DNA of 64,000 nt from a bacterium (lineage in GTDB: Bacteria > Bdellovibrionota > Bacteriovoracia > Bacteriovoracales > Bacteriovoracaceae). The notes below the pieces were generated by a model. That model made no database searches and had not been told where the DNA came from. It worked only from the letters and a program-made list of their open reading frames with translations. The position numbers and the translations under genes were made by a program. Within the stretch, counting starts at the first letter, position 1. Every line of letters begins with the position of its first letter. This document shows positions 1-64,000 of this stretch, in pieces. Where the stretch lies: positions 62,001 to 126,000 of the forward strand of contig JAUHVL010000007.1 in the NCBI GenBank assembly GCA_030425045.1, in the 5' to 3' direction.

Positions 1-1
1 T

Positions 2-1666
2 GAAGAATTTAGAGTTTTTGGTGAAAATGATCTTGCGCTAATGATTCCAGTCCTTCTGTTACTTGTTGCGATTTCTCTTCTTGTTATTTTGAAATCAAAG
101 CTTGGACTAGGAGCGACCTTTTCAGTCATCACCTTAAGTGTTGTTTCAACATTTGGTTTATCGGGTTACCTTGGTATTCAACTTAATAATATCAGCTCTA
201 TGGTTCCCATGGTTATTATAGCGATTGCCTTAGCAGACTCGATTCACTTTATCTCTTCAATTCATATGAAAGGGAAAACGTTACTTGAAAATTGTCGTTA
301 TTCGTTTCAAAAAAACTTTGCGGGAACTCTACTTACTTCGGTTACAACGACACTCGGTTTTTTAAGCTTAACGACATCAGATATCGTTCCAATCAGAGAC
401 TTTGGTATTCTCTGTGCGTTTGGTTCTACTATTGCGTGGGTTTATTCAATACTTGTGGTGATACCACTTTATTTAAAATTTGGAGAAAACGAGAAAATGC
501 TAGAGCATTCTATGCCTTTTCCTTCTCAAGCGATTTGTAACCTTGTTGAGTTTCACTATAAGAAAATTGTTATTGTGTTTATCTTTATTACGGGTGGCTT
601 CTTGTGGTTGGCCTCCCATAATAAAGTTAATTCTAACCCTTTTGAGTACATTGATCCTTCTACTCAGATCTATAAAGATAATGAGCTTCTAAAAGAAAAT
701 TTCGGAGGTCTTTCTGCATTTGAAATATTATTTGATAGCGGAAAAGTCGATGGAGTTTATAACCCAGAATTCCTTCGTAAAATGGATGAGTTTCAAGCGT
801 GGTATTTAGATAATTATCCTGATGCTCGAATGGCCTCAATGATCAATACAATGAAATATTTGAATCAAGGTTTTAATGGCGCCAAAAAAGAAAACTTTAA
901 ATTGCCAACGGATTCAAAAATTGCAGCTGAGCAGATGTTATATTATTCGATGGAACGTCCACCAAACTTAGATATAACGAATGTAATTGATATTAAGAAT
1001 AGATATTTACGTTCAACTCTTTTTTGGGAAATTCAAGATTCTGATCGCTATATTGGTGAAACAAGAAAAATTCAAAAGAAGATTGAAGAGCTTGGTCTCG
1101 ATGGATTAATTACAGGAAGAGAGTATCTTTATAATGGTATGAATGATTACGTTGTTGAATCATATTTTACATCTATCGCTATTACGATTTTCCTTATAAC
1201 AATCTTAATGATGTTTATCTTGAAGTCATTTACCTTGGGCTTAATATCAATGCTTCCCAACCTTGTTCCTCTCATCATTGGCGCGGGAACAATTTATCTA
1301 AGCGGCAAAAATATTGATGTGGGAATCGTGTTGGTTTCGAGTATTTGTTATGGAATTGCAATTGATGATACGATTCACTTTCTTCTCGATTATAAAAGAA
1401 AGGCCCATACGGGAGAGAAGTTAAGAGATATTTTTAAAGAAGTATTAGATGGTACCGGTACTGCTCTTACTACGACGACATTTATCATTGTTTTAAGCTT
1501 TAGCGTCTTTTGGTTTGCTCGCTTTATCCCCAACTATAATTTTGGTGTTTTTAGTAGTTTGATCTTAACAATTGCACTGCTAACAGATTTTCTTTTATTA
1601 CCCAGTCTTTTGTATCTCTTGAAATTGAAAAAAGTTGCGGATGAAAGTAGAGACGCTGCCAGATAA
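2..1666 (+). CDS. RND/MMPL-family transporter, C-terminal part (5' end outside window)
   Basis: The frame is open from base 2, so the ATG at 41 is internal and the gene begins before the window. The visible protein has two hydrophobic blocks of several membrane helices separated by a large soluble domain, the usual RND/MMPL half-repeat layout. Each block carries the family signature: ADSIHF in the first and IDDTIHFL in the second, the charged positions inside the membrane helices. This supports a proton-driven inner-membrane exporter of the MMPL/SecDF-like type, of unknown substrate. The gene ends at a strong hairpin and faces a convergent gene. Confident of the family, not of the substrate. 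Confidence 0.85.
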   Translation, partial: EEFRVFGENDLALMIPVLLLLVAISLLVILKSKLGLGATFSVITLSVVSTFGLSGYLGIQLNNISSMVPMVIIAIALADSIHFISSIHMKGKTLLENCRYSFQKNFAGTLLTSVTTTLGFLSLTTSDIVPIRDFGILCAFGSTIAWVYSILVVIPLYLKFGENEKMLEHSMPFPSQAICNLVEFHYKKIVIVFIFITGGFLWLASHNKVNSNPFEYIDPSTQIYKDNELLKENFGGLSAFEILFDSGKVDGVYNPEFLRKMDEFQAWYLDNYPDARMASMINTMKYLNQGFNGAKKENFKLPTDSKIAAEQMLYYSMERPPNLDITNVIDIKNRYLRSTLFWEIQDSDRYIGETRKIQKKIEELGLDGLITGREYLYNGMNDYVVESYFTSIAITIFLITILMMFILKSFTLGLISMLPNLVPLIIGAGTIYLSGKNIDVGIVLVSSICYGIAIDDTIHFLLDYKRKAHTGEKLRDIFKEVLDGTGTALTTTTFIIVLSFSVFWFARFIPNYNFGVFSSLILTIALLTDFLLLPSLLYLLKLKKVADESRDAAR

Positions 1667-1680
1667 GGCAGCGTGGTTTT
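1653..1680. terminator. Bidirectional terminator hairpin
   Basis: Perfect 8-bp stem ACGCTGCC/GGCAGCGT with a 6-base loop, followed by TGGTTTT on the plus strand. It overlaps the end of the transporter gene and lies between two convergent genes, so it probably serves both. Confidence 0.75.
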
Positions 1681-1682
1681 AA

Positions 1683-1955
1683 TTAGTTTCTTCGAGGCCC
1701 TCTGTTTTCTCTTTCTCTAGCGATTGAAACTCTAAGTCCTCTTCCGCCAAAGTCTTGACCATCAAGTCCATCAATACAGCTTTTTGCTTCTTCAGCTGTT
1801 TCCATTTCGACAAACCCGAAACCTTTACTTCTTCCCGTCTCAAAATCTGTAATTACTTTACATGATTTTACTGTTCCAAATTCTGCAAACCTATCTTGTA
1901 ATTCTTCGTTTGATACTTGGTAGGGAAGGTTTCCTACATACAATCTGCTACTCAT
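1683..1955 (-). CDS. RRM-domain RNA-binding protein
   Basis: A 90-residue single RNA-recognition motif. RNP2 (RLYVGNLPY, near the N-terminus) and RNP1 (KGFGFVEM, about residues 43-50) are both intact, followed by a short Arg-rich tail. This is the size and layout of the small bacterial/cyanobacterial RRM proteins that bind RNA, often under cold or stress conditions. The start has a GGAG ribosome site just upstream (ggagaaaaaag on the minus strand). Function in this cell is inferred only from the fold. Confidence 0.92.
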   Translation of the reverse strand: MSSRLYVGNLPYQVSNEELQDRFAEFGTVKSCKVITDFETGRSKGFGFVEMETAEEAKSCIDGLDGQDFGGRGLRVSIARERENRGPRRN

Positions 1956-2069
1956 CTTTTTTCTCCTGAGCCTATTAAAACAACCCTTAGGGCTAATAAC
2001 GCGATCATAACACCGAAAAGTTCAGCTCGTCTATATCGCTTTGATGCAACTCAAAAAAAAACTTCTTGT

Positions 2070-2184
2070 TATGAGAAGTGCTTCATAATAGATTGGAAAT
2101 ACTTAAAGTTAGTGAATCCAGTGAAACTCTGGAACTGTCCGGCAACGGTAAGGGTATGGCCCAAGTCCGATCCTACTTTAGGTT
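2070..2184 (+). promoter_or_regulatory. Cobalamin (B12) riboswitch
   Basis: The leader contains the conserved cobalamin-aptamer core: GTGAA, TCCAGTGAAACTCTGGA (a P-stem with its loop), CTGTCCGGCAAC-GGTAA, and a B12-box-like stretch GCCCAAGTCCGATCCTAC near 2159-2176. It ends about 20 bases before the ribosome site (taggagg) of a BtuB-like receptor gene, the classical target. The exact 5' edge is approximate. Expected role: shut off the receptor and its TonB when B12 is plentiful. Confidence 0.8.
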
Positions 2185-2205
2185 TAATTTTCCCTAGGAG
2201 GATCC

Positions 2206-4011
2206 ATGTCAAAGTTTCTTATCACACCATTTTTATTCTTTTTCATTATTTCGCCCTGGGCAGAAGTGATTACTGTAACTGCAGAGAGAATTGAACGCGG
2301 TCTCGAACAGACAACTTCCACTGTCACAGTGATAACTGAAAAGCAAATAGAACAGTCTCAAAAGTCTAACCTTAATGACCTGTTAGAAGAACAGGCGGGA
2401 TTATTTTTAAATTCAAATGGTGAGTTTGGAAAAACCAGCTCTCTGTTTTTACGAGGTGGAGATTCTAGTTTTAATCTCGTTATCATTGATGGCGTTGAGT
2501 ACAGTGACAAGTCTTCTGTTGGAGGAGCTCCCCTTTATGAATACCTCACCCTTAACAATATTAAACAGATTGAAATACTAAAAGGGTCTCAATCCGTTCT
2601 CTACGGAAGTGATGCAATTTCTGGTGTGATAAAAATTACAACGAAAGATGCTGGTACTAAAGGGGGAAATTTATCTGTTAGTTATGGCTCTTACGATAAT
2701 AAGTCTGTCTCAGCCAACACTCAAGGAAAAGGCGATCACTTTGATTACTCACTTGGTCTCTTAATGAAAGAGGCTGAAGGAATATCTTCTTATAATGAGA
2801 ACAGAGTTTCGATGGCCGAAAAAGATGGTTATTCAAATTTAACTGGCCAAATAAAACTAAAGAAAAACCTATATCACGATAGTAGTATTCAATTTAGCTT
2901 CTTAGGTATTAAAGCAAAATCAGAATATGATAATAGTAGTTCCGATAGAACGGAGAACGTGGCAAAAGATGATCAATATCTCTTTTCATCTATCTATAAT
3001 AAGTCAATTTCTGAGTTCATTAACCCAACGATTCGTTTTACCCAAAATAAGTCAGATCGCTTAAATACTCTCTATAGTTCTTTTTCAAATAGCACTAGTG
3101 TGAACCAGCTGATAGCCAAAACAAATAAGTATGAACTTGAAAATATGTCTTTGTTTGAAGGCTTTAATCTTGTTAAAGGCTTTGAGTTTGAAGATGTGAA
3201 AGCAAGTATCTCAAGTCTGGAAAATCAAAAGACACATAAGTCTTATGCTGCTTACTTAAACTTTCAAAAGTCATGGCATCGTCTTGAACTACAAGCAGGT
3301 GCGAGAGCAACAGAAGAGAGAGATTACGATACTCAGCTTGTTTGGAAAACAGGTGCGAGATTAAATCTTATGGATCGCTTGAGTGTTAAAGGAAATGCCT
3401 CAACAGGTTTTAAATCTCCTTCTCTTTATCAATTACATAGCTCTTCGGGGGATGAAAACTTAAGGCCTACGAAAAGTAAAAGTTATGATTTGGGAGTCGA
3501 CTTTGACTTATTCTCTCATAAAATAGATCTAACCTACTTTCATGATATTTATACAAACTTTATTGATTATGACTCCACTCTTTCTAAGTACGCTAATACT
3601 TTTAAATCTCAATCTAGCGGAGTTGAGCTAGCTTTTGGTGGTAAGCTCCAAAGTTTATCTTATGGCTTTAATGCTACATGGTTGAGAGCAATCAATAAAA
3701 GTCGTGGAAAAGTTGGTCAGTACTTAGCAAGGCGTCCCAGAGAAAAGTATAGTTTTTACCTAGACCATTCTTTTGAAAAGACAGGTCTTGGCTTAGATGG
3801 AAGGTATGTTGGGCAAAGAGAGGATAGTGATTTCAATGATATTGTTCTTTCAAGCTACTTCACGATGGATATACGAGCGACCTATAATTTGACTAGCAAC
3901 AGTAAGTTATTATTATTGATAGGTAATATTTTAAATAAGGATTACGAGCAGGTTCATGGCTTTGGAAGTCTTGGACGGCATTGGCAGCTTAGCTGGAGTA
4001 CTCGCCTTTGA
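2206..4011 (+). CDS. btuB: TonB-dependent outer-membrane receptor, BtuB-like (cobalamin)
   Basis: 601 residues. A signal peptide is followed at once by a TonB box (VITVTAER, about residues 21-28). A plug domain (LFLRGGDSS, VIIDGVEYSD) and a long beta-barrel follow. The size matches BtuB. It sits behind a cobalamin riboswitch and its stop overlaps the start of a tonB gene, so substrate (B12 or a related corrinoid) and energy coupling are both supported by context. No periplasmic binding protein or BtuCD genes are adjacent, so they must lie elsewhere. Confidence 0.87.
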   Translation: MSKFLITPFLFFFIISPWAEVITVTAERIERGLEQTTSTVTVITEKQIEQSQKSNLNDLLEEQAGLFLNSNGEFGKTSSLFLRGGDSSFNLVIIDGVEYSDKSSVGGAPLYEYLTLNNIKQIEILKGSQSVLYGSDAISGVIKITTKDAGTKGGNLSVSYGSYDNKSVSANTQGKGDHFDYSLGLLMKEAEGISSYNENRVSMAEKDGYSNLTGQIKLKKNLYHDSSIQFSFLGIKAKSEYDNSSSDRTENVAKDDQYLFSSIYNKSISEFINPTIRFTQNKSDRLNTLYSSFSNSTSVNQLIAKTNKYELENMSLFEGFNLVKGFEFEDVKASISSLENQKTHKSYAAYLNFQKSWHRLELQAGARATEERDYDTQLVWKTGARLNLMDRLSVKGNASTGFKSPSLYQLHSSSGDENLRPTKSKSYDLGVDFDLFSHKIDLTYFHDIYTNFIDYDSTLSKYANTFKSQSSGVELAFGGKLQSLSYGFNATWLRAINKSRGKVGQYLARRPREKYSFYLDHSFEKTGLGLDGRYVGQREDSDFNDIVLSSYFTMDIRATYNLTSNSKLLLLIGNILNKDYEQVHGFGSLGRHWQLSWSTRL

Positions 4012-4550
4012 AGACAACGGGCATCTTGATAACAACACTTTTATTTCATGCTGGGCTAATGTTTATTCCTGTTGGTGATATCACCAAGAATAATCAAAAA
4101 GCTCAGTTTAAAAAAGGAACCGTTGTCACAAGTGTTGTCTTAAAGAGCAAAGTTAAAAAGATCAAAAAAGTTATTAAGAAGAAAATTGTCAAAAAGAAAG
4201 CTCCCCATAAAAAAGTAGTGAAAGAAGTTAAAAAGGAAATAGTCGAAGAAGAAACAACGACTAATGAAGTTGTGGGTGTAGATGTTGGCTCTGTAATTGA
4301 ATTTCGGCCAGTTCCTAAGTATCCAAAGATATCACGTATTCGTGGTGAAGTCGGAAAAGTAGGAGTTTCTGTCACCATTGATGAAAGAGGGTTGGTGACC
4401 GATGCTAAAGTTGTTGAGTCAAGTGGCTATAAGCGCTTAGATAAGGCAGCAATGGAGGCCTCTCTTAAGGCCAGTTTTTCTCCAGCTATGAAAAATGGTA
4501 TCCATGTGGCCAGTGATCACGTTATCTTCTACAAATTTGAACTTAAATAA
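4008..4550 (+). CDS. tonB: TonB-family energy transducer
   Basis: 180 residues: an N-terminal membrane helix, a Lys/Val-rich spacer (many KKIVKK-type repeats, about residues 48-85) in place of the usual Pro/Lys linker, and a C-terminal TonB domain with the EVGKVGVSVTIDERGLV strand and a C-terminal YKFELK strand. It starts at TTG, overlapping the receptor stop by 4 bases (TTGA), which implies translational coupling and a dedicated TonB for this receptor. ExbB/ExbD are not nearby. Confidence 0.88.
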   Translation: MKTTGILITTLLFHAGLMFIPVGDITKNNQKAQFKKGTVVTSVVLKSKVKKIKKVIKKKIVKKKAPHKKVVKEVKKEIVEEETTTNEVVGVDVGSVIEFRPVPKYPKISRIRGEVGKVGVSVTIDERGLVTDAKVVESSGYKRLDKAAMEASLKASFSPAMKNGIHVASDHVIFYKFELK

Positions 4551-4679
4551 ATCCAGTGCCTTTTCGATGCGTCACTATAAATAATACCTCTTTATATAAT
4601 GTAAGATTAATTATTTTTTCAAAGCTGAATCTGTACGTTATGAATCTTCAAACCCTTAACTAATAACAAGGATAATCAA

Positions 4680-5546
4680 ATGTTTAAATCGATTTTAATT
4701 CTTGCGTCTTTAATCGTTTTTTCTACTTCGGCAAATGACGAAGCTACGGCAAAAAGTCTTTACGAAGCACGTGGAGAAAATGTTCAAAACGCTCTTGATT
4801 CAGCAAATATGTACGCTGCACTTGCCGCTCAAAAACAAAATGATGAGTTTGAATTTGCACGTTTAAAATTAGCTGAGACAAGATCAATGTATTATTTCGG
4901 CAGAGCTCAAACAACGAAGAGTAACAAAATGAAATATCATGAACTCGGTTATCAAGCTGCTGAAAAAACAATTAATCAACTTTCTGTGAGAATGGGTGCT
5001 GCTAAAAAAGAAAGCTATAAAGAAGTTCTTGCTTCGGCTCATTACTTTTATGCTTCTCATTTAGGTCAGTGGGCAAATGCAAATGGAAAACTAGCTTCGC
5101 TATTTAGATATGGTGAACTTGTTAAGCATCTAGATGCCATGGCGGCTTTAGGTCCTATCGGTAAATCTTCTGAGTTTTACGGAGAGTCGAGAGTTCGTGG
5201 ACGTGTTATGCATCGTCACCCAGGAAAGAGTAATGACAAAGCTTATCAGAGCTTAAAGTATTCTTACGAAAATTCACTAGACGAGGATTTTGGATTAAGT
5301 AGCAGCACGACAACAGCTATGTTCTATATCGATATTCTTGCTAAAACGAATAAAGATCCGGGAACTTTCTGCGAAATTTATGATGTCTTAGAAGAGCTTT
5401 CTGAACTTGATGAAGAAGAACTGATTGAAGAGTTAGAAGACCTTAACCCTGAGCTTGTACCTGAAGGTGTTCTCGATATTCAAAACTTTAAAGACGATAG
5501 TGACTTCGAAGAAGACGTAAAGTCCTATGCTAGAAGAAACTGCTAA
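4680..5546 (+). CDS. Secreted helical protein of unknown function
   Basis: 288 residues with a signal peptide (cleavage likely after STSA). The body is strongly alpha-helical, Ala/Lys/Glu-rich, with TPR-like helix pairs and a very acidic stretch (about residues 238-262, SELDEEELIEELEDLN). The general look is of periplasmic TPR/TatT-like proteins, but no signature is strong. The next gene starts 1 base after its stop, so it is in an operon with a predicted barrel and a lipoprotein (5548-8016), pointing to an envelope complex. Confidence 0.75.
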   Translation: MFKSILILASLIVFSTSANDEATAKSLYEARGENVQNALDSANMYAALAAQKQNDEFEFARLKLAETRSMYYFGRAQTTKSNKMKYHELGYQAAEKTINQLSVRMGAAKKESYKEVLASAHYFYASHLGQWANANGKLASLFRYGELVKHLDAMAALGPIGKSSEFYGESRVRGRVMHRHPGKSNDKAYQSLKYSYENSLDEDFGLSSSTTTAMFYIDILAKTNKDPGTFCEIYDVLEELSELDEEELIEELEDLNPELVPEGVLDIQNFKDDSDFEEDVKSYARRNC

Positions 5547-5547
5547 G

Positions 5548-6783
5548 ATGAAAAGTCTTTTAATCTTATTATTAAGTTTAAATACATGGGGAGGCGATTT
5601 AAAGCCTCCCTTTCTCATGCCAACTGCGAAAGTCCTTCCAGAGGGAGTCCGTAACTTAAGTTATAATGGAATCAATTCTGGAGCGAGTACAAAATATTCT
5701 GATGTTGGAACAAATGTATCAGTGGCCGAGCCCTTATTTAAAGACTTAAGTTTTGATAACTTCTTAAGTGGTTCCGTCGATGCAAAAGATAAGGCCACGA
5801 TTCAAAATATTATGAATCGTACAGGACTAAATGGTACGGATTCTTTTGGTACATCTACTGGAGACATTGATGTTGATGCTATTGCTCACGTTCCTGTTTT
5901 TGCGATGGGTGTAACCAAAAAGCTCACAATGGCCGTCGCCATTCCTATTGTTAAATACTCATATAGTGTTTCCTATGGTGTTAATCAGGCTAATATTAGA
6001 AACTATGAAGCCGTTGAAGCTGCGATTTTAGAAACAGGAAAATATGGTGGAGTCGAAGAATTTTATGAAAAACTTGGCACTCCGATTCAAACAAAATTAG
6101 AGGACTATAATTATAGCCAGCCTCAAAATGAGCAGGGAACAAAGCTTGGAGATATTAAGCTTATTTCTCGCTACCAGATATTAAATAATAAAATTAACCG
6201 CTTTGCTGTCTTGGGAGAACTCACACTTCCGACAGGAAAAGATCAAGATATCAATAAAGTTGTCGATGTCCCCAGTGGTGATGATCAATGGGATGTGGGA
6301 GCAGGTTTTGCTTACGACTATCTTTTAAGTAGAACATTAACCCTTGCAACTCAGACAACCTATACGATGCAAGTTGCCGATACCAATGCTGAAAGAATTC
6401 CTTATCAATTTGATTCAAAAGCTTCTCCTGATGTCGACTTTGATACTGAACGAGACTTAGGAGATATTTGGGCTTCACAGGTAGCTGTAGTTTTTAGTGA
6501 TAATGGATTTAACTTCGGTCTAGGTTATGGCTATCAGCTAAAGGGAAGTGATCGTTATACAGGAAGTAAATATAGCTCAGAAAGATATACTTGGCTTGAG
6601 GATGAAACGGGTCAAGAAATGCATAGTGCTCAAGCAATGGTTGGTTTTGATACGATTTCTTTGTATCGAAAGAAAAAGTTTTTTATGCCATTAAGAATTT
6701 CGATTAACCACACCAGGGTTTTAGCGGGAAGAAATGTTGTTAATGATCCACTGACGTCAATGGATCTTTCAATTTTCTTTTAG
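5548..6783 (+). CDS. Predicted outer-membrane beta-barrel protein
   Basis: 411 residues from the ATG at 5548, chosen because the signal peptide (MKSLLILLLSLNTWGGDL) begins there; an upstream TTG at 5527 lies inside the previous gene. After the signal there are many alternating hydrophobic/polar strands (for example VAVVFSDNGFNFGLGYGYQL) and the protein ends in IFF, a typical terminal aromatic barrel signature. It resembles the phenol-degradation MetA-like/transporter barrels in style. Substrate unknown. Confidence 0.72.
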   Translation: MKSLLILLLSLNTWGGDLKPPFLMPTAKVLPEGVRNLSYNGINSGASTKYSDVGTNVSVAEPLFKDLSFDNFLSGSVDAKDKATIQNIMNRTGLNGTDSFGTSTGDIDVDAIAHVPVFAMGVTKKLTMAVAIPIVKYSYSVSYGVNQANIRNYEAVEAAILETGKYGGVEEFYEKLGTPIQTKLEDYNYSQPQNEQGTKLGDIKLISRYQILNNKINRFAVLGELTLPTGKDQDINKVVDVPSGDDQWDVGAGFAYDYLLSRTLTLATQTTYTMQVADTNAERIPYQFDSKASPDVDFDTERDLGDIWASQVAVVFSDNGFNFGLGYGYQLKGSDRYTGSKYSSERYTWLEDETGQEMHSAQAMVGFDTISLYRKKKFFMPLRISINHTRVLAGRNVVNDPLTSMDLSIFF

Positions 6784-6792
6784 GATATGTTT

Positions 6793-8016
6793 ATGAAAAA
6801 GTATTTTATTATAAATTTATTATTTGTTTTGCTCGCGAGTTCAAGTTGTGGCGTTGATTCATCAGCTAAGGCCGGAACGGGTTTTGTTGAGAGACGATCT
6901 TTTTTGAACCTTGCAGCTGCTGATTACGAAAAGATTGATAATAATATTAGATCAACGACTTTTTTAATTTACCCGAAAGCTAGCGACCTCGATGGCTTCG
7001 AGTTTAATACAGCGACAGCTCAGTCGTGGAAGGGTGTTAAAGAAATTCTTCCCTACGGGGATAAAGTTCAAACTGTTATTCCACGCTCGATGCCTTCATT
7101 TGAAAAGTCGTCTCAGGTGATCTTTACCATTATTTCTGCTGGACAAGCCCGAGATGATGCTTATCTTGCTAAACAAAAAGCGGTAGAAAAACTATCGGCT
7201 TTAGAAGATGAAAGAGCAGAGTTATTAAGTGATGTTAAAAAAGAGTTGAGATCTCTTGGAAAAAAAACGCGAAAAAAAGTTTGCTACTATAAAGAGAGAC
7301 CAGCTGATGGAGAAAAGTATATTTGCCAGCTTACTCCTGATGATGTCTTTCTCGAAGATAATGACCGTAAGGCCCGAAATTGTGAGAAGTTTTTAGAGCA
7401 CGAATATATCAATACTAATGAGGAAGAAAAGTTAGAGCTTGACCAGTTGGCAGCCGATTGTACTACTCAGCTTAATAAAGAGCAGGAAATTAATAATGGT
7501 CCCATCAGTGATAAAATTGCGGCCCAACAAGAAATAGAAACGCGAAATTCTCAATATCGTGATGATGGAAAACAAGTGGTGATCGATATATTAAAAGCAG
7601 TAGAAGCTTTTAATCCCAATGTCTTCTTAACCACAGGTGCAGAGAACGAAAAAGGAACCGACGTTGGTCCTTATTCTCGAATCAATTTTTCCAAAAATGA
7701 TCAAGGCCAAACTGTGATTGATGAGTTTCTTTTGCTTCTTGATTTAGGAACAAATTACTCAGAAGGTGCAGGTTTCAAAGAGTACAGCCTTGCCAATGGT
7801 AAAATTCAAGATCTTCGTCATTATGTTAGAGGGCCGCTTGAAACCGTTTTAGAGTTTAAAGTGGTGACAAGTGATTTCACTATTGAGGCAGAGTTGTTTG
7901 AATCAAGCCAGCCTTATCATGGCCTTCGTTATGTTGGTGATCTGATTGTTCGTTATCCAAATGGTGACACCAGAGAAGGTGTTGGGAAAATCGAAATTAG
8001 TGAGCTCAGTCTTTAA
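6793..8016 (+). CDS. Lipoprotein of unknown function
   Basis: 407 residues from ATG 6793, preferred to ATG 6787 because AGGA at 6782-6785 is then well spaced. The lipobox is LASSSCG (Cys about residue 19). The central part is a charged coiled-coil-like stretch, with Cys pairs around residues 155-200 that could be disulfide-bonded. It is the last gene of the 4680-8016 operon, with a 9-base gap from the barrel gene. No recognised domain. Confidence 0.75.
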   Translation: MKKYFIINLLFVLLASSSCGVDSSAKAGTGFVERRSFLNLAAADYEKIDNNIRSTTFLIYPKASDLDGFEFNTATAQSWKGVKEILPYGDKVQTVIPRSMPSFEKSSQVIFTIISAGQARDDAYLAKQKAVEKLSALEDERAELLSDVKKELRSLGKKTRKKVCYYKERPADGEKYICQLTPDDVFLEDNDRKARNCEKFLEHEYINTNEEEKLELDQLAADCTTQLNKEQEINNGPISDKIAAQQEIETRNSQYRDDGKQVVIDILKAVEAFNPNVFLTTGAENEKGTDVGPYSRINFSKNDQGQTVIDEFLLLLDLGTNYSEGAGFKEYSLANGKIQDLRHYVRGPLETVLEFKVVTSDFTIEAELFESSQPYHGLRYVGDLIVRYPNGDTREGVGKIEISELSL

Positions 8017-8022
8017 AGAAAA

Positions 8023-8049
8023 GGGTCTTGATTAGATTATCAAAGACCC
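8023..8049. terminator. Hairpin between convergent genes
   Basis: Stem GGGTCTT/AAGACCC, extended by GAT/ATC past a bulge. It lies right after the lipoprotein stop and before the convergent gene at 8072. Confidence 0.6.
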
Positions 8050-8071
8050 AAAATTGCTAATGTATTTTTAA

Positions 8072-8575
8072 TTAGAATAATTCTAATCTCTCTTTTTTAA
8101 GGTCATATTCAAGGTTCAAATAGCTCATACCGCATACACTGTTGTGTATATGATCATCAAATTTAACTTTATAGTACCCATCAATTGTTAGATCTTCTAT
8201 AATCCCAGGCTCTAGGTTTCTCCCACATGAAGCTCTTACTCTTTCTTCAACTCTGACAGTTTCTATAATAGTTTCAATATCTCTAAAACCTTGGAAAAGG
8301 CCACCTCTTGTTTGCTCTACGATTTCATATTCTCCTATGGGTAAATATTTAGAAATTTTTTCTTTGTCTTCGAGTTCGTAAAAATTATCCCCACAAGAAA
8401 ACTGATAAGCCTCTTCGTCGAAGTTTACATAGGCATTTCCTCTTTCACTAATCTCAATGATTTCTCCTCGAACTTTATTAAACCCACATTTTGCTAAAAC
8501 TTGATCTCCAACTTCAAAAGCTTGAATACTTGCTGAGGCTGCAAGTGCGAGTGCTAATGTTGTTATACCTTTCAT
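8072..8575 (-). CDS. Secreted protein with two SH3/tudor-like repeats
   Basis: 167 residues with a signal peptide. Two similar modules of about 50 residues follow: VGDQVLAKCG...GNAYVNFDEE...SCGDNFYELE and VEERVRASCG...GYYKVKFDDH...VCGMSYLNLE. Each begins with a V-x-A-x-C-G strand, has a Gly-turn plus YVNFD/YKVKFD strand, and a second Cys-Gly. The pattern resembles small beta-barrel (SH3/tudor/chromo) folds, here with a likely disulfide per module. Function unknown. The gene has its own ribosome site (gaggag) and stands alone. Confidence 0.75.
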   Translation of the reverse strand: MKGITTLALALAASASIQAFEVGDQVLAKCGFNKVRGEIIEISERGNAYVNFDEEAYQFSCGDNFYELEDKEKISKYLPIGEYEIVEQTRGGLFQGFRDIETIIETVRVEERVRASCGRNLEPGIIEDLTIDGYYKVKFDDHIHNSVCGMSYLNLEYDLKKERLELF

Positions 8576-8839
8576 TTTCTCTCCTCATAGAATTTTTCAA
8601 AATATTATCATTAGAAGTGATTTAAATGAGGTTTGTTGAAAATTTATTTAAGACCGTAGAAGTTTTTGACAGGGTACTTATGACACCTGATTTTTTATTG
8701 AGTTGATTCGGATTATTAATGATTTGGCAATTCGCAGTGGGAGAAAACTAGTAAATTTTTCATGTTTCCCCATGCTGACACCAAATTGTGATAAAAGCTT
8801 TTTCAGCAAAACACACAAGGTTTTTAACAAGAAGGCGAC

Positions 8840-10000
8840 ATGAAATTATTAGGAACTTTATTATTAATTTTATTAAATATGAATATTCAAGCTCACTCTG
8901 CTCAGGCTGCGACATGGGTAGAAGGGTTTGATCCAGAGACTCCAAGTATTACAGGTGGGTGGAGTTCTCAATTTAACGAACTGGAAAGATCTCTTCAGGA
9001 CAACAACGATGAAAGTTATGTTTTTCTTATCTCGTTTGCTCCTGAGAAGACTGTTAGTTACGCCAACGGTACGAGCCTGCGAGATAGTTTGATCGCGCTT
9101 CGGGGGGAAGAGAATGGTTCAGTTGGGCACACGTTAGTGGCCTGGCGCTGTAGTGACGGTACAGATGTTCAGTATCGTGGTCTTAGTGGAATGTCAGGAG
9201 AGATCTCGTTGCAAGCCCCAGAATTGAGGAGCAAAGGTTTTGGTCTTTTGGGAGCTCTCGCTGTTTTCACTGATGGGCATTTACAAGATGCTCATTCATC
9301 TGCTCTCCAGTACAAGTATGAAATGGTACAGAAGGGGAAGTTTAAAATGAAGTGGATCGGTATGAAAGTATCCGATTCTCAATGTCGTAAGGTCAGACTT
9401 TTTAGAAATGAGTTTTATCAGAGGGGAGCTCATAAGAATTTTGGTTTTACACTTGAGCCATCTCGTTTTGAGGGAGCAGGTTGTTCTTCTTACGCCAGAC
9501 AGCTTCTTTATGAAGCTGGCGTGATGGAGCAAACAGCACCAAATTGGACTAGAGAATTAAGAGTTCCTTATAAGCTTATAGCGAACCCAACGGGTGAGTC
9601 TTTACCAAGAAATACGGAATTTAGATTCGATATCAATACACTTTCAAGCGAAAAAATTGAAGATAAGCACCTTCTTTTTAGAAGCTGGAGATTTAACCAA
9701 CCAGGTATTGATATGACTTTTGCTGATACAGAATTAATTTACTACACAGTTCTAGAAGCAGAAAGACAGATAAAAAAATATAATCGAAAGAGTTTTCCTA
9801 GAAGTATCAACACTCGTTACAGAAAAGAAAGACAAACTGGTAGTGGTGAAAGCAAAACCGTTGACATAGATAAAGACCTAGATTCAAAAACAAAAGCGAT
9901 CTATCAGTCACTTATGAGTAACGGCTTAGACAATATTAACTTTGAAGTATCTAAAATTAATGGCGTCACGGGTTTAATTCTTGATCGTCCATTAAACTAA
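8840..10000 (+). CDS. Secreted protein, possible permuted papain/NlpC-like hydrolase
   Basis: 386 residues with a signal peptide (cleavage near AQAA). A His motif (VGHTLVAW, about residues 93-100) precedes a Cys motif (GAGCSSYARQLL, about residues 212-223). His-before-Cys order, with the Cys at a helix start, is the arrangement of circularly permuted papain-fold enzymes (LRAT/YiiX type). This is inferred from two short motifs only. The rest shows no known domain. It is a single gene ended by a strong terminator. Confidence 0.75.
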   Translation: MKLLGTLLLILLNMNIQAHSAQAATWVEGFDPETPSITGGWSSQFNELERSLQDNNDESYVFLISFAPEKTVSYANGTSLRDSLIALRGEENGSVGHTLVAWRCSDGTDVQYRGLSGMSGEISLQAPELRSKGFGLLGALAVFTDGHLQDAHSSALQYKYEMVQKGKFKMKWIGMKVSDSQCRKVRLFRNEFYQRGAHKNFGFTLEPSRFEGAGCSSYARQLLYEAGVMEQTAPNWTRELRVPYKLIANPTGESLPRNTEFRFDINTLSSEKIEDKHLLFRSWRFNQPGIDMTFADTELIYYTVLEAERQIKKYNRKSFPRSINTRYRKERQTGSGESKTVDIDKDLDSKTKAIYQSLMSNGLDNINFEVSKINGVTGLILDRPLN

Positions 10001-10023
10001 TAATTGTAAACAAATCCATTGAA

Positions 10024-10049
10024 AAGGCCCCATTTGGGGCTTTTTTTTT
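10024..10049 (+). terminator. Rho-independent terminator
   Basis: AAGGCCCC-ATTT-GGGGCTTT hairpin followed by a run of nine T. It ends the transcript of the gene at 8840-10000. Confidence 0.9.
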
Positions 10050-10136
10050 GACACCACTCCTTGTAATTTTTTTAAAAAACCCCATCACCATCTCAATTTA
10101 TGATTTATTGTCACGACAACAACGATGAGACATTAA

Positions 10137-10802
10137 ATGAAATTGATAGCAAGCTTTCTCTTAGTTTTAAGTATTCAGATAAATGCCGGGCCAGGGCATA
10201 ACCATGAACTCCCAAGTGAAGAGCATCTTCGTGCTCATCAAACGGATGCTTCAAGACCTCATAGTCTTCAAAAACAAATTAAAGGTATCACCGGAAACCT
10301 TCTTTATCCTATTGAAGGAGAATGTCGTCCTTGTGGTACCTATAAGATGAGAAGTAAATACTTTCACCCCGGTCAAGATCTTTGTACTGATAAAAAAGGT
10401 GTCCCCTCTCGTGCTATTTACACAGGTATTGCTGTCGAAGTGACGGATCACTGTACAGATAATTTTTGGGAAGGAAAAAGCTGGAAAAATAAATCGATGA
10501 ATTGTAAAAACTCACGAGGTTTTGGCAATCGCATAATGCTCATGCATAAGACCGGAAGCCAGATTTGGTATAGCGGTTATCACCACCTGGGTGATGTTTA
10601 TATCAAAAAGGGTGATATCGTACTTGCCGGTGAAGAAATCGGAACTGTTGGTAGCACGGGAGTTTCATTTAATTATCACCTTCATTTTGAAATTATCAAC
10701 GGTGAAAACCCCGGTGCTTATTCTCACGTAAGAAATGATCCCATTAAATATTATAAAAGTAATCGCATGTGCGGAGAATATTATTATTCAAGAGCTAATT
10801 AA
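10137..10802 (+). CDS. M23 (LytM-type) peptidoglycan endopeptidase, secreted
   Basis: 221 residues with a signal peptide. The M23 zinc site is visible: H-x3-D as HPGQD (about residues 80-84) and HLHFEI (about residues 180-185), with VGSTGVSFNYH leading into it. It is therefore a probable Zn-dependent cell-wall endopeptidase acting in the periplasm or outside. Several Cys (EGECRPCGTY, LCTD, DHCTD) suggest disulfides. It is the first gene of an apparent operon with a Cys-repeat protein and an L,D-transpeptidase-type enzyme (10137-12433), a set consistent with peptidoglycan remodelling, possibly of self or of prey. Confidence 0.88.
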   Translation: MKLIASFLLVLSIQINAGPGHNHELPSEEHLRAHQTDASRPHSLQKQIKGITGNLLYPIEGECRPCGTYKMRSKYFHPGQDLCTDKKGVPSRAIYTGIAVEVTDHCTDNFWEGKSWKNKSMNCKNSRGFGNRIMLMHKTGSQIWYSGYHHLGDVYIKKGDIVLAGEEIGTVGSTGVSFNYHLHFEIINGENPGAYSHVRNDPIKYYKSNRMCGEYYYSRAN

Positions 10803-10814
10803 TAAGGAGAAAAG

Positions 10815-11657
10815 ATGAAAACATTATTAACCCTAATGATGGTAATGTTAATGACGTCAACATTGGCGCAAGGTGAACACAGAACGACAATCAATAGTCT
10901 CATTATGAAAGCAGATAATATAATTTATCTACTTGATGACAATTCTCATATGTTGAGAGGTCGTCGTAATGCTGAAAAAAGAGCTGAAATTGATAAAGTT
11001 TTAGAAGAGGCGATGAAAAATATCGAAGGTATTATTTTTCAATCTTCACATGCTGTGACTTTACCAGCTTCATTCTTTGAGACGGTAAGAGGTATGTGTA
11101 GAAGTACGGGAACGTGGTCTGGAGATAGAGCATGTTATGTTAATGGTCTGCAAAGTGAAACAAACTTAAAAGTTCAAATTATTATGGCCTGTAATAGTAT
11201 TTCTTCAAATTCTGGATCATCAAATTGTTTTCACAAAGCTCTCGGAATGGCTGCCAATAATGCTAATATTTACGATATTATGTATAACTCTTGTCGTAGC
11301 ACTGGAACGTGGTCAGGCGATAGAGCTTGTTATAATAAAGCTGTTGAAAACGCAGGTGGCTTTAGAAACTTAGATGTTTTAAAAGGTGCTTGTGATTCTA
11401 TTTCTTCAGACTCTGGATCTTCAAACTGTTTTCATAAAGGTTTAGGAATGTTGAAGGCTAATCCTGAAATGTCGATGAGACCAGTTATTAAAAATGTATG
11501 CCGAAGTACGGGAACGTGGTCTGGAGATAGAGCATGTTATATGAATGGTCTTGAGCCATTAAGAAATGAAGATGTTGAAATTCGTTTAATGCTAAATTCA
11601 TGTACATCAATTTCAAGTACATCAGGTTCAGCGAATTGTTTTCATAAAGCATTATAA
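10815..11657 (+). CDS. Secreted protein with six alternating Cys-pair repeats
   Basis: 280 residues with a signal peptide, then a helical region (residues 20-90) and six modules of about 40 residues in strict A-B-A-B-A-B order. Module A is CRSTGTWSGDRACY; module B is C-N/D/T-SISS-x-SGS-x-NCFHK. Each module has two Cys, so one disulfide per module is likely. The protein ends right after the last B module. Its ATG follows AAGGAG, and its stop overlaps the next ATG (TAATG). Function unknown; the Ser/Thr/Gly loops and repeat form suggest a binding or structural surface protein. Confidence 0.85.
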   Translation: MKTLLTLMMVMLMTSTLAQGEHRTTINSLIMKADNIIYLLDDNSHMLRGRRNAEKRAEIDKVLEEAMKNIEGIIFQSSHAVTLPASFFETVRGMCRSTGTWSGDRACYVNGLQSETNLKVQIIMACNSISSNSGSSNCFHKALGMAANNANIYDIMYNSCRSTGTWSGDRACYNKAVENAGGFRNLDVLKGACDSISSDSGSSNCFHKGLGMLKANPEMSMRPVIKNVCRSTGTWSGDRACYMNGLEPLRNEDVEIRLMLNSCTSISSTSGSANCFHKAL

Positions 11658-12433
11658 TGATAAAACTGATACTGTTTACACTTTTTATTTTCAACTCCAA
11701 CGCATCGGTGTTGGAGTTGAAAGAAAAATACTTGGCCATGGGTGGAAACCCTAAGGCCTTTGAGCATTTAAAATGTGTCTTTAAAAACAGTATGGGCAAA
11801 AGTTTTGATACCAAAAGAATTGTAAAAAACGATTTACTTATTCCTCGATGTAACGAGCTCGAAGGAAATTCAAATAGTATCAGTGTTAATAAATCAAATG
11901 TTGCTGTGATTGTAGACTACACGAAAAAGGGTAGTGAGAAGAGAATGTTTATTCTCGATGGATATCATGGCATCGTAAGTTCTCATTATGTAAGCCACGG
12001 TAGTTTTCAAGCTGATATTTTTAACAAAAAATTAAGACCGATGAAAAATAGCCTCGATTGGGCTAAGTATTTTAGTAATGAAGAAGGGTCAAAAGCTTCG
12101 GCCACGGGTCTTTATATTACAGGCAAGTCATATCAAGGGCATTGGAAAGGTCCAAAAGGCGACAAGTTTTCCATGGTATTACATGGAGTAGAGCCTCAGG
12201 TTAATGATATGGCCTGTGAACGGACTATTGTTATGCATGGAAATGAGGATATTCGCGAAAGTGGTTACAGAAAAGGTGCCCGTCAAATGAGTAATGGTTG
12301 TTTTATGGTGGACTATAAGCTCGTTAATAAGATGGTGAGAAGACTTCAGGGTTCGGCCAATGCTGGTGGTTCTGTATTTTTTGTTTATGGCCCTCGTGAG
12401 GCGGCCATGGATGCTTCTGCCTACTGCCAATAG
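11657..12433 (+). CDS. Murein L,D-transpeptidase catalytic-domain family protein
   Basis: 258 residues with a signal peptide. The catalytic region has IVMHGNEDIR (His, about residues 190-199) and MSNGCFMVDY (the S-x-G-C nucleophile, about residues 213-222), the arrangement of the YkuD-related murein L,D-transpeptidase-like family (as in PF13645 proteins). Expected to cut or form L,D bonds in peptidoglycan. It is translationally coupled to the Cys-repeat gene. I infer it works together with the M23 peptidase two genes upstream. Confidence 0.82.
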   Translation: MIKLILFTLFIFNSNASVLELKEKYLAMGGNPKAFEHLKCVFKNSMGKSFDTKRIVKNDLLIPRCNELEGNSNSISVNKSNVAVIVDYTKKGSEKRMFILDGYHGIVSSHYVSHGSFQADIFNKKLRPMKNSLDWAKYFSNEEGSKASATGLYITGKSYQGHWKGPKGDKFSMVLHGVEPQVNDMACERTIVMHGNEDIRESGYRKGARQMSNGCFMVDYKLVNKMVRRLQGSANAGGSVFFVYGPREAAMDASAYCQ

Positions 12434-12464
12434 AAAGCTCGTTTAAGCGCTATAATGACCTTAT

Positions 12465-13046
12465 ATGAGGTTATTTTTCCCACTTCTTTTACTCTTATCT
12501 TGCTTTTCATCTTATGGTGATAACGACTTGTATCCCTATGTGGGAATGCCATTAATTTGCCGTTTTGATGACGGACGTTTTGAAGGAACGATTTCAGCAC
12601 TCACACCTCAGCCCATATCGACAAACCACTCTTATACTTTTCAAACCTCTCATGTGATTAGACTTGATCATCGCATCAGGTTGAGAAGAATTGCTCAAAG
12701 TGATTCTGCTCGTCAGATTAAAAACTTTGATCGCAACTTTGTCAGAGAAAATTGTCAGTCTGCCAGAAGAGATACGGGGCTTATCATTCGCCTTTTTGGT
12801 CGAGGTGGTTTTAGTGAAGGGGACTCCGTTGACTGCGATGGCATTCGCTCAGTGATAGAAGAGTTGCGGATGAATGATGTGTTACTTTTAGAAGATGAGT
12901 ATCTTTTTCACCAAGAGCAATGTTCTAAGCTTGAAGATATCGAACAAGAAGATCCTAGTATCGATAATGGTCCACGAGAGACAAGTCCTGATAGAGAAGA
13001 AGTAGGAACTGGTAATCGTAATTCTAGTGGAAGTTTAGCTCAATAG
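12465..13046 (+). CDS. Small secreted protein, unknown function
   Basis: 193 residues with a signal peptide (ends near SSYG). The early part contains a GMPLICRFDDGRFEGTI strand pattern somewhat like the SH3-like modules of the protein at 8072. Four Cys after the signal region could form disulfides. The C-terminal 35 residues are acidic/Ser-rich and probably unfolded. A -10-like TATAAT precedes the start. It is ended by a clear terminator. Confidence 0.7.
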   Translation: MRLFFPLLLLLSCFSSYGDNDLYPYVGMPLICRFDDGRFEGTISALTPQPISTNHSYTFQTSHVIRLDHRIRLRRIAQSDSARQIKNFDRNFVRENCQSARRDTGLIIRLFGRGGFSEGDSVDCDGIRSVIEELRMNDVLLLEDEYLFHQEQCSKLEDIEQEDPSIDNGPRETSPDREEVGTGNRNSSGSLAQ

Positions 13047-13053
13047 AAAAAAT

Positions 13054-13077
13054 AAAGGCCCTCGGGAAAGGGCCTTT
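13054..13077 (+). terminator. Terminator hairpin
   Basis: Perfect 9-bp stem AAAGGCCCT/AGGGCCTTT with a 6-base loop, 8 bases after the stop of the 12465-13046 gene. Confidence 0.8.
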
Positions 13078-13271
13078 AAAAACAACACAAATGGGACTAT
13101 TAACGTTGAGCCTTCGCTCTCCGTTGAGCAAGTTTTACCATGAGTTCTGATTAAATTGATGGTTTTGAATTAAGTACAGTGTCGAAACTGTTCTCAATCA
13201 GGTGAACAGCTTCTTTTTACAAAAGGCCTCTAGAAAGGCTATACTGGCAAAATAAGAATAGAGGAGAGAAA

Positions 13272-13547
13272 ATGAGCGGTAAAATAGAGGCCAGTCATAT
13301 CTTGGTTGATCACATGCATGAAGTCGATGATTTACAAAAGAAATTAGATGAAGGTGTGAGTTTTGAACAACTCGCGCAAGACTTTTCTAATTGTCCTTCT
13401 GGCAAACAAGGTGGCTCACTTGGTGCTTTTGGAAAAGGAATGATGGTTAAACCTTTTGAAGATGCAGCTTTTGCTCTTGAAGTTGGAGCCGTTTCTGGTC
13501 CCGTTAAAACTCAATTTGGTTTTCATCTCATTAAAAGAACGAAATAA
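13272..13547 (+). CDS. ppiC: Parvulin-type peptidyl-prolyl cis-trans isomerase (single domain)
   Basis: 91 residues covering one complete parvulin domain: EASHILVDHM at the N-terminus, FEQLAQDFSNCPSGKQGGSLG in the middle and TQFGFHLIKRT at the C-terminus. There is no signal peptide, so it is a cytoplasmic PpiC-like prolyl isomerase. Ribosome site gaggaga; TATACT-type -10 near 13240. Confidence 0.93.
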   Translation: MSGKIEASHILVDHMHEVDDLQKKLDEGVSFEQLAQDFSNCPSGKQGGSLGAFGKGMMVKPFEDAAFALEVGAVSGPVKTQFGFHLIKRTK

Positions 13548-13549
13548 TT

Positions 13550-14257
13550 TTAGCTTGCTATAAAGTGAGGTTTTGTTTTGGGAAGAAATTCAACTTGGTG
13601 TTGATAGCTTTCTAAACGACCTTCAAGAATTTCCTGAAACTCTGATCCATGTTGATCAATCATCGTTTTATAAAATCTTATAAGTCTTATCAGCTCCATT
13701 TTTTTTTCGTGTAGGTTTCGCGGTTTTGCAGAAAGAAGATTTTCAAGGATGGAGTCAATTTTTTCTTCTACGGCCGTAATTTGGGCCGGGATAACAGCAT
13801 CGAGATCTTCACATTGATAATAATCTAAAGGATTATAACATTGCGGATTCCCTTTTCCCCCATAGCGTAAACATTCTTTTGAATAGCCAAAGGTGTGATA
13901 AGAGTGTTCTTTGTCACGAATATGAATAGGAGTTTTTCCTATATAATCAACACCTGTTTTTTCGAGAACTGTATCTTCATCATAATTATAGAAGGCATGA
14001 ATAATATCAAAATCTTTAACAGAATAAACACCGATATCGCCAGGCTTAGGGGTTTTCACTTTACTGCACTGATGTTTAAGAACAGCTTTGAATTCACTCA
14101 CATCAACGGCCCTGATAATCGGATTGATTCCTGCTGCGTAAAGGGCAACACCAAAGCAATTAGGCCCTGCGTAAGCAAAGGTTTTACCTTTGAGAGAATC
14201 AATCTTTTCATTGGCAAAAGTGATACTGATTAAAATGGTGATGAGTTTTATGATCAT
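13550..14257 (-). CDS. Exported NlpC/P60- or CHAP-like candidate hydrolase
   Basis: 235 residues with a short signal peptide. GPNCFGVALYAAGI (Cys at the start of a helix, about residue 34), then KPGDIGVYSV and DIIHAFYNYDEDTVLEK (His about residue 91) give the Cys...PGD...His order of NlpC/P60-like cysteine peptidases. The remaining C-terminal half is helical and unlike known domains. The enzyme class is an inference from these motifs. The gene is convergent with ppiC (2-base gap). Confidence 0.72.
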   Translation of the reverse strand: MIIKLITILISITFANEKIDSLKGKTFAYAGPNCFGVALYAAGINPIIRAVDVSEFKAVLKHQCSKVKTPKPGDIGVYSVKDFDIIHAFYNYDEDTVLEKTGVDYIGKTPIHIRDKEHSYHTFGYSKECLRYGGKGNPQCYNPLDYYQCEDLDAVIPAQITAVEEKIDSILENLLSAKPRNLHEKKMELIRLIRFYKTMIDQHGSEFQEILEGRLESYQHQVEFLPKTKPHFIAS

Positions 14258-14442
14258 TAAGTTGTTATCGGCTCTTTTTTTAAACTTCTAAAATTAGTGC
14301 CAAAAAGAGTTGGCATATTTTTGAGAGACGATTTTTATAAGTTATTAAAATAATAATGAGGCTACTTAAATTTAGGTATATATAAGATAAGAGGCTAAGA
14401 TAACTCTACTTAATTAATTTAATTTAATCTTTTGGAGTATCT

Positions 14443-15039
14443 ATGGGTTTCTTCCGTTTAAGCCTTATGTCTGTCTTGTTCTTTTTAATGGGTGCTGTTT
14501 CAGTAGCTGCTAATGAATGTGAATCCTTAAGGTTGTGTCGGGCCTCATGGTGTGGTGAAGAAGCTTATAATCGATGTATGTCCGGTGAAAGTATGAGCTC
14601 TATTACAGGAGTAGGAGATGATGAATCTTCAAGTGATAGAGAGCAAGAGTGTGGACATTTAAGAGTATGCCGTGCTTCTTGGTGTGGTGAAGAATCTTAT
14701 AGTCGCTGTATGAATGGCGAAAGCCTCCAGTCCATTACAGGGTTTAACTTAAATGATGAATCATCTCAAAACGCAGCAGAAGAATGTGGTTATTTAAGAG
14801 TCTGTCGTGCCAGCTTTTGTGGTGAGGAGGCTTATGCTGCCTGTATTGCTCAACATGCTGTTAATAGTATAAATCGTAGTCCTTGTGAGGGAGGAACCCT
14901 TAGTGGGCGTCGTATGCAGTGTCCTGAAGGTAACTATATCAGGGAGAATCGAGCAGAAGAAATTGGCCGTTTCGTACAACGTGATGAAGCTGCTCCTGTT
15001 AATAATGTCGGGAGATTTCGAGCAGTTACGAACGAATAA
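14443..15039 (+). CDS. Secreted protein with three 4-Cys repeats
   Basis: 198 residues with a signal peptide. Three tandem modules share the exact spacing C-x5-C-x4-C-x7-C: CESLRLCRASWCGEEAYNRC, CGHLRVCRASWCGEESYSRC and CGYLRVCRASFCGEEAYAAC, separated by Ser-rich linkers (GESMSSITG). Two disulfides per module are likely. The tail has a further Cys pair and a short charged end. Family not recognised. Preceded by GGAG at good distance. Confidence 0.83.
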   Translation: MGFFRLSLMSVLFFLMGAVSVAANECESLRLCRASWCGEEAYNRCMSGESMSSITGVGDDESSSDREQECGHLRVCRASWCGEESYSRCMNGESLQSITGFNLNDESSQNAAEECGYLRVCRASFCGEEAYAACIAQHAVNSINRSPCEGGTLSGRRMQCPEGNYIRENRAEEIGRFVQRDEAAPVNNVGRFRAVTNE

Positions 15040-15135
15040 GAATTTGTCTAATACTTTTACATAGACTGTAATTTCGATTGCATCTCAACAACCCATTTCG
15101 TTTTTTTGTTAATCTCTTAAAAACGGGATGGAATA

Positions 15136-15540
15136 ATGAAAAAACAATTTATCTGTATGATGATTCTTTTGGGATCATTGAGCTTTCAAACGAGCGCGAA
15201 TACTCTACCTTTTTGTCACGATACAATGAGCTGTGTAGAGCATTACTTTTACCAACAGGTTAGTTGGGTTAAAAACATCTTTTCTAAAAAAGAAAGAAAG
15301 GCGGATAACTTTTTAGTGTCTGGCTCGGTTACTTTTGTAGAGGATAAAAAAGTCATTATTGAAGGTGACATAATTGATGACGATCGAGACTTTGCCAAAA
15401 GTAAAACGGGCTTTATCGCTCTCATTCCAGAAAACTTAGATGATCAAGTTAAGAACTGTGAAGATGCCGAAATAGTTTTAAAAAAATCATCAACTTCAAG
15501 TCTATTCGTCAAAGATTTTATTTGTCACGATGACTTCTAA
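15136..15540 (+). CDS. Small secreted protein, unknown function
   Basis: 134 residues with a signal peptide (ends near TSAN) and four Cys (CHDTMSC near the N-terminus, NCED and FICHDDF near the C-terminus). The start at 15136 has GGGATGG upstream and gives the clear signal peptide. An overlapping frame starting at 15078 lacks this and is not used. No domain recognised. Confidence 0.68.
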   Translation: MKKQFICMMILLGSLSFQTSANTLPFCHDTMSCVEHYFYQQVSWVKNIFSKKERKADNFLVSGSVTFVEDKKVIIEGDIIDDDRDFAKSKTGFIALIPENLDDQVKNCEDAEIVLKKSSTSSLFVKDFICHDDF

Positions 15541-15656
15541 GTAAAGCCTCATTTTCATGGCGGATCATTTCTTAATACTTCGTTCTAACTAGTCGAATTT
15601 AAGGGATAAGTGAGTTAAATATTGAGGCGGAAATTCTTCTCCCTGATACTAGTCTT

Positions 15657-16673
15657 ATGAAAAAGTTAAAGTATCAAATGCTACGCCTGTTACGACCTCT
15701 CGATGTTTATTCATTTAGAATGTTTTTCATTCCATTGTTGGTTGTTTTACTGTTAATAAATCTAGTATTTTTCAGCTTCTTAAATGGGCCAAGCCTCCAC
15801 TGGAAAGAGCTCGCCTTACTCGCGGGTATAAATTTTCTCTTACAACTTATTTTAATCCCTGTGATATTCAAAAGAGTTTTATATGTTATCGATGGAAAAT
15901 GGAGAGTCATGACATCACTTTCTGTCTTTCTCGTAAGTATGGTTTTTCCGCTCTTTTCACTTTTTATTTGCGTACTATGCCTTAAAGATACGGACTACAA
16001 AAAATTCTCTTCTCGAAGAATTCTTTGGCACCCGCTAGGATTAAGTTTATGCCTAGTTTTAATCTCCCTTATTAGCCTGGGGAGAGATTCCGCTATTGTA
16101 AAAATACAAATGGGTTCTACGGCCAATTATGTTTCAAATGTCTTAATTGATTTTGGAACAGTACTTTACTTCAAAAATAAAAAAGAGTCTCAGTGTATCG
16201 AAGCATTAAATACCAAGTGTGTCGTTGATTGGTATTTTAAAAGTGAGTCTCGTTCAACCAACACCGGTATTATTCTTGCCACAGCAGTTGATGCTCTTGT
16301 TTTATTTAAAATCAAAAAAGAAATGAAAAAACATACACAAAATAAAAAAGCTCTCAGTAAGAAAATAGCCTTAGAGCTTATCGATAATAATACTTATTAT
16401 TTAAAAGAAAATAACTGTCGTCGAATAGAGCCTTTCGCTCTTTCTAATCCTATAGATTTCATGACGGGGATGGGCTCGACTTATATTTTTCAAGCCTTTG
16501 ATGAGAAAGCATCAAAGCAGTTTAATCGCGCTGCTGGATCAAAGTTAGGTGAAATATTAGATTCGATACCAAGAGAGAGAAAAAGCGAAAATAAAAGGGA
16601 TATTGCGAGCCTGAAGACGAAATTAGAAAGTTTGAACGGCGGCGGTTGTCCACCACGGCCGTTCAAAAGCTAG
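15657..16673 (+). CDS. Membrane protein, unknown function
   Basis: 338 residues with about four to five membrane helices in the first 150 residues (MFFIPLLVVLLLINLVFF and following), then a soluble Lys-rich region with several Cys and a Cys-Pro-Pro near the end. It resembles nothing I recognise. It is convergent with the small gene at 16675 (1-base gap). Confidence 0.65.
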   Translation: MKKLKYQMLRLLRPLDVYSFRMFFIPLLVVLLLINLVFFSFLNGPSLHWKELALLAGINFLLQLILIPVIFKRVLYVIDGKWRVMTSLSVFLVSMVFPLFSLFICVLCLKDTDYKKFSSRRILWHPLGLSLCLVLISLISLGRDSAIVKIQMGSTANYVSNVLIDFGTVLYFKNKKESQCIEALNTKCVVDWYFKSESRSTNTGIILATAVDALVLFKIKKEMKKHTQNKKALSKKIALELIDNNTYYLKENNCRRIEPFALSNPIDFMTGMGSTYIFQAFDEKASKQFNRAAGSKLGEILDSIPRERKSENKRDIASLKTKLESLNGGGCPPRPFKS

Positions 16674-16674
16674 T

Positions 16675-17034
16675 TTATTTTTGGATAACAAAACCTTTAA
16701 TGTCAGATGGCATAATGATTCTATTGTCTACTTCTAAACTTTCTACGTTGTTCCAAACAAAGTTGTTTGGTTTGTTAGGCTTAAATTCTACGCGGTTTAC
16801 TTTATGAGCTGAATAAACTTCTCTAGCACCAACATAGTACTTAACTTTTCCAAGCCTAAGTTTCTTCTCAAGGTTAGGTCTTTTCACTCTAATATCTAAA
16901 CCTTGCTGACCAAAGCTATTAACATCAATATTATTATCGAGAAGGATTTGAGTAAGTCCCGCACCTGTTACTTCACCTGCATACAATGAAGCCGAAAATA
17001 AAGTGGTAACAAATAAGAGGATTAAATTTTTCAT
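16675..17034 (-). CDS. Small secreted partner of HTH regulator (pair 1)
   Basis: 119 residues with a signal peptide (ends near LYAG). The mature part of about 100 residues is basic and beta-rich, without Cys. Its ATG overlaps the stop of the upstream HTH-regulator gene by 4 bases (ATGA), so the two are co-translated. The same pairing and overlap recur at 37450-38618. Sequence similarity between the two small proteins is weak, but both have a signal peptide and a similar ending pattern of short beta strands (IIMPSDIKGF versus IILMDGTILDIGD). Role unknown. Confidence 0.72.
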   Translation of the reverse strand: MKNLILLFVTTLFSASLYAGEVTGAGLTQILLDNNIDVNSFGQQGLDIRVKRPNLEKKLRLGKVKYYVGAREVYSAHKVNRVEFKPNKPNNFVWNNVESLEVDNRIIMPSDIKGFVIQK

Positions 17035-17879
17035 TGTAAAGCTCCTTCGCTCAGCTCTGGTACTAAAGTATCACAAACCTGAACTGTAAAATAAGGGATA
17101 TCTCCCTCGTAAAAAGGCGATTGCATAACTTGATAAGTTTTTTGAACCGCTTCTTTTTGTATTTCTTTAATTTTTTGAATTCCTTCCTCGCTGATTGACT
17201 CTGAAAGCGAGTAGAACATATTCTTTTTCATCTCAATTTGAGATGGTTTGTAGTATTTCATTAATTCTGGAAGATGTTTCGCTGCAATTTTTACGTCTAG
17301 TGAGAAGTTTCCTTCTTTTGCGTAATAAGACTCATCTTTTGCTTCGATTAGCTCTAGCTCTAATAATTGCTCTATCTTTTGAAGACCAACTTTTCCGAAG
17401 ATTTCTTTGATCACTTCGTGAGAGATTCCCGTTCTATTTGAACAAAGTTTGTAAACAAAATAGGCCGTTGGCTCGCTGAGAACAGCACTTAATTGCTGAT
17501 CGTAGCTGGCATCGATACCTTCGTCTGCAAAGGCAGAGAAATTACTTTTTAAAAGATCACCAAGCTCACCATCGAACATGGTTAAAAGCTTACCTAGGCG
17601 CTTTTCTTTAGAAATAGAGCTCACAAGGTTTAGTACGGTATGAGGAGCAATACTTTTTTTGGTTTCTTGATTGATAAGACGACGGATCGTAGTCGCGGCC
17701 ACACCAGAACGCTTAGCAAGTCCGTTGATGCTAATATTAGGGTGGGTATCTAAGTAATCGCAGACCATTTCCTGCAATTGTTCTGTCACGCTCATTTGTT
17801 TCGTCCAAGAAAAACTTCGTGTATGTTCTGAAGCTACCTTGGTTATATACGACATATCCAGAGCAAGTGCTGCACTCAT
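17031..17879 (-). CDS. HTH regulator with long C-terminal domain, TIGR02147-like (pair 1)
   Basis: 282 residues from the ATG at 17879 (AAGG upstream); the frame is open to 17945. An N-terminal HTH (NISINGLAKRSGVAATTIRRL, about residues 52-72) is followed by a helical effector-like domain containing a second winged-helix-like segment (ISHEVIKEIFGKVGLQKIEQL). This fits the TIGR02147/DUF4423-type regulators common in Bdellovibrionota and Fibrobacteres, though the match is by layout. It is translationally coupled to a secreted small protein; see the paralogous pair at 37450-38618. Confidence 0.75.
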   Translation of the reverse strand: MSAALALDMSYITKVASEHTRSFSWTKQMSVTEQLQEMVCDYLDTHPNISINGLAKRSGVAATTIRRLINQETKKSIAPHTVLNLVSSISKEKRLGKLLTMFDGELGDLLKSNFSAFADEGIDASYDQQLSAVLSEPTAYFVYKLCSNRTGISHEVIKEIFGKVGLQKIEQLLELELIEAKDESYYAKEGNFSLDVKIAAKHLPELMKYYKPSQIEMKKNMFYSLSESISEEGIQKIKEIQKEAVQKTYQVMQSPFYEGDIPYFTVQVCDTLVPELSEGALQ

Positions 17880-17987
17880 GAAATTATTACCTTGTTTGTA
17901 AGAAATTATTAAAAATAGAGATGTCCCCGCCCATGGCGAGGACAAATTGATACCGAAAAGGGGATGCGTATTTTTCGGTGATCACCT

Positions 17988-18749
17988 CTATCTCCTCCAC
18001 CATGGCAGCTTTGGTCTCTTAGGCTTTTTAACCGGCTTTACAGCGGGTTGTGAGCCAGAAGAGCCATTGCAAGGTCTTGTATTTACACGGAAATTAAGCT
18101 TCCCTCCCATATCCTGCGAGTCGATAGTTGAGAAAGCAAAACCGTCTCCTCCTCCACGGCGTTTGTTGATAAACGCCATTAGACGGTTTTCCATTTTAAA
18201 GACCACCTTGTTTCTATTTCTTTGACAGCCAGTTCTGACAGGAATTTCAACTTGCCTAGAAATGGTCCATTCTTCTTCCATATTAAGGGCATGCCAGTTT
18301 TGCTTAGCAATGAGTTTACCCCCTCGTCGATCTTTGAAGCTCTTGGAGTTGCCTTTCCACTCCGTTAAGAGCGCCATAAAACGAATGAAGGCATTATCTT
18401 CGATATAAGCGGAACCTCGAATATCAAAATCAAAAGTGACACTTTCTATAGTATGGCCAACCGGAACATCAGTATTAATGGTGATGAAACATTTTTTATG
18501 ATCGAGGTTTTCGTCAAAGTTGGTTCCCGGGCGGTCACTATTATTATCGTTATCACCATCATACTGAGGAACTTCAACTGAGAAATCGTCAAAGAGGATT
18601 GATAATGTTTGCCCATCTGGTGAAACAATAGTTGATGTTGTTCCTTTTTTACAACCAGTTCCTCTAAATTTGGTTTGATCAAATTTAAAAGCTCTTGCAA
18701 ACGTATCTGCTGTTATTAAGAGTAAGATTATCATTAGTAGGTTTTTCAT
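17988..18749 (-). CDS. DUF4360-type secreted protein
   Basis: 253 residues with a signal peptide (ends near TFAR). It has the DUF4360 pattern: FRGTGCKKGTTSTIVSPDGQ, then LSILFDDFSVE, a central KKCFITINTDVPVGHTIESV segment and a final Cys. The C-terminus is a basic/proline tail (VKKPKRPKLPWWRR). DUF4360 proteins are secreted, of unknown function. It is divergent from a second member at 18990, with 240 bases between. Confidence 0.85.
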   Translation of the reverse strand: MKNLLMIILLLITADTFARAFKFDQTKFRGTGCKKGTTSTIVSPDGQTLSILFDDFSVEVPQYDGDNDNNSDRPGTNFDENLDHKKCFITINTDVPVGHTIESVTFDFDIRGSAYIEDNAFIRFMALLTEWKGNSKSFKDRRGGKLIAKQNWHALNMEEEWTISRQVEIPVRTGCQRNRNKVVFKMENRLMAFINKRRGGGDGFAFSTIDSQDMGGKLNFRVNTRPCNGSSGSQPAVKPVKKPKRPKLPWWRR

Positions 18750-18989
18750 TTGTTTGTTCTCCTTTCATTTTCCTTAATCCTTTTATTCATTTTTTTTTTA
18801 TCTTTTAAAAGTGGATTTTGTGAAATGCATAAGAAACTAAACCAAGTGGTGCAGAGAAAAGATGAGGCCGCGCCAGATGGCGCACAAAGAACACCCTTTT
18901 CTTTTTTTTTATATTTTTTTCGTTTTTCTTATTTCACATTAGTTCTTGTGAAAACGTTGGGAAGGTTTTCATTAATAAAAGGAGAAAAA

Positions 18990-19595
18990 ATGAAAAAACT
19001 ATTTTTACTATTAACACTCATGACTCTTACGTCGACAATGGCCCAAAACAAAAATGACATCTATCTTGGTGAACCTGGATATGGTGGTAACGGATGTCCT
19101 CAAGGATCCGCCTCTGCGATTCTTAGTCCTGATCAAAAATCATTATCAATTCTTTTTGATGAGTACTATGTAGAAGCTGGTGGGGGAAAAAACTCAAAGA
19201 AGTTAGCAAGAAAGTCTTGTAACGTAGCCATTCCAGTTCACGTACCTCAAGGGTTTAGTGTTTCAATCGTTGATGTTGATTATCGTGGATACTTATCACT
19301 TCCAAGAGGAGCGAGAGCAACTTTTAGTGCAGAGTATTTCTTCGCAGGAAGAAGAGGACCAAAATTGAGAGAGTCTTTCCGTGGTGAGATGGATGATGAG
19401 TATATGATCGAAGATAAGCTAGGGCTAGCAGCACTAGTATGGTCAAACTGTGGAGCTGACGTAAACCTTCGTGTTAACACAAGCTTAATGGTGAGAACAA
19501 ATCGTAAAAAAGAAGAGGCCCTAGGAACAGTTGATTCAGCTGATTTTAGCGCGGGACTAGTCTACCACTTAAAGTGGAAGAGATGTCGTCAATAA
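18990..19595 (+). CDS. DUF4360-type secreted protein
   Basis: 201 residues from the ATG at 18990, chosen because GGAG (18981-18984) and a signal peptide (MKKLFLLLTLMTLTSTMAQ) fit. The open frame back to 18750 crosses a low-complexity T-rich leader and is not used. The body has GNGCPQGSASAILSPDQKSL, LSILFDEYYVEAG, KSCNVAIPVHVPQGFSVSI and YRGYLSLPRGA, the DUF4360 core. It shares the core with the divergent gene at 17988. The 18750-18989 gap holds the two promoters and T-rich DNA; I saw no gene there. Confidence 0.88.
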   Translation: MKKLFLLLTLMTLTSTMAQNKNDIYLGEPGYGGNGCPQGSASAILSPDQKSLSILFDEYYVEAGGGKNSKKLARKSCNVAIPVHVPQGFSVSIVDVDYRGYLSLPRGARATFSAEYFFAGRRGPKLRESFRGEMDDEYMIEDKLGLAALVWSNCGADVNLRVNTSLMVRTNRKKEEALGTVDSADFSAGLVYHLKWKRCRQ

Positions 19596-19612
19596 TCTTT
19601 CGTTTTCCTTGC

Positions 19613-19641
19613 AAAAGGCCATCCTCCCCGGGTGGCCTTTT
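19613..19641 (+). terminator. Rho-independent terminator
   Basis: Perfect 9-bp stem AAAAGGCCA/TGGCCTTTT ending in TTTT, just after the DUF4360 gene. Confidence 0.85.
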
Positions 19642-19688
19642 CTCGTTTGGGCGGTGTATATTCTCCTAAAACATTGTTTAGGAGCAGT

Positions 19689-21179
19689 ATGAAGGCCTTA
19701 TTCTTTTTCGTTTCATTACTTTTGTCATGTCATTCACTGGCCGCCGTTCCCGGTGTAAATTGGTTTAAAGGCAGTGTTGAAGAAGCCATGAAAGAGGCCA
19801 AGAATAAAAATAAGCCGATGTTTCTCTATTGGGGAGCTGTTTGGTGTCCTCCTTGTAATCAAATTAAAAAAACAATTTTCACGAAACCACTTTTTCATAA
19901 AGAAACAAAAAACTATGTCAGTGTTTATCTCGATGGGGATAATCCCAATGCTCAAAAATGGGGAGAACATTTCGGAACTGTTGGTTATCCCACGATGATG
20001 ATTCTTAATTCATCTGGGGAAGAAATAAGTCGTATGCCGTTTGGATTAAATGTAAAAGAGTACGTCGCTCTCATGCAAAAAACGAGAGAAAATCAATTAA
20101 CAATTCCAGAGATATTTGAACTGGTAAAACAAGATAAAGCAGCTCTTAGTCATTATGAAAGGCTGGCCGGTTATAGTTGGGGTCAAGATGTAACGATGAA
20201 AAAGACACTTCTATCTAATAAGAATAAAGCAAATACTTTTTTCACTATTTATAAAAATGCCGTTAATAATCCTTCGTATATCAAAGCACAGTTCTTTCTT
20301 CGCTATCACTTAGCAAAACTTGAAGCAGACGAAAAATATAGTGCAAATGAGGACGATACTAAAATGTTTGTGCGTATTTTAAATGATGATAATGCAATTA
20401 TGGCAAACGTTGGTACGCTTACTTATTATCCTGGGGAGTATAAAAAACTTTTTAGTAAAAGATTAGGGCTCAAAAAATTTAAAATGCTTTATCTCGCGGC
20501 CATGAACAAAATAATGAATAACGAGTCTCTCGATAATAATGATCGCTTTACTGCGGTTTATCCTGAAATTTATCTCAATACAAAAAACAAGAAGACTCCT
20601 AAGGCGATACAGGCCAAAGTTAAAAAATGGGCGGAAAAAGTTGATAAGGAGTCTCTCGATAAGTTCTCAAGGCAATCTAATATCACCACTGCTATTTGGA
20701 TTATGAAGACGGCCAATCTTATTGAAGAGGCCAAAAGTATTGCTCTAAAGGAATTAGATAAATCCATATCTCCATTTTATATCATGAGATATCTTGCCAG
20801 TATTGAATTAGATCTTGGTAATAAAGAAGAGGCAATGAAATGGTCTAAAAAAGCTTGGCAAACGTCAAAAGGAAATGCCACTCGCTTTGAATGGGGAACT
20901 TCTTACTTATTAAACCTGATTAAGCATACGCCTAAATCTGAAAAAGAGATCATCAACACAACAGAGGTGGTTTTTAACGAGTTGATGTCAGGAAGTGCTG
21001 ATGCTTTTGAAGGTCGAAATAAAAAACGGCTTGGCCGCCTTAAAAAGTCATTCAAAGAGTGGAAAAAAGAGCACAAAGACGCTTTCTTTGCTCTCAGTGC
21101 AAATCTCAATAATAAGTGCCGTACTTCAGTAAATAAGGACATCCAAAAACGTTGTGTGAAGTGGGTGAGGAAGCTTTAG
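19689..21179 (+). CDS. Secreted thioredoxin-like protein with large C-terminal helical domain
   Basis: 496 residues from the ATG at 19689 (GGAG upstream, signal peptide begins there). After the signal comes a thioredoxin fold of about 110 residues with GAVWCPPCNQIKK (CPPC redox motif, about residues 49-52) and the cis-Pro loop VGYPTMMIL. The remaining 370 residues are helical and TPR-like (EEAMKWSKKAWQTSKGNA). It probably reduces or shuffles disulfides in the envelope, fitting the many Cys-rich exported proteins nearby. The partner of the C-terminal domain is unknown. Confidence 0.87.
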   Translation: MKALFFFVSLLLSCHSLAAVPGVNWFKGSVEEAMKEAKNKNKPMFLYWGAVWCPPCNQIKKTIFTKPLFHKETKNYVSVYLDGDNPNAQKWGEHFGTVGYPTMMILNSSGEEISRMPFGLNVKEYVALMQKTRENQLTIPEIFELVKQDKAALSHYERLAGYSWGQDVTMKKTLLSNKNKANTFFTIYKNAVNNPSYIKAQFFLRYHLAKLEADEKYSANEDDTKMFVRILNDDNAIMANVGTLTYYPGEYKKLFSKRLGLKKFKMLYLAAMNKIMNNESLDNNDRFTAVYPEIYLNTKNKKTPKAIQAKVKKWAEKVDKESLDKFSRQSNITTAIWIMKTANLIEEAKSIALKELDKSISPFYIMRYLASIELDLGNKEEAMKWSKKAWQTSKGNATRFEWGTSYLLNLIKHTPKSEKEIINTTEVVFNELMSGSADAFEGRNKKRLGRLKKSFKEWKKEHKDAFFALSANLNNKCRTSVNKDIQKRCVKWVRKL

Positions 21180-21249
21180 ACTCATTTATTACCTATAAAA
21201 TCTTCCCTTCATATTGTATCTCGTCCAGATTGCTATATAGTGCAACTAC

Positions 21250-21993
21250 ATGAAAGTATTTAGCATCATCTTATTTTTAATGACGGGAATTTTGATTGCC
21301 AATGAGGGGATCGAAAATAAAATTCTATCGGAAATTGCGGAGGCAAAGACTCTTGTTGAGCAGGCCATTGAGTCTGAGTATTTTATAGAAAAACTTTCTG
21401 ATGGACTCGAGGCTGAACAGTACAATCATGATTTAGTTTTTACCCGCGGAATTGTAGATGTCGTTTCTAATCGTATTGTAAAAGCTTTTGGAGTGGATTG
21501 GTATGAGGCCCAAAATAGTTATCATGAAAGTATCAATGATTATACACCGACGACACTAGGGCGACTTGCTAATAATCAATACTTCATTGAGAAGCTTAGT
21601 CATTTTGCTTGTCCGGTTTTTGCTAATCAGATTTCAAACTTAGATCAAGTTAAACAAGAGAGATTGAAAGCAAGCTTAATACTTTTTGAGAAGCTTACAA
21701 ACCTTGATCCACGTGATGAAAAAAATCATTATTTAATAGCGAAAGACTTTAATCTTTTTAGAGCTGATTTTGCTTCCTTTATCGAGGTGATCCAAAACCC
21801 GAGAACAGATAAAGTGAATCGTGAAATCTATCGAAGAATAAAAGAAAATGTCGATCCTACCTTTACTCAAATTTTAGCCTTTGTGATCAGAAGAATTGTC
21901 TCTCATGAAAAAACAGGCCTTTCTAAGGATCATTATAATGAATTAATGGGGCTTTATAGAAAGTGCTCTGAAACGCTAATGTCTAAACTTTAA
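21250..21993 (+). CDS. Secreted helical protein, unknown function
   Basis: 247 residues with a short signal peptide (ends near IANEG). Almost all helix, acidic, with a few Cys (HFACPVFA, YRKCSE). No domain recognised. Confidence 0.68.
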   Translation: MKVFSIILFLMTGILIANEGIENKILSEIAEAKTLVEQAIESEYFIEKLSDGLEAEQYNHDLVFTRGIVDVVSNRIVKAFGVDWYEAQNSYHESINDYTPTTLGRLANNQYFIEKLSHFACPVFANQISNLDQVKQERLKASLILFEKLTNLDPRDEKNHYLIAKDFNLFRADFASFIEVIQNPRTDKVNREIYRRIKENVDPTFTQILAFVIRRIVSHEKTGLSKDHYNELMGLYRKCSETLMSKL

Positions 21994-22056
21994 ACATCAC
22001 TTGTAACTCTTACAAAGCCGACTCAAAGACATTCAAAAATACGCTAAGATACTGAT

Positions 22057-22524
22057 ATGAGACTATTTATTTTGCTCTTACTTAGCATACAATTGCACGC
22101 CAGTGAGGACTTTCTTTCAAGCTGTAGAACCAAAGAATTTGGCTCTTATTTTCAAGTGAACTGCCAGTTAGAGAAAGGTCATAAAAAGTACGATATTAAT
22201 TTTGTTATCTCTCAGTACCGTATGGTGCGAGCAGATCAAGCGAAGAGATTTTGTGAAAGTCATTTCCTATCTCTCGACACCGCGTTTTTATATTTAAGCA
22301 TGGAACAGATGATTTATTTCAGCGAAGATCTTATGAATCATCTCGATGGCGTCAATATATTAGATCGCGGAAGGACACACTTAACTTGGGCCGCCCATGG
22401 TGGTTTCTATCGTGCTGATTATGATCGAAAAGGAGAGGTCGATCATTTTCAGGGCGATGACCAAAAACTTTTTGCAATTTGTTCAGACACCCCTCCGGGC
22501 ATTTTTCTTGATATGAAAATTTAG
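22057..22524 (+). CDS. Small secreted protein, unknown function
   Basis: 155 residues with a signal peptide (ends near LHAS) and four Cys in the mature part (SSCRT, VNCQ, FCES, AICSD). It overlaps the stop of the convergent gene at 22521 by 4 bases. Family not recognised. Confidence 0.68.
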   Translation: MRLFILLLLSIQLHASEDFLSSCRTKEFGSYFQVNCQLEKGHKKYDINFVISQYRMVRADQAKRFCESHFLSLDTAFLYLSMEQMIYFSEDLMNHLDGVNILDRGRTHLTWAAHGGFYRADYDRKGEVDHFQGDDQKLFAICSDTPPGIFLDMKI

Positions 22525-22826
22525 TTTGAAAATTTAACGATAAAGCTCATCACACCAAGGCCTATGGCCATGAGACTTCCAAGTTTTATTGTGAGTTTAT
22601 GAACAGCTAGATCAATTTTATGATCAAGTTTTGCAATATCTTCTCTCATATCATTTTTGAATTCATTCATTTCAGTCTTAAATAAAAGACTTTGCTTCTT
22701 TAGATCATCTTTAGTCGCTAACGACTCAAAGACCATATCAGATAAATTTTTTGTAAATGTCTCAGCCTGCTCTCTTGTCATTCCTGTCGCCTCAAGTTCT
22801 TTTGCAAATTTTAACGTATTAAACAT
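22521..22826 (-). CDS. DUF1640/CCDC90-like coiled-coil membrane protein
   Basis: 101 residues: FNTLKFAKELEATGMTREQA-type N-terminus, a long coiled coil (residues 35-80) and one C-terminal membrane helix (LGSLMAIGLGVMSFIVKF). This is the layout of the bacterial DUF1640 (mitochondrial CCDC90/MCUR1-related) family. Role in bacteria unknown. Confidence 0.85.
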   Translation of the reverse strand: MFNTLKFAKELEATGMTREQAETFTKNLSDMVFESLATKDDLKKQSLLFKTEMNEFKNDMREDIAKLDHKIDLAVHKLTIKLGSLMAIGLGVMSFIVKFSN

Positions 22827-22961
22827 ATTCTATTCCTCCGTTTTTAACTTTGGAAACTCAGTGCATAAAGATACAGAAAGAAAATATTCAAGATACCGAA
22901 ATCACTTATCATCTATGCTATTCAATTAATAATATGTTAAGATAAGTCTCTTAAAGTAAAT

Positions 22962-23326
22962 GGGGGTGCACTGGTTTCGACAGGGCACACTGACTTACTT
23001 ACGGGCACGTCTGGGTTGGTCGGAAGGCCCAGTAAAAATCCGACCAAAAAATAATTGCTGACTCTTATGAGCCAGTTGCTCTAGCTGCTTAATTGCAATC
23101 CTAGACATGAGGGGATGACATCCAAGAAACAGAAGTCATCACAGCTGGGGTAACTACAGTCTAACTAGTTACTGGAACTGCCGGGCCATTCCACAAAAAC
23201 TCACCGGGGTTTGCCTGTTTCACAAAATAGGATTGCCTTGTCTGCTGGCGAGAACCGCAGACTAAACGTGTAGGCCGAGTAAAGACGGTGTTCTGGACGC
23301 GAGTTCGATTCTCGCCACCTCCACCA
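22962..23326 (+). ncRNA. ssrA: tmRNA (transfer-messenger RNA)
   Basis: The 5' end GGGGGTGCACTGGTTTCGAC and the 3' end GTTCGATTCTCGCCACCTCC-ACCA form the tRNA-like domain. The acceptor stem pairs GGGGGTG with CACCTCC (one G-T), with discriminator A and an encoded CCA. The tag frame is at 23057-23092 and reads ADSYEPVALAA followed by TAA, with the usual ALAA end recognised by ClpXP. Its 3' end is a classical integration site, and the accessory region starts right behind it. Confidence 0.97.
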
Positions 23327-23348
23327 AAATTCGCAAGGGTTTTGGTGG
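23321..23348 (+). terminator. Inverted repeat at the 3' end of ssrA (probable terminator)
   Basis: CCACCAAAA/TTTTGGTGG, a perfect 9-bp stem with a 10-base loop, beginning within the encoded CCA end. There is no strong T-run after it. It may serve in termination/processing of tmRNA or belong to an attachment site. Confidence 0.6.
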
Positions 23349-23520
23349 CATCCCTTCCTTTCAATCCATAAGTGATTACAATCGTTTCAATTAGGTTTCA
23401 GTAGGTTAGATCAAGTTCTCCGTGGCCAACATTACTCGAAATGTCTCGACGTTTCTCTCGTTGGCTTAGTCATGGCTTCGTTTTGGCTTACCCCAAGATT
23501 TTAGTCGTTATCTGTTAGGT

Positions 23521-23586
23521 TACACGTGTAGGAAAAAGGTTCGAAAAGTAACTTATCCCTATGAATTTAATGGGACTACACGTGTA
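23521..23586. promoter_or_regulatory. Two identical operator palindromes TACACGTGTA
   Basis: The perfect 10-bp palindrome TACACGTGTA occurs at 23521-23530 and 23577-23586; with flanks (GTTACACGTGTAG) the two are inverted copies. They lie 43-108 bases upstream of the HTH gene at 23629, so they are probable operators of that regulator. The rest of 23350-23628 shows no gene. Confidence 0.65.
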
Positions 23587-23628
23587 ACTAGATGAGGGCA
23601 TCTTCACAATTTTTTTATGGAGGTGTTT

Positions 23629-23982
23629 ATGAAAACAAAAAAGAAGAAGATGAGAAGAAGTGATTACAAGATCATGACAAAAGAAGCAGTAGTTTTAAAA
23701 TATTTAAGAGAGACAAGAAAACTTTCGGTGAGAAACGCTGCAAAAGTTGTGGGTCTATCTGATACTAAAATAAATCATGCTGAGAATGGCAGATGTGATT
23801 TGAACCCTTCTTTGATTTTGAAGGTGTTAAATGGTTATGAATATTCTTACGAAGAATTTATGAGCCTTGTTCTGGGCAAAAAAGAGATGCCATCGGAAAT
23901 TTTTAATGAATGTGTTGAAATTTTAAAAAGACTTAACAAAGAAAAACTACGTACAGTAAAAACGATTCTTGAAAGCTTTTAG
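23629..23982 (+). CDS. XRE-type helix-turn-helix regulator
   Basis: 117 residues from the ATG at 23629, set by GGAGG at 23619-23623 (an upstream ATG at 23617 overlaps this site). The HTH is LSVRNAAKVVGLSDTKINHA, about residues 33-52, followed by a helical dimerisation part. It probably represses its own promoter through the palindromes just upstream. First gene of the accessory region behind ssrA. Confidence 0.82.
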   Translation: MKTKKKKMRRSDYKIMTKEAVVLKYLRETRKLSVRNAAKVVGLSDTKINHAENGRCDLNPSLILKVLNGYEYSYEEFMSLVLGKKEMPSEIFNECVEILKRLNKEKLRTVKTILESF

Positions 23983-24225
23983 AATAGACTTAAGCTCCTA
24001 TACGAAAGATGTTCACCATGATTAAAACAAACGAATGGTTTTTCTTTGATGTGAATTTCTCTCTTATGTATATACCCTCTGACACCAAACTGGGGGAATG
24101 CTGGGGTGCGCCGTTTTTGAAAATGGCAGCCTTGGTCCTATGCGTTTTTATATTGAGCCTAAAAATTACAAAAAGTAGTTTAGATTAAGTGTTAGAATAA
24201 AGAATTAGAAAATTAGGTTTTGTAA

Positions 24226-24570
24226 ATGACTGAAAAATTACCATTGATCAAAATAAAAAAAATATTAGAAGAAGGTTTTAAAGTTGAAAGAGATCGTAGG
24301 AAATCAGGAGTAGGAGGTAATGAGCTCCCAAGTTCCTTTTCTGTAATTTTTGATTTATTTAATCAAGACATCAAAAACATAGATAAGGTATCTGAAGATT
24401 TTCTTAGAGAGATATTTGAAGAAGTTATAAATACTGAAAAAAAAAGAATGAAAATAATTAAAGAAAATAGTTCGTTATTCGGTCAATCAATAGTTCAAAA
24501 TATTATAGATATTGATAAAATTGAGAGTGAGAAATTAAAAGTATTAAAAAAAGACGAACGGGAAAGTTGA
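24226..24570 (+). CDS. Hypothetical charged protein
   Basis: 114 residues, mostly helical and Lys/Glu-rich, without membrane segments or a known motif. No good ribosome site; an extended -10-like TGTTAGAAT lies at 24190-24198, so the leader would be short. The region 23983-24225 before it shows nothing else. Existence likely but not certain. Confidence 0.5.
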   Translation: MTEKLPLIKIKKILEEGFKVERDRRKSGVGGNELPSSFSVIFDLFNQDIKNIDKVSEDFLREIFEEVINTEKKRMKIIKENSSLFGQSIVQNIIDIDKIESEKLKVLKKDERES

Positions 24571-24674
24571 AGAATTAGTTTATTCTAATTTGGACTACGA
24601 TGTTTTGTTTCTATTTAAATTAACTTCTCGATGTTAGAATTGTTATAAACAAATTAAAGGCTTACTGTTAGAAT

Positions 24675-26156
24675 ATGAATAAAATGCTGACCACATTGCT
24701 GTTTCTTTTTATCTCCTCAATAACTTTTCAGTCATGTCCTGGCGAGAATGAACAAGATATAAAAAACTTAGTTAGATCGTGTGAAATCGGTTTAGACAAA
24801 GACTCATGCTTCCTTTTGGGGAAATATTACTTCCATGAAAAAGATAATAAAGCTAAAGGGCGAATATATTTGGATAAGGGGTGTTCCCTCGGTGATAGTG
24901 AATCCTGCGAACTTTTGGCAAATTTATTTTATAAAGAAGGCCAATGGAGAGATGCTGAGGAGTATTTATTATTAATGTGTAATAAGTATGGAGTAGGTGA
25001 ATATTGTTACAAACTCTATCAAAGTAAAAACAGTAGTGAAGTTTCCGAAAAGAATAAACTCTTGCTTCTTTCATGCAAATACAAGTTTGGAGAAGCTTGC
25101 TTTGACATTGGATTGTCGGTACTAAATGAGATAAACCAGAGGAATAATGGATCGACTGAGGACATATTATCTGCAATCGAATATTTTTCTAAAGGTTGCA
25201 AAAACGGATTTGAAAAATCATGTGAGGGAGTGAGTATTACTAAAGAGTGGTATGAATTATTGATTACAAGCCGTAAAAAGATTAATGAATTGAGAAGAAA
25301 ATGTGAAAATCGAAAAGAGGAGTGTCGGGAATACGGTGAATGGGTGCTATCTCAAGAGATTGATCAAAAACAATACGAAGATGAAGCAATTCCATTATTG
25401 AAAATTGCGTGTGAAAATGGTGAAGCTAGTTCTTGTAAGTTATTGGGGGATTTGTTTGACATTAGTAAGGAGAACCTTTCGACAGATAAGTCGCTTTATT
25501 ATTACAACTCTGCATGTATAAATGGAGATAATGAAGCATGTTTAATTCATTCATTTAAAATAGCAAATAATTATTCATTTGATCTTGAAAAAAAGAAAAA
25601 TGCAATTAAATACATTGCAGATGAATGTAGCAAGAATAATAATTGCTTCTATTATGGTATGTATGAGTTATATAGGGACTCTAACAAGGCCATTAAAATC
25701 CTAAATAGGATATGCAATAAAAATATTGAAGCGGCATCATGTGGTGCTCTTGGTAATCTATATGAAAGCAAGGGAAGTCGAAAAGAATCAGTTAAATATT
25801 ATAAAAAGGCTTGTTTTGATAAAATTAATGGTTCTATTTATTGTGAAGAACTTTTAAGAATTACAAAAAATAGTATTAAAGATACTGAGCTAATTGAGCT
25901 TGTGTGCAATGAAAAGCCTGATACGAAAGGTTGCATACTGTTATCTAAATTAAATTTTAAAAGAGCAGGAAACTATTCAAGCATTGTAAAGAGACTTAAA
26001 AGTTACTGGGTTTTTGTAATCATAGTTCTAATTTTTATAGTTACAGTTGCTCTTGGTATTAAGCTATACAGGCTTAAAGGATATGTAGAAAGTCGTGATA
26101 AAGATGCGATAGAAGCTGAACTGGAGGAGATTAGTAAAAATATAGATAATTCTTAA
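24675..26156 (+). CDS. Exported Sel1/Hcp-like repeat protein with C-terminal membrane anchor
   Basis: 493 residues: signal peptide (FLFISSITFQSCPG), many degenerate Sel1-like repeats of about 35 residues with paired Cys (for example YLDKGCSLGDSESCELLANL, IACENGEASSCKLLGDLF), then one membrane helix near residues 438-458 (VIIVLIFIVTVALGIKLY) and a short acidic tail. Cys-paired Sel1 repeats resemble Helicobacter Hcp proteins, which act outside the cytoplasm. No ribosome site is seen: TGTTAGAAT ends right at the first ATG, so the ATG at 24684 could be a leaderless start. Same repeat type as the gene at 27499. Confidence 0.8.
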   Translation: MNKMLTTLLFLFISSITFQSCPGENEQDIKNLVRSCEIGLDKDSCFLLGKYYFHEKDNKAKGRIYLDKGCSLGDSESCELLANLFYKEGQWRDAEEYLLLMCNKYGVGEYCYKLYQSKNSSEVSEKNKLLLLSCKYKFGEACFDIGLSVLNEINQRNNGSTEDILSAIEYFSKGCKNGFEKSCEGVSITKEWYELLITSRKKINELRRKCENRKEECREYGEWVLSQEIDQKQYEDEAIPLLKIACENGEASSCKLLGDLFDISKENLSTDKSLYYYNSACINGDNEACLIHSFKIANNYSFDLEKKKNAIKYIADECSKNNNCFYYGMYELYRDSNKAIKILNRICNKNIEAASCGALGNLYESKGSRKESVKYYKKACFDKINGSIYCEELLRITKNSIKDTELIELVCNEKPDTKGCILLSKLNFKRAGNYSSIVKRLKSYWVFVIIVLIFIVTVALGIKLYRLKGYVESRDKDAIEAELEEISKNIDNS

Positions 26157-26186
26157 GTTTGTAATACATATTCCGTAACGTAACAC

Positions 26187-26510
26187 ATGAATGATTTGAA
26201 ACCAGTTTCTGTTCGTTTGACAGATCAACAAAAACAGAGGCTTAGAGAATTGGGAAATGGCTCCATTGCGAAAGGGGTGGTGTATCTATTAGAAAACTTT
26301 AAAGAAAGTCCAAAGGCTGAAAAAGTATACCAAGACCTGGAACAAGTTCGTAAAAAGCTTGAGTCTATGAAAAAGTCGAAGATAAGTTTCGATAAAAAAG
26401 TGATAAGAGATCTAGAGAAAAAATATGAAAATGCTCTTAATGCCCTGAAATCAAAAGAAATTTCTGATTTAGATTCCAATATTGAACAAATTCTAAAGGT
26501 AATTTCCTAA
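26187..26510 (+). CDS. Ribbon-helix-helix-like DNA-binding protein
   Basis: 107 residues. The N-terminus (KPVSVRLTDQQKQRLRELGN, then SIAKGVVYLLENF) has the beta-helix-helix pattern of RHH repressors; the rest is a coiled coil. Sequence GTAACACAT overlaps its start codon (26180-26188), and an inverted repeat of the same motif lies 23 bases after its stop, so it likely controls itself and the downstream operon. Confidence 0.65.
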   Translation: MNDLKPVSVRLTDQQKQRLRELGNGSIAKGVVYLLENFKESPKAEKVYQDLEQVRKKLESMKKSKISFDKKVIRDLEKKYENALNALKSKEISDLDSNIEQILKVIS

Positions 26511-26532
26511 CAAATGTATAATTTTTTCAATA

Positions 26533-26561
26533 TGTAACACATCGTCGATATTTGTGTTACA
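26533..26561. promoter_or_regulatory. Operator-like inverted repeat TGTAACACA/TGTGTTACA
   Basis: Perfect 9-bp arms separated by 11 bases, between the RHH gene and the next start. The half-site GTAACACA also occurs at 26180-26187 upstream of the RHH gene, preceded by a second partial GTAAC. Confidence 0.65.
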
Positions 26562-26593
26562 AGAAGTGCAACTATCTTGATGGAGTTGTACAT

Positions 26594-27502
26594 ATGGAAT
26601 GGAAATTTGCCTTATTAATTATTCTAGGTGTTTTTGTTATTGAATACCTACATGTAAAGATTGATTCATTTTTTAAATCTAAAGCAGCAGATAAGGAGCT
26701 GTCTTATTATATTTATTTATACACTACAGCTTTGGAGAAATTGAGATCATCAGAAGAGATATGGGCCATTGAAATGGAATATGAGTCATGCTGCGAACTA
26801 GATTCAAAACTGGGAGAATGTGTAGATAAATATAGTAGCATGAAAAATGTTTATCTACACGAGTTGAAATCATATAAACAGTTTAAAGAAGTATATTTTC
26901 AGGAAAGCCATGTACTGAAGAAGTACAAGTTTATTTATCAAAACAAATTAAAAAAAATATTTTTAACAAAGGACATGAGTGATCTTGCTTGGATACTTAG
27001 ACAAGAGGAGGGCGACGGGTTATTCAATTTACTTTTGAAACTACTTGTTCAATCACTTCCTCATGTAAAAAGTGAAATGCCGGGTGTATATGTTTGTGAC
27101 GCTATTAAAAATAGGTGCTCAGCTCATCAGGAAAATATTACAGTTGGCCTACTCCTACTAGGGGGAGTGGCGATTTCTTTCAGCACAGATTCACAATCTA
27201 CGGGAGCTTTTTTTGCAACTTATAAGATTAATGTGAATAACGTTCCGTTTGTGGCCTACAACTCTAGAAGAGGAATATCTGGACGTTTTTATGGAAAGAC
27301 TAGACACGATGATCAGCTTAGCGAGTTTATTCAATTTATGAAAGAACTAGTCTCTGTTAACGAGGGATGGAATATTTCTGTAAAATGGCGAGAGTCATCT
27401 ATTTCTTATGGCTTAGACAAGGGTACCCAGGCTAAGAGTTTTGTTGAAGTAATAAGTGATATGTCAGATAGAATTCAGCAAAAAGTGAGGCTTACCGTAT
27501 GA
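26594..27502 (+). CDS. Membrane-anchored protein, unknown function
   Basis: 302 residues from the ATG at 26594 (GGAG at 26582). One N-terminal membrane helix (FALLIILGVFVIEYLHV), a coiled-coil region, then a C-terminal domain with a hydrophobic strand pair (TVGLLLLGGVAISF). No recognised family. Its end overlaps the next start by 4 bases (ATGA), so it is the head of the operon 26594-29233. Confidence 0.7.
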   Translation: MEWKFALLIILGVFVIEYLHVKIDSFFKSKAADKELSYYIYLYTTALEKLRSSEEIWAIEMEYESCCELDSKLGECVDKYSSMKNVYLHELKSYKQFKEVYFQESHVLKKYKFIYQNKLKKIFLTKDMSDLAWILRQEEGDGLFNLLLKLLVQSLPHVKSEMPGVYVCDAIKNRCSAHQENITVGLLLLGGVAISFSTDSQSTGAFFATYKINVNNVPFVAYNSRRGISGRFYGKTRHDDQLSEFIQFMKELVSVNEGWNISVKWRESSISYGLDKGTQAKSFVEVISDMSDRIQQKVRLTV

Positions 27503-28521
27503 GGGTGATAGTATTAATAGCGGCACTAGTTGTGAACTTTGCTACAGGTAATGATGAAAGTCGTAACCCTATTAAAATATTGAGTGAAGCTTCAGAAGCA
27601 ATAGATACGAAAGTAATCGGTAGAAGTAAATTGGTAGGATTTGAAAATATTAATCCAGTAGATACTGCAACCGGAATTGAAGAAGAGAATGATGGGGGGA
27701 CTGATTTCTATAGCTATATTGGAATTAAATGTAATGAATCAAGGGACGAAAGTAGCTGTTTTTGTAGAATTGGTGATGTTCTAAAATCAAGATCAATGGA
27801 TATAAAGTATTTATTAGATCAAGTTAAGACGATTGAAGATGAGTGCTTTAGTGATGATAAAGATGAGAGTGGGGGCAGTTTTTCAGATAAGCTTATGGAA
27901 ATTAAACTAATTGGTGCAATGGTAAATGAAGATGATAGTTATGTCAGAGAGCTTGGTATTGACTTGTGTGGTGAAGGACTAATAGATTCCTGCCTCGTAA
28001 TTTCCAATTATGTTAATACGCACTTGTACTTGTTAGATGAGTTTAGGGGAATAGCTCATGATGCTTGCATATCTGGGAAGTCGAATTTATGTAATTTGAT
28101 AGGATTCTTGGAGCTCTCAGAGGAAAATAAAGAACAAGGAAAAAGGTTTTTCGAAATTGCTTGTAACATGAAAAATTATCATGGTTGTGCATTTGCTGGT
28201 GAGGAAAATATTGAAAACGGTGAGATTATTAAGGGAAGCGATCAAATTTTTAAAAGTTGCTCTGGTGGCTCAAAATTTGGATGTGAGATGCTTGATGGTA
28301 CATTATCTTTACACGTTAAATGTGATTTAAAAAAAGATGGTACTCGTAATATTGTTGAAAGGATAAAGGATTTGGGAATAAACATGGTGGAGATTGAGGG
28401 GGGAGAAAGTATCTTCGCTCTGCATTTTAATTCTTATGATAAAGTAAAAGAATTTCTTAACTCAAATTTCACAATCGAGGAAGATGTCTGTTTCGAAATA
28501 GTAGAGTTAGAGTATGAATAA
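27499..28521 (+). CDS. Exported Sel1-like repeat protein
   Basis: 340 residues with a signal peptide (ends near FATG). The middle (about residues 150-260) has Cys-paired Sel1-like repeats (DACISGKSNLCNLIGFLELS, FEIACNMKNYHGCAFAGEEN), as in the protein at 24675. Overlaps the previous and next genes by a few bases. Possibly a partner or immunity-type protein for the nuclease encoded next, but this is only positional. Confidence 0.72.
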   Translation: MRVIVLIAALVVNFATGNDESRNPIKILSEASEAIDTKVIGRSKLVGFENINPVDTATGIEEENDGGTDFYSYIGIKCNESRDESSCFCRIGDVLKSRSMDIKYLLDQVKTIEDECFSDDKDESGGSFSDKLMEIKLIGAMVNEDDSYVRELGIDLCGEGLIDSCLVISNYVNTHLYLLDEFRGIAHDACISGKSNLCNLIGFLELSEENKEQGKRFFEIACNMKNYHGCAFAGEENIENGEIIKGSDQIFKSCSGGSKFGCEMLDGTLSLHVKCDLKKDGTRNIVERIKDLGINMVEIEGGESIFALHFNSYDKVKEFLNSNFTIEEDVCFEIVELEYE

Positions 28522-29233
28522 TGTAATGGTGCTACATCTTGTATATTTAATTTTTTTTGGTAGTGATCTTTTTGCTCATCCAGGAAGAACTTCTAGAGAT
28601 GGATGTCATGTTTGTAAAACGAATTGTTTGAAGTATGGTGTTAGAGAGGGGGTAAGACATTCGCACGATGGAAAAACGTGCATTGGGAAGAAATCAGGTA
28701 GTTCTAAAGTTCCGACAACCGAGAAAAGATTAGAAAAAAAACGATACTCCCGAAAGTATTTCAAGCACTGGATAGACGTAGATGGCGATTGCCAAAATAC
28801 TAGAGATGAATTGCTTCTTTCGTGGAGTGAAGCTCCGGTGAAATTTCAGACAAAAAGAAGATGTAAGGTTGTTTCAGGAAGATGGAAAGATTTTTATTAT
28901 AACGAAGTGATTCTAGATGCTTCGTTGATTGACGTAGATCATATAGTTCCATTGAAAAATGCTTGGGAGTCTGGGGCAAACAAGTGGTCAGATAGGATAA
29001 GAATCGATTTTGCGAATGATTATGATAATTTAGTTGTTACAAATAGATCATATAACAGATCGAAGGGGTCGCAAACGCCTTTAACTTGGAGTCCTATTGA
29101 TCGTAGTTATTATTGTAAATATCTAAATAGATGGATAGAAATAAAGAAAAAATACGAGTTAGAAATTGATCCTAAAATTATTAAATTTTATAAATTAGCC
29201 AAATGCAGAACACAAATTAAGATTGATTTATAG
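28514..29233 (+). CDS. Secreted HNH (DUF1524/GmrSD-type) nuclease
   Basis: 239 residues with a signal peptide. After it come AHPGRTSRDGCHVC...RHSHDG (Cys/His-rich entry domain) and then the HNH core: VDHIVPLKNAWESGA (catalytic His, about residues 141-155) and FANDYDNLVVTNRSYNRSKG (Asn/His-equivalent part, about residues 168-187), ending in YYCKYLNRWIEIKKKYEL. This is the form of secreted DUF1524 nucleases. Expected to degrade DNA outside the cytoplasm. Last gene of the 26594-29233 operon. Confidence 0.88.
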   Translation: MNNVMVLHLVYLIFFGSDLFAHPGRTSRDGCHVCKTNCLKYGVREGVRHSHDGKTCIGKKSGSSKVPTTEKRLEKKRYSRKYFKHWIDVDGDCQNTRDELLLSWSEAPVKFQTKRRCKVVSGRWKDFYYNEVILDASLIDVDHIVPLKNAWESGANKWSDRIRIDFANDYDNLVVTNRSYNRSKGSQTPLTWSPIDRSYYCKYLNRWIEIKKKYELEIDPKIIKFYKLAKCRTQIKIDL

Positions 29234-29281
29234 AGTGAATTTAAAATAGCTAATATATCAATTGTAAAATTAGAGTTTTAA

Positions 29282-29443
29282 ATGAATTTCTTGGGTAACA
29301 ATTATGCTTTCAAAAGGTATAGGGCCTATCACGGTTATGTCTATGGTGGGCTGGAAAAATTTGAAAATGATGCAGATTTAAATCAGAAAGCCGGGTATCC
29401 ATATATAAGGTTTTACAGAGAAATTAAACTTTTTATAACTTAG
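29282..29443 (+). CDS. Possible 53-residue protein or gene remnant
   Basis: A short frame (starts MNFLGNNYAFKRYRAYHGYV, rich in Tyr/aromatics) with no good ribosome site. It may be a remnant. The rest of 29234-29644 shows only imperfect repeats (TTTACTAA twice) and the leader of the next gene. Confidence 0.3.
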   Translation: MNFLGNNYAFKRYRAYHGYVYGGLEKFENDADLNQKAGYPYIRFYREIKLFIT

Positions 29444-29644
29444 GTTTTTAAGTAATCTTGACACTAATTTACTAAATGGATAGCCTGAGATGGGTTGGAC
29501 AGAAGCCTTGCGTCTGCGCACTAAAACTTTCGATCGAGTACTGTCGCTGAGCTAGTATTTACTAATTCATGATAAACTAAACATCACTCATAGATGTTTT
29601 GGAGCAGGCGACGAAACATAGGTGAGTAAAAATGTGAGGTTTAT

Positions 29645-30352
29645 ATGAACAATTCATCCCTTGTTTCACCATCTTTTCTTAAGCAAAAAGCGCGACAAAT
29701 TAAAAGGGAACATTCCTTAACTCAGAGTCAAGCCCTTGACGAAGCAGCCAAGGAGATTGGTTTCATCAATTACAAAAACTATCTCAATATTTTAGAGAAG
29801 AATCGCAAGAAAGCTAAGTTAACAAGAAATGATCTTTTGGAGAGTATAATTTCTGAGACTGAAAATTCAAAAAAATTGGGCTTAATAACTACTTTTTTGG
29901 AAAATTACGAATTTTCAATGAATGAATTATTAGAAATACTTAGCCAATTTCAGCAATCAAGTGAGCTAGTACAAGTTATATGTGAAAAAGCATCCTTAAA
30001 TTACAAAATACAATCTTCACTTTTAAATTATTTTATTGAGTGCAAAACAGATGTACAGGCTCTTCCATTAAGAGAACACTTCGTTGCAAAAGAAGTAACA
30101 GTAAAAAATTTAATATATAGCTTAAATGGTAAAAAAATCCATGTAGAAGGTGATTATGATATAGCCTTTGAATTCGAGTTTGAAGTACCTGAAGAACATA
30201 AGCAACTTCCTCATTTTTATCGTGATCCCATGTTTGGTGAATTTGAAGCAACAGTTGATGTAGATGATAATGTCATTATTGATGATCCAAGTATTGGTGA
30301 GGAGCTTGATAATACATTGTTTGTGGGTAGCTTTAAGTTAGTTGATAAATGA
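29645..30352 (+). CDS. Hypothetical protein with plasmid-type N-terminal helical domain
   Basis: 235 residues. The first 60 (SFLKQKARQIKREHSLTQSQ...AAKEIGFINYKNYL) resemble the helical domain seen at the start of many plasmid/mobile-element proteins. The middle is helical and the C-terminal 80 residues are acidic and beta-rich (VDVDDNVIIDDPSIGEEL). GTGAGG ribosome site. Function unknown. Confidence 0.68.
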   Translation: MNNSSLVSPSFLKQKARQIKREHSLTQSQALDEAAKEIGFINYKNYLNILEKNRKKAKLTRNDLLESIISETENSKKLGLITTFLENYEFSMNELLEILSQFQQSSELVQVICEKASLNYKIQSSLLNYFIECKTDVQALPLREHFVAKEVTVKNLIYSLNGKKIHVEGDYDIAFEFEFEVPEEHKQLPHFYRDPMFGEFEATVDVDDNVIIDDPSIGEELDNTLFVGSFKLVDK

Positions 30353-30371
30353 ACTTGAAACTTTTTAAAGC

Positions 30372-30667
30372 TTGTTGGTTGGAGTTGTATCTGATTCTTT
30401 ATTTTTGTACCGATTTTTTGAAGTCGTAACATCAACTACTTCAATGCTTAGGCTTAAAGAAGCATTTGAAAAATCAAATCTAAAGTATCGTTCATTGCAT
30501 TGTTGTAGACATAGCAGAGGGACGTTCCTGCATAAAAAACTGGAGATAAGGAGCTTACGATGCAATGGCTTGGATACGCTAGTGAAAAAGTGCATAATAA
30601 ATATATTCATACTTATGAAAGATTGATGAGAGAGATTAAGGCAAAGGATATGAACTGGGATGAATAG
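30372..30667 (+). pseudogene. Tyrosine recombinase (integrase) C-terminal remnant, frameshifted
   Basis: One frame encodes RLKEAFEKSNLKYRSLHCCR and HSRGTFLHKK (the H-x-x-R box), and a different frame from about 30536 continues with GDKELTMQWLGYASEKVHNK followed by YIHTYERL (G-x-x-x box and catalytic Tyr) up to TAG at 30665. Joining the frames restores the end of a phage-type integrase, so one small indel near 30533-30542 broke it. The N-terminal two thirds of the gene are missing. It marks an older mobile-element end. Confidence 0.78.
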
Positions 30668-30724
30668 AATAATTGTTTTATATGTATCCAGTACTAATAA
30701 TAGTAAAAAGATTTTGGAAAAAGA

Positions 30725-32671
30725 ATGCCGAAAATATATAAGCTAGAAGATTTACAAGCGGTTGCAAAGAGTAGACAGGGTAAATGCATTTCTAAAAAAT
30801 ATTTAGGTGCGAGAGAGAAACATAGATGGGAGTGTGTTGAAGGGCATGTTTGGGAGGCAACACCAAGCCCGATAATTAACAAAGGTGTTTGGTGTCCTGA
30901 GTGTGCAAAAGAGATTCGAAGACAGAAAAAGAAAAAGTATAGTATCGAAGACATGAAAAAAATTGCCTTAGAAAGGGGAGGAAAATGTCTATCCAAAAAA
31001 ATGTTAAATACCCAAGAAAAACTATTTTGGATATGTTCTAAGGGCCATAAGTGGAAAACTTCATCAAGCAGTATTTTACGAGGCTCTTGGTGTAAGAAAT
31101 GCTTTTATGAAGGTGTTGCCGGCCAATATCATAAAAAAGATATAGAAGATGCACATCTTTTGGCAAAAGAAATGAAAGGGGTCTGTCTATCAAAAGAGTA
31201 TATAAACTCGAAAGGGTTGCTGCATTGGAAATGTCAAATGGGGCATACATGGGAAGCATCCTATGGGGCAATTTCATCGGGTCGTTGGTGCCCAGCATGC
31301 GCGAATCTAAAAAAGTCGAAAAAACAAATAAAATACACCATTCGAGACATGAACGATCTTGCATCTAATCGAGGAGGATGTTGTGTTTCTAAAAGATATA
31401 TTAACTCTAGAACAAAGTTAAGTTGGATGTGTTCAAATGGTCACACATGGGAGGCAACACCAGCAAATATTAAAACAGGTTATTGGTGTCCTTACTGTAA
31501 CGATTTAATTGGTGAAACACTTTGTCGAGTAATTCTGGAAAAAATATTTAAGAAGAATTTTATAAAAACTAAACCAACATGGTTAGTAAATAGTCGTTCA
31601 AATAGAATGGAACTAGATGGCTTCTGTGAAGAGTTGGGCTTGGCATTTGAGCACCATGGAAGACAGCATTATATAAAATCATATTATGCCAAGACCGATC
31701 GTGAACTAGAATTGCGAAAAAAAGAGGATAAGTTAAAAGAAAAAATATGCAAAAAGAATAATGTAATATTACTGATTATACCAGAGGTTGGTCATCTTAT
31801 TGAGATTGATTCACTATATGATTATATTGTAAATGCTCTGAAGGCTTTTGATGTAAAAATTCCCAAGCATGATAATTTTAAATATTCCAAGTTGGATGTA
31901 TATAAAAATGCTCAAATAATGGAAGCTCAAGGTGTTGCGGTTGAAAGAGGTGGAAAATTTATTTCTACTATCTATATGGGAAGTTCTCGAAAGCATGAAT
32001 GGGAATGTGGCGAAGGGCATAGATGGGAAGCCACTCCATCAAAAATTAAAATGGGACGTTGGTGTCCTAAGTGTGCTGGTAAAGCACCAATAAAGATAGA
32101 GGAAATTAAAGAAGTTGCCAGGCTGAAGGGCGGTGAATGCCTATCGAACTCTATAGTAAATATCAAGAGCAAACTGATTTGGAGATGTGGTAAGGGGCAT
32201 GAATGGAAAGCCTCAGCAAGTCCTATAATTTATAAAGATACTTGGTGTCCTGTTTGTAGTCGAGAGCGACAAGCTGAGCGTCAGCGTGGTTCTATTAAAG
32301 AAATGAAAAAAATTGCAAAAGCACATGGCGGTAAGTGCCTCTCGAAAGAATATGTTACAGCGAGAGTTAAGCTTAGTTGGCAATGTAAAGTTGGCCATAC
32401 TTGGAGCGCAACTCCAAGTGGAATTAAACAAGGAAAATGGTGTCCTAAATGTCGAGGTTTGGGGTTTTCTCAGAAAGAAATGCTGGGACAGATGCAAGAG
32501 TTAGCAAAAAAATATAGTGGAAAATGTTTGTCTAAAAAATATGTAAATAATATAACTCCTTTGAAGTGGACTTGTGAGAGTGGCCATGTTTGGAAGGCTA
32601 ACCCTAAGAATATAAAGAAAGGTTCATGGTGTCCGACATGTGCAAAAAATAAAGCAATAAAAAGAAGTTAG
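30725..32671 (+). CDS. Eight-zinc-ribbon protein with central PD-(D/E)XK/Vsr-like nuclease domain
   Basis: 648 residues. Eight copies of a module with pattern W-x-C-x3-H-x-W-x-A...W-C-P-x-C (for example WECVEGHVWEATPSPI...WCPEC) are arranged four before and four after a unique domain at about residues 258-385. That domain has RMELDGFCEELGLAFEHHGR-QHY and a later KEKICKKNNVILLIIPEVGH, the usual E-L-D...A-F-E-x-x-G-x-Q-H-Y signature of Vsr/very-short-patch-like and homing-type nucleases. Probably a DNA-binding endonuclease of mobile DNA. The 4+4 symmetry is unusual. Confidence 0.85.
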   Translation: MPKIYKLEDLQAVAKSRQGKCISKKYLGAREKHRWECVEGHVWEATPSPIINKGVWCPECAKEIRRQKKKKYSIEDMKKIALERGGKCLSKKMLNTQEKLFWICSKGHKWKTSSSSILRGSWCKKCFYEGVAGQYHKKDIEDAHLLAKEMKGVCLSKEYINSKGLLHWKCQMGHTWEASYGAISSGRWCPACANLKKSKKQIKYTIRDMNDLASNRGGCCVSKRYINSRTKLSWMCSNGHTWEATPANIKTGYWCPYCNDLIGETLCRVILEKIFKKNFIKTKPTWLVNSRSNRMELDGFCEELGLAFEHHGRQHYIKSYYAKTDRELELRKKEDKLKEKICKKNNVILLIIPEVGHLIEIDSLYDYIVNALKAFDVKIPKHDNFKYSKLDVYKNAQIMEAQGVAVERGGKFISTIYMGSSRKHEWECGEGHRWEATPSKIKMGRWCPKCAGKAPIKIEEIKEVARLKGGECLSNSIVNIKSKLIWRCGKGHEWKASASPIIYKDTWCPVCSRERQAERQRGSIKEMKKIAKAHGGKCLSKEYVTARVKLSWQCKVGHTWSATPSGIKQGKWCPKCRGLGFSQKEMLGQMQELAKKYSGKCLSKKYVNNITPLKWTCESGHVWKANPKNIKKGSWCPTCAKNKAIKRS

Positions 32672-32856
32672 GGGAACAATGATAGAGATATGTAGTGATT
32701 TATAGGTAAATATAAAGTTGGTGATAACATAAATTACAATTGTGAGATCCTAAGACCTTTTCTAATTGTATCTAAGGAGGTCGATTGTTCAGATATTGAT
32801 GTGATTATTAATGAATTGTTAGAGCTTAGAAGACAATAAAAATTTGTGGCTTCTTA

Positions 32857-34224
32857 TTAATTTGAATTAAGGTACCATGCAGGTTGTCTTTTTGTTGCTT
32901 TTCCTCCATTTTCTGCGAATTTGAAAAAGATGTTTCTCTTTTTTAATGAGTCAATAAATTTATCATTTTTTGGGCTTTTTAAAACCCAAAGACAGCCTCC
33001 TTTGTCACTCTTGTCAGTATAGCTAATGTCAAATGAATCAAGAGCTTTCTTTGCAGCTTCTATAATTGGCAACTGAGAACTTTTTTCTTTTTCCTCTACA
33101 AGCCATCGAACTACTTTTTCGTAAACATCTTTAACTTCGTTTGCACGATTTTCAATAGGATTCTCACTTATGTAATTTTGGTAGGCCATTTCTTGCATGA
33201 GCCTGATTGAGTCAGCGTTTAGATTCTCAAATGTAAAATGGTAGCGTTTCATAACCTCGGATAATATGGATGGATCAAACTCCACTTGTGCTGTATTACT
33301 CCCTTCGATTTTATTTTTTATATCTTTTACTTTAAGTTTAGAGTAAGTTTTATACTGGCTGTCGCTGATGTAATTTCTGTTTCGTAACTTTACGAGCATT
33401 GCTGAATAGCTCACGGCAAACTTGTCCGAAAGCTTATAGGCTTCTATTTCGGAAATTCCAGACTTAATAAAATTGCCAATTTCTATATCAAGAAATTCAT
33501 TTGGTATTAGAATTTCAGAAGCAAAGCTATCAGCGTCTTTTTCAATTGGTGAAACGTGGCGACCTAGCATTGAAACTGCACTTTTATTATTGGGGTAATG
33601 ACTTAAATAGAAATGTGCAATCTCATGGGCAAGACTAAATCGAATTCTATTGTCAGGTTGGTTGGAGTTTAGAAGGATACCAGCTCCGTTTTCATTATTT
33701 GGATGAATTAAAGCTCCTGATAAATTATTTAGAACTGAAAACTTCACGAAAATATTCATTCTTGAAGCGATATCAAATACATCAACTGGTGCTTTTGTAA
33801 TACCCATCTTCGTCAGTAGCTCTTGCGCGGCAAGTGTAATCACCTCAGTGCTTGATTTATCGGTGATTGTAGATTTAAAAAATTGTTTCTTTTTCTTGAG
33901 TAGTTTTAACTCTTCAAGAAAAAAATTAAGTTCCAGAATATCATTGTTATCCATTTCTTTATTGCTATTTGTGGCTCGCGTATTGAGGTCCGCATACAAT
34001 TCGAAATTTTTGGGAGAGGAGTTGAGCAATTCATCTGGTGTACAAAAAAATAGTTTGCATAAGTTTACAAGTTCGCTGACTTCTATACTTCTTTTACTAT
34101 CTTGGGATTCAAGAGCGGACATTGCACTTTTTGATATTCCCAAAAAGGAAGCAACCGAAGTTTGACTCAACCGAAGCCATTTTCTTCGTTCAGTAATTTT
34201 GGATTTTACAATCTCCATGTCCAT
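32857..34224 (-). CDS. XRE HTH + ImmA/IrrE metallopeptidase regulator
   Basis: 455 residues from the ATG at 34224 (AAGGAG upstream); the frame is open to 34272. Domains: XRE HTH (LSQTSVASFLGISKSAMSAL, about residues 18-37); ImmA/IrrE peptidase with FSLAHEIAHFYLSHY (HExxH zinc site, about residues 205-219); a KFAVSYSAMLVKLRNRN segment; and a C-terminal module with GGCLWVLKSP...GGKATKRQPAWY. Such fused proteins cleave or replace repressors and control ICE or phage genes. It is divergent from the ubiquitin-like operon, across a dyad operator. The 32672-32856 gap has only a start-less short frame. Confidence 0.88.
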   Translation of the reverse strand: MDMEIVKSKITERRKWLRLSQTSVASFLGISKSAMSALESQDSKRSIEVSELVNLCKLFFCTPDELLNSSPKNFELYADLNTRATNSNKEMDNNDILELNFFLEELKLLKKKKQFFKSTITDKSSTEVITLAAQELLTKMGITKAPVDVFDIASRMNIFVKFSVLNNLSGALIHPNNENGAGILLNSNQPDNRIRFSLAHEIAHFYLSHYPNNKSAVSMLGRHVSPIEKDADSFASEILIPNEFLDIEIGNFIKSGISEIEAYKLSDKFAVSYSAMLVKLRNRNYISDSQYKTYSKLKVKDIKNKIEGSNTAQVEFDPSILSEVMKRYHFTFENLNADSIRLMQEMAYQNYISENPIENRANEVKDVYEKVVRWLVEEKEKSSQLPIIEAAKKALDSFDISYTDKSDKGGCLWVLKSPKNDKFIDSLKKRNIFFKFAENGGKATKRQPAWYLNSN

Positions 34225-34330
34225 TGTGTGTCTACTCCTTAGATAATTAGGCCGACAAGGAATGTCGGTCATAATGTAATTTTAGCAACTTCCAATAAAA
34301 TAGTCAAAATTAATGCATTTTTTATATTTT

Positions 34331-34353
34331 TTATTCCAGAAAATCAGGAATAA
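34331..34353. promoter_or_regulatory. Dyad TTATTCC-N9-GGAATAA, probable operator
   Basis: Perfect 7-bp arms in the divergent intergenic region 34225-34634, about 107 bases upstream of the XRE-ImmA gene. A good place for this regulator to act on both sides. The rest of the gap holds a possible structured leader (CCCTCT...AGAGGG hairpin near 34470) before the plus-strand operon; no convincing gene. Confidence 0.55.
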
Positions 34354-34634
34354 AAAGTTGTTTTACTTTTGTTTTTATGTTTATAATTTTATATTAGCTT
34401 CTGAGAGTATGGAAAGTGATTGATTTTTAAAGCTGGATATACTGTGGAAGTAAAAGAGAAAATAAACCCTCTCCGCAAGAGAAGAGGGCTTTGCCTCGAA
34501 ACAAATTGCTCTGAAGGTCTAATTGAGAACTATATCTTCACAAAGAGCACGAGTTTCGTCAAGGCCATTTTTCAACTCAGGAAGAGGTTACAAACTAACC
34601 CGACCACAAAAGGTCCCTAAGCCGAGGAGGAAAA

Positions 34635-35297
34635 ATGGCTTGTAAGAAATTTGAAGTATCTGTTAACTCAACCAAGGTTTTATTTGAAGATCGTTTTGTA
34701 ACGGCGGCACAAATCATTTCGGCAAGTGGTCAAGATTATGCAGTCATTGAGCAGGTTTTTTCTGGTGGTGAAAGAAAAATCATTCTAAAGGATGAGCAAG
34801 TCGACTTGGGTGCTCCCGGGGTAGAAAGATTTGAAGCTTACTCTGAATGTGATGTTCATTATTTTAATTTGAATAATGAGTTGCGCGCTATCGGAGAGAG
34901 GAATGCCAATGTTCAAGAAATTATTGAGCGCGGTGGAAAATTTCCAGCAAAAGATTTTGCACTTGTTGAAACGATAAGTGATATCGAGAGCATCCTGATT
35001 GACTCAAAAGAAAAAGTAACTTTTGAAAAAGGTTGCAAGAGAAACTTTTTCACTTTTCCAAAAGACCAAGTCTATACCTTCAAAGTAGATAAAGGAAAAT
35101 TTGTGACAGAAAAGACTTCTCTTACTGGGGAAGAAATTTTACTCACTGCTGGTCTCACACCTGTTAATGAGTATGAATTGATTCAGAAGTTCTGTGGCAA
35201 AAAAAGAGAGAGGATTGAACTTGGGGACGTCGTTGACCTAACGGTACCAGGAATTGAAAAATTCGTTTCCATTCCACTGGATCAGCGTGAGGGTTAG
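34635..35297 (+). CDS. Multi-ubiquitin-like protein (three beta-grasp domains)
   Basis: 220 residues that divide into three related beta-grasp units: about 4-70 (KFEVSVNSTKVLFED...GAPGVERFEAY), 72-150 (weaker), and 151-220 (YTFKVDKGKFVTEKTSLTGE...VDLTVPGIEKFVSI). The T-G-E-E-I-L and V-D-L-x-x-P-G-x-E-K-F patterns are those of the prokaryotic Multi_ubiq family. The chain ends in Arg-Glu-Gly, a single terminal glycine, so no pro-peptide has to be removed. GAGGAGG ribosome site at 34625. First gene of a four-gene operon with E2, E1-JAB and DUF6527, so it is probably the conjugated modifier. Confidence 0.9.
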   Translation: MACKKFEVSVNSTKVLFEDRFVTAAQIISASGQDYAVIEQVFSGGERKIILKDEQVDLGAPGVERFEAYSECDVHYFNLNNELRAIGERNANVQEIIERGGKFPAKDFALVETISDIESILIDSKEKVTFEKGCKRNFFTFPKDQVYTFKVDKGKFVTEKTSLTGEEILLTAGLTPVNEYELIQKFCGKKRERIELGDVVDLTVPGIEKFVSIPLDQREG

Positions 35298-35299
35298 CA

Positions 35300-35695
35300 A
35301 TGAGAAGAGAGTTTGAATTACCGGAGTCCGACAAGGCCTTCTTAGAAGGCTTGGGCCATAAATGGGAAACCGTAAGAGAAGGTAATGTTAACCGCCTAGT
35401 GTTAAGGGAGTATCCAGTCTGTGAAGGTTATAATCACAGATTGGTTGACCTATATTTTAGGCTGCTTCCCACTTATCCTGATACTCAGATTGATATGGTG
35501 TACTTCAACCCTCATCTCGTTCGTGTTGATGGTAAACAGATTAAAGCTCTGGCAAATGAAGCTTTCGATGGTATCAATTGGCAGCGGTGGTCACGCCATC
35601 GTACGCCCAAAAACCCTTGGCGTCCTGGAATTGATTGCGTTGAAACTCAACTTGCACTTGTTGATCATTGGTTAAGGAGGGAGTTCAAGCAATGA
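35300..35695 (+). CDS. Prokaryotic E2 family E (ubiquitin-conjugating-like) protein
   Basis: 131 residues with the Prok-E2_E pattern: LPTYPDTQIDMVYFNPHLVR (about residues 56-75), then NWQRWSRHRTPKNPWRPGID (93-112) and ETQLALVDHWLRREF. Cys residues are Cys41 (EYPVCEGY) and Cys113 (RPGIDCVETQL); Cys113 sits where the WRPG-D motif meets the last helix and is a candidate active site, but family E often keeps Asp-rich rather than Cys residues here, so this is uncertain. It starts 2 bases after the modifier gene and its stop overlaps the E1 start (ATGA). Confidence 0.9.
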   Translation: MRREFELPESDKAFLEGLGHKWETVREGNVNRLVLREYPVCEGYNHRLVDLYFRLLPTYPDTQIDMVYFNPHLVRVDGKQIKALANEAFDGINWQRWSRHRTPKNPWRPGIDCVETQLALVDHWLRREFKQ

Positions 35696-37122
35696 AAAAT
35701 AAAATCGCTAAAATTTCTATTCCAGAGATTCATTTCAATCATATAAAAGAGCATTTGGTTGACCACGATGGGAAAGAAGCTCTCTGCTTTGCTCTCTGTG
35801 GAATAGCAAAGCGGCCTCGTGGAACCTATCTGTTTATTAAGAGAGTAATTAAAGTTCCATATGAAGTTTGTAGACGATCAGAGAACGGTATTACTTGGTC
35901 TTCCCGTGTCTTACTGAATGTTGTTAAAGCTTCACTACAAGAAGACTTAGCAATTCTGAAGATCCATTCACACCCGGCAGGTGCAAGGTACTTCTCAGCA
36001 GTCGATGACAAGTCTGACAGCGAACTTTTTCCGAGGTTATATGATTTAACTTCAAATGAGTTCATCCATGGAAGTGTCGTAATAACAAAGGATTTGGAAA
36101 TTTTAGGCAGGACTGTTGATGAAAATGGCAGTTTCTCCATGATTCCTAAAATTATAGTTGCTGGCGATGACATTTCAATTCATTTTGGAGAGGATTGTTC
36201 CAAAGACATTCCGCCTAGTAAAATGAGAATATCTCAATTGTTTGGTGAAGGGACCACCGCAATATTATCAAGATTAAAGGTTGGAGTTGTGGGGGCATCT
36301 GGTACAGGAAGTCCATCCATTACCCAGCTTGAGAGAAATGGAGTTGGAGAAATAGTCTCAATTGACCCCAAAGTTTCAAGAGATGAGAATCTTAATCGAA
36401 TAAGTCAGCTTAAAAAAAGTGATGTTGCTGCTGGCAGGTTTAAGGTTGAGGTAATAGCAGAAGATATTATTCGAAATGGTCTTGGCACTAAGGTGACTCC
36501 TTTAGCAAGTAATATTCTCGACGAGGAGTCGATTCTAGAGCTATCAACATGCGATATTATAGTAGGCTGTATGGACTCAGCATTGGGTCGCCACGTTGCC
36601 AACAAGATTTCTACCTTCTATGCGATTCCCCTAATTGACATTGGAGTGCAGCTTAAAGCCGACGGAAAAGGAGGTATCCGCTCTGCGTGGGGGAGCTATC
36701 ATTACATAAAGCCAGGTGGGGAAAGTTTATTGAGCAAAAAAGTATATAGTTTGGAAGATGTTGAAGCTGAAATTATTAAAATGACTGACCCTGAACAATA
36801 TGTAGATTTAGAGGCAAGAAAATACATTAAAGGAGCTGAGGAAAGCTCACCCGCAGTGATCTCCTTTAATATGAGAATATCAGCCGATGCCATTATTGAT
36901 CTTCTAGCGAGAATTCATCCATTTAGGGATGAGGCAAATTCGGCTTTCAACACATATAGATACAATTTTTGTGAAGGTGAAGTTTACAAGGGCTCCGAAG
37001 GAGAAAGTTGTCCAGTCTTTTTGAAAGGGCTATCCAATGGAGACAAATCTCCTCTACTTGGACTAACTGGCCTAGTACAAAAGAAACAAAGGGATAAAAA
37101 GAATAATGATGCGAATATTTAA
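35692..37122 (+). CDS. JAB peptidase-E1 (ThiF) fusion of the ubiquitin-like system
   Basis: 476 residues from the ATG at 35692 (AAGGAGG at 35674-35680). N-terminal JAB/JAMM domain: Glu29 in KEALCFALCG, then IHSHPAGARYFSAVDDKSD with His92, His94, Ser102 and Asp105 in exact H-x-H-x7-S-x2-D spacing. C-terminal ThiF/E1 domain from about residue 195: VGVVGASGTGSPS (nucleotide loop), SRDENLNR (Arg finger region) and IIVGCMDSALGRHVAN (Cys293/Asp295). It would activate the modifier with ATP and also trim or remove it. Overlap of 17 bases with the next gene. Confidence 0.93.
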   Translation: MKNKIAKISIPEIHFNHIKEHLVDHDGKEALCFALCGIAKRPRGTYLFIKRVIKVPYEVCRRSENGITWSSRVLLNVVKASLQEDLAILKIHSHPAGARYFSAVDDKSDSELFPRLYDLTSNEFIHGSVVITKDLEILGRTVDENGSFSMIPKIIVAGDDISIHFGEDCSKDIPPSKMRISQLFGEGTTAILSRLKVGVVGASGTGSPSITQLERNGVGEIVSIDPKVSRDENLNRISQLKKSDVAAGRFKVEVIAEDIIRNGLGTKVTPLASNILDEESILELSTCDIIVGCMDSALGRHVANKISTFYAIPLIDIGVQLKADGKGGIRSAWGSYHYIKPGGESLLSKKVYSLEDVEAEIIKMTDPEQYVDLEARKYIKGAEESSPAVISFNMRISADAIIDLLARIHPFRDEANSAFNTYRYNFCEGEVYKGSEGESCPVFLKGLSNGDKSPLLGLTGLVQKKQRDKKNNDANI

Positions 37123-37438
37123 GAAATTTTTGTCGTGGGGAAGAAGACGATTTTTTCGAGATTCATACTTTGCATTTTGGTCTGAGGAAATCCCTGATGA
37201 TATCCAACAAAATATTGTTTATATTGAAGGCAGCATTGATTCTGCCGACATTGCTGCTTTTGTTTGTCCGTGTGGGTGTAATGAAAAGATAAGCTTATCT
37301 CTACTAGAGTGTTCTAAGTCAAATTGGTCAGTATCAACTGATTTTTTCGGAAGAGTAAGTCTCAGTCCTTCTATTTGGAGAACTAAAGGTTGTAAGAGTC
37401 ATTTTTTCTTAAGGAAAGGAAAGATAATCTGGACCTGA
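37106..37438 (+). CDS. DUF6527-type zinc-binding protein of the ubiquitin-like operon
   Basis: 110 residues, basic N-terminus, then AFVCPCGCNEKISLSLL (Cys cluster, about residues 52-68), GRVSLSPSIWRTKGCKSHFF (91 onward) and a last beta strand KGKIIW. The CPCGC + S-L-x-P-S + C-x-S-H-F pattern matches DUF6527, which usually accompanies multi-ubiquitin/E2/E1 genes. Likely binds zinc through Cys and His. Role unknown; an E3-like or target-recognition role is only a guess. Last gene of the 34635-37438 operon. Confidence 0.85.
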   Translation: MMRIFKKFLSWGRRRFFRDSYFAFWSEEIPDDIQQNIVYIEGSIDSADIAAFVCPCGCNEKISLSLLECSKSNWSVSTDFFGRVSLSPSIWRTKGCKSHFFLRKGKIIWT

Positions 37439-37449
37439 GAGTTATAGGA

Positions 37450-37830
37450 TCAGCCCCCGCCCATGTCGCCACCATGTTTACCATAGATGTCCCCGATATC
37501 GAGAATAGTGCCATCCATAAGAATGATGGTGTGAATGTCCATTTGGGTTGGCTTATTGAGGTCTAGGGTCGTATTAAGACGGTCTATTTTGATCCCATTG
37601 AATCTTTCAAATCCCTCTTGAATGTCAATCAAGCGAGAATAGACTCCATCTTGAGAAATGACGGCTTCAATGTTGTTGTTTGGTATGACAAGAGTTTTGC
37701 CTGCTTGAAGTGGGCTACTTCTGAGAGCTAAATTAGGAAGAACAAGTGATCGACCTCCACCCATGTCGCCACTAAATGGAAAGGTGCGTAATGAAGTAAT
37801 GGCCAGTAGTAAAATTATGACAGCTTTCAT
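37450..37830 (-). CDS. Small secreted partner of HTH regulator (pair 2)
   Basis: 126 residues with a signal peptide (ends near TFPF). The mature protein begins GDMGGGRS and ends GGDMGGG, so the same Gly-Asp-Met-Gly-Gly-Gly motif caps both ends. The middle is beta-rich (AGKTLVIPNN, DIHTIILMDGTILDIGD). Its ATG overlaps the stop of the regulator gene by 4 bases (ATGA), exactly as in the chromosomal pair at 16675-17879. Confidence 0.72.
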   Translation of the reverse strand: MKAVIILLLAITSLRTFPFSGDMGGGRSLVLPNLALRSSPLQAGKTLVIPNNNIEAVISQDGVYSRLIDIQEGFERFNGIKIDRLNTTLDLNKPTQMDIHTIILMDGTILDIGDIYGKHGGDMGGG

Positions 37831-38618
37831 TGAATAACCCCCTTATCTCTGGTGTTGAGATTAGAGTGCCTTGAAAGGCTATCCATGATTAATCCGGCCC
37901 AAGCGATATCTTTACCCTTGGACTCTGGTGCGTTCATTAATTCTCTTATTTCTTGATTTGTTTTAATTAAAATTTCCCTCAATCTAGGTAAAACAACTTC
38001 GAGATTGACTGACTCATACTGAATACTTAGCCAGTTCATGTGATCCCCGAATGAGTCTACATCATAGCTAAGTTTTACTAAGTTTTGAAGAAGCTTGTGA
38101 ACCGTATCTTGCTTCGCGTTGACTGGCCCCTCAAGTGAAATTTTTTGATCTTCTTCTTTTAAAATTCCATCTTGTAAGAGTTTTTCTAGTATTGAAATGC
38201 CACGCTTACCAAACTCTTCAATTGTTTTCTCTCTAGTTAAGCCTGATGCTGTTGTGGCCATCATCATGAGTTCATAAGTTGTGGGGTCTTGAAAATAGAT
38301 TTCAGCTTCTGGGGCTACAAAAGGAACGTCTTTATTTCCTGGGTATACGTTTGAAAAGTCCTCATACATTTTAGGATAGAACTTTTTAATAAAGCTTTGA
38401 ATATTGTCTTCACCACAGACTTCTTGAACAATTTTTAAAGCATAGTTAAAAGAAGGTCTTTGTACTTCACATTTAGAGATTCGATCGAAAGTGGAGTTAG
38501 GTATTCCCAATTTTTTTGCAATTTGAAGGCTAGAAAAGCGTGGGTATGATTTTTTAATCTTGTCTACACAAGACCCTAAGAAATCAGGTAATTCGTCGTA
38601 ATGACCAGCTTCCAACAT
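37827..38618 (-). CDS. HTH regulator with long C-terminal domain, TIGR02147-like (pair 2)
   Basis: 263 residues. N-terminal HTH (FSSLQIAKKLGIPNSTFDRI, about residues 22-41), then a helical domain with GLTREKTIEEFGKRGISILEKL near the middle, which lines up with the ISHEVIKEIFGKVGLQKIEQL segment of the regulator at 17031. Paralogous by layout and coupling to a small exported protein. The dyad at 38647-38670, 29 bases upstream of its start, is a probable operator. It is transcribed away from the T4SS operon. Confidence 0.75.
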   Translation of the reverse strand: MLEAGHYDELPDFLGSCVDKIKKSYPRFSSLQIAKKLGIPNSTFDRISKCEVQRPSFNYALKIVQEVCGEDNIQSFIKKFYPKMYEDFSNVYPGNKDVPFVAPEAEIYFQDPTTYELMMMATTASGLTREKTIEEFGKRGISILEKLLQDGILKEEDQKISLEGPVNAKQDTVHKLLQNLVKLSYDVDSFGDHMNWLSIQYESVNLEVVLPRLREILIKTNQEIRELMNAPESKGKDIAWAGLIMDSLSRHSNLNTRDKGVIQ

Positions 38619-38646
38619 TAAGTTGACCTTTAGAATACTCTGTTAA

Positions 38647-38670
38647 TTGTATGCACTGATAGTCATACAA
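38647..38670. promoter_or_regulatory. Operator-like dyad TTGTATG-N10-CATACAA
   Basis: Perfect 7-bp arms, 29 bases upstream of the pair-2 regulator. Likely an autoregulatory site. Confidence 0.55.
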
Positions 38671-38814
38671 AAAGTGTTGAGAGATTGACAAATATTTTCT
38701 CTTTAATCGCTGGTTAAGTAATTGATAGTTTGAAGCATGACGTGAAAACAGGTGGTTAGAAAGAGCTTAAACGATATCTATGTCTTGTGACGGTAATTGG
38801 ATTTAGTTATCTGT

Positions 38815-38895
38815 TTCCCAATTTATTTCCCATTAAACTTCCCACTCTGAATAAAATTTTAAACTTGTAAGAGCTTAGAGTTCCCACTCTGGGAA
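38815..38895. repeat. Three tandem 12-bp iteron-like repeats plus one palindromic copy
   Basis: TTCCCA begins at 38815, 38827 and 38839, exactly 12 bases apart: TTCCCAATTTAT, TTCCCATTAAAC, TTCCCACTCTGA. A fourth copy at 38881 (TTCCCACTCTGGGAA) repeats the 11 bases of the third and forms a dyad with TGGGAA. The array lies between the regulator and the first T4SS-operon gene, in a 389-base gap (38619-39007). Possible operator array or replication/transfer iterons. Confidence 0.6.
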
Positions 38896-39007
38896 ACTTC
38901 TTACCACGATAAGAAATATCATCTCCCGTCATGGGAATGTGTTGGCGGCCCTTTTCGCTAATCTGTAAATCATCAGCATTGAAAAACAAAACAATGGAGG
39001 TTCGACA

Positions 39008-39178
39008 ATGGAAACATTGCGAGAAAATATTCGATGCTATTTAGGGCCAATAGATTCTGATGAATTTATCAAGAATGAAAGCTTGGCAGAGAAATTGGAA
39101 ATAATGAGAGAACAACTAAATTGGGATTTCCTAGGTGAAGTATATCCTGATGAATTTAAACGTGAAAAATATCAGTGA
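39008..39178 (+). CDS. Small acidic protein at the head of the ICE1 T4SS operon
   Basis: 56 residues (starts METLRENIRCYLGPIDSDEF, ends FKREKYQ), well placed behind GGAGG at 38996-39000. Acidic and helical; no recognised domain. It ends 7 bases before the lipoprotein gene, so it is probably the first gene of the transfer operon. Confidence 0.62.
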   Translation: METLRENIRCYLGPIDSDEFIKNESLAEKLEIMREQLNWDFLGEVYPDEFKREKYQ

Positions 39179-39185
39179 GGGATGA

Positions 39186-41015
39186 ATGAAGAAAATCATA
39201 ATATTTATAAACGTACTCTTTGCTTTTGGTTGCAGCTTTAAAAAAGATGAAGCGAACTCAAGTGGGGGTACTCCTGAAAACAAAACAATTACAATAAATG
39301 AAAACGACTTGTTGGATGATGACGGAGATTTAATCAGCAATGGAGAAGAAAGGAAAAGGGGACTTAATCCAAAAGTAGCAAATATTCCTTCCATGGATAT
39401 TAACTTTGCCAAAGATTACATTATTAAAATTAATTATAAGAACAAAAGTGACGACTTTATAAAAAGCTTTGTTATTGATACTAGAAATGAAAAGGAGGTA
39501 AATGGCGTTGAGGTGAAAACAGGAAAGCATTTTCTCTATGATTTTAGTAAGGCCATATCAGCTAGAAATTTCAAAGTGTCGAATTATTCGTCTGCTAATA
39601 TGCCAATAGCATACTTTAGACGTTTTACATCATCAAAATTGCCATTTGATATTATAAAAAAGCAGGAGCTAGAGTTTTATTCAGAATTTGATCCCGAAGT
39701 AGATGAAATCGAGAGCATAGAAGTTGAGATATTCAACCTTGCTAATTTGAAAAGTTCATACCTTCCTGCGGGAATTTCCGAGTTGGAGCTATCATATTTA
39801 CTTTTTGATGATACCACAGATGAATATCGAGAAGTGAGTAGAGGTATCGTTACTTCAGAAATAGGGTATGACAGTACTACTAGTTTTAATGTCAAATTAG
39901 ATAATATCCCAATCGAAATGTTTTTGAAGAGCTATTTTTCAAGAGGGGAGTTTCTCACAACTCAAGTTGAAAATTATAAATTTAATGACAAAGATTTATA
40001 TTATAAAGATTTGATTTCAAGTGTTGAAAAAAAGTCTATACCCGTTGCCTTTTTTTATCCTGGAAAATCTGACTTGAAATATATTTCTGTAATGGATGGG
40101 CTGAATCATTTTAGTGAGATTATCGCGAAAGGCTTTAGTAAAAATCTAATATTTTCGGGCGACGTATTGGTCGGTGTTAATGAATCACTTTCTGGATTAG
40201 ATGAGATTGACTCTCTAAGTGATTTAGCTGGCGAATATACTAATGGCCAATGGTTTGTCCAAACCAATCTATTAGACTCTCACTATACCGAACACCAGTA
40301 TAAGCCCAGTGATAGCATTATAATGAGTTACTACTTGGGTGATGAGCTTTCAAAGTCAGTTAAAGAAAACGTATTAATCGGACGAGAACTACAATCAACT
40401 GAAAAAGAACGTCTGTTCCTTGGAAACTTTACGAAAAACTCTTATCTGGAGATTTCTATTGTTCCAAGGAATGTGTATGGAGAAAGGTTCAGAACGGATG
40501 AAATTACATTTAATCGCTGTAGGGCCAAGATAAATCAGCCATATTCTTTTAGTGAAAGGATGGTATTTACTGATGAGCTTAATCTTTATGGAGAAAAAAT
40601 CAAGCTTACTAACGGATCAAAATCGATTTCATTGAAGGAACTGGCAGATCAGGGACTCATTTCTTTAAGGCGAATTGGTAATACGATTGTTTTTGAAACA
40701 AAAGAACTAACTGAAATATTTCATATTGATTCTATCTTTTCATCACCTTTATATCTTAAGGCAGAGCCTATCGTTACAAATGATCTGAAGGGTTATGGAA
40801 TAACGGAAGTAAGTCAATACAGTGTTGATGATTGCGTAAGTGAAATCAGAACTTATGACGATGATTTACCATTTTATCTAACGCCACACCAAGTAGAGCA
40901 ATATAAGAAATGGAGTAATAGCGACGATATTTATGGGAACGTCACGTACGATTACTATGACTACGCTCAACATTTCAATTTCTTGGTGTCGGGAAATCTA
41001 AAACAGTATTATTAG
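39186..41015 (+). CDS. Lipoprotein at the start of the ICE1 T4SS operon
   Basis: 609 residues with a lipobox (FAFGC, Cys about residue 16). Just after it is LLDDDGDLISNGEERKRGLNP, a calcium-binding type-3-thrombospondin-like loop. The remainder is beta-rich and unrecognised; the C-terminal part is rich in Tyr/Asp. Given its position before pilus genes, it may be a surface adhesin or a tip protein that helps contact a recipient. This is inference from context. Confidence 0.75.
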   Translation: MKKIIIFINVLFAFGCSFKKDEANSSGGTPENKTITINENDLLDDDGDLISNGEERKRGLNPKVANIPSMDINFAKDYIIKINYKNKSDDFIKSFVIDTRNEKEVNGVEVKTGKHFLYDFSKAISARNFKVSNYSSANMPIAYFRRFTSSKLPFDIIKKQELEFYSEFDPEVDEIESIEVEIFNLANLKSSYLPAGISELELSYLLFDDTTDEYREVSRGIVTSEIGYDSTTSFNVKLDNIPIEMFLKSYFSRGEFLTTQVENYKFNDKDLYYKDLISSVEKKSIPVAFFYPGKSDLKYISVMDGLNHFSEIIAKGFSKNLIFSGDVLVGVNESLSGLDEIDSLSDLAGEYTNGQWFVQTNLLDSHYTEHQYKPSDSIIMSYYLGDELSKSVKENVLIGRELQSTEKERLFLGNFTKNSYLEISIVPRNVYGERFRTDEITFNRCRAKINQPYSFSERMVFTDELNLYGEKIKLTNGSKSISLKELADQGLISLRRIGNTIVFETKELTEIFHIDSIFSSPLYLKAEPIVTNDLKGYGITEVSQYSVDDCVSEIRTYDDDLPFYLTPHQVEQYKKWSNSDDIYGNVTYDYYDYAQHFNFLVSGNLKQYY

Positions 41016-41024
41016 GAGAAAAAA

Positions 41025-41342
41025 ATGATTAAAAAATATAGCCTTGTTGATGTCGCCTTATGGCCAACTTCAATTATTATAAGTTTATTTGGGATGGGGA
41101 TTTTATTATCTACACCCACATATGCTTTCACAAAGTTAAAAAATGGTTTTGATAATTTAACCGAAACCTATTTGATTCCATTGTCGGCGGCTGTTGCTGG
41201 AACATCTTTTGTTCTTTACGCGATATTGTCGTACTTTAGGCCGGAGGAAAATCAGAAGAGATGTGCCAATGTCTGTATTATGTCTATTCTGACATATTCG
41301 GGTTTGGAAATCATAAATACCATTTCTCAAAGTTTTAGCTAA
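41025..41342 (+). CDS. Small membrane protein, VirB2-like pilin candidate
   Basis: 105 residues: hydrophobic N-terminal segment (SIIISLFGMGILLSTPTYA, ending as a signal-peptidase-like site), then two further hydrophobic helices (YLIPLSAAVAGTSFVLYAIL, ICIMSILTYSGLEI region). Length, double helix and place before a VirB3-like gene suggest a VirB2/TrbC pilin, but there is no clear sequence match. Confidence 0.55.
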   Translation: MIKKYSLVDVALWPTSIIISLFGMGILLSTPTYAFTKLKNGFDNLTETYLIPLSAAVAGTSFVLYAILSYFRPEENQKRCANVCIMSILTYSGLEIINTISQSFS

Positions 41343-41352
41343 GGAGTTCCGA

Positions 41353-41619
41353 ATGCAAAAAGCAGTTTTTCCGAGCTTTTTAAGCTCGAAGGCAAAAATA
41401 TATCTAAATTTCACGAGGATTGATTTTTTGATTTTGGGGGTTGGTTATTTAATACTTTCAAAGTTAAGTTCTAATACTCTTGTTTCGTTTGGAATAAATG
41501 CCATTATTCTTATTGTCTTCAAATTCTTAACCTCAAAAATGCCCAGAGGGTTTTTGAGATTTCTAAGAGAGCCTAAAAATATTGACTGGGCATATCAGAT
41601 GGAGGGGAGAAATGAGTAA
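41353..41619 (+). CDS. VirB3/TraL-like membrane protein
   Basis: 88 residues with two membrane helices (FLILGVGYLILSKLSS and VSFGINAIILIVFKFL) and a basic C-terminal tail (MPRGFLRFLREPKN). It lies immediately before, and overlaps by 8 bases, the VirB4-type ATPase gene, the usual virB3-virB4 order. Confidence 0.7.
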   Translation: MQKAVFPSFLSSKAKIYLNFTRIDFLILGVGYLILSKLSSNTLVSFGINAIILIVFKFLTSKMPRGFLRFLREPKNIDWAYQMEGRNE

Positions 41620-43531
41620 CAACATATTTCCTGTCGTTGAGAATGGAAATGAGCTTTCCTCGGTCGATAAGGATCATTCCTACTTCTTTGAAATTATACC
41701 TCCCGATATCGAAATGATGGATGAAGAGGGTCTCGCTACCTTTAATTACAATAATGAGCATCTTTTGAAGAATTTTGATGAAGGGTGTTTTTATAAATTC
41801 TATAAGATTGGAAGAAGGAGCTTTTTAAATACAGATTCAGAACAAGTTGAATCATATAATGGAATAAGGTTTACTCCTTGTGAAAGTCCTTTGGGAATAT
41901 TCTTTGGGGCCATTGATTTCTACAGTGATTTAAATATCTTTGATGATTATCTTGTTTATAATGGACAATATGTAAGAGTATTGTCCGTTAGGACATTTTC
42001 ATCTGATATAGTTGATTATAATTTAATACCCTGTGATATTGATTATGTTCTCAATTTAAAAAAGAAAGCTGATGTCGACTCAGTTAAAAAACTCGACCGT
42101 ATCAGAACATCCCACCTTTCAAGTTTTCTGAAACCCAAACGTGATATAGACAGCGAAAAGGCTTATTCGGAAGCAGAGGAGCTGCTTGAACAGGTAAAAA
42201 TTGGAAACGAGAGTCTTTATGATGTGGAGATGTATTTTATCTTAAAAGATAGCTCCCTTGAAAAACTATGTACAAAGACCTTTGACGTCATCAAATACTT
42301 TAACCTGAATGGCTTTGAGTTATTCATTGAAGGACAATCAGCTCGTAAATGGAAAACAGGATTATTTTCTCTTTTTAGAGAACTTATTCCTGGAGTTAAA
42401 CCAAAACTCTTTTTAAGGTCACATGTTGATAAGCTAAGTCATGTCGTCCAGCTTCTACCATTTAAGAGGTCATTTCTAATGAGAGATGGCCTAGACCTTT
42501 TTGATGTTTCAGATCAGGAGATATTTTTTGATCCGTTTGATAGCTCTATTGTGAATAAAAATACGCTTGTTAGCGGAATGAGCGGAGTCGGAAAGTCTGT
42601 CTTTGTTAATAAAATCGTCCATCATTATATCAATGAGCATCCGACAGTAATATTGGATAAGGGAGGATCGTTCAGAAAGTTGTGTTTATACCACGAAGGA
42701 GAGGTTTTAAATGATGGGTTTAACCCCATGCAGTTCAAAGACGCCGTCTATCTAAGGGAAATTATCCTATCGGTCGTTGATAAGAAGCGATTTTCTAAGC
42801 TTGATCGAGGGAAGCTATTGGCCTTGATAAAGGATATTTTAGAAAATGATATTGAAACTTTTTGGGAAGTTATCATCAAACTTGAAGATGAATTTGAGGG
42901 GATATCATATTATTTTGAAGATATTAAAAAGTATTTAACAAATGAATATCTTGATAATAGCTCAATACTGTATGTTGACCTAGATTCCTATCCTAAAAAT
43001 ATTGTATCCCCTTTAATTATCTTTCTTCTGGAATACTTTAAAAACATAAAGGCAAAAGAAAAAATTCTTGTTTTCGATGAGTGTTGGAGTTTTCTGAAAG
43101 ATCATGGAGATTATATTGATGAATGTTTTAGGACATTTAGAAAGACGGGAGCATTTCCCATTGCTATCTCCCAATCTCTCTCAGATTTTGAAGCATCAAG
43201 TGAGCTGTCTTCATCTATTGTAAATAATAGCTATTTTAAAGTTTTGTTTCCTCAAAATGTCGATAAGAGCACACTACTTAATGAATTTGATAAGGGTAGG
43301 ATTAAGGAGCTGAAATATCAGAAGAATGTCTATAGTGAATGTTATTTGAAAAGCTCTGATAATAAATATCGTAAGATTCTGAGGGTTAGGCTTTCCGATA
43401 CAGAGTTAGAGCTATTCAATACCGAAGCAGATAGCTTTGAACGTTTTTATCAGTATCTAGATAATAACAGGCAATATTTCAAAACAAATAAGGACACAAT
43501 TGATTCATACGTGAGGATGATTTATGCATAA
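41612..43531 (+). CDS. VirB4/TraC-type conjugation ATPase
   Basis: 639 residues from the ATG at 41612 (GGAGG at 41602-41606; an earlier in-frame start at 41582 is inside virB3). N-terminal TraC-like domain, then Walker A GMSGVGKS (about residues 322-329), PTVILDKGGSFRKL, and Walker B ILVFDECWSFL (about 484-494), ending in a TFRKTGAFPIAISQSL sensor. Energises pilus assembly and transfer at the inner membrane. Confidence 0.92.
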   Translation: MSNNIFPVVENGNELSSVDKDHSYFFEIIPPDIEMMDEEGLATFNYNNEHLLKNFDEGCFYKFYKIGRRSFLNTDSEQVESYNGIRFTPCESPLGIFFGAIDFYSDLNIFDDYLVYNGQYVRVLSVRTFSSDIVDYNLIPCDIDYVLNLKKKADVDSVKKLDRIRTSHLSSFLKPKRDIDSEKAYSEAEELLEQVKIGNESLYDVEMYFILKDSSLEKLCTKTFDVIKYFNLNGFELFIEGQSARKWKTGLFSLFRELIPGVKPKLFLRSHVDKLSHVVQLLPFKRSFLMRDGLDLFDVSDQEIFFDPFDSSIVNKNTLVSGMSGVGKSVFVNKIVHHYINEHPTVILDKGGSFRKLCLYHEGEVLNDGFNPMQFKDAVYLREIILSVVDKKRFSKLDRGKLLALIKDILENDIETFWEVIIKLEDEFEGISYYFEDIKKYLTNEYLDNSSILYVDLDSYPKNIVSPLIIFLLEYFKNIKAKEKILVFDECWSFLKDHGDYIDECFRTFRKTGAFPIAISQSLSDFEASSELSSSIVNNSYFKVLFPQNVDKSTLLNEFDKGRIKELKYQKNVYSECYLKSSDNKYRKILRVRLSDTELELFNTEADSFERFYQYLDNNRQYFKTNKDTIDSYVRMIYA

Positions 43532-44204
43532 ATTTATATTTTTATTTCTAATGAGCTTTAAGCTACAGGCAAGCTCTCTTTTTATTCCAGACAGCGATTC
43601 GGCAGCACTTATTATGCTGGTTTCTAATACGGCATCTACTGTTACTAATACGCTTAAAATTTTAGAAGTGGCCAAGAAGACCAGTAATCAAATTGATAAA
43701 TACAATTTTATGGCAATGAGACGCTTCTTCATCGCGAGAAGGATTGAGCAGCATGTAAGAGATATTGCCGAAACAAAAAAGATGAAGCCTAAAAGCCTTC
43801 AGGAAATCAATCGAGTGTTAGTCAGGCTGAAACACAATTTAAAAGGGTTAAAAAGTTCAATTGATTCTTTAGCATCAGACGTTGTGAAGGCCGATAACTT
43901 TTCGGACCGTGTCTTTGAAAAAATTGGTAATGCCTTTAATGATGAGCAGGAAGCTCATAATCAAGAAATTTCAAGTGCTGGCGAAGGACAAATGTCAAAG
44001 CATGTTCAAAATACAGCAATGAATACGGCGATCTCTAGTAAAATCCTTTCTAAAATTCGTAGAGATAATCTTGAATATCAAAAAGTTGATATTGATATAA
44101 AAAAGAACCGCTCTGTAGAGCAGTTAAGAAAGGATGAGTTTTATAGAGACTGGATAGGTCTTCCAAATGAAGATGAGTTATCTCCTATTATGGCATTAAG
44201 GTAA
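43524..44204 (+). CDS. VirB5/TrbJ-position secreted protein
   Basis: 226 residues with a signal peptide (ends near LQAS) and otherwise almost pure helix, including a coiled-coil part (SLQEINRVLVRLKHNLKGLK). Position between virB4 and virB6-type genes and the exported helical form suggest a VirB5/TrbJ pilus-associated protein. Overlaps the flanking genes by a few bases. ICE2 has a protein with similar ending helices in the same place (63809-64000). Confidence 0.6.
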   Translation: MHKFIFLFLMSFKLQASSLFIPDSDSAALIMLVSNTASTVTNTLKILEVAKKTSNQIDKYNFMAMRRFFIARRIEQHVRDIAETKKMKPKSLQEINRVLVRLKHNLKGLKSSIDSLASDVVKADNFSDRVFEKIGNAFNDEQEAHNQEISSAGEGQMSKHVQNTAMNTAISSKILSKIRRDNLEYQKVDIDIKKNRSVEQLRKDEFYRDWIGLPNEDELSPIMALR

Positions 44205-45625
44205 TGAATAATAGTATTAAAGATTTACTTTTAATAAATAGCCTTAATATTTCTGATCTTGTTGAGCAGTATCGCATGTTCTTTTTGGGTATCATTCCTG
44301 GGATCTTCATTCTTGCTGTGATTATAGAGTATTTTGATCGCTTGGCTCCATTGGAGCTAATGAAAAGGGTGTTCGTCGCGATTATTATTTTGACCAGTAT
44401 TACAAGCTTTTATGAGGTAAGCATTGATGCTTCGATGAGAGCAGCGGATGAGATTCTAAATCTTCAAAAATCAAAAAATGTTCTCTTGTCAAACTTTTTT
44501 GATGACATGTTAACGTGGAATCCAAAAGAGCCGACGTTGAAAGAATTTTTTAAAGATGAAACATCTCTTAAAGGGGCATTATCTTTTTTAAAATATCATC
44601 TTTTCAGCTCATACATAAACGATTTTTTCACGCTATCGGTTTATTTGATCACGAGCATTTGTTTTATCATTTTAAAGGTTGTTTATTCGCTTGTTTATTA
44701 TATGGGCCATGCCTTGGTTGGTATCCCTTGTCTTTTATACATCTTTCCAACAATGGGAAATGTCCTGAGAGGAGGAATCCTTAGCTATGTATGGTGTCTC
44801 GTAATGCCTCATGTAGTAGCGATCATTGTTTCTATAATTGGAAGTGAAATCAATAAAGGCTATGTTTCAGGAGAAGTGATTGGAGGTTCCTTATCAGGAA
44901 CAGCACTTTTAATCGTTTTTTCTTTGTTTTTAGCACTATCGCCGATGATTACAGCAATGATTTTAAATGGCTCCGGGATATCTCAAGCTGGAGGTATTAT
45001 CGCCACTCTTGGTGCGAATAAGGTCTTGAGTATTCCCTCTAAGGCCTTAAATGTTGCAGCAACTATGACAAGTGGCGGAGTACTTGGGCCAAAGATGAAA
45101 GTTGCCTCAAATGTGATGAAGTTTGGCTCTCGTGCTTTTAGTAAAAGTAATACGATGAGTAGCGCGACGAAGCTCGCTGGAAGTGAAACAAGAGAGAAGT
45201 TCTCTTTTAGTTCTGGGAAAAGTGAGAAATCAACAAATAATTTCGCTTCGAAAAATGCGGGAGCTAGAGAGCAGCGTTCGAATCAGTTAACGAATAGTCC
45301 GAAGAATTCAAATCAATCAAATACAAAATTAAACCAACAAACAAAGGGACATCAAAGCATAACCAACGGATCAAAAAGTAATTCTATTAATAAAAATCCG
45401 ATTTCTAATTCAGTTAAAAATAACTCAGAAAATAAAAACTTTAAAAACACCAATAATTCTGCAAAAGAATCAATTAGGGAGAATAAAAATGAAAAACTTT
45501 CAAACGATAGAAGGGCATATAGTAGAACTCAAAAAGAAAATGTTAATCGTTCTGACCCTCGCCATCATCGTACAATTACTAATACTTCTAGTCGGGTCAT
45601 ACGTCCAAGTGAAAAAAGAAAATAA
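44204..45625 (+). CDS. VirB6/TrbL-like polytopic membrane protein
   Basis: 473 residues. Six or so membrane helices in the first 280 residues (MFFLGIIPGIFILAVIIEYF, VYLITSICFIILKVV and others), then a low-complexity Asn/Ser/Lys-rich tail (about residues 350-473) likely in the cytoplasm. Standard VirB6/TrbL form. Its last 137 bases overlap the following gene in another frame. Confidence 0.82.
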   Translation: MNNSIKDLLLINSLNISDLVEQYRMFFLGIIPGIFILAVIIEYFDRLAPLELMKRVFVAIIILTSITSFYEVSIDASMRAADEILNLQKSKNVLLSNFFDDMLTWNPKEPTLKEFFKDETSLKGALSFLKYHLFSSYINDFFTLSVYLITSICFIILKVVYSLVYYMGHALVGIPCLLYIFPTMGNVLRGGILSYVWCLVMPHVVAIIVSIIGSEINKGYVSGEVIGGSLSGTALLIVFSLFLALSPMITAMILNGSGISQAGGIIATLGANKVLSIPSKALNVAATMTSGGVLGPKMKVASNVMKFGSRAFSKSNTMSSATKLAGSETREKFSFSSGKSEKSTNNFASKNAGAREQRSNQLTNSPKNSNQSNTKLNQQTKGHQSITNGSKSNSINKNPISNSVKNNSENKNFKNTNNSAKESIRENKNEKLSNDRRAYSRTQKENVNRSDPRHHRTITNTSSRVIRPSEKRK

Positions 45626-45926
45626 GGTATATTCTACGATGGAGTCTTGTGTGTATGGAATGGAACAAATATTTTCACATAATCCTAATCCTGATCTCAT
45701 TCACACCAAGATTATTGAGGATTTAAAAGGTCATAAGTTCAAAATTGAAGATATAACTCTTGTTAAAAAAATCAATGGGCTTAGCTGTGATGTCGTTGCA
45801 AAGGATGTACGAGGTTATAGAAGTTACAGGGTGGCATTAGAGAAAAATACCAGATTTCCCCATCTCTATAGAGTTTTGGATGTGAGTGAACAAAAGCTAA
45901 TCTCAAAGTATCAATGGGAGAGATAA
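45489..45926 (+). CDS. Small VirB8/TraE-position membrane protein
   Basis: 145 residues with one membrane helix (MLIVLTLAIIVQLLILLVGS, about residues 18-37) and a periplasmic domain. Start at 45489 is supported by AGGGAG at 45476-45481 and by the helix, so the first 137 bases lie inside the VirB6-like gene. Position fits VirB8/TraE, but it is shorter than usual VirB8. Confidence 0.65.
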   Translation: MKNFQTIEGHIVELKKKMLIVLTLAIIVQLLILLVGSYVQVKKENKVYSTMESCVYGMEQIFSHNPNPDLIHTKIIEDLKGHKFKIEDITLVKKINGLSCDVVAKDVRGYRSYRVALEKNTRFPHLYRVLDVSEQKLISKYQWER

Positions 45927-45927
45927 G

Positions 45928-46410
45928 ATGATTTATTATATTTTCAAGTCTCAAATATTTTCACTTTTTCTTTCAGTGAATCATTTTAGTGCTGTGACAT
46001 TTCAATCTAAGGTCTTTGATTATATAGGTGGAAAGCAAGGGGAGTTTAAGGTTTACGAATTAAACAAGAAAAAAACTCTGGTTTTTGAAACAAAGGAAAA
46101 GAATTTTAAGAATAATTTCTTGGTTTTTCTAAAAGATGAAAAATACCATTTTAATCTCATATATGATGAGTCCCATTCAAACAAAGACATTGAGATTAAA
46201 GAAGCTGAAAAATGCAGTTACTTTTCATTATTGCATGAAACAAGTAGTTACAAGCTTTTTGAATGCCCGAAGTCTCTTTATATTAAAAACAAGAAGAGCA
46301 AGCCTCTAAGGGCCAATGAGATCACTATTATTGATGACAATTATCTCTCTAAAGGGCCACCTCTTTATATTGATGGGAAGCTTATATATTACCAAGGAAG
46401 AGTTCTATGA
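45928..46410 (+). CDS. VirB9/TraK-position protein
   Basis: 160 residues with a hydrophobic start and beta-rich body (KVYELNKKKTLVFETKEKNF, NNFLVFLKDEKYHFNLIYDE). The F-x-V-F/Y-x-F pattern resembles the N-terminal VirB9/TrbG domain, and the position between VirB8- and VirB10-like genes agrees. It is short for VirB9, so C-terminal parts are absent. Confidence 0.6.
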   Translation: MIYYIFKSQIFSLFLSVNHFSAVTFQSKVFDYIGGKQGEFKVYELNKKKTLVFETKEKNFKNNFLVFLKDEKYHFNLIYDESHSNKDIEIKEAEKCSYFSLLHETSSYKLFECPKSLYIKNKKSKPLRANEITIIDDNYLSKGPPLYIDGKLIYYQGRVL

Positions 46411-47213
46411 AGCTATTGATCTTGGTAATTTTATGCAATTTTGTAAATGCTGGTTTTTCTGAGTTAAGCGAAAAGGATCGTTTTAGTTATGATAAACAAG
46501 AAGTAACTGTTAAAAGGCCTTCGAAAAATCATTCATCAATTCAAAAGAAAAAAACTGCTGATATAAACGTTAAAAAACTTGCTGATGAAATTCTGGAAAA
46601 AGATAAAGAGATTGAGGCTTTACTGAAGAAATCTCAAAAGACGCTAATTTTGAAGTCATCAAAAAATAAAGTGCTCGCACTTAGTCGGATTAAAGGAACC
46701 CTCTTAAATTCTGTAATAGCCATGAATGTAAAGCCTTCAAAGTTCATTGTTAAGATAACAGATGAACATGAAGATTTATCAGGAGGTGAGCTTAAGTGCT
46801 TCGGCCATAGTTTTCAAAAAAGGGTTATTTCAAAGTGTAATTTACTGGTATTGAATGGAGAGGAATATGAAGTAAGTATCGAGCTTTGGGATTTAGATGG
46901 CGCAGAGGGAATTATTTCAGATTACTTTTATTCTGGTGAAGAGAAAGCTTTTGTTACCTCATCATTTGCCTCATTCCTACAAGGAGTACTTGAAACTTCT
47001 AAAGAAAGGATAAGCTCACCTTACGGACAAATCTCTGACAATAGCTCAAGAAATATGATGCTTGGGGGATTGTCTGAGATCGCAGCAAATGCGAATAAAA
47101 AAATAGCAAGTTCGGGAGAAAGCGAACTTTCAATATCATTTATAAATTCAGGTAAGGAAGTGATCATTTTCTTTGATCAAACTCTTAATCTAAATAAGGA
47201 TTCTAAAAAATGA
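46407..47213 (+). CDS. VirB10/TraB/TrbI-like protein
   Basis: 268 residues. After an N-terminal hydrophobic segment and a Lys-rich coiled linker, the C-terminal domain shows the VirB10 pattern: VLALSRIKGTLLNSVIAMNV (about residues 91-110), CNLLVLNGEEYEVSIELWDL with D-G-A-E-G, a Ser/Asn-rich stretch, and a final SGKEVIIFFDQTLNL. Likely spans the periplasm. Overlaps its neighbours by 4 bases. Confidence 0.78.
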   Translation: MKLLILVILCNFVNAGFSELSEKDRFSYDKQEVTVKRPSKNHSSIQKKKTADINVKKLADEILEKDKEIEALLKKSQKTLILKSSKNKVLALSRIKGTLLNSVIAMNVKPSKFIVKITDEHEDLSGGELKCFGHSFQKRVISKCNLLVLNGEEYEVSIELWDLDGAEGIISDYFYSGEEKAFVTSSFASFLQGVLETSKERISSPYGQISDNSSRNMMLGGLSEIAANANKKIASSGESELSISFINSGKEVIIFFDQTLNLNKDSKK

Positions 47214-47713
47214 AATATTTAATCATAATGTGTTTGATATTAAATCTATCAAGCTGTTCGACGTTAAAAAGAACATTAATTTATAGCTCATTAATAGGAG
47301 GATTCGCGGGGATGGCGTCGGGCGTCGCTTTGAGCCCAAACCGTGAAAGTCGAAAGGCCAATGCCCTTGTCTTTGGCGCAATTGGTGCGGTGGCCACTGG
47401 GCTAGTTGGTTACGCTCTTTATAAAGATGATCCTCGGAATTACGATCTAAAGCACATGCTTCTGGACAATAAGCAAAAGGAGGATATTGATCTTGATTTA
47501 GGCAATCTTAAAATTGATGCTAACCTAGATTCTTCTGAAATCTATGATGTTCCGATAAAAGAGCTACCTGAAAAACTGAAAAATAAAGTGAATAAACAAT
47601 ATCTCATAAAATACCAATCGAAGGAGAGATATATCAAAAAGGGAAGTAAGACCTATTACATTCCTGAGTTTGAAGTGTACGAACACGCGTATGAAAATCA
47701 ATTAAATAACTAA
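47210..47713 (+). CDS. Glycine-zipper lipoprotein of T4SS (ICE1)
   Basis: 167 residues with lipobox (NLSSCS, Cys about residue 16), then a glycine-zipper membrane hairpin (SLIGGFAGMASGVALSPN, FGAIGAVATGLVGYALYKDD). The same form, CSTLKR/CSTMRE plus zipper plus a C-terminal tail, is found in ICE2 at 57804-58256, so it is a shared, perhaps outer-membrane-channel (VirB7-like), part. Confidence 0.78.
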   Translation: MKYLIIMCLILNLSSCSTLKRTLIYSSLIGGFAGMASGVALSPNRESRKANALVFGAIGAVATGLVGYALYKDDPRNYDLKHMLLDNKQKEDIDLDLGNLKIDANLDSSEIYDVPIKELPEKLKNKVNKQYLIKYQSKERYIKKGSKTYYIPEFEVYEHAYENQLNN

Positions 47714-47724
47714 AAGGAAGAAAC

Positions 47725-49227
47725 ATGAGTTCAAAGAAAAAAGACCAGGATGCTGGTCTAGGGGACTTTATTACCCCAATTGTCGACTTATTAAGCATTT
47801 TGTTGATTGAAGGAATTAAATTTGGTGGGAAAGGACTAGTTTTCATCTTCAATCGATTTATTTTTAACAATGAAAAGGAGCATGAATTGAAAAAGATAGA
47901 AAGAAAGCAACTCGATTGCAAAAAAATTACTTTGGATGACGATGCGTTAGGTTTTAGTGTGAATAAGAAAAAGAACTTCAAATACTCAAGTTTGGAGAAA
48001 AAGAAGCATACCATGATTGTAGGTGCTTCTGGTTTTGGAAAAACAGTTCTTTTGGATAATCTTATTTATGACGATTTAAAAAATGACAAGCCAGTCATTT
48101 TTATTGATCCAAAGGGTGATCACAAGTCACTAAGTCATTTTATTAATTTATGTAGGTTAACAGGAAGAGATTTTAATATCTTTTCTGAAAGCTACTCTGG
48201 AGCAGGGGCCATTTCCCTTAATCTGACAAAAGATGGAAGTGCAACGCATATAGCAGACCGTATTCATTATTCTTTTGATTGGTCAGAAGAACATTACGAA
48301 ACTCTTTGCTATCGAGCACTAAAATCAGCTATCTCAAGTTTGAAAGCAGAGGACCAAAGAGTTGATTTTGAAACTATACTCTTAAAAGTTAAAGAGCTAT
48401 GTGACCCAAAAAGCAAAGACAAGGAATTTTCAAGAAAAGATGTAGAGGGCCTTATCGCCAGACTTGAAAATATTGTTCAGTCCGACTTTGGAAAGAAACT
48501 TTCTGGAGAGGGACAATCAATTAGTGACATCTGGAATAATGGAAAATGTATTTATATTGGTATGCCAGTTCTTGGTTATCCCAAAATCGCGAGGGCCCTT
48601 GGTAAGATCGTTTTAGGTGACCTCTCTTATGCTGTTTATAATAAGTATTGTGATTTATCAGTAGAGTTTGAAAAAAAGCTAGTGCCTGTTGGTGTCTATA
48701 TAGACGAGCTATCTGCCGTCATTACCAATGAGTTCATAGAGCTATTAAATAAGTGTCGAGGTGTAAAAATGGAGCTTACTTTTGCTTTTCAATCACCAAG
48801 TGACATTAATAAGGTTGACCCTGAGCTTTGTGAGCAGATACTAGAAAATAGCTCGAACTGGTTTATTCTCAAACAAAGAATGGAAAGGGGAGCAAATCTT
48901 TTTTCGTCTGCCATTGGTACTTCTGAGGGAAAGAAAAATACAATTAGAGTAAAGGATGGTGAAGAGCAAGACCAAGGTAGCCAACGAGCGGTGGAGGAGC
49001 TTCTTGTTCATGCTAATCTTATTAAAAATTTAAACCCAGGTCAGTGCATTTTACTTAGGCATGGACCCACAAGAATTGATCTACTTAATATTAAATATAT
49101 TAAGCCCGAAATTGTTTCTCATAATATTGACCTACTTGAAAGTGAAGGAGTGCTTGAGAGCTTACCTATTGTCTCGACTAATAAAGTGATCGAAGAGGAG
49201 ATTATTTCAAAGGGAGGAGCTTTGTGA
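47725..49227 (+). CDS. VirD4/TraD-type coupling ATPase
   Basis: 500 residues: a short membrane-near N-terminus, Walker A GASGFGKT (about residues 100-107), VIFIDPKGDHKSLSHF, Walker B VGVYIDELSAVITNEF (about 322-337), and a TFAFQSPSDINKVDP sensor. It shows TraD-family style (LCYRALKSAI, ILKQRMERGANLF). Brings the DNA substrate to the T4SS. GTGA overlap with the next gene. Confidence 0.9.
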   Translation: MSSKKKDQDAGLGDFITPIVDLLSILLIEGIKFGGKGLVFIFNRFIFNNEKEHELKKIERKQLDCKKITLDDDALGFSVNKKKNFKYSSLEKKKHTMIVGASGFGKTVLLDNLIYDDLKNDKPVIFIDPKGDHKSLSHFINLCRLTGRDFNIFSESYSGAGAISLNLTKDGSATHIADRIHYSFDWSEEHYETLCYRALKSAISSLKAEDQRVDFETILLKVKELCDPKSKDKEFSRKDVEGLIARLENIVQSDFGKKLSGEGQSISDIWNNGKCIYIGMPVLGYPKIARALGKIVLGDLSYAVYNKYCDLSVEFEKKLVPVGVYIDELSAVITNEFIELLNKCRGVKMELTFAFQSPSDINKVDPELCEQILENSSNWFILKQRMERGANLFSSAIGTSEGKKNTIRVKDGEEQDQGSQRAVEELLVHANLIKNLNPGQCILLRHGPTRIDLLNIKYIKPEIVSHNIDLLESEGVLESLPIVSTNKVIEEEIISKGGAL

Positions 49228-49931
49228 ATCAGCAGAGATTTATTCCGTATGGGCCTTATATTGATATTATTAATGCTGTTGGTAAGTGGAAAGTTGTTGA
49301 TCTGAAGTCATTATCTGAGGTTTGTAATTATAAGCTCAATTATTCAAATCTCAGAAAGAAGGTCAAAAAACTCGAAAACACAGGATTGATTAAGTCTGTA
49401 AATTTGGGAAGGAAAAGAAAGCACATTTATCTAACTAACTCAGGGATTAAGTTTACTCAGTACGATAAAACGTATGAGCTTACTGACGAATCTTTAAATC
49501 ATGATGTTATTACAGGAAATGTGTTGCGGGAACTCTTAGAGTTCCCCTCATTTTTTAATGGGAGAATGTTTCATGAAATTGATGACAATGGATTAGCTCC
49601 TGATGCTGCGTTATCAGGAAATAAAAATGGAAAGGAGTACGAGCTAGCAATCGAAGTTGAATTGACACAAAAATCAAGTACAAGAGTGAAGTCTAAGTAT
49701 TCCAGATACCATAGGAGCAAATCATTTGATTATTGCATCTTTATAACAAACAAAGCAGGGCTGTTTCGTTCCTATAGGAGGTTCCTAGAAGAGATGAAAG
49801 GTGGTGTTCAAGAAAAAATAATCATTTTGTACGCACCAGATATGACCCCTTGTAAGTTTTCATATTTAGAGACCAATTGTTTTTTTAGAGGAAAAGAACA
49901 GAGCTTTAAGGATGTGTTTGGAGATGATTGA
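49224..49931 (+). CDS. Winged-helix + PD-(D/E)XK-like protein (Replic_Relax-like), ICE1
   Basis: 235 residues, GTG start behind AGGGAGG, overlapping the virD4 stop. N-terminal winged helix (SNLRKKVKKLENTGLIKSVN), a HD-containing middle (ESLNHDVITGNVLREL) and a C-terminal fold with LAPDAALSG...YELAIEVELTQKSSTRVKSK (D, E-x-E, K pattern of PD-(D/E)XK nucleases). Matches the Replic_Relax (plasmid replication-relaxation) layout. Homologous to the ICE2 protein at 58377-59114. It is the best candidate for nicking or initiating transfer here, since no MOB relaxase is seen. Confidence 0.8.
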   Translation: MNQQRFIPYGPYIDIINAVGKWKVVDLKSLSEVCNYKLNYSNLRKKVKKLENTGLIKSVNLGRKRKHIYLTNSGIKFTQYDKTYELTDESLNHDVITGNVLRELLEFPSFFNGRMFHEIDDNGLAPDAALSGNKNGKEYELAIEVELTQKSSTRVKSKYSRYHRSKSFDYCIFITNKAGLFRSYRRFLEEMKGGVQEKIIILYAPDMTPCKFSYLETNCFFRGKEQSFKDVFGDD

Positions 49932-49964
49932 ACTTCCTAATACTTTCCTATTGAATCCGCAAAA

Positions 49965-50105
49965 CTTTGCCCCTGCCGGAATTTTTCTTAAAAAACGGGT
50001 AATTACGTTCCTGACTTTTGACCCTCCCCCTCCCACCAGTGTGATGGGTAGGGTCACAAGATCAGTCACAATTACCCAGAAGATAAAATACCGGCAGGGG
50101 CAAAG
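49965..50105. repeat. 141-bp concentric nested palindrome, oriT/oriV candidate
   Basis: Outer arms are perfect 15-bp CTTTGCCCCTGCCGG (49965-49979) and its complement (50091-50105). Inside lie GGGTAATT/AATTACCC (49997-50004/50070-50077), TGACCCT/AGGGTCA (50019-50025/50050-50056) and CCCA/TGGG (50032-50035/50045-50048), all centred at about 50035-50040. A C-rich tract fills the core. It lies between the candidate DNA-processing gene and a small basic protein gene plus ssb, where an origin would be expected. Confidence 0.7.
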
Positions 50106-50138
50106 GATAAAGCAATTAAGAGAAGGAGTTAATAAAAA

Positions 50139-50531
50139 ATGGATAGTGTAGAAAATAAAATAAATAAAAGAGAAAAGAATAAAGAAGAAGGAGAAGAAAA
50201 AAAGCGAAGAGGAAGAAAAAGAATAAAAGAGAAGACGACAATCAACGATCAAAAGAAGTTTTTTGTTGATTATTCAACAGAGCCAGAAAAACATGAGCTG
50301 GTTGTTAAATTAATTACTCAAGCTAATCAAAAAAAACATGGTAGAGAGGTCGTCTTCAAAGATTTGGTTGATGTGGCTTTAACAAAGCTATCATCAAAAG
50401 ATATCGAAAGAGTACAAGAAGAAACACTCGGCGAGATGGATAAGGTTCAGATGCTGCTCGAAAAACATAACGAAAAGCATGGAACAAGTCTCAACATGGG
50501 GGAGTTCTTAGTCAAGCAACTAAAGATTTAA
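50139..50531 (+). CDS. Small basic protein, possible relaxosome/replication accessory
   Basis: 130 residues: a very basic N-terminus (KKRRGRKRIKEK, likely DNA contact) and a helical domain (FKDLVDVALTKLSSKDIERV). It begins 34 bases after the nested palindrome (ribosome site aaggag) and precedes ssb and int. Reasonable candidate for a protein that binds the palindrome; no family recognised. Confidence 0.62.
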   Translation: MDSVENKINKREKNKEEGEEKKRRGRKRIKEKTTINDQKKFFVDYSTEPEKHELVVKLITQANQKKHGREVVFKDLVDVALTKLSSKDIERVQEETLGEMDKVQMLLEKHNEKHGTSLNMGEFLVKQLKI

Positions 50532-50548
50532 AAATTAGGAGTAAATAT

Positions 50549-50857
50549 ATGAATACAGCAAAGTATGAAACATTTTTTGGAAAGCTTGGTAAAAATCCAA
50601 ACTTAAAATATACGGCAAACAGAAAAGCTGTTTGTGATTTTACCGTGGCCATCTACCAAGGAGAAGATAAGGAACCCATTTGGAAAAATGTTCAGGTCTG
50701 GGAAAAGGATGCTGAACAATGTTCAGTTCATTTAAGAAAGGGGGATGATGTTTTTGTGCATGGCCTTATTGTAGAAAAGGAGTTTGAAACAAACGAAGGT
50801 AAGCTCAAGCGATATAAGCAAGTTAAGGCCCGGAGAATCGGATTTGCGAATATTTAG
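50549..50857 (+). CDS. ssb: Single-stranded DNA-binding protein (SSB-like OB fold)
   Basis: 102 residues covering one OB-fold SSB domain: FFGKLGKNPNLKYTANRKAVCDF, then VQVWEKDAEQ...LRKGDDVFVHGLIVE and a YKQVKARRI end. It lacks the usual acidic C-terminal tail of host SSB. Element-encoded SSBs protect the transferred strand. Confidence 0.87.
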   Translation: MNTAKYETFFGKLGKNPNLKYTANRKAVCDFTVAIYQGEDKEPIWKNVQVWEKDAEQCSVHLRKGDDVFVHGLIVEKEFETNEGKLKRYKQVKARRIGFANI

Positions 50858-50869
50858 CAGGGGTTTGTC

Positions 50870-51145
50870 ATGCATAAAAATAGAACTTGTGTGGATTACA
50901 ATTTGAGAACTACACAGTATAGTGGGCGTGTCGAAGATTCTTATGAAAATTCGATGATGCTCTTTAACAATTTAGAATGGATGACGACTAACGAAGCTGC
51001 GGCTTATTTAAGAAAGTCTACTAATGCAATTCGGACGGCCGTATGTCGTGGACATATTAAGGCCCGAAAATTCAGAAGAAGACTTTATTTTAAACGGAGT
51101 GAACTTGATCGCCTTATTGAAACCTCAACAACCATTGGAGGTTAA
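50870..51145 (+). CDS. xis: Excisionase/MerR-type HTH protein
   Basis: 91 residues whose second half is a helix-turn-helix of the excisionase/DNA-binding family: MTTNEAAAYLRKSTNAIRTA, then GHIKARKFRRRLYFKRSELD. Directly upstream of the integrase gene, which starts 1 base after its stop region, so it likely steers excision. Confidence 0.82.
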   Translation: MHKNRTCVDYNLRTTQYSGRVEDSYENSMMLFNNLEWMTTNEAAAYLRKSTNAIRTAVCRGHIKARKFRRRLYFKRSELDRLIETSTTIGG

Positions 51146-51146
51146 T

Positions 51147-52280
51147 ATGGCAATTAAGTGTTATGAAAAAAATGGACAAAAACTTTATCAGGTCTATGTA
51201 AATGCGAGAAGCAAGGTAGATCCAAAGTTGAGAGTTCAAAAAACTGTTTCCGATTTAAAATCCCTTTCGTTAGCAAGACGAGAAGAGAATAGAATTCACC
51301 AAGAGCTTGGTAAAAAGCTACTTGAACTTGAAGGACGATGTGATACCTGGGAGTCTGTGATTTATAGGTGGGCAGAGGAAGCTAAATCAGGTTTTCTCGG
51401 AACCTATAATCCGGCTACTATTATGGATCATGTTGCGAGTTTGAGAAATTGGACTCGAAGTTGGCTTAAAATCCCTGCATCTGAACTTGGTAAAGCACAC
51501 GGCCGTGATCTTGTTAAAAAGATGACTAATGAGGAAAAGTCTATCAGCTTCATTAAAAAGGTAAAGAACACTGTTAATGTGATCTACAACTTTGGAATTG
51601 AAGAAGGACTTATTAAAGGTGTACATCAGTCTCCCGTATATGGAATTAAACTTCATCAAAAACAGGAGAAAGTGCCTGATATCCTCTCACTTGAGGAAAT
51701 CAAAAAGCTTTTACATGAAGCTAAAAGGCAAAAACATCCTTGGTATCCAATTTGGGCAACAGCACTTTTAACAGGAATGCGTAACGGTGAACTTTATGCC
51801 CTTGAGTGGGATGATTTAGATTTTGAAAATCAGATTGTTCGTGTTTCAAAGTCTTTCAATAAAAGAACAAATGAGATTAAAAGTACAAAAGCAGGATATT
51901 GGAGAAATGTCCCAATGTCGCCTGAACTTAATAACCTTTTTGTTTCTTTAAAATCATCAAACAAAGGGAAGTTTGTTTTACCAAGATTTCGAGATTGGCA
52001 AAGGGGTGATCAATCAAAAATTTTAAAGATGTTTTTGGTTGGTGTTGGCCTTCCTAAAATCAAGTTCCATGCTTTACGAGCTTGTTTTGCTACACAGCTT
52101 TTAGCTAAAGGCACACCGCCAGCAATTGTGATGAAAATTTGTGGTTGGAGAGATTTAAAGACCATGGAATTTTACATTCGTGTGGCCGGTGTGGACGAGA
52201 AGGGAGCTACCGATTGTCTTAATATCTTGCCCTCTGAGGCTGAGGTAATGGAGAACGTAGTGAGCCTTTTTCAGCATTGA
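51147..52280 (+). CDS. int: Tyrosine integrase of ICE1
   Basis: 377 residues from the ATG at 51147 (GGAGG at 51137-51141). A SAM-like N-terminal domain, then the catalytic domain with Arg212 (TGMRNGELYALEW), His308/Arg311 (FHALRACFATQLL), Trp334 at the second His place (CGWRDLK) and the nucleophile Tyr343 (EFYIRVAG). Should integrate and excise ICE1. The attachment site was not identified. Terminator follows. Confidence 0.93.
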   Translation: MAIKCYEKNGQKLYQVYVNARSKVDPKLRVQKTVSDLKSLSLARREENRIHQELGKKLLELEGRCDTWESVIYRWAEEAKSGFLGTYNPATIMDHVASLRNWTRSWLKIPASELGKAHGRDLVKKMTNEEKSISFIKKVKNTVNVIYNFGIEEGLIKGVHQSPVYGIKLHQKQEKVPDILSLEEIKKLLHEAKRQKHPWYPIWATALLTGMRNGELYALEWDDLDFENQIVRVSKSFNKRTNEIKSTKAGYWRNVPMSPELNNLFVSLKSSNKGKFVLPRFRDWQRGDQSKILKMFLVGVGLPKIKFHALRACFATQLLAKGTPPAIVMKICGWRDLKTMEFYIRVAGVDEKGATDCLNILPSEAEVMENVVSLFQH

Positions 52281-52288
52281 AATTATCA

Positions 52289-52319
52289 AGGTAGGGGGAG
52301 CAATCCCTCTGCCTTTTTT
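52289..52319 (+). terminator. Terminator after the integrase gene
   Basis: AGGTAGGGGGA/TCCCTCTGCCT imperfect stem followed by TTTTTT. Confidence 0.65.
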
Positions 52320-52453
52320 ATGACAAACAATATTAAACTTGATATGTTTACAGTTAATTTCTAATGCCCTTTAATTCCAGTAATTTCAGGTAGATGGGGC
52401 TCTGTTTTTGATTGTATTATAGGTACAGGATGATACTAAATAATACGGAGCAA

Positions 52454-52672
52454 ATGATGACAAAAAGAAGAAAGATTTCAGAAATTTATAGCGAAATGGA
52501 TGAAATTAATAAAAGAAAACCTACAGAAGAAGAATTGGATGAGTTAGCCGAAGTCTTAAATGAAGTAGAAGACATTAGTGAAAGCGATGATGATTTCACT
52601 TATGAAAAGGTTGCTATTGCTCATGTGAAAGAAGGGAATCTTGATGGCAACGAATCGCATAGGGTTCAATAA
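52454..52672 (+). CDS. Small acidic antitoxin-like protein
   Basis: 72 residues from the ATG at 52454 (CGGAG upstream; the open frame begins at 52412). Acidic helical protein (EEELDELAEVLNEVEDISES) that overlaps the PIN-domain gene by 29 bases. Size, charge and coupling fit an antitoxin, but no DNA-binding motif is clear. Confidence 0.6.
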   Translation: MMTKRRKISEIYSEMDEINKRKPTEEELDELAEVLNEVEDISESDDDFTYEKVAIAHVKEGNLDGNESHRVQ

Positions 52673-53468
52673 GTTTTTAAAGGACGTAGGAGAAGGTCAA
52701 CAGATAAGGCTGATTGTTGACTCTAACTTACTCATTGCATTTTTTGACGAGGTTCATTCTAATCATGAATCAGTTAAAAAGTTTCTAGGTGATCTTGATT
52801 CTAAAGCTGATGTGACATTCTACACGACAGTAACTACAAAGGCTGAATTCCTTGATTATCAAAGAAGACGATTTTTAACTGAAGGAATAATTAGCCTTGT
52901 TCAAGAAAACAAAGATAAAGTTAAAATTTCAGATAATGCCAGCGCGAAGATAAATTCTTTGCGTGGGAATAGGGATAACCGCTTAAGGAAGGAAGAAACT
53001 AAGGACAAAGAACTAGAAGAATTTGATTCTAGCCTTAACTATTTCCGAGATAGTGAGTTGAAAGAAGTTAAAAAAGCTTTTAGAGCTAGAGATATTGAGA
53101 ATGAAACAGGATGGCTTTCAATATGCAAGACATTCCTAGGGACGAAGCTTGCGGAACAGGAAAAACTACTGGATGAGTTTTGCGTTTATTTAACCACCAG
53201 AGATAATAAACAAAAAGAAAATATCTTTATTGTTGAAGAAGTTGACTGGGGGCAAGCCACCTTAATTTCATCGCAAACAGGGATGGGCTATTCGGATTCA
53301 ATGATTTTGAATATGGCACTTGCAACAAATATCGAAAATATAGCAACGCTTGATTTTGATGTTATTTATGCGGGAGCGGTCTCTGCCTCTGGGAAAAAGA
53401 TATTATTGCCAGATAGTAGAATATCTTCTTATAAAAAAATATTAAAAAAGGTGAACATTTCGAATTAA
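52644..53468 (+). CDS. PIN-domain protein, VapC-like toxin candidate with a large insertion
   Basis: 274 residues from the ATG at 52644. PIN residues are visible: Asp about residue 23 (RLIVDSNLLIAFFDE), Glu in TTKAEFLDY, Asp in MGYSDSMILNMAL and Asp in IATLDFDVIYA. The usual VapC is about 130 residues; here a charged helical insertion of over 100 residues sits between the second and third acidic residues. Probably an RNase held by the small protein encoded just before. Lies between the two integrative elements. Confidence 0.8.
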   Translation: MATNRIGFNKFLKDVGEGQQIRLIVDSNLLIAFFDEVHSNHESVKKFLGDLDSKADVTFYTTVTTKAEFLDYQRRRFLTEGIISLVQENKDKVKISDNASAKINSLRGNRDNRLRKEETKDKELEEFDSSLNYFRDSELKEVKKAFRARDIENETGWLSICKTFLGTKLAEQEKLLDEFCVYLTTRDNKQKENIFIVEEVDWGQATLISSQTGMGYSDSMILNMALATNIENIATLDFDVIYAGAVSASGKKILLPDSRISSYKKILKKVNISN

Positions 53469-53488
53469 TTTTTTTCGAAGAGGATAAT

Positions 53489-54397
53489 ATGGATAAAGAA
53501 GAATTAGTAAATTTCATGAAAGAAACAAAAGAGGAAAATGAAAAAAGTTTCAAAAACTTCTTAGAAAATAAAGCATTATACTCATCCACTGATTTTTATT
53601 TAGCCGAAGTTTTGGAACAGTTTAAATTTTTACCTCTACAGTTATTTTGTCCAGAGTGCCAAGGGGAGAGGACCTATTCATATAATGAAGAAAAGTCTGA
53701 TATCAAATATGTTCCTGGGAGGAAGTCATTTACAACTTCAGATCAACTTAAATATTTTCAGGCTAATGGCGTCAGCAGAAGAGAGACTTTAAATAAGTTT
53801 GTAAATGGAAAAACTTATCACTTTTTATATGACTGCCAATCATGTAATGAGCATCAATATAATTTTTTGGTGACATTTTCATATGGTAAAATTCACAAAA
53901 GCGGCCAAGAGCCTAGTTTTGGTATTAATATTGAAAAAGGTATCTCAAAAAAATTGGGTGATGAACTTGCAAAACATTATAAAAATGGAAAAATATGTGA
54001 ATTACATGGGTTAGGTATCGCTGCGATGGCTTACTATAGAAGAGTTGTAGAAGATAAAATATATTCACTACTTGAGGAGATAGCTACTTTTGTAGAAGAG
54101 AGTAGAAAAACTGATTATCTAAATGTTGTAGAAAAGGTTAGAAGTAGTCATAAGTTTGAAGAAAAAGCAGACCTTTTAAAAGACGTAATGCCACCTGTTT
54201 TAACATCGCCTGAAGGAAACTATGTTAAACTGCTTTTTTCTAAAGTGAGTGAAGGATTACACTCAAAGAGTGACGAGGAATGCTTGAAATCAGCTCATGA
54301 CATTAGTCTTTTGCTTGAATCAATTATACATATCATTAACACTCAAGCTAATGCTCAAAAGAGTCTTGCTGAAATTTCTAAAAGATTAAAAAATTAG
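53489..54397 (+). CDS. Zinc-ribbon protein with C-terminal DUF4145-like helical domain
   Basis: 302 residues. A zinc ribbon from LFCPECQGERTY (about residues 54-65) and LYDCQSCNEHQYNF (about 112-125), then a helical domain with GLGIAAMAYYRRVVEDKIYS and a GLHSKSDEECLKSAHDISLL segment, as in DUF4145-type proteins. Such proteins often appear with restriction or toxin-antitoxin genes. Follows the PIN gene by 20 bases; may be part of the same accessory cassette. Confidence 0.68.
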   Translation: MDKEELVNFMKETKEENEKSFKNFLENKALYSSTDFYLAEVLEQFKFLPLQLFCPECQGERTYSYNEEKSDIKYVPGRKSFTTSDQLKYFQANGVSRRETLNKFVNGKTYHFLYDCQSCNEHQYNFLVTFSYGKIHKSGQEPSFGINIEKGISKKLGDELAKHYKNGKICELHGLGIAAMAYYRRVVEDKIYSLLEEIATFVEESRKTDYLNVVEKVRSSHKFEEKADLLKDVMPPVLTSPEGNYVKLLFSKVSEGLHSKSDEECLKSAHDISLLLESIIHIINTQANAQKSLAEISKRLKN

Positions 54398-54423
54398 TTG
54401 AATTCTATCTCTTCTAGTCCAAG

Positions 54424-54439
54424 GACTACGGTCGTAGTC
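54424..54439. repeat. Interrupted palindrome GACTACG-GT-CGTAGTC, serine-integrase att candidate
   Basis: Perfect 7-bp arms around a central GT dinucleotide, 47 bases beyond the end of the serine-recombinase gene, where an att site usually lies. Other end of the element not visible. Confidence 0.45.
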
Positions 54440-54486
54440 TATAGTTATCCTAATTGAACTTTGGCTTACCTTGGCTTTGTGCTAAG

Positions 54487-56244
54487 TTAAGTTATTGGTT
54501 TGACTGGCCGTCGGTTGTTTCCACCAACTGCAATGCTGGACGAACCCTCGGTCACAAGGGTTTCGATCTCAGCATTTTTTTTTGCCTTTTTTTCAGACCT
54601 TCCTCCACCAGACGCATTAGCTACGCCTAGTGTCCTTCCAGCTTTAAGAAAAGGGAGTATGACTCCTTTCTCATCACCAGTGTTTCTCTGGTCTTTATTC
54701 TTATTCTCCTGAGTCCAAACATTAATTTGAATCAGATTGTCAGGGCTAATATTGATGTTCTTTATGACGCTCTTGGCAACTAGACGCTTCTTTTGAAGCT
54801 TAAATTTTCTAAATCTCTCAGAGCTAAGCTGTTTAAGATTTTCGATAACAAAGTCTGGGTCAATTGTTTGAGGTTCTTCATTGGATGCCTTGATTTCAAG
54901 CTCAGCAATTTGTTCCTGAATATTTTGAAGCTCTTTCTCTGAGTCTTTTAACCTCTTAACAATGGCATCAACACTACCGGCCATATCTGAACTAGCAATA
55001 ACATCAATGAGTTTGTTAATCTGCCCCTGTATTAGTTTTTCTTCTCTCTTTTTCGCTTTTAATTCCCCTTTATATTCAGGAGCTGAGTTTGTAGAGAGTT
55101 CCTTTAAGATGCTAATGAAATCATCTTTAAGGGCTTGATTGTTTAAAATACTAAATAGATGCTTCTTAATTCTTTGCTCTAATTCAATTGCAGGGTATCG
55201 CTTAACCTTGCATTCTGATTTTTTGCTGTGGCCATAATAGTAATGCTTGTTTGTTTTTCCTGTGGCTGATTGGCCAAATAAGGGCTGTCCACATTCATCA
55301 CAGGTAAGTAGTCCAGAGAGGATAAAGTCATGTGTTGCAGTATGCTTTACAGCTTTGTTTGCCTCTAATATCTTTGAAGCTTTTTTGAAATCAGCCTCAT
55401 TAATAATTTTTTCCCAAGAGGCATCAACGAAGTGGTATTTTTCTGTAGTTTTCAATGTAGATTGATCTAGTTCTTTGTTTTCCTTATTTACTTCTCTTTT
55501 TCCCATGTAAAACGGATTCGTAAGAAGTCTATAAACTGTGGAATGAGTAAAAGCTTTTCCTCCGTAGTTGTTTCCAGTTTTAGAAGTCCATGCTTTATTT
55601 TTGATATTCTTACTCTTTAAGTATTTTAGAACCTCAGAGATTTGTCCTGATTCTAAGAATACTTGGTACATCTTTTTTACAATTCTGGCTTCATCTTTGT
55701 TAATGACTAAAGAACCTGATTGAGTAGGGTGCTTATCAAACCCTAGAATAGGTGTCCCACCATTTAGAAGGCCTCTTAATGCTCTTGCGTGGAAATTGTT
55801 TTTGATACGTTCTGCCGTAAGCTCTCTTTCAAATTGCGCTAGTGCCATGATGATTGTCATAAAGACTTTTCCAGCAGGGCTAGTTGTATCGAAGTCATAT
55901 TGTAAGCAGATAAAGTCTGCTCCTAAATCTTCAAGTTCTTGAACGAAATTTAAAAAGTCCGTGACTGAACGGCTAAGCCTTGATAGTTCGGTAACGATAA
56001 CAGTATCAATTTTATTTCTTCTTACATCATCAAGGAGTTTTTGGTACTGAGGCCTATCGGTATTTTTTCCAGAATATGCTTCATCTTTATAAATACCAAC
56101 AAGTTTTCCCCACTTATTATTCTCGTATCTATTCTTCTCTTCAATTTTTAGTTTTAGTCGTTGTATTTGAGACTTAATTGAGCCTTCTTTATTCTTGGCT
56201 TGCTCATCTGTACTTACACGACAATAAATTCCAACTTTTCTCAT
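54487..56244 (-). CDS. Large serine recombinase of ICE2
   Basis: 585 residues: resolvase catalytic domain with nucleophile Ser11 (IYCRVSTDEQ), DTVIVTELSRLSRS (Arg cluster) and IIMALAQFERELTAERI; recombinase domain (LLNGGTPILGF, YRLLTNPFYMGKR); zinc beta-ribbon (LLTCDECGQPLFGQ...ECKVKRYPA); coiled coil near residues 380-450. Typical size of large serine integrases. C-terminal tail is basic and Ser/Gly-rich. Integrates/excises the minus-strand element. Confidence 0.95.
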   Translation of the reverse strand: MRKVGIYCRVSTDEQAKNKEGSIKSQIQRLKLKIEEKNRYENNKWGKLVGIYKDEAYSGKNTDRPQYQKLLDDVRRNKIDTVIVTELSRLSRSVTDFLNFVQELEDLGADFICLQYDFDTTSPAGKVFMTIIMALAQFERELTAERIKNNFHARALRGLLNGGTPILGFDKHPTQSGSLVINKDEARIVKKMYQVFLESGQISEVLKYLKSKNIKNKAWTSKTGNNYGGKAFTHSTVYRLLTNPFYMGKREVNKENKELDQSTLKTTEKYHFVDASWEKIINEADFKKASKILEANKAVKHTATHDFILSGLLTCDECGQPLFGQSATGKTNKHYYYGHSKKSECKVKRYPAIELEQRIKKHLFSILNNQALKDDFISILKELSTNSAPEYKGELKAKKREEKLIQGQINKLIDVIASSDMAGSVDAIVKRLKDSEKELQNIQEQIAELEIKASNEEPQTIDPDFVIENLKQLSSERFRKFKLQKKRLVAKSVIKNINISPDNLIQINVWTQENKNKDQRNTGDEKGVILPFLKAGRTLGVANASGGGRSEKKAKKNAEIETLVTEGSSSIAVGGNNRRPVKPIT

Positions 56245-56253
56245 ATAAAGTTC

Positions 56254-56493
56254 CTATTTATTTTTTATAATCAAATCAACTTTAAGTCCTATGCCATTGG
56301 CAATTCTTATCAATTGATTGATTGAAACCCCTCTTTCAGTACCTCGAAGGGTTTTATTTACATTCTTTCTATCCATACCGATCATTCGGCCAACTTCGCC
56401 TTGGGATAAGTTTTGATTGTCCATCTCACTAAGTATTTTCTTAATCAGCTTTTCTTTAATTTCTGGAACATCTGTTTCATCCCAATTAACCAC
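56254..56493 (-). CDS. XRE-type repressor
   Basis: 79 residues consisting of one HTH (NLSQGEVGRMIGMDRKNVNK, about residues 29-48) and a short C-terminal helix/strand. Directly upstream of the recombinase gene (9-base gap), so it probably regulates recombinase or is transcribed with it. Confidence 0.85.
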   Translation of the reverse strand: MVNWDETDVPEIKEKLIKKILSEMDNQNLSQGEVGRMIGMDRKNVNKTLRGTERGVSINQLIRIANGIGLKVDLIIKNK

Positions 56494-56520
56494 TTATATC
56501 TCCTTATCGGTACAATTAAA

Positions 56521-56546
56521 GACTAGCGTGAATTATCACGCTAGTC
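56521..56546 (-). terminator. Perfect 10-bp inverted repeat, terminator or operator
   Basis: GACTAGCGTG/CACGCTAGTC with a 6-base AATTAT core. On the minus strand it follows the last T4SS-operon frame and precedes the XRE gene by 28 bases; TTT follows it in that direction. Either ends the transfer operon or binds the XRE protein. Confidence 0.6.
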
Positions 56547-56579
56547 AATATAGTAAAAAGTGTAAGTGATAACAGTAGG

Positions 56580-56750
56580 TTAGGGGTCTGTTGCAGATAT
56601 ATTTGGAAAAATTAATTGGCATAAATGCTTTATTCTTTCCTTGTTTTGATTATCTGATATTTCAACAGGGTTAATTTCAACTACAAACTCTTTTAGCCTA
56701 ACTTGGCGTTTACGCTTCGAGGCTACTTTCTTGTTCTTCTTTGCTGACAC
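56580..56750 (-). CDS. Possible 56-residue basic protein
   Basis: A minus-strand frame overlapping the end of the gene at 56710, encoding KRKRQVRLKEFVVEINPVEI and then a helical end (ERIKHLCQLIFPNI). Starts at GTG 56750 but has no clear ribosome site. Composition looks coding; it could also be the frameshifted tail of its neighbour. Confidence 0.35.
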   Translation of the reverse strand: MSAKKNKKVASKRKRQVRLKEFVVEINPVEISDNQNKERIKHLCQLIFPNISATDP

Positions 56751-57057
56751 GTTTTGACTTTGTTTTTCTAGGGGAGAGTTCCAGAAGTGTTGATTTCAAA
56801 ATCGCCTCAATATCATCGTTATCATCAATATTTGAGACAACATTTTTTAGGTACTCCTTAGTGTTAAAATGCTCTTTAGATATTTTCTTTTTGTATCTAG
56901 TGAAATAGCTTTTATAAAACTCTGAGATTATCCAAGAGCCGAGTTTTGAGGGAGTAATTTTAATACACTTTTGATCTTTCATTTCTTCATACATAGAAGA
57001 AAGGGCCGAGATGGCCCCCTCATCTAAAATCAGCCGTCCTGATTTTAATTTTGTCAT
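56710..57057 (-). CDS. Small basic protein, unknown
   Basis: 115 residues, helical and Lys-rich (YKSYFTRYKKKISKEHFNTK) with an acidic middle (NIDDNDDIEAIL). It follows the lipoprotein gene after 3 bases. No recognised family. A DNA-binding role is possible. Confidence 0.6.
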   Translation of the reverse strand: MTKLKSGRLILDEGAISALSSMYEEMKDQKCIKITPSKLGSWIISEFYKSYFTRYKKKISKEHFNTKEYLKNVVSNIDDNDDIEAILKSTLLELSPRKTKSKRVSKEEQESSLEA

Positions 57058-57060
57058 TTA

Positions 57061-57804
57061 TTATCTTTTAATCCTTTTAAAGTGTGCAGTAACAAGATAG
57101 TCACGCACAATTTGATTTTTGTAAGTTCTGCTTGAAGTAGAACCCTCATGTCTAAAATGTCTTCGCCCTTTACCTTGGCAGGAGCCATATCCAAGAAAAC
57201 CTGTTTTAACATTTCCTTTGTTTGTATCAGGCGTAATGGCTAAACTAACTTCATTGCTTTCTTGTAGCATTTCTTTTGAAACTGCAAACTCAGTTGTAAT
57301 GACCATACCACCGTGATTTGTGATTTTACCTAATGGGTAAAGATTGTTACCAATTTTTACCCTTAGTTTTGAATTTTCAACTTTGTCTGAAAAAAGAATG
57401 TCTTGCTGAACTTGTCCATTATAGTTTCGATATTTTAAGTTACATTGACCTTTTCTAGGTATATCAAAGCATATTCTTTTAACAGTGAAACACATCGGAC
57501 AAATAGGGTCGCGTTCACAGTGCCTATCATCCCAAAATGAACGATGTGATCTCTGATAGCTTGGACTAAACATAGGTACATTCATTTTTCCTGTAATCGT
57601 TAAAACAATTGTTTCTCCAACTTCAACATCTGTTAAAAATGTTTCGTCTGTGACTTTTTCTTTTTCTACTATTGGTTCATAGACTATCTGTGGACTCGTA
57701 GGAACTGGTGTCGTATGTACGTTTTCTGATTCTTCATCCCATTTTTCCCCACATGAAGCTAAGGAAAATAGTAGAACTACTAAGGAAAGTTGTTTAATCA
57801 ACAT
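57061..57804 (-). CDS. Lipoprotein of the ICE2 operon
   Basis: 247 residues with a lipobox (FSLASCGE, Cys about residue 18) and a Cys-rich middle (HCERDPICPMCFTVKRICFD). The rest is beta-rich. Its start overlaps the stop of the glycine-zipper gene (TAATG). Function unknown; probably a surface part of the transfer apparatus. Confidence 0.72.
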   Translation of the reverse strand: MLIKQLSLVVLLFSLASCGEKWDEESENVHTTPVPTSPQIVYEPIVEKEKVTDETFLTDVEVGETIVLTITGKMNVPMFSPSYQRSHRSFWDDRHCERDPICPMCFTVKRICFDIPRKGQCNLKYRNYNGQVQQDILFSDKVENSKLRVKIGNNLYPLGKITNHGGMVITTEFAVSKEMLQESNEVSLAITPDTNKGNVKTGFLGYGSCQGKGRRHFRHEGSTSSRTYKNQIVRDYLVTAHFKRIKR

Positions 57805-58256
57805 TATTCCTTTCCCTTTTTGTTAGAAGGAATCCATTGTGGGTCTTCTGAGATAATCCAAACACGGTGTCCCTCAATTAATTTTTTGCCTTGGACTTGA
57901 GTATCGACCCACTGTGATTCAACTACTGGTTTTGAAAGGCCGGGGCCATTTTCCTGTGAATAGTTTTTCGGGTAATCAACTCCAAATTTATCGAGGTTAA
58001 AAAGTGTTTCTCTTCTAGTCTTCTCGTCTCTTTTCTTTAGACCCTTGTGGATAAAGTAAGACGCAATACCACTGATTGCACCGCCGACAAGTGCGCCTTT
58101 AAGAGCGCCTTGGCCTCTGTTCTTGCTTAGTGATGCTCCTGCTACAGCACCTGTTGCTGCACCAGTCGATACACCTAGAGTCAGTGATTCTCTCATTGTT
58201 GAACAACCCGTAGTCAATATGGCAATTGCCATAATCAAAATTGATACTTTATGCAT
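57804..58256 (-). CDS. Glycine-zipper lipoprotein of T4SS (ICE2)
   Basis: 150 residues from the ATG at 58256 (AGGAG upstream; the open frame extends to 58334). Lipobox LTTGCSTM (Cys about residue 18), glycine zipper (GAATGAVAGASLSKNRGQGA, then LVGGAISGIASYFIHKGL) and a soluble tail with EGHRVWIISEDPQWIP. Equivalent of the ICE1 protein at 47210. Confidence 0.78.
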   Translation of the reverse strand: MHKVSILIMAIAILTTGCSTMRESLTLGVSTGAATGAVAGASLSKNRGQGALKGALVGGAISGIASYFIHKGLKKRDEKTRRETLFNLDKFGVDYPKNYSQENGPGLSKPVVESQWVDTQVQGKKLIEGHRVWIISEDPQWIPSNKKGKE

Positions 58257-58376
58257 AAATGCTCCTATGTCTGATTGAGTCTTATTATTCAGTTTAGAAA
58301 CTAAATAATTTCGACAAGTTAAAAGAAACTGCATTACCTGTTACAGGTAACACAGAGGTAAGGTAGAAAATGGACA

Positions 58377-59114
58377 CTAGAACTCTAGTTCATGTCCATT
58401 TCTGTTTTGAAAGGTGACTCCATCAATCATGCTTTGTTCACTTTCTAGCTTGTGAAAGTAAAACTTAGGTTCATGACCTTTATAATGAAGTTCTTCATAA
58501 TGTTTAATCTCATTTATGATCGAGTTAGTTTTGCTAAAGTACAAAACCACATCTACATTTGAGCTAATGTAATAATCTATAACTAACTGTTCATACCTTT
58601 GAGATGCTTTTTCAGTACGTTCAAATTCAACTGCACCGTGATAGCGTTCATTATCAAAATTAATTAATACATATCCATCACAGTTAAGATCAACAAATTG
58701 CCTCGTGAGGTCATCATTGGTGAAATCCTCAAAACATTGAAGTTCGTTCTCCGAATAATGTTGGAGTATATTTTTTGAACTTTTTAATGCTTCTCCTATA
58801 ATTACAAGAGGGAGGTCATGCTCAATACTTGAACTTTTAAGTTGCTTCCTTACAAGTGCCATAGGGGTTACTTCCTTTAGCTTTAGAAGCCCCTTGTCAG
58901 TAAGATGAAATACTTTTTTAAAGCTCTTTAAGCTATAATGAGATTTAAAAGAAATGAAATTGCTTTTCTCTAGCTTTTTTAGTCTTTTTCTTAGATTACA
59001 AAACTCACTTGTTGGGTAACAAAAATGTTGAATCTGCTTAACGTCAGCCACTTTATACTTAAATAAAAATTCAAACAGCTTAAAATCTCTTTCAGTTAAT
59101 TTTGTGTTTTTAAT
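58377..59114 (-). CDS. Winged-helix + PD-(D/E)XK-like protein (Replic_Relax-like), ICE2; ATT start
   Basis: 245 residues if started at the ATT codon 59114-59112. A GTG at 59051 would remove the first winged-helix strand/helix, since the frame upstream encodes LTERDFKLFEFLFKYKV, which is clearly part of the fold, and there is no ATG/GTG/TTG before it. AAGGAG lies 7 bases before the ATT. Body: CNLRKRLKKLEKSNFIS (winged helix), SSIEHDLPLVIIGEAL, and CDGYVLINFDNERYHGAVEF-E (D...E-x-E). Same architecture as the ICE1 protein at 49224; adjacent to the coupling ATPase in both. Confidence 0.78.
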   Translation of the reverse strand: MKNTKLTERDFKLFEFLFKYKVADVKQIQHFCYPTSEFCNLRKRLKKLEKSNFISFKSHYSLKSFKKVFHLTDKGLLKLKEVTPMALVRKQLKSSSIEHDLPLVIIGEALKSSKNILQHYSENELQCFEDFTNDDLTRQFVDLNCDGYVLINFDNERYHGAVEFERTEKASQRYEQLVIDYYISSNVDVVLYFSKTNSIINEIKHYEELHYKGHEPKFYFHKLESEQSMIDGVTFQNRNGHELEF

Positions 59115-60612
59115 TCATCATCTCCTTTGCTTTCTCGTTGCTAGATGCCTTTCGGATTACTTTTTTCTTATCTCCTTCAACTTTTTCGAGGGACACCATT
59201 GGGCCATGAAATGTCTTTTCTTTTTCTTCAAAGTTTTTGGCAATGAGACTTAGCTCACTTTCTAGCTCATCCTCCGAAAGAAATGGTGCTTGAACTTCAA
59301 TAAACTTGTTACCAGTTGCCCAAATCCCACGTCCTTTAACATCTGGAAGGTTTAAAGCCATTTTATTTCCCAGAACTGTCATTGAGCCTTGAAGTGTATT
59401 CATTCTAAAACACATTCGACCACCAATGTTCTCTTGAACTTTTGTATCAATAGTTTCCTTTGTGACCTTTTGAGTCGCTAGAATTAAGTGAATACCTGCG
59501 GCCCTTGAAAGCTTTGATAATTCATCTGTAAGCTCTCTGGCTTCCTCGATGAATTTCTTTTTAGCAGAATTGGTTTTCGTCTTTGTATAAAGAACTGATG
59601 CCTCATCAACGCCGATAATTATCTTATCCATCTTGTCCCTTACAGGATCAATTTCTTTCAACTTATTTTTCTCAAGGTAGTTAAATCTTCTATCCATTTC
59701 AGTTTTAAGATTTTTAAGAACTGTAACAGCATCTTTTTCTGTTTTGATGACCTGTACGTTAGGAAGGTCTTCAAAAGGACGCATTTCAACACCTTTTTTT
59801 AAGTCTAAAAGGTATAGCTGAAGATTATCACTTGATTTCAAGAGCGAAATTAAAGTCTGCTTGAAGAAAACACTTTTACCACCACCAGTTGTTCCAGCGA
59901 TTAACATATGTGGCAAACTGGAAATATCTTGAGATAAATATCCACCAAGAGACTCACCAATTGAAAAGCTATAAGGCTTTTCATTTTCCTCTGGTAGCTC
60001 ATAGTAACTCACTTTTTCTGCCAATCTTTTCTTCGTTAAATTGAATTGAGTATATTTAGGGTTCTTACATGGCTTAATCTCTTCCACGATTTGGCCAAGA
60101 GCCGAAGTTAAATCATTGATCTTAGTCTCATAACGATCAGCTCCTATTCCCTCTGATTTAACTATTACCCTTGATTTATACTCATCAAGTTCAATTACCT
60201 GTACGACTTTGGGTGCGACACCATTACCGGCCTTGATGGACAAGAAATCAAAATCTTTTTGATATGACTTAATTTTCTTATATTCTCTTAGTCCCAATGC
60301 TGGAAATATAAGAACAATTCCACTTGATAAGAACAGGAAGAAATAGGTAAGCCAAGGAACCTTTACAAGCAATTCAAGAACTCCGTCAGTAAACCAAAAT
60401 GGCATTAACTTATGAAACAGAATCAAGAAGTCATAGTTATAGGTCGCTGTGAAGCACGACATCGTGAAAAAGAACAAGTAAAACCATGTTTGCATTGATT
60501 TAAACTTAATTCTTTTTAGGCCATAGTGAGAAATACTAAAATAGAGTTGAAATAACTTACCAAAAGCCAAAAATAGCTTTTCTGCCGCCTGATTAGAGTT
60601 TTGTTTTTTCAT
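59110..60612 (-). CDS. FtsK/SpoIIIE-type DNA-translocating coupling ATPase (ICE2)
   Basis: 500 residues: two membrane segments (about residues 43-63 and 87-106), Walker A GTTGGGKS (240-247), LYLLDLKKGVEMRPF, Walker B IIIGVDEASVLY (about 320-335) and LATQKVTKETIDTKV with GGRMCFRMNT. This is the FtsK/HerA form, as in Gram-positive ICEs (ConQ/TcpA), rather than the VirD4 form used by ICE1. Followed directly by the winged-helix gene. Confidence 0.9.
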   Translation of the reverse strand: MKKQNSNQAAEKLFLAFGKLFQLYFSISHYGLKRIKFKSMQTWFYLFFFTMSCFTATYNYDFLILFHKLMPFWFTDGVLELLVKVPWLTYFFLFLSSGIVLIFPALGLREYKKIKSYQKDFDFLSIKAGNGVAPKVVQVIELDEYKSRVIVKSEGIGADRYETKINDLTSALGQIVEEIKPCKNPKYTQFNLTKKRLAEKVSYYELPEENEKPYSFSIGESLGGYLSQDISSLPHMLIAGTTGGGKSVFFKQTLISLLKSSDNLQLYLLDLKKGVEMRPFEDLPNVQVIKTEKDAVTVLKNLKTEMDRRFNYLEKNKLKEIDPVRDKMDKIIIGVDEASVLYTKTKTNSAKKKFIEEARELTDELSKLSRAAGIHLILATQKVTKETIDTKVQENIGGRMCFRMNTLQGSMTVLGNKMALNLPDVKGRGIWATGNKFIEVQAPFLSEDELESELSLIAKNFEEKEKTFHGPMVSLEKVEGDKKKVIRKASSNEKAKEMMN

Positions 60613-60613
60613 T

Positions 60614-61558
60614 TTAATCTTCTTTGATTTTTAAAGGTGCGATTAGCGAAACAATAAGGTCGCTTCCAGCATCTACAGTGACATAGGCCTTTTCATTGGA
60701 TAGTTCACCGGCTTGTCTATTTGCTTCCATTTCAGAAACTTTAGATACGCCATGATAAAAGGCATTTTTCATAGTTGCTTTAGGAGTAACAGCACCGCTT
60801 TCGCCTAATGCTTGTTTTTCTGTTAATACTTCTGTCATTCCAGAAACCATGCTTAGACCTAGAGTTGTTGCAATTCTAACTGTAGCCGTTCCATGATAGT
60901 CCCCAAGTATTCCAGTGGAATAATCTTGAGGGTTTAAAGCTTGAGCATTAATTTCAAATTCTTTACCATCGGGGAAAATTGCTTTTACAAAAGTAATATA
61001 AACTTTCTCACCAGTTCCTTGGTAATTGACACTTCCAAGTAAAATTGTGTCTTTTGGAATCTTGTTCTTGCCTTTAAACGAACCACCATAAGGTAATAGA
61101 ACTTTTATGAACTGCTTTTGATCTCTAGTATCAATGGTGCTAATTAATTTCCCAATGAAATTTGTTCCCGTAGGAAGGGAGCCTTCTGAGGATGGAAGAT
61201 CACTTCTGGAAATTATCTGCTTTGCCATTAATTTGATTTCTGGGGCAGGTATATGCCTTGCTCTTTTCACTTTGGACTTAACATCACTTCTATTTTTGAT
61301 ACCTCCTTGGATATTTGAATCTCCTTTTGTTGTAGTGAGATCATTTTCATTATGAAATCTATCATTATTGATTAAATTTCTATCAACCTTTTTTACAATC
61401 GCTGTGTTCTCTGAAGACCCATATATTTGCGAAATAGCTATTGCTGTTACAACAAAACAACCTCCTGCAATAGCAAAGTTCTTTTTATTTAGAGTCGATT
61501 TTCCATCAATTTCATTAAAAAAAGTGGATTTAAACCATTCCTTAATTTTCTTAACTAT
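60614..61558 (-). CDS. VirB10/TrbI-like protein (ICE2), start codon non-canonical (ATA)
   Basis: About 314 residues if started at ATA 61558-61556. The frame is open to 61593 and encodes the expected N-terminal membrane helix (NFAIAGGCFVVTAIAISQI) upstream of the first ordinary start codon (GTG 61270). No ATG, GTG or TTG occurs in between. The C-terminal domain has the VirB10 pattern: LPTGTNFIGKLISTIDTRDQ, IPKDTILLGSVNYQG, FPDGKEFEINAQALN and GSDLIVSLIAPL. AAGG lies 9 bases before the ATA. The ATA overlaps the previous stop (ATAG). Confidence 0.75.
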   Translation of the reverse strand: MVKKIKEWFKSTFFNEIDGKSTLNKKNFAIAGGCFVVTAIAISQIYGSSENTAIVKKVDRNLINNDRFHNENDLTTTKGDSNIQGGIKNRSDVKSKVKRARHIPAPEIKLMAKQIISRSDLPSSEGSLPTGTNFIGKLISTIDTRDQKQFIKVLLPYGGSFKGKNKIPKDTILLGSVNYQGTGEKVYITFVKAIFPDGKEFEINAQALNPQDYSTGILGDYHGTATVRIATTLGLSMVSGMTEVLTEKQALGESGAVTPKATMKNAFYHGVSKVSEMEANRQAGELSNEKAYVTVDAGSDLIVSLIAPLKIKED

Positions 61559-62268
61559 AAAAAGTGCCTTGAGATAATTGTTTTTTGGCTTTCACTACTA
61601 TTAAGTAAGTGAAGACTAAATCCTTCCTTCTTAACAAGTTTAAAAAAGATTCGGCCTTCAATTCCTAGGCCTTTCTCAACTTTGTCACTAGAAAAAATTA
61701 ATCTTTGATTAGGCAGTTTTACCTTCGATCTTGTGAAAAAAAGATCAATGTCTTTTATTTTTACTTCTTTCTTACCTTGGTTAATGATTTTAAAGTCTAG
61801 AACATAAACACTTGGTTTAATCTCCGTGATACTTTTAGTTTCACAAATTATTTTGGACTTTAGCGAAATTTTCTTTCTTACGTTCTTTTGAGACAGTTTT
61901 CTTTCCTTCGTCAATCGTAAGCGTGGAGATTTCCACCGTACATTAACTAAATCGTCATACTGACTGTAGCTTCCTGCATTTAAGATAAAACCAAAAGTAT
62001 GAAATTCACCATAAACAAAGAGATTTGTTTTAACAGCTCCTTGGGGTTGAACTGTAATATCATTTCCAATGAACTCTACATTAAAATAGTTTTGATTTCC
62101 TACAACAACTTTTTTAGGAGTTTCTCTAAACCTTAGTACAGTTGATTGACCCAGCTTTAAATAGATAGGTTCCATTCTTTTTGATGAAACTTCTATCGTT
62201 CTTATTTTTCCAGCAAATGCACTTACAGAAATAAAGGAGGAACAAACCAAGAATATAAATAACTTCAT
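61555..62268 (-). CDS. VirB9/TrbG-like protein (ICE2)
   Basis: 237 residues with a signal peptide (ends near AFAG). Beta-rich: LKLGQSTVLRFRETPKKVVV (about residues 37-56), NDITVQPQGAVKTNLFVYGE, then a second basic beta domain. The first part resembles the N-terminal VirB9/secretin-type (N0) domain. Position before VirB10 supports the assignment. Confidence 0.72.
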   Translation of the reverse strand: MKLFIFLVCSSFISVSAFAGKIRTIEVSSKRMEPIYLKLGQSTVLRFRETPKKVVVGNQNYFNVEFIGNDITVQPQGAVKTNLFVYGEFHTFGFILNAGSYSQYDDLVNVRWKSPRLRLTKERKLSQKNVRKKISLKSKIICETKSITEIKPSVYVLDFKIINQGKKEVKIKDIDLFFTRSKVKLPNQRLIFSSDKVEKGLGIEGRIFFKLVKKEGFSLHLLNSSESQKTIISRHFL

Positions 62269-62850
62269 TTACTTAACCTCGTGTTCTATTAAACCATTAA
62301 CGTATAGACCCAAGGGGTTCCATTTGTTTGGCGAATCTTTCAATATCTGTAGTGAAATTTGAGTTACTGATATTAGAGGAAGGCCTTTAAGTCGAATTAC
62401 TCGATCAAATTGTGCTACAACTTCTTTATCTGTCACTGATACGTTTATTTCTCCTACATATTGAGAGAATTTGTCTTCACCGTCTGGCTTCGCTACTTTT
62501 TTCTTAGAATTTTTTGAAACGAGACTATAAAAGTCATCAGTTACAAACGGCCTAATATTAAATAGCATTGTCTTACGTTCAAATTTCTTCCATTCATAAT
62601 TTGCTTTGATAAATGTCTTAACAAAGCGTTTAATCTCATTCTTACCAATGGGATTATTCTTTCTAGTTGAGTGGTAACGTATAACCTCATTATTGCCTTT
62701 TTCGACTACCACGGGAGGTAAAGACGCTACATAGGCCAAAATTGAGAGTGTTATAATTAAGCATCCACCTAGAATAAGGCAAGTAATCCGATATGTATTA
62801 GCAAGCCTGTTGAGGGCCAACCACTGGCCCTTTGCTGATAATTTGCTCAT
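62269..62850 (-). CDS. VirB8/TraE-like protein (ICE2)
   Basis: 193 residues with one N-terminal membrane helix (ITCLILGGCLIITLSILAYV, about residues 23-42) and a periplasmic NTF2-like domain (KRFVKTFIKANYEWKKF, FDRVIRLKGLPLISVTQISL). Standard VirB8/TraE build. Ends 1 base before the VirB9-like gene. Confidence 0.78.
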   Translation of the reverse strand: MSKLSAKGQWLALNRLANTYRITCLILGGCLIITLSILAYVASLPPVVVEKGNNEVIRYHSTRKNNPIGKNEIKRFVKTFIKANYEWKKFERKTMLFNIRPFVTDDFYSLVSKNSKKKVAKPDGEDKFSQYVGEINVSVTDKEVVAQFDRVIRLKGLPLISVTQISLQILKDSPNKWNPLGLYVNGLIEHEVK

Positions 62851-63809
62851 GTTTTTCTCCGATTTTTAAAGTCAACTTTGATGACGTTATTTGGAAGTGG
62901 TTTTGGTGTGTTTCTCACCTGTGATCTCATCTTGTTTGAAAAACTATTCTTCGCATGATGAAGACCTGTTTTCATTCCAGTTCCCATTCTGTTAAACCCA
63001 TTTTTTGTTCCTTGAACAGTTCCTGTTGTTAGTCTTTTTCCTTGTCTCTTAGCAACTTCTTTAACAACTTTCCCTGTCGCTAATGTAGGTGCTGCGGCAA
63101 GAGCTGAAGCGGCACTAGACATTCCATCACTGATTAGTGATTTTGTAGTAAATGGAATAAACAACATGGATAAACCAATGCAAAGATTAACTAGTATGGT
63201 AGTTAAAAAATTGTCCCAACTACCGACAGCAGGACTCGTTGCTAACTTTAAAAGCATTACCCCTAAGATTGACCAAAGTATTTTCCAAGTAACAACATTT
63301 ATTAGCCCTTTATAGAGGTTAGTTGTAACAAATGAAGTCCCTCTGGAGATATACATTAAGATCATCAATGGGGAACAAACGTAAAGGACTGACCAAACAA
63401 AATGAACAAGAACATTAGCAACAAAGACACCTACATAAGCGATCACATAAGATAAGAGGTTGAGCACGAAAATTACGGCCTCTCTGAACTTGAGCCAGCT
63501 AACCTCAGTGTCCTGATAGTTCTCTTCTAAGTGCTTCATTAAGTCTTGAAGCTTGGTGATCCCTTGGATCTTTTCAGTTACTCCATCGCCAACCATAGAA
63601 ATGGTATTGATAACAAAGTCAAAAGATATTAAGAGCAAAATTGATATTACAACTCTTTTCAAAATATCAGATACATTTGGATTCCTGTCAGGGATTTTAA
63701 AAAACTCTAATATGATTATTAGAAGTGTAAAAGGGATAATTAATATCCAGTACAGTTCCTTAATATTAGCATTTAACTCCCTACATACCTCTGGTAGGTA
63801 TTCAAACAT
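62847..63809 (-). CDS. VirB6/TrbL-like polytopic membrane protein (ICE2)
   Basis: 320 residues: six membrane helices (LYWILIIPFTLLIIILEFF, VVISILLLISFDFVI and others), then a Gly/Ala-rich region and a basic tail (GKRLTTGTVQGTKNGFNRMG). Overlaps its neighbours by 1-4 bases. Confidence 0.83.
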   Translation of the reverse strand: MFEYLPEVCRELNANIKELYWILIIPFTLLIIILEFFKIPDRNPNVSDILKRVVISILLLISFDFVINTISMVGDGVTEKIQGITKLQDLMKHLEENYQDTEVSWLKFREAVIFVLNLLSYVIAYVGVFVANVLVHFVWSVLYVCSPLMILMYISRGTSFVTTNLYKGLINVVTWKILWSILGVMLLKLATSPAVGSWDNFLTTILVNLCIGLSMLFIPFTTKSLISDGMSSAASALAAAPTLATGKVVKEVAKRQGKRLTTGTVQGTKNGFNRMGTGMKTGLHHAKNSFSNKMRSQVRNTPKPLPNNVIKVDFKNRRKT

Positions 63810-64000
63810 TAGAATTTTGGCAGATTAAAACTTCCATCAAAGCGTTTTAAGTTCTTCTTTATATCGCTATTGATTTTATTGAAGTGTCCAACACTATCTT
63901 TTCCTTGTTTGTTCATCATTGCCAAGTTCTCACCTTGGAGCTTTAAAATCTGTCCATTAATACGGAGTAATTGATTTAAAGTGTGGAGAATCTTTGCGTT
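63809..64000 (-). CDS. VirB5/TrbJ-like protein, C-terminal 63 residues (runs out of the window)
   Basis: An open minus-strand frame to the window edge, ending LKRFDGSFNLPKF at TAA (63811-63809). It is helical (LLRINGQILKLQGENLAMMN), a typical C-terminal helix of P-type conjugal proteins TrbJ/VirB5. Its stop overlaps the VirB6-like start by 1 base. The rest of the T4SS (VirB4 and others) must be beyond 64000. Confidence 0.68.
   Translation of the reverse strand, partial: NAKILHTLNQLLRINGQILKLQGENLAMMNKQGKDSVGHFNKINSDIKKNLKRFDGSFNLPKF

What the first reader, a model, noticed from the sequence alone, without database searches (positions are those of the whole stretch)
34635..37438. Complete ubiquitin-like conjugation operon carried by an integrative conjugative element
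Four tightly coupled genes (gaps +2, overlaps 4 and 17 bases) encode a tri-ubiquitin-like modifier ending in Arg-Glu-Gly, an E2 of family E, a JAB-E1 fusion with intact H-x-H-x7-S-x2-D and nucleotide loop, and a DUF6527 zinc protein. Such multi-ubiquitin/E2/E1-JAB sets were predicted by Iyer, Burroughs and Aravind; related systems (BilABCD, CBASS Cap2/Cap3) have tested antiviral roles. Carriage on an ICE suggests a mobile defence. What the modifier attaches to, and what DUF6527 does, is open.
Basis: partly seen in the sequence, partly recalled or inferred. Interest (0 to 1): 0.85.

Follow-up and report, generated by a model that had tools for sequence, protein, structure and literature searches.

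The report
Known Bub ubiquitin-like operon, mobile element
A genuine four-gene bacterial system for attaching a small ubiquitin-like tag to proteins sits on a conjugative-type element in a Halobacteriovoraceae-related bacterium; it belongs to the already described 'Bub' family, whose biological purpose is still unproven.

Summary
In detail: four coupled genes at the stated coordinates encode a tri-β-grasp Ubl (AlphaFold pLDDT 94), a Prok-E2_E protein, a JAB–E1 fusion and DUF6527. It is not new in kind. The E1–JAB matches Citrobacter BubCD over its full length (E=6e-61) and the E2 matches BubB (E=2e-26); both have solved structures. It is a Bub (bacterial ubiquitination-like) operon, a family counted at 544 operons in the literature. 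I found 428 relatives in species genomes and 143 plasmids with one. Gene order A–B–CD–DUF6527 held in every locus long enough to judge (80/81).

What I add: (1) a divergent HTH–M78 regulator (single-chain CapH–CapP type) lies next door, sharing a palindrome with its closest relative, so induction by DNA damage is likely; (2) neither E1 nor E2 has a canonical catalytic cysteine: Cys293 lies in the ThiF adenylation motif, and the only invariant nucleophile in the E2 is Ser98 (103/103); (3) BubA ends exactly at the mature Gly that 44/80 relatives fuse to BubB; (4) DUF6527 also occurs in a second, DUF6791–ThiF Ubl operon type; (5) the carrier is a T4SS element next to ssrA, with no recognised relaxase. 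An anti-phage role is unproven for Bub.

The parts
34635..35297 (+). bubA: tri-beta-grasp ubiquitin-like modifier, 220 aa, ending in LDQREG at the mature Gly220
   Evidence: Pfam PF14452 E 3.4e-22; AlphaFold pLDDT 94.3, three beta-grasp units; Foldseek best 9d5a Citrobacter multi-ubiquitin E 2.5e-15, BubA(155-229) 9ea8 TM 0.86 of target; Gly220 and LDQxEG motif conserved
35300..35695 (+). bubB: E2-like protein, Prok-E2_E, no conserved Cys; invariant Q95-x-W97-S98-R99-H100 and W107
   Evidence: PF14462 E 1.3e-36; Citrobacter BubB 9eae E 2.4e-26; conservation over 103 sequences
35692..37122 (+). bubCD: JAB (JAMM) peptidase fused to ThiF-type E1, 476 aa
   Evidence: Citrobacter BubCD 9ea4 E 6.1e-61 over residues 12-461; JAMM E29/H92/H94/S102/D105 and G201-x-S-G-T-G, N233-x-N235-R236 conserved
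37106..37438 (+). DUF6527 protein, 110 aa, C54-P-C-x-C58 ... C96-x2-H99 likely zinc site, all-beta domain
   Evidence: PF20137 E 1.3e-21; invariant C54, C58, C96, H99 in 66 sequences; AlphaFold pLDDT 86.6; no PDB fold or sequence match
32857..34272 (-). divergent HTH_3 + M78 (HExxH) metallopeptidase, single-chain CapH-CapP-type regulator, 471 aa
   Evidence: Pfam M78 5.6e-14, HTH_3 5.5e-6; PADLOC capP 8e-27; same position in relatives; M78 in 32 of the 116 proteins scanned (the window's own regulator plus 115 upstream proteins of relatives)
34328..34356 (.). palindrome TTTTTATTCCAGA-AAA-TCAGGAATAAAAA in the regulator-bubA gap; candidate operator
   Evidence: 13-nt arms, 12/13 pairs; the only TTCCTGANNNTCAGGAA-like site (up to 2 mismatches) in 64 kb; core shared with GAAAATCCTGAATATCAGGAATTTC at the same place in relative L037
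41582..43531 (+). TraC/VirB4-type conjugation ATPase of the carrier element
   Evidence: PF19044 2.8e-19; TIGR02746 TraC 3e-32, below its cut-off
46407..47213 (+). VirB10/TrbI-like protein of the carrier element
   Evidence: PF03743 1.3e-4, below cut-off
47725..49227 (+). TraD/VirD4-type coupling protein of the carrier element
   Evidence: PF12696 5.6e-9; TIGR03743 SXT_TraD 4e-41, below its cut-off
51024..52280 (+). tyrosine integrase of the carrier element
   Evidence: PF00589 2.5e-22; 86% identical copy in relative G048 in the same arrangement
22962..23326 (+). tmRNA (ssrA) gene at the left side of the element
   Evidence: ARAGORN, Rfam RF00023; synteny with the ssrA-linked element in G048 and G127

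Best explanation
This is a Bub (bacterial ubiquitination-like) operon. The E1 half of BubCD adenylates the free C-terminal Gly220 of BubA (shown: adenylation fold and residues; inferred: activity). BubA then passes through the cysteine-less E2 BubB, most likely as an ester on invariant Ser98 rather than a thioester, to an unknown target (inferred). The JAB half removes or edits the conjugates (catalytic residues shown, activity inferred). Because this bubA gene stops exactly at the mature glycine, it should need no maturation cleavage, unlike the 44 of 80 relatives in which BubA is fused to BubB. DUF6527 is a fixed fourth component with a probable Cys3His zinc site, present with two different E1 types, so probably an E1/Ubl-binding adaptor or ligase-like factor (inferred, weak). 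The divergent HTH-M78 protein represses the operon at a palindrome and, by analogy with CapH+CapP, cleaves itself when single-stranded DNA appears, switching the system on during DNA damage or phage infection (inferred). It travels as variable cargo of an ssrA-linked conjugative-type element.
For: Full-length match to Citrobacter BubCD and BubB; BubA fold matches solved multi-Ub proteins and BubA(155-229). Same four genes in the same order in 80 of 81 loci, the other cut at a contig end, and on named plasmids. JAMM and adenylation residues invariant in 102 sequences. E2 invariants without Cys in 103 sequences. BubA C-terminal motif and fused/separate counts. HTH-M78 regulator and shared palindrome. 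PMC13373217: 219/544 Bub operons carry CapW or CapH+CapP; CapP is activated by ssDNA and cleaves CapH. Element synteny.
Against: The two primary Bub papers (Gong 2025; Ye 2026) are not in the library, so membership rests on PDB molecule names, sequence and fold matches and on PMC13373217. BubB Ser98 as nucleophile rests on conservation alone; it could be structural. No phage-protection evidence exists for Bub. The regulator is one chain here, whereas published CapH and CapP are two proteins. The shared palindrome rests on two loci. No relaxase and no att repeat were found for the element.
Confidence: 0.82

Rival explanations
1. A classical thioester cascade (E1 Cys293, an E2 cysteine) conjugating the modifier to lysines.
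For: E1 Cys293 is invariant, 102/102; ThiF fold.
Against: Cys293 lies in the GC[M/V]D motif, which corresponds to the non-catalytic DCTDN motif of MoeB/ThiF (motif recalled from general knowledge; no residue-level MoeB alignment was printed here). No Cys is conserved downstream in the crossover-loop region; where distant homologues have C-x2-C, the window has S-x2-S. BubB has no conserved cysteine.
Confidence: 0.08
2. BubA acts mainly as a reversible scaffold or filament that senses stress, and enzyme-driven conjugation only caps or edits it.
For: The best structural neighbours include entries deposited as 'multi-ubiquitin protein filament', 9d59 and 9d5b; the window BubA has the same three-domain architecture.
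Against: E1, E2 and JAB are retained intact and the conjugatable Gly is strictly kept; most relatives have a BubA of only about 100-140 aa, room for one beta-grasp domain.
Confidence: 0.12
3. The same conjugation system, but serving a DNA-damage or element-maintenance stress response rather than anti-phage defence (a rival on purpose, not on chemistry).
For: [quoted passage not shown] Carriage on plasmids and conjugative elements and a DNA-damage type regulator fit either view.
Against: Neighbouring cargo includes nuclease-like genes (GmrSD_C; phage HNH-type), and the same regulator type sits on proven immune systems.
Confidence: 0.45
4. A sulfur-carrier or cofactor biosynthesis pathway (ThiS/MoaD-like) rather than protein conjugation.
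For: ThiF-family E1 and a beta-grasp protein ending in Gly.
Against: Dedicated E2, JAB fusion, three beta-grasp domains, closest relatives are Bub proteins; no thiamin or molybdopterin genes recognised around it.
Confidence: 0.02

Closest known systems
Bub operon of Citrobacter (BubA, BubB, BubCD; PDB 9ea4/9ea5/9ea8/9eae/9eav; Ye et al. 2026)
   Same: Same proteins, same domain order in the JAB-E1 fusion, same E2 family, three-domain BubA, Gly at the mature C-terminus
   Different: About 32% identity to BubCD of enterobacterial plasmids; in the enterobacterial operons examined BubA and BubB are one ORF, here they are separate with BubA ending at the Gly; regulator genes there are a winged-HTH protein and its partner, here a single-chain HTH-M78
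Bub operon of Halobacteriovoraceae MAG SAT79 (L037, same contig as L018)
   Same: Closest relative found: BubCD 48% identical, divergent HTH-M78 protein 46% identical over the part present, BubA of the same length, shared palindrome
   Different: BubA fused to BubB
Neotabrizicola shimadae plasmid operon (L025)
   Same: Separate BubA ending in TEG, BubB, BubCD, DUF6527, divergent single-gene XRE regulator
   Different: Short BubA (119 aa); alphaproteobacterial; 41% identity
BilABCD (bacterial ISG15-like)
   Same: Ubl/E2/E1/JAB logic
   Different: Best hits are Bub; a Bil-named structure is only a weak BubA match (8u38). Bil has published anti-phage activity, Bub does not
CBASS Cap2/Cap3 and 6A-MBL
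   Same: E1 and JAB chemistry
   Different: Only weak partial matches in the E1 core; no CD-NTase or MBL recognised here
DUF6791-ThiF + DUF6527 operons, with or without Multi_ubiq (L148, L149)
   Same: DUF6527 next to an E1 and, in L148, a multi-ubiquitin protein; CapH/CapP-type genes adjacent
   Different: No Prok-E2_E, no JAB; different E1 N-terminal domain

Membership tests
Bub operon | Multi-ubiquitin/beta-grasp BubA with C-terminal Gly | tested here: met
Bub operon | BubB-type E2 (Prok-E2_E) | tested here: met
   PF14462 1.3e-36; 9eae BubB 2.4e-26
Bub operon | BubCD: JAB fused to E1, intact JAMM and adenylation residues | tested here: met
   9ea4 E 6e-61; conservation
Bub operon | Operon order A-B-CD with DUF6527 downstream (as found in relatives here; the primary papers could not be read) | tested here: met
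   Window and 80 of 81 loci, the remaining one cut at a contig end
Bub operon | Biochemical conjugation of BubA to targets | not testable with these tools
   Needs purified proteins or mass spectrometry
CapH+CapP-type DNA-damage regulator | HTH repressor plus M78 metallopeptidase with HExxH, adjacent to an immune-type operon | tested here: met
   HEIAH present; but fused in one chain
CapH+CapP-type DNA-damage regulator | Two separate proteins, CapP cleaving CapH on ssDNA | tested here: not met
   One 471-aa chain here; single-ORF matches of similar size also at L023, L038 and L065. It may work like CapHP by self-cleavage; the ssDNA response is not testable here
BilABCD | Bil-family E1/E2/JAB sequences | tested here: not met
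   Best matches are Bub; no Bil E1 or E2 chain reached threshold
Integrative conjugative element | Integrase, T4SS ATPase, coupling protein | tested here: met
   synteny
Integrative conjugative element | Relaxase and att repeats | tested here: inconclusive
   No relaxase recognised by Pfam or NCBIfam; no repeat of the tmRNA 3' end
Anti-phage defence system | Demonstrated protection | not testable with these tools
   Literature says not demonstrated for Bub

The most novel reading that the evidence does not exclude
DUF6527 is a general Ubl-pathway component, for example a zinc-dependent adaptor or ligase for cysteine-free, ester-based Ubl transfer, shared by two otherwise different bacterial systems (Bub and the DUF6791-ThiF type). 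The window's operon would be a streamlined form in which BubA is born mature, so the JAB domain works only as a deconjugase.
Probability: 0.2. Interest if true: 0.6.

Novelty: new member of a known kind. Interest (0 to 1): 0.38.

Why it matters
It shows a Bub pathway in a Halobacteriovoraceae-related lineage, on an ssrA-linked conjugative-type element, under a single-chain HTH–M78 regulator. The comparison turns two open questions into direct tests: whether BubB Ser98 replaces the E2 cysteine, and what DUF6527, present in all 81 loci examined and in a second operon type, does. A BubA that ends at its mature glycine offers a way to separate conjugation from JAB-dependent maturation in one natural system.

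Tried and rejected
Search for the operon in phage and viral collections: one partial match in phage records, none with the window protein in IMG/VR, one locus (L117) with the alignment; so it is mainly a plasmid, ICE and chromosomal system. Fold search of the DUF6527 model in the PDB: no match with E below 0.84 and no usable TM-score; profile search also empty. tmRNA 3'-end duplication as att site: none. An att repeat inside the integrase 3' end: no DNA-level repeat. PF14461 (Prok-E2_B) in this genome: none, an uninformative search because the control rang nowhere. Profile search of BubB against all PDB chains: only Citrobacter BubB, so a canonical E2 could not be aligned to place the cysteine position exactly. 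Promoter-like sites around the operon are no more frequent than in shuffles. The two primary Bub papers are not held.
Full report
Observation. Pfam names them Multi_ubiq, Prok-E2_E, Prok-JAB+ThiF and DUF6527. AlphaFold on an alignment of relatives gives three complete β-grasp units for the 220-aa protein at mean pLDDT 94.3, so 'tri-ubiquitin-like' is right. Foldseek's top hits are the solved bacterial multi-ubiquitin proteins, with Citrobacter BubA(155-229) among them.

Identity. By sequence the JAB–E1 protein matches Citrobacter BubCD over residues 12-461 (E 6e-61) and the E2 matches Citrobacter BubB (E 2e-26). The PDB holds BubCD alone and with BubA and BubB (9ea4, 9ea5, 9ea8, 9eae, 9eav). 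The operon is therefore a Bub operon. PMC13373217 (EMBO J 2026) counts 544 Bub operons, credits their definition to Gong et al. 2025 and Ye et al. 2026, and states that Bub has not been demonstrated to protect against phage. The two primary papers are not in the library. From memory, unverified here, the Ye paper describes ester-type intermediates; I rely only on the alignments below.

Spread. An alignment-based scan of one genome per species found 428 relatives, of which the best 80 were kept, in Pseudomonadota, Bacteroidota, Planctomycetota, Acidobacteria, Bacillota, Cyanobacteria and others. Plasmids hold 143 records with a match, 62 of them conjugative, including IncHI2-type enterobacterial plasmids. 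In a sample of 369 genomes of the window's phylum only 12 (9 over the curated cut-off) have the E2 family, 4 of them in the window's own family: a patchy pattern. The nearest relative, L037, is a MAG labelled Halobacteriovoraceae; its 13,499-base contig matches G025:C10, which the search tool places in the window genome's own family.

Architecture. Order BubA-BubB-BubCD-DUF6527 is kept in 80 of the 81 loci; the last, L114, starts inside BubCD at a contig end. DUF6527 is directly downstream of BubCD in all 81. BubA is fused to BubB in 44 and separate in 36 of the 80 loci that could be judged. In the fused forms a motif such as LDQTEG or VNNG precedes the linker, and the deposited Citrobacter BubA(155-229) construct ends at this point. 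By my count, 24 of the 36 separate genes stop exactly at the Gly and 12 carry a short tail. The window's gene stops at the Gly (REG). Thus this BubA needs no cleavage before activation, leaving deconjugation as the likely JAB job (inference).

Active sites. In 102 BubCD sequences (a few are the same locus fetched twice, e.g. L018 and L037) the JAMM residues E29, H92, H94, S102, D105 and the E1 residues G201, S203, G204, T205, G206, D225, N233, N235, R236, K251, D295 and R300 are kept in 97-100%. Cys293 is invariant but sits in GC[M/V]D, the equivalent of DCTDN in MoeB/ThiF (recalled motif), which is part of the adenylate site. The later region where MoeB-type E1s carry C-x2-C and the crossover cysteine reads PGGESLLS in the window; more distant relatives still show C-L-x-C there. 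In 103 BubB sequences no cysteine is conserved; invariant are L15, M66, Q95, W97, S98, R99, H100 and W107. Ser98 is the only invariant residue with a hydroxyl or thiol that could serve as a nucleophile. A serine-ester relay is the most economical reading, marked as inference.

DUF6527. Invariant C54, C58, C96 and H99 (C56 in more than 90%) indicate a zinc site. The model is a confident small β-domain (pLDDT 86.6) without a PDB counterpart. In the phylum sample, DUF6527 occurs over its cut-off in nine genomes. In two of them it sits in a different operon: a DUF6791–ThiF E1 without JAB or Prok-E2_E, with a Multi_ubiq protein in one case (L148) and CapH/CapP-type genes in both. So DUF6527 follows the E1/Ubl, not the E2_E or JAB.

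Regulation. Divergent from bubA, 362 bp away, is a 471-aa HTH_3–M78 protein with HExxH, matching PADLOC CapP at 8e-27. An M78 domain was found in 32 of the 116 proteins scanned, the window's own regulator plus 115 from the genes upstream of Bub operons in relatives. PMC13373217 reports that 219 of 544 Bub operons have CapW or CapH+CapP and that CapP is activated by ssDNA and cleaves CapH. Between regulator and bubA is a palindrome (34328-34356) whose core recurs at the same place in L037; a two-mismatch search finds no other copy in 64 kb, although shuffled sequence gives about 0.5 such hits. It is the best operator candidate, on two loci only.

Carrier. The operon lies between a tmRNA gene (22962-23326) and a conjugation module: TraC/VirB4 at 41582, TrbI-like at 46407, TraD-type at 47725, tyrosine integrase at 51024. 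In relative G048 the same order, tmRNA, decayed integrase fragment, conjugation genes and an 86% identical integrase, recurs, and G048 is not among the genomes with the E2, so Bub is variable cargo of an ssrA-linked element. No relaxase and no att duplication were found, so present-day mobility is inferred.

Verdict. Interest is moderate because of the precise tests on Ser98, DUF6527 and naturally mature BubA.

Noticed in passing
window 29289-29438: Decayed tyrosine-integrase C-terminal fragment (40% identical to residues 354-403 of the 51024 integrase, three stops), also present at the matching place in G048; suggests repeated insertion of elements near ssrA.
   Followed up: partly
window 30725-32671: 648-aa protein with eight DUF4379 treble-clef repeats and a strong match to phage HNH-type endonuclease families (PHROG 559, 681; E to 2e-79); possible homing or defence nuclease next to the Bub operon.
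   Followed up: partly
window 28514-29233: GmrSD_C/HNH-type endonuclease domain protein, possible further defence cargo with two unknown genes before it.
   Followed up: partly
window 34464-34491: GC-rich hairpin AAACCCTCT...AGAGGGCTT in a long leader before bubA; L037 also has a long leader with hairpin-like repeats. Role unknown.
   Followed up: no
window 32857-33070 (C-terminal part of the HTH-M78 protein): The last roughly 70 residues weakly resemble the ZorC tail (PADLOC E 0.0015), an extra domain beyond HTH and M78.
   Followed up: no
L148:3863-5907, L149:7307-8894: A second Ubl-like operon type in the phylum: DUF6791-ThiF E1 plus DUF6527, with Multi_ubiq in L148, near CapH/CapP-type genes.
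   Followed up: partly
L037-L117 upstream genes: Besides M78/HTH regulators, 12 of 116 proteins near Bub operons match Sigma70_r2, and 6 each match subtilase S8 and AAA, suggesting further regulator or partner modules.
   Followed up: no
L108:2-1673 and 5265-7712: Two divergent Bub-type operons within about 8 kb in Chryseosolibacter histidini.
   Followed up: no
L117: A Bub operon with a long BubA fused to BubB on an IMG/VR contig of 44 kb, so at least one copy was called viral or proviral.
   Followed up: no
window 54487-56244: Large serine recombinase (Resolvase + Recombinase + zinc ribbon) on the minus strand just beyond the tyrosine integrase, perhaps a second element.
   Followed up: no
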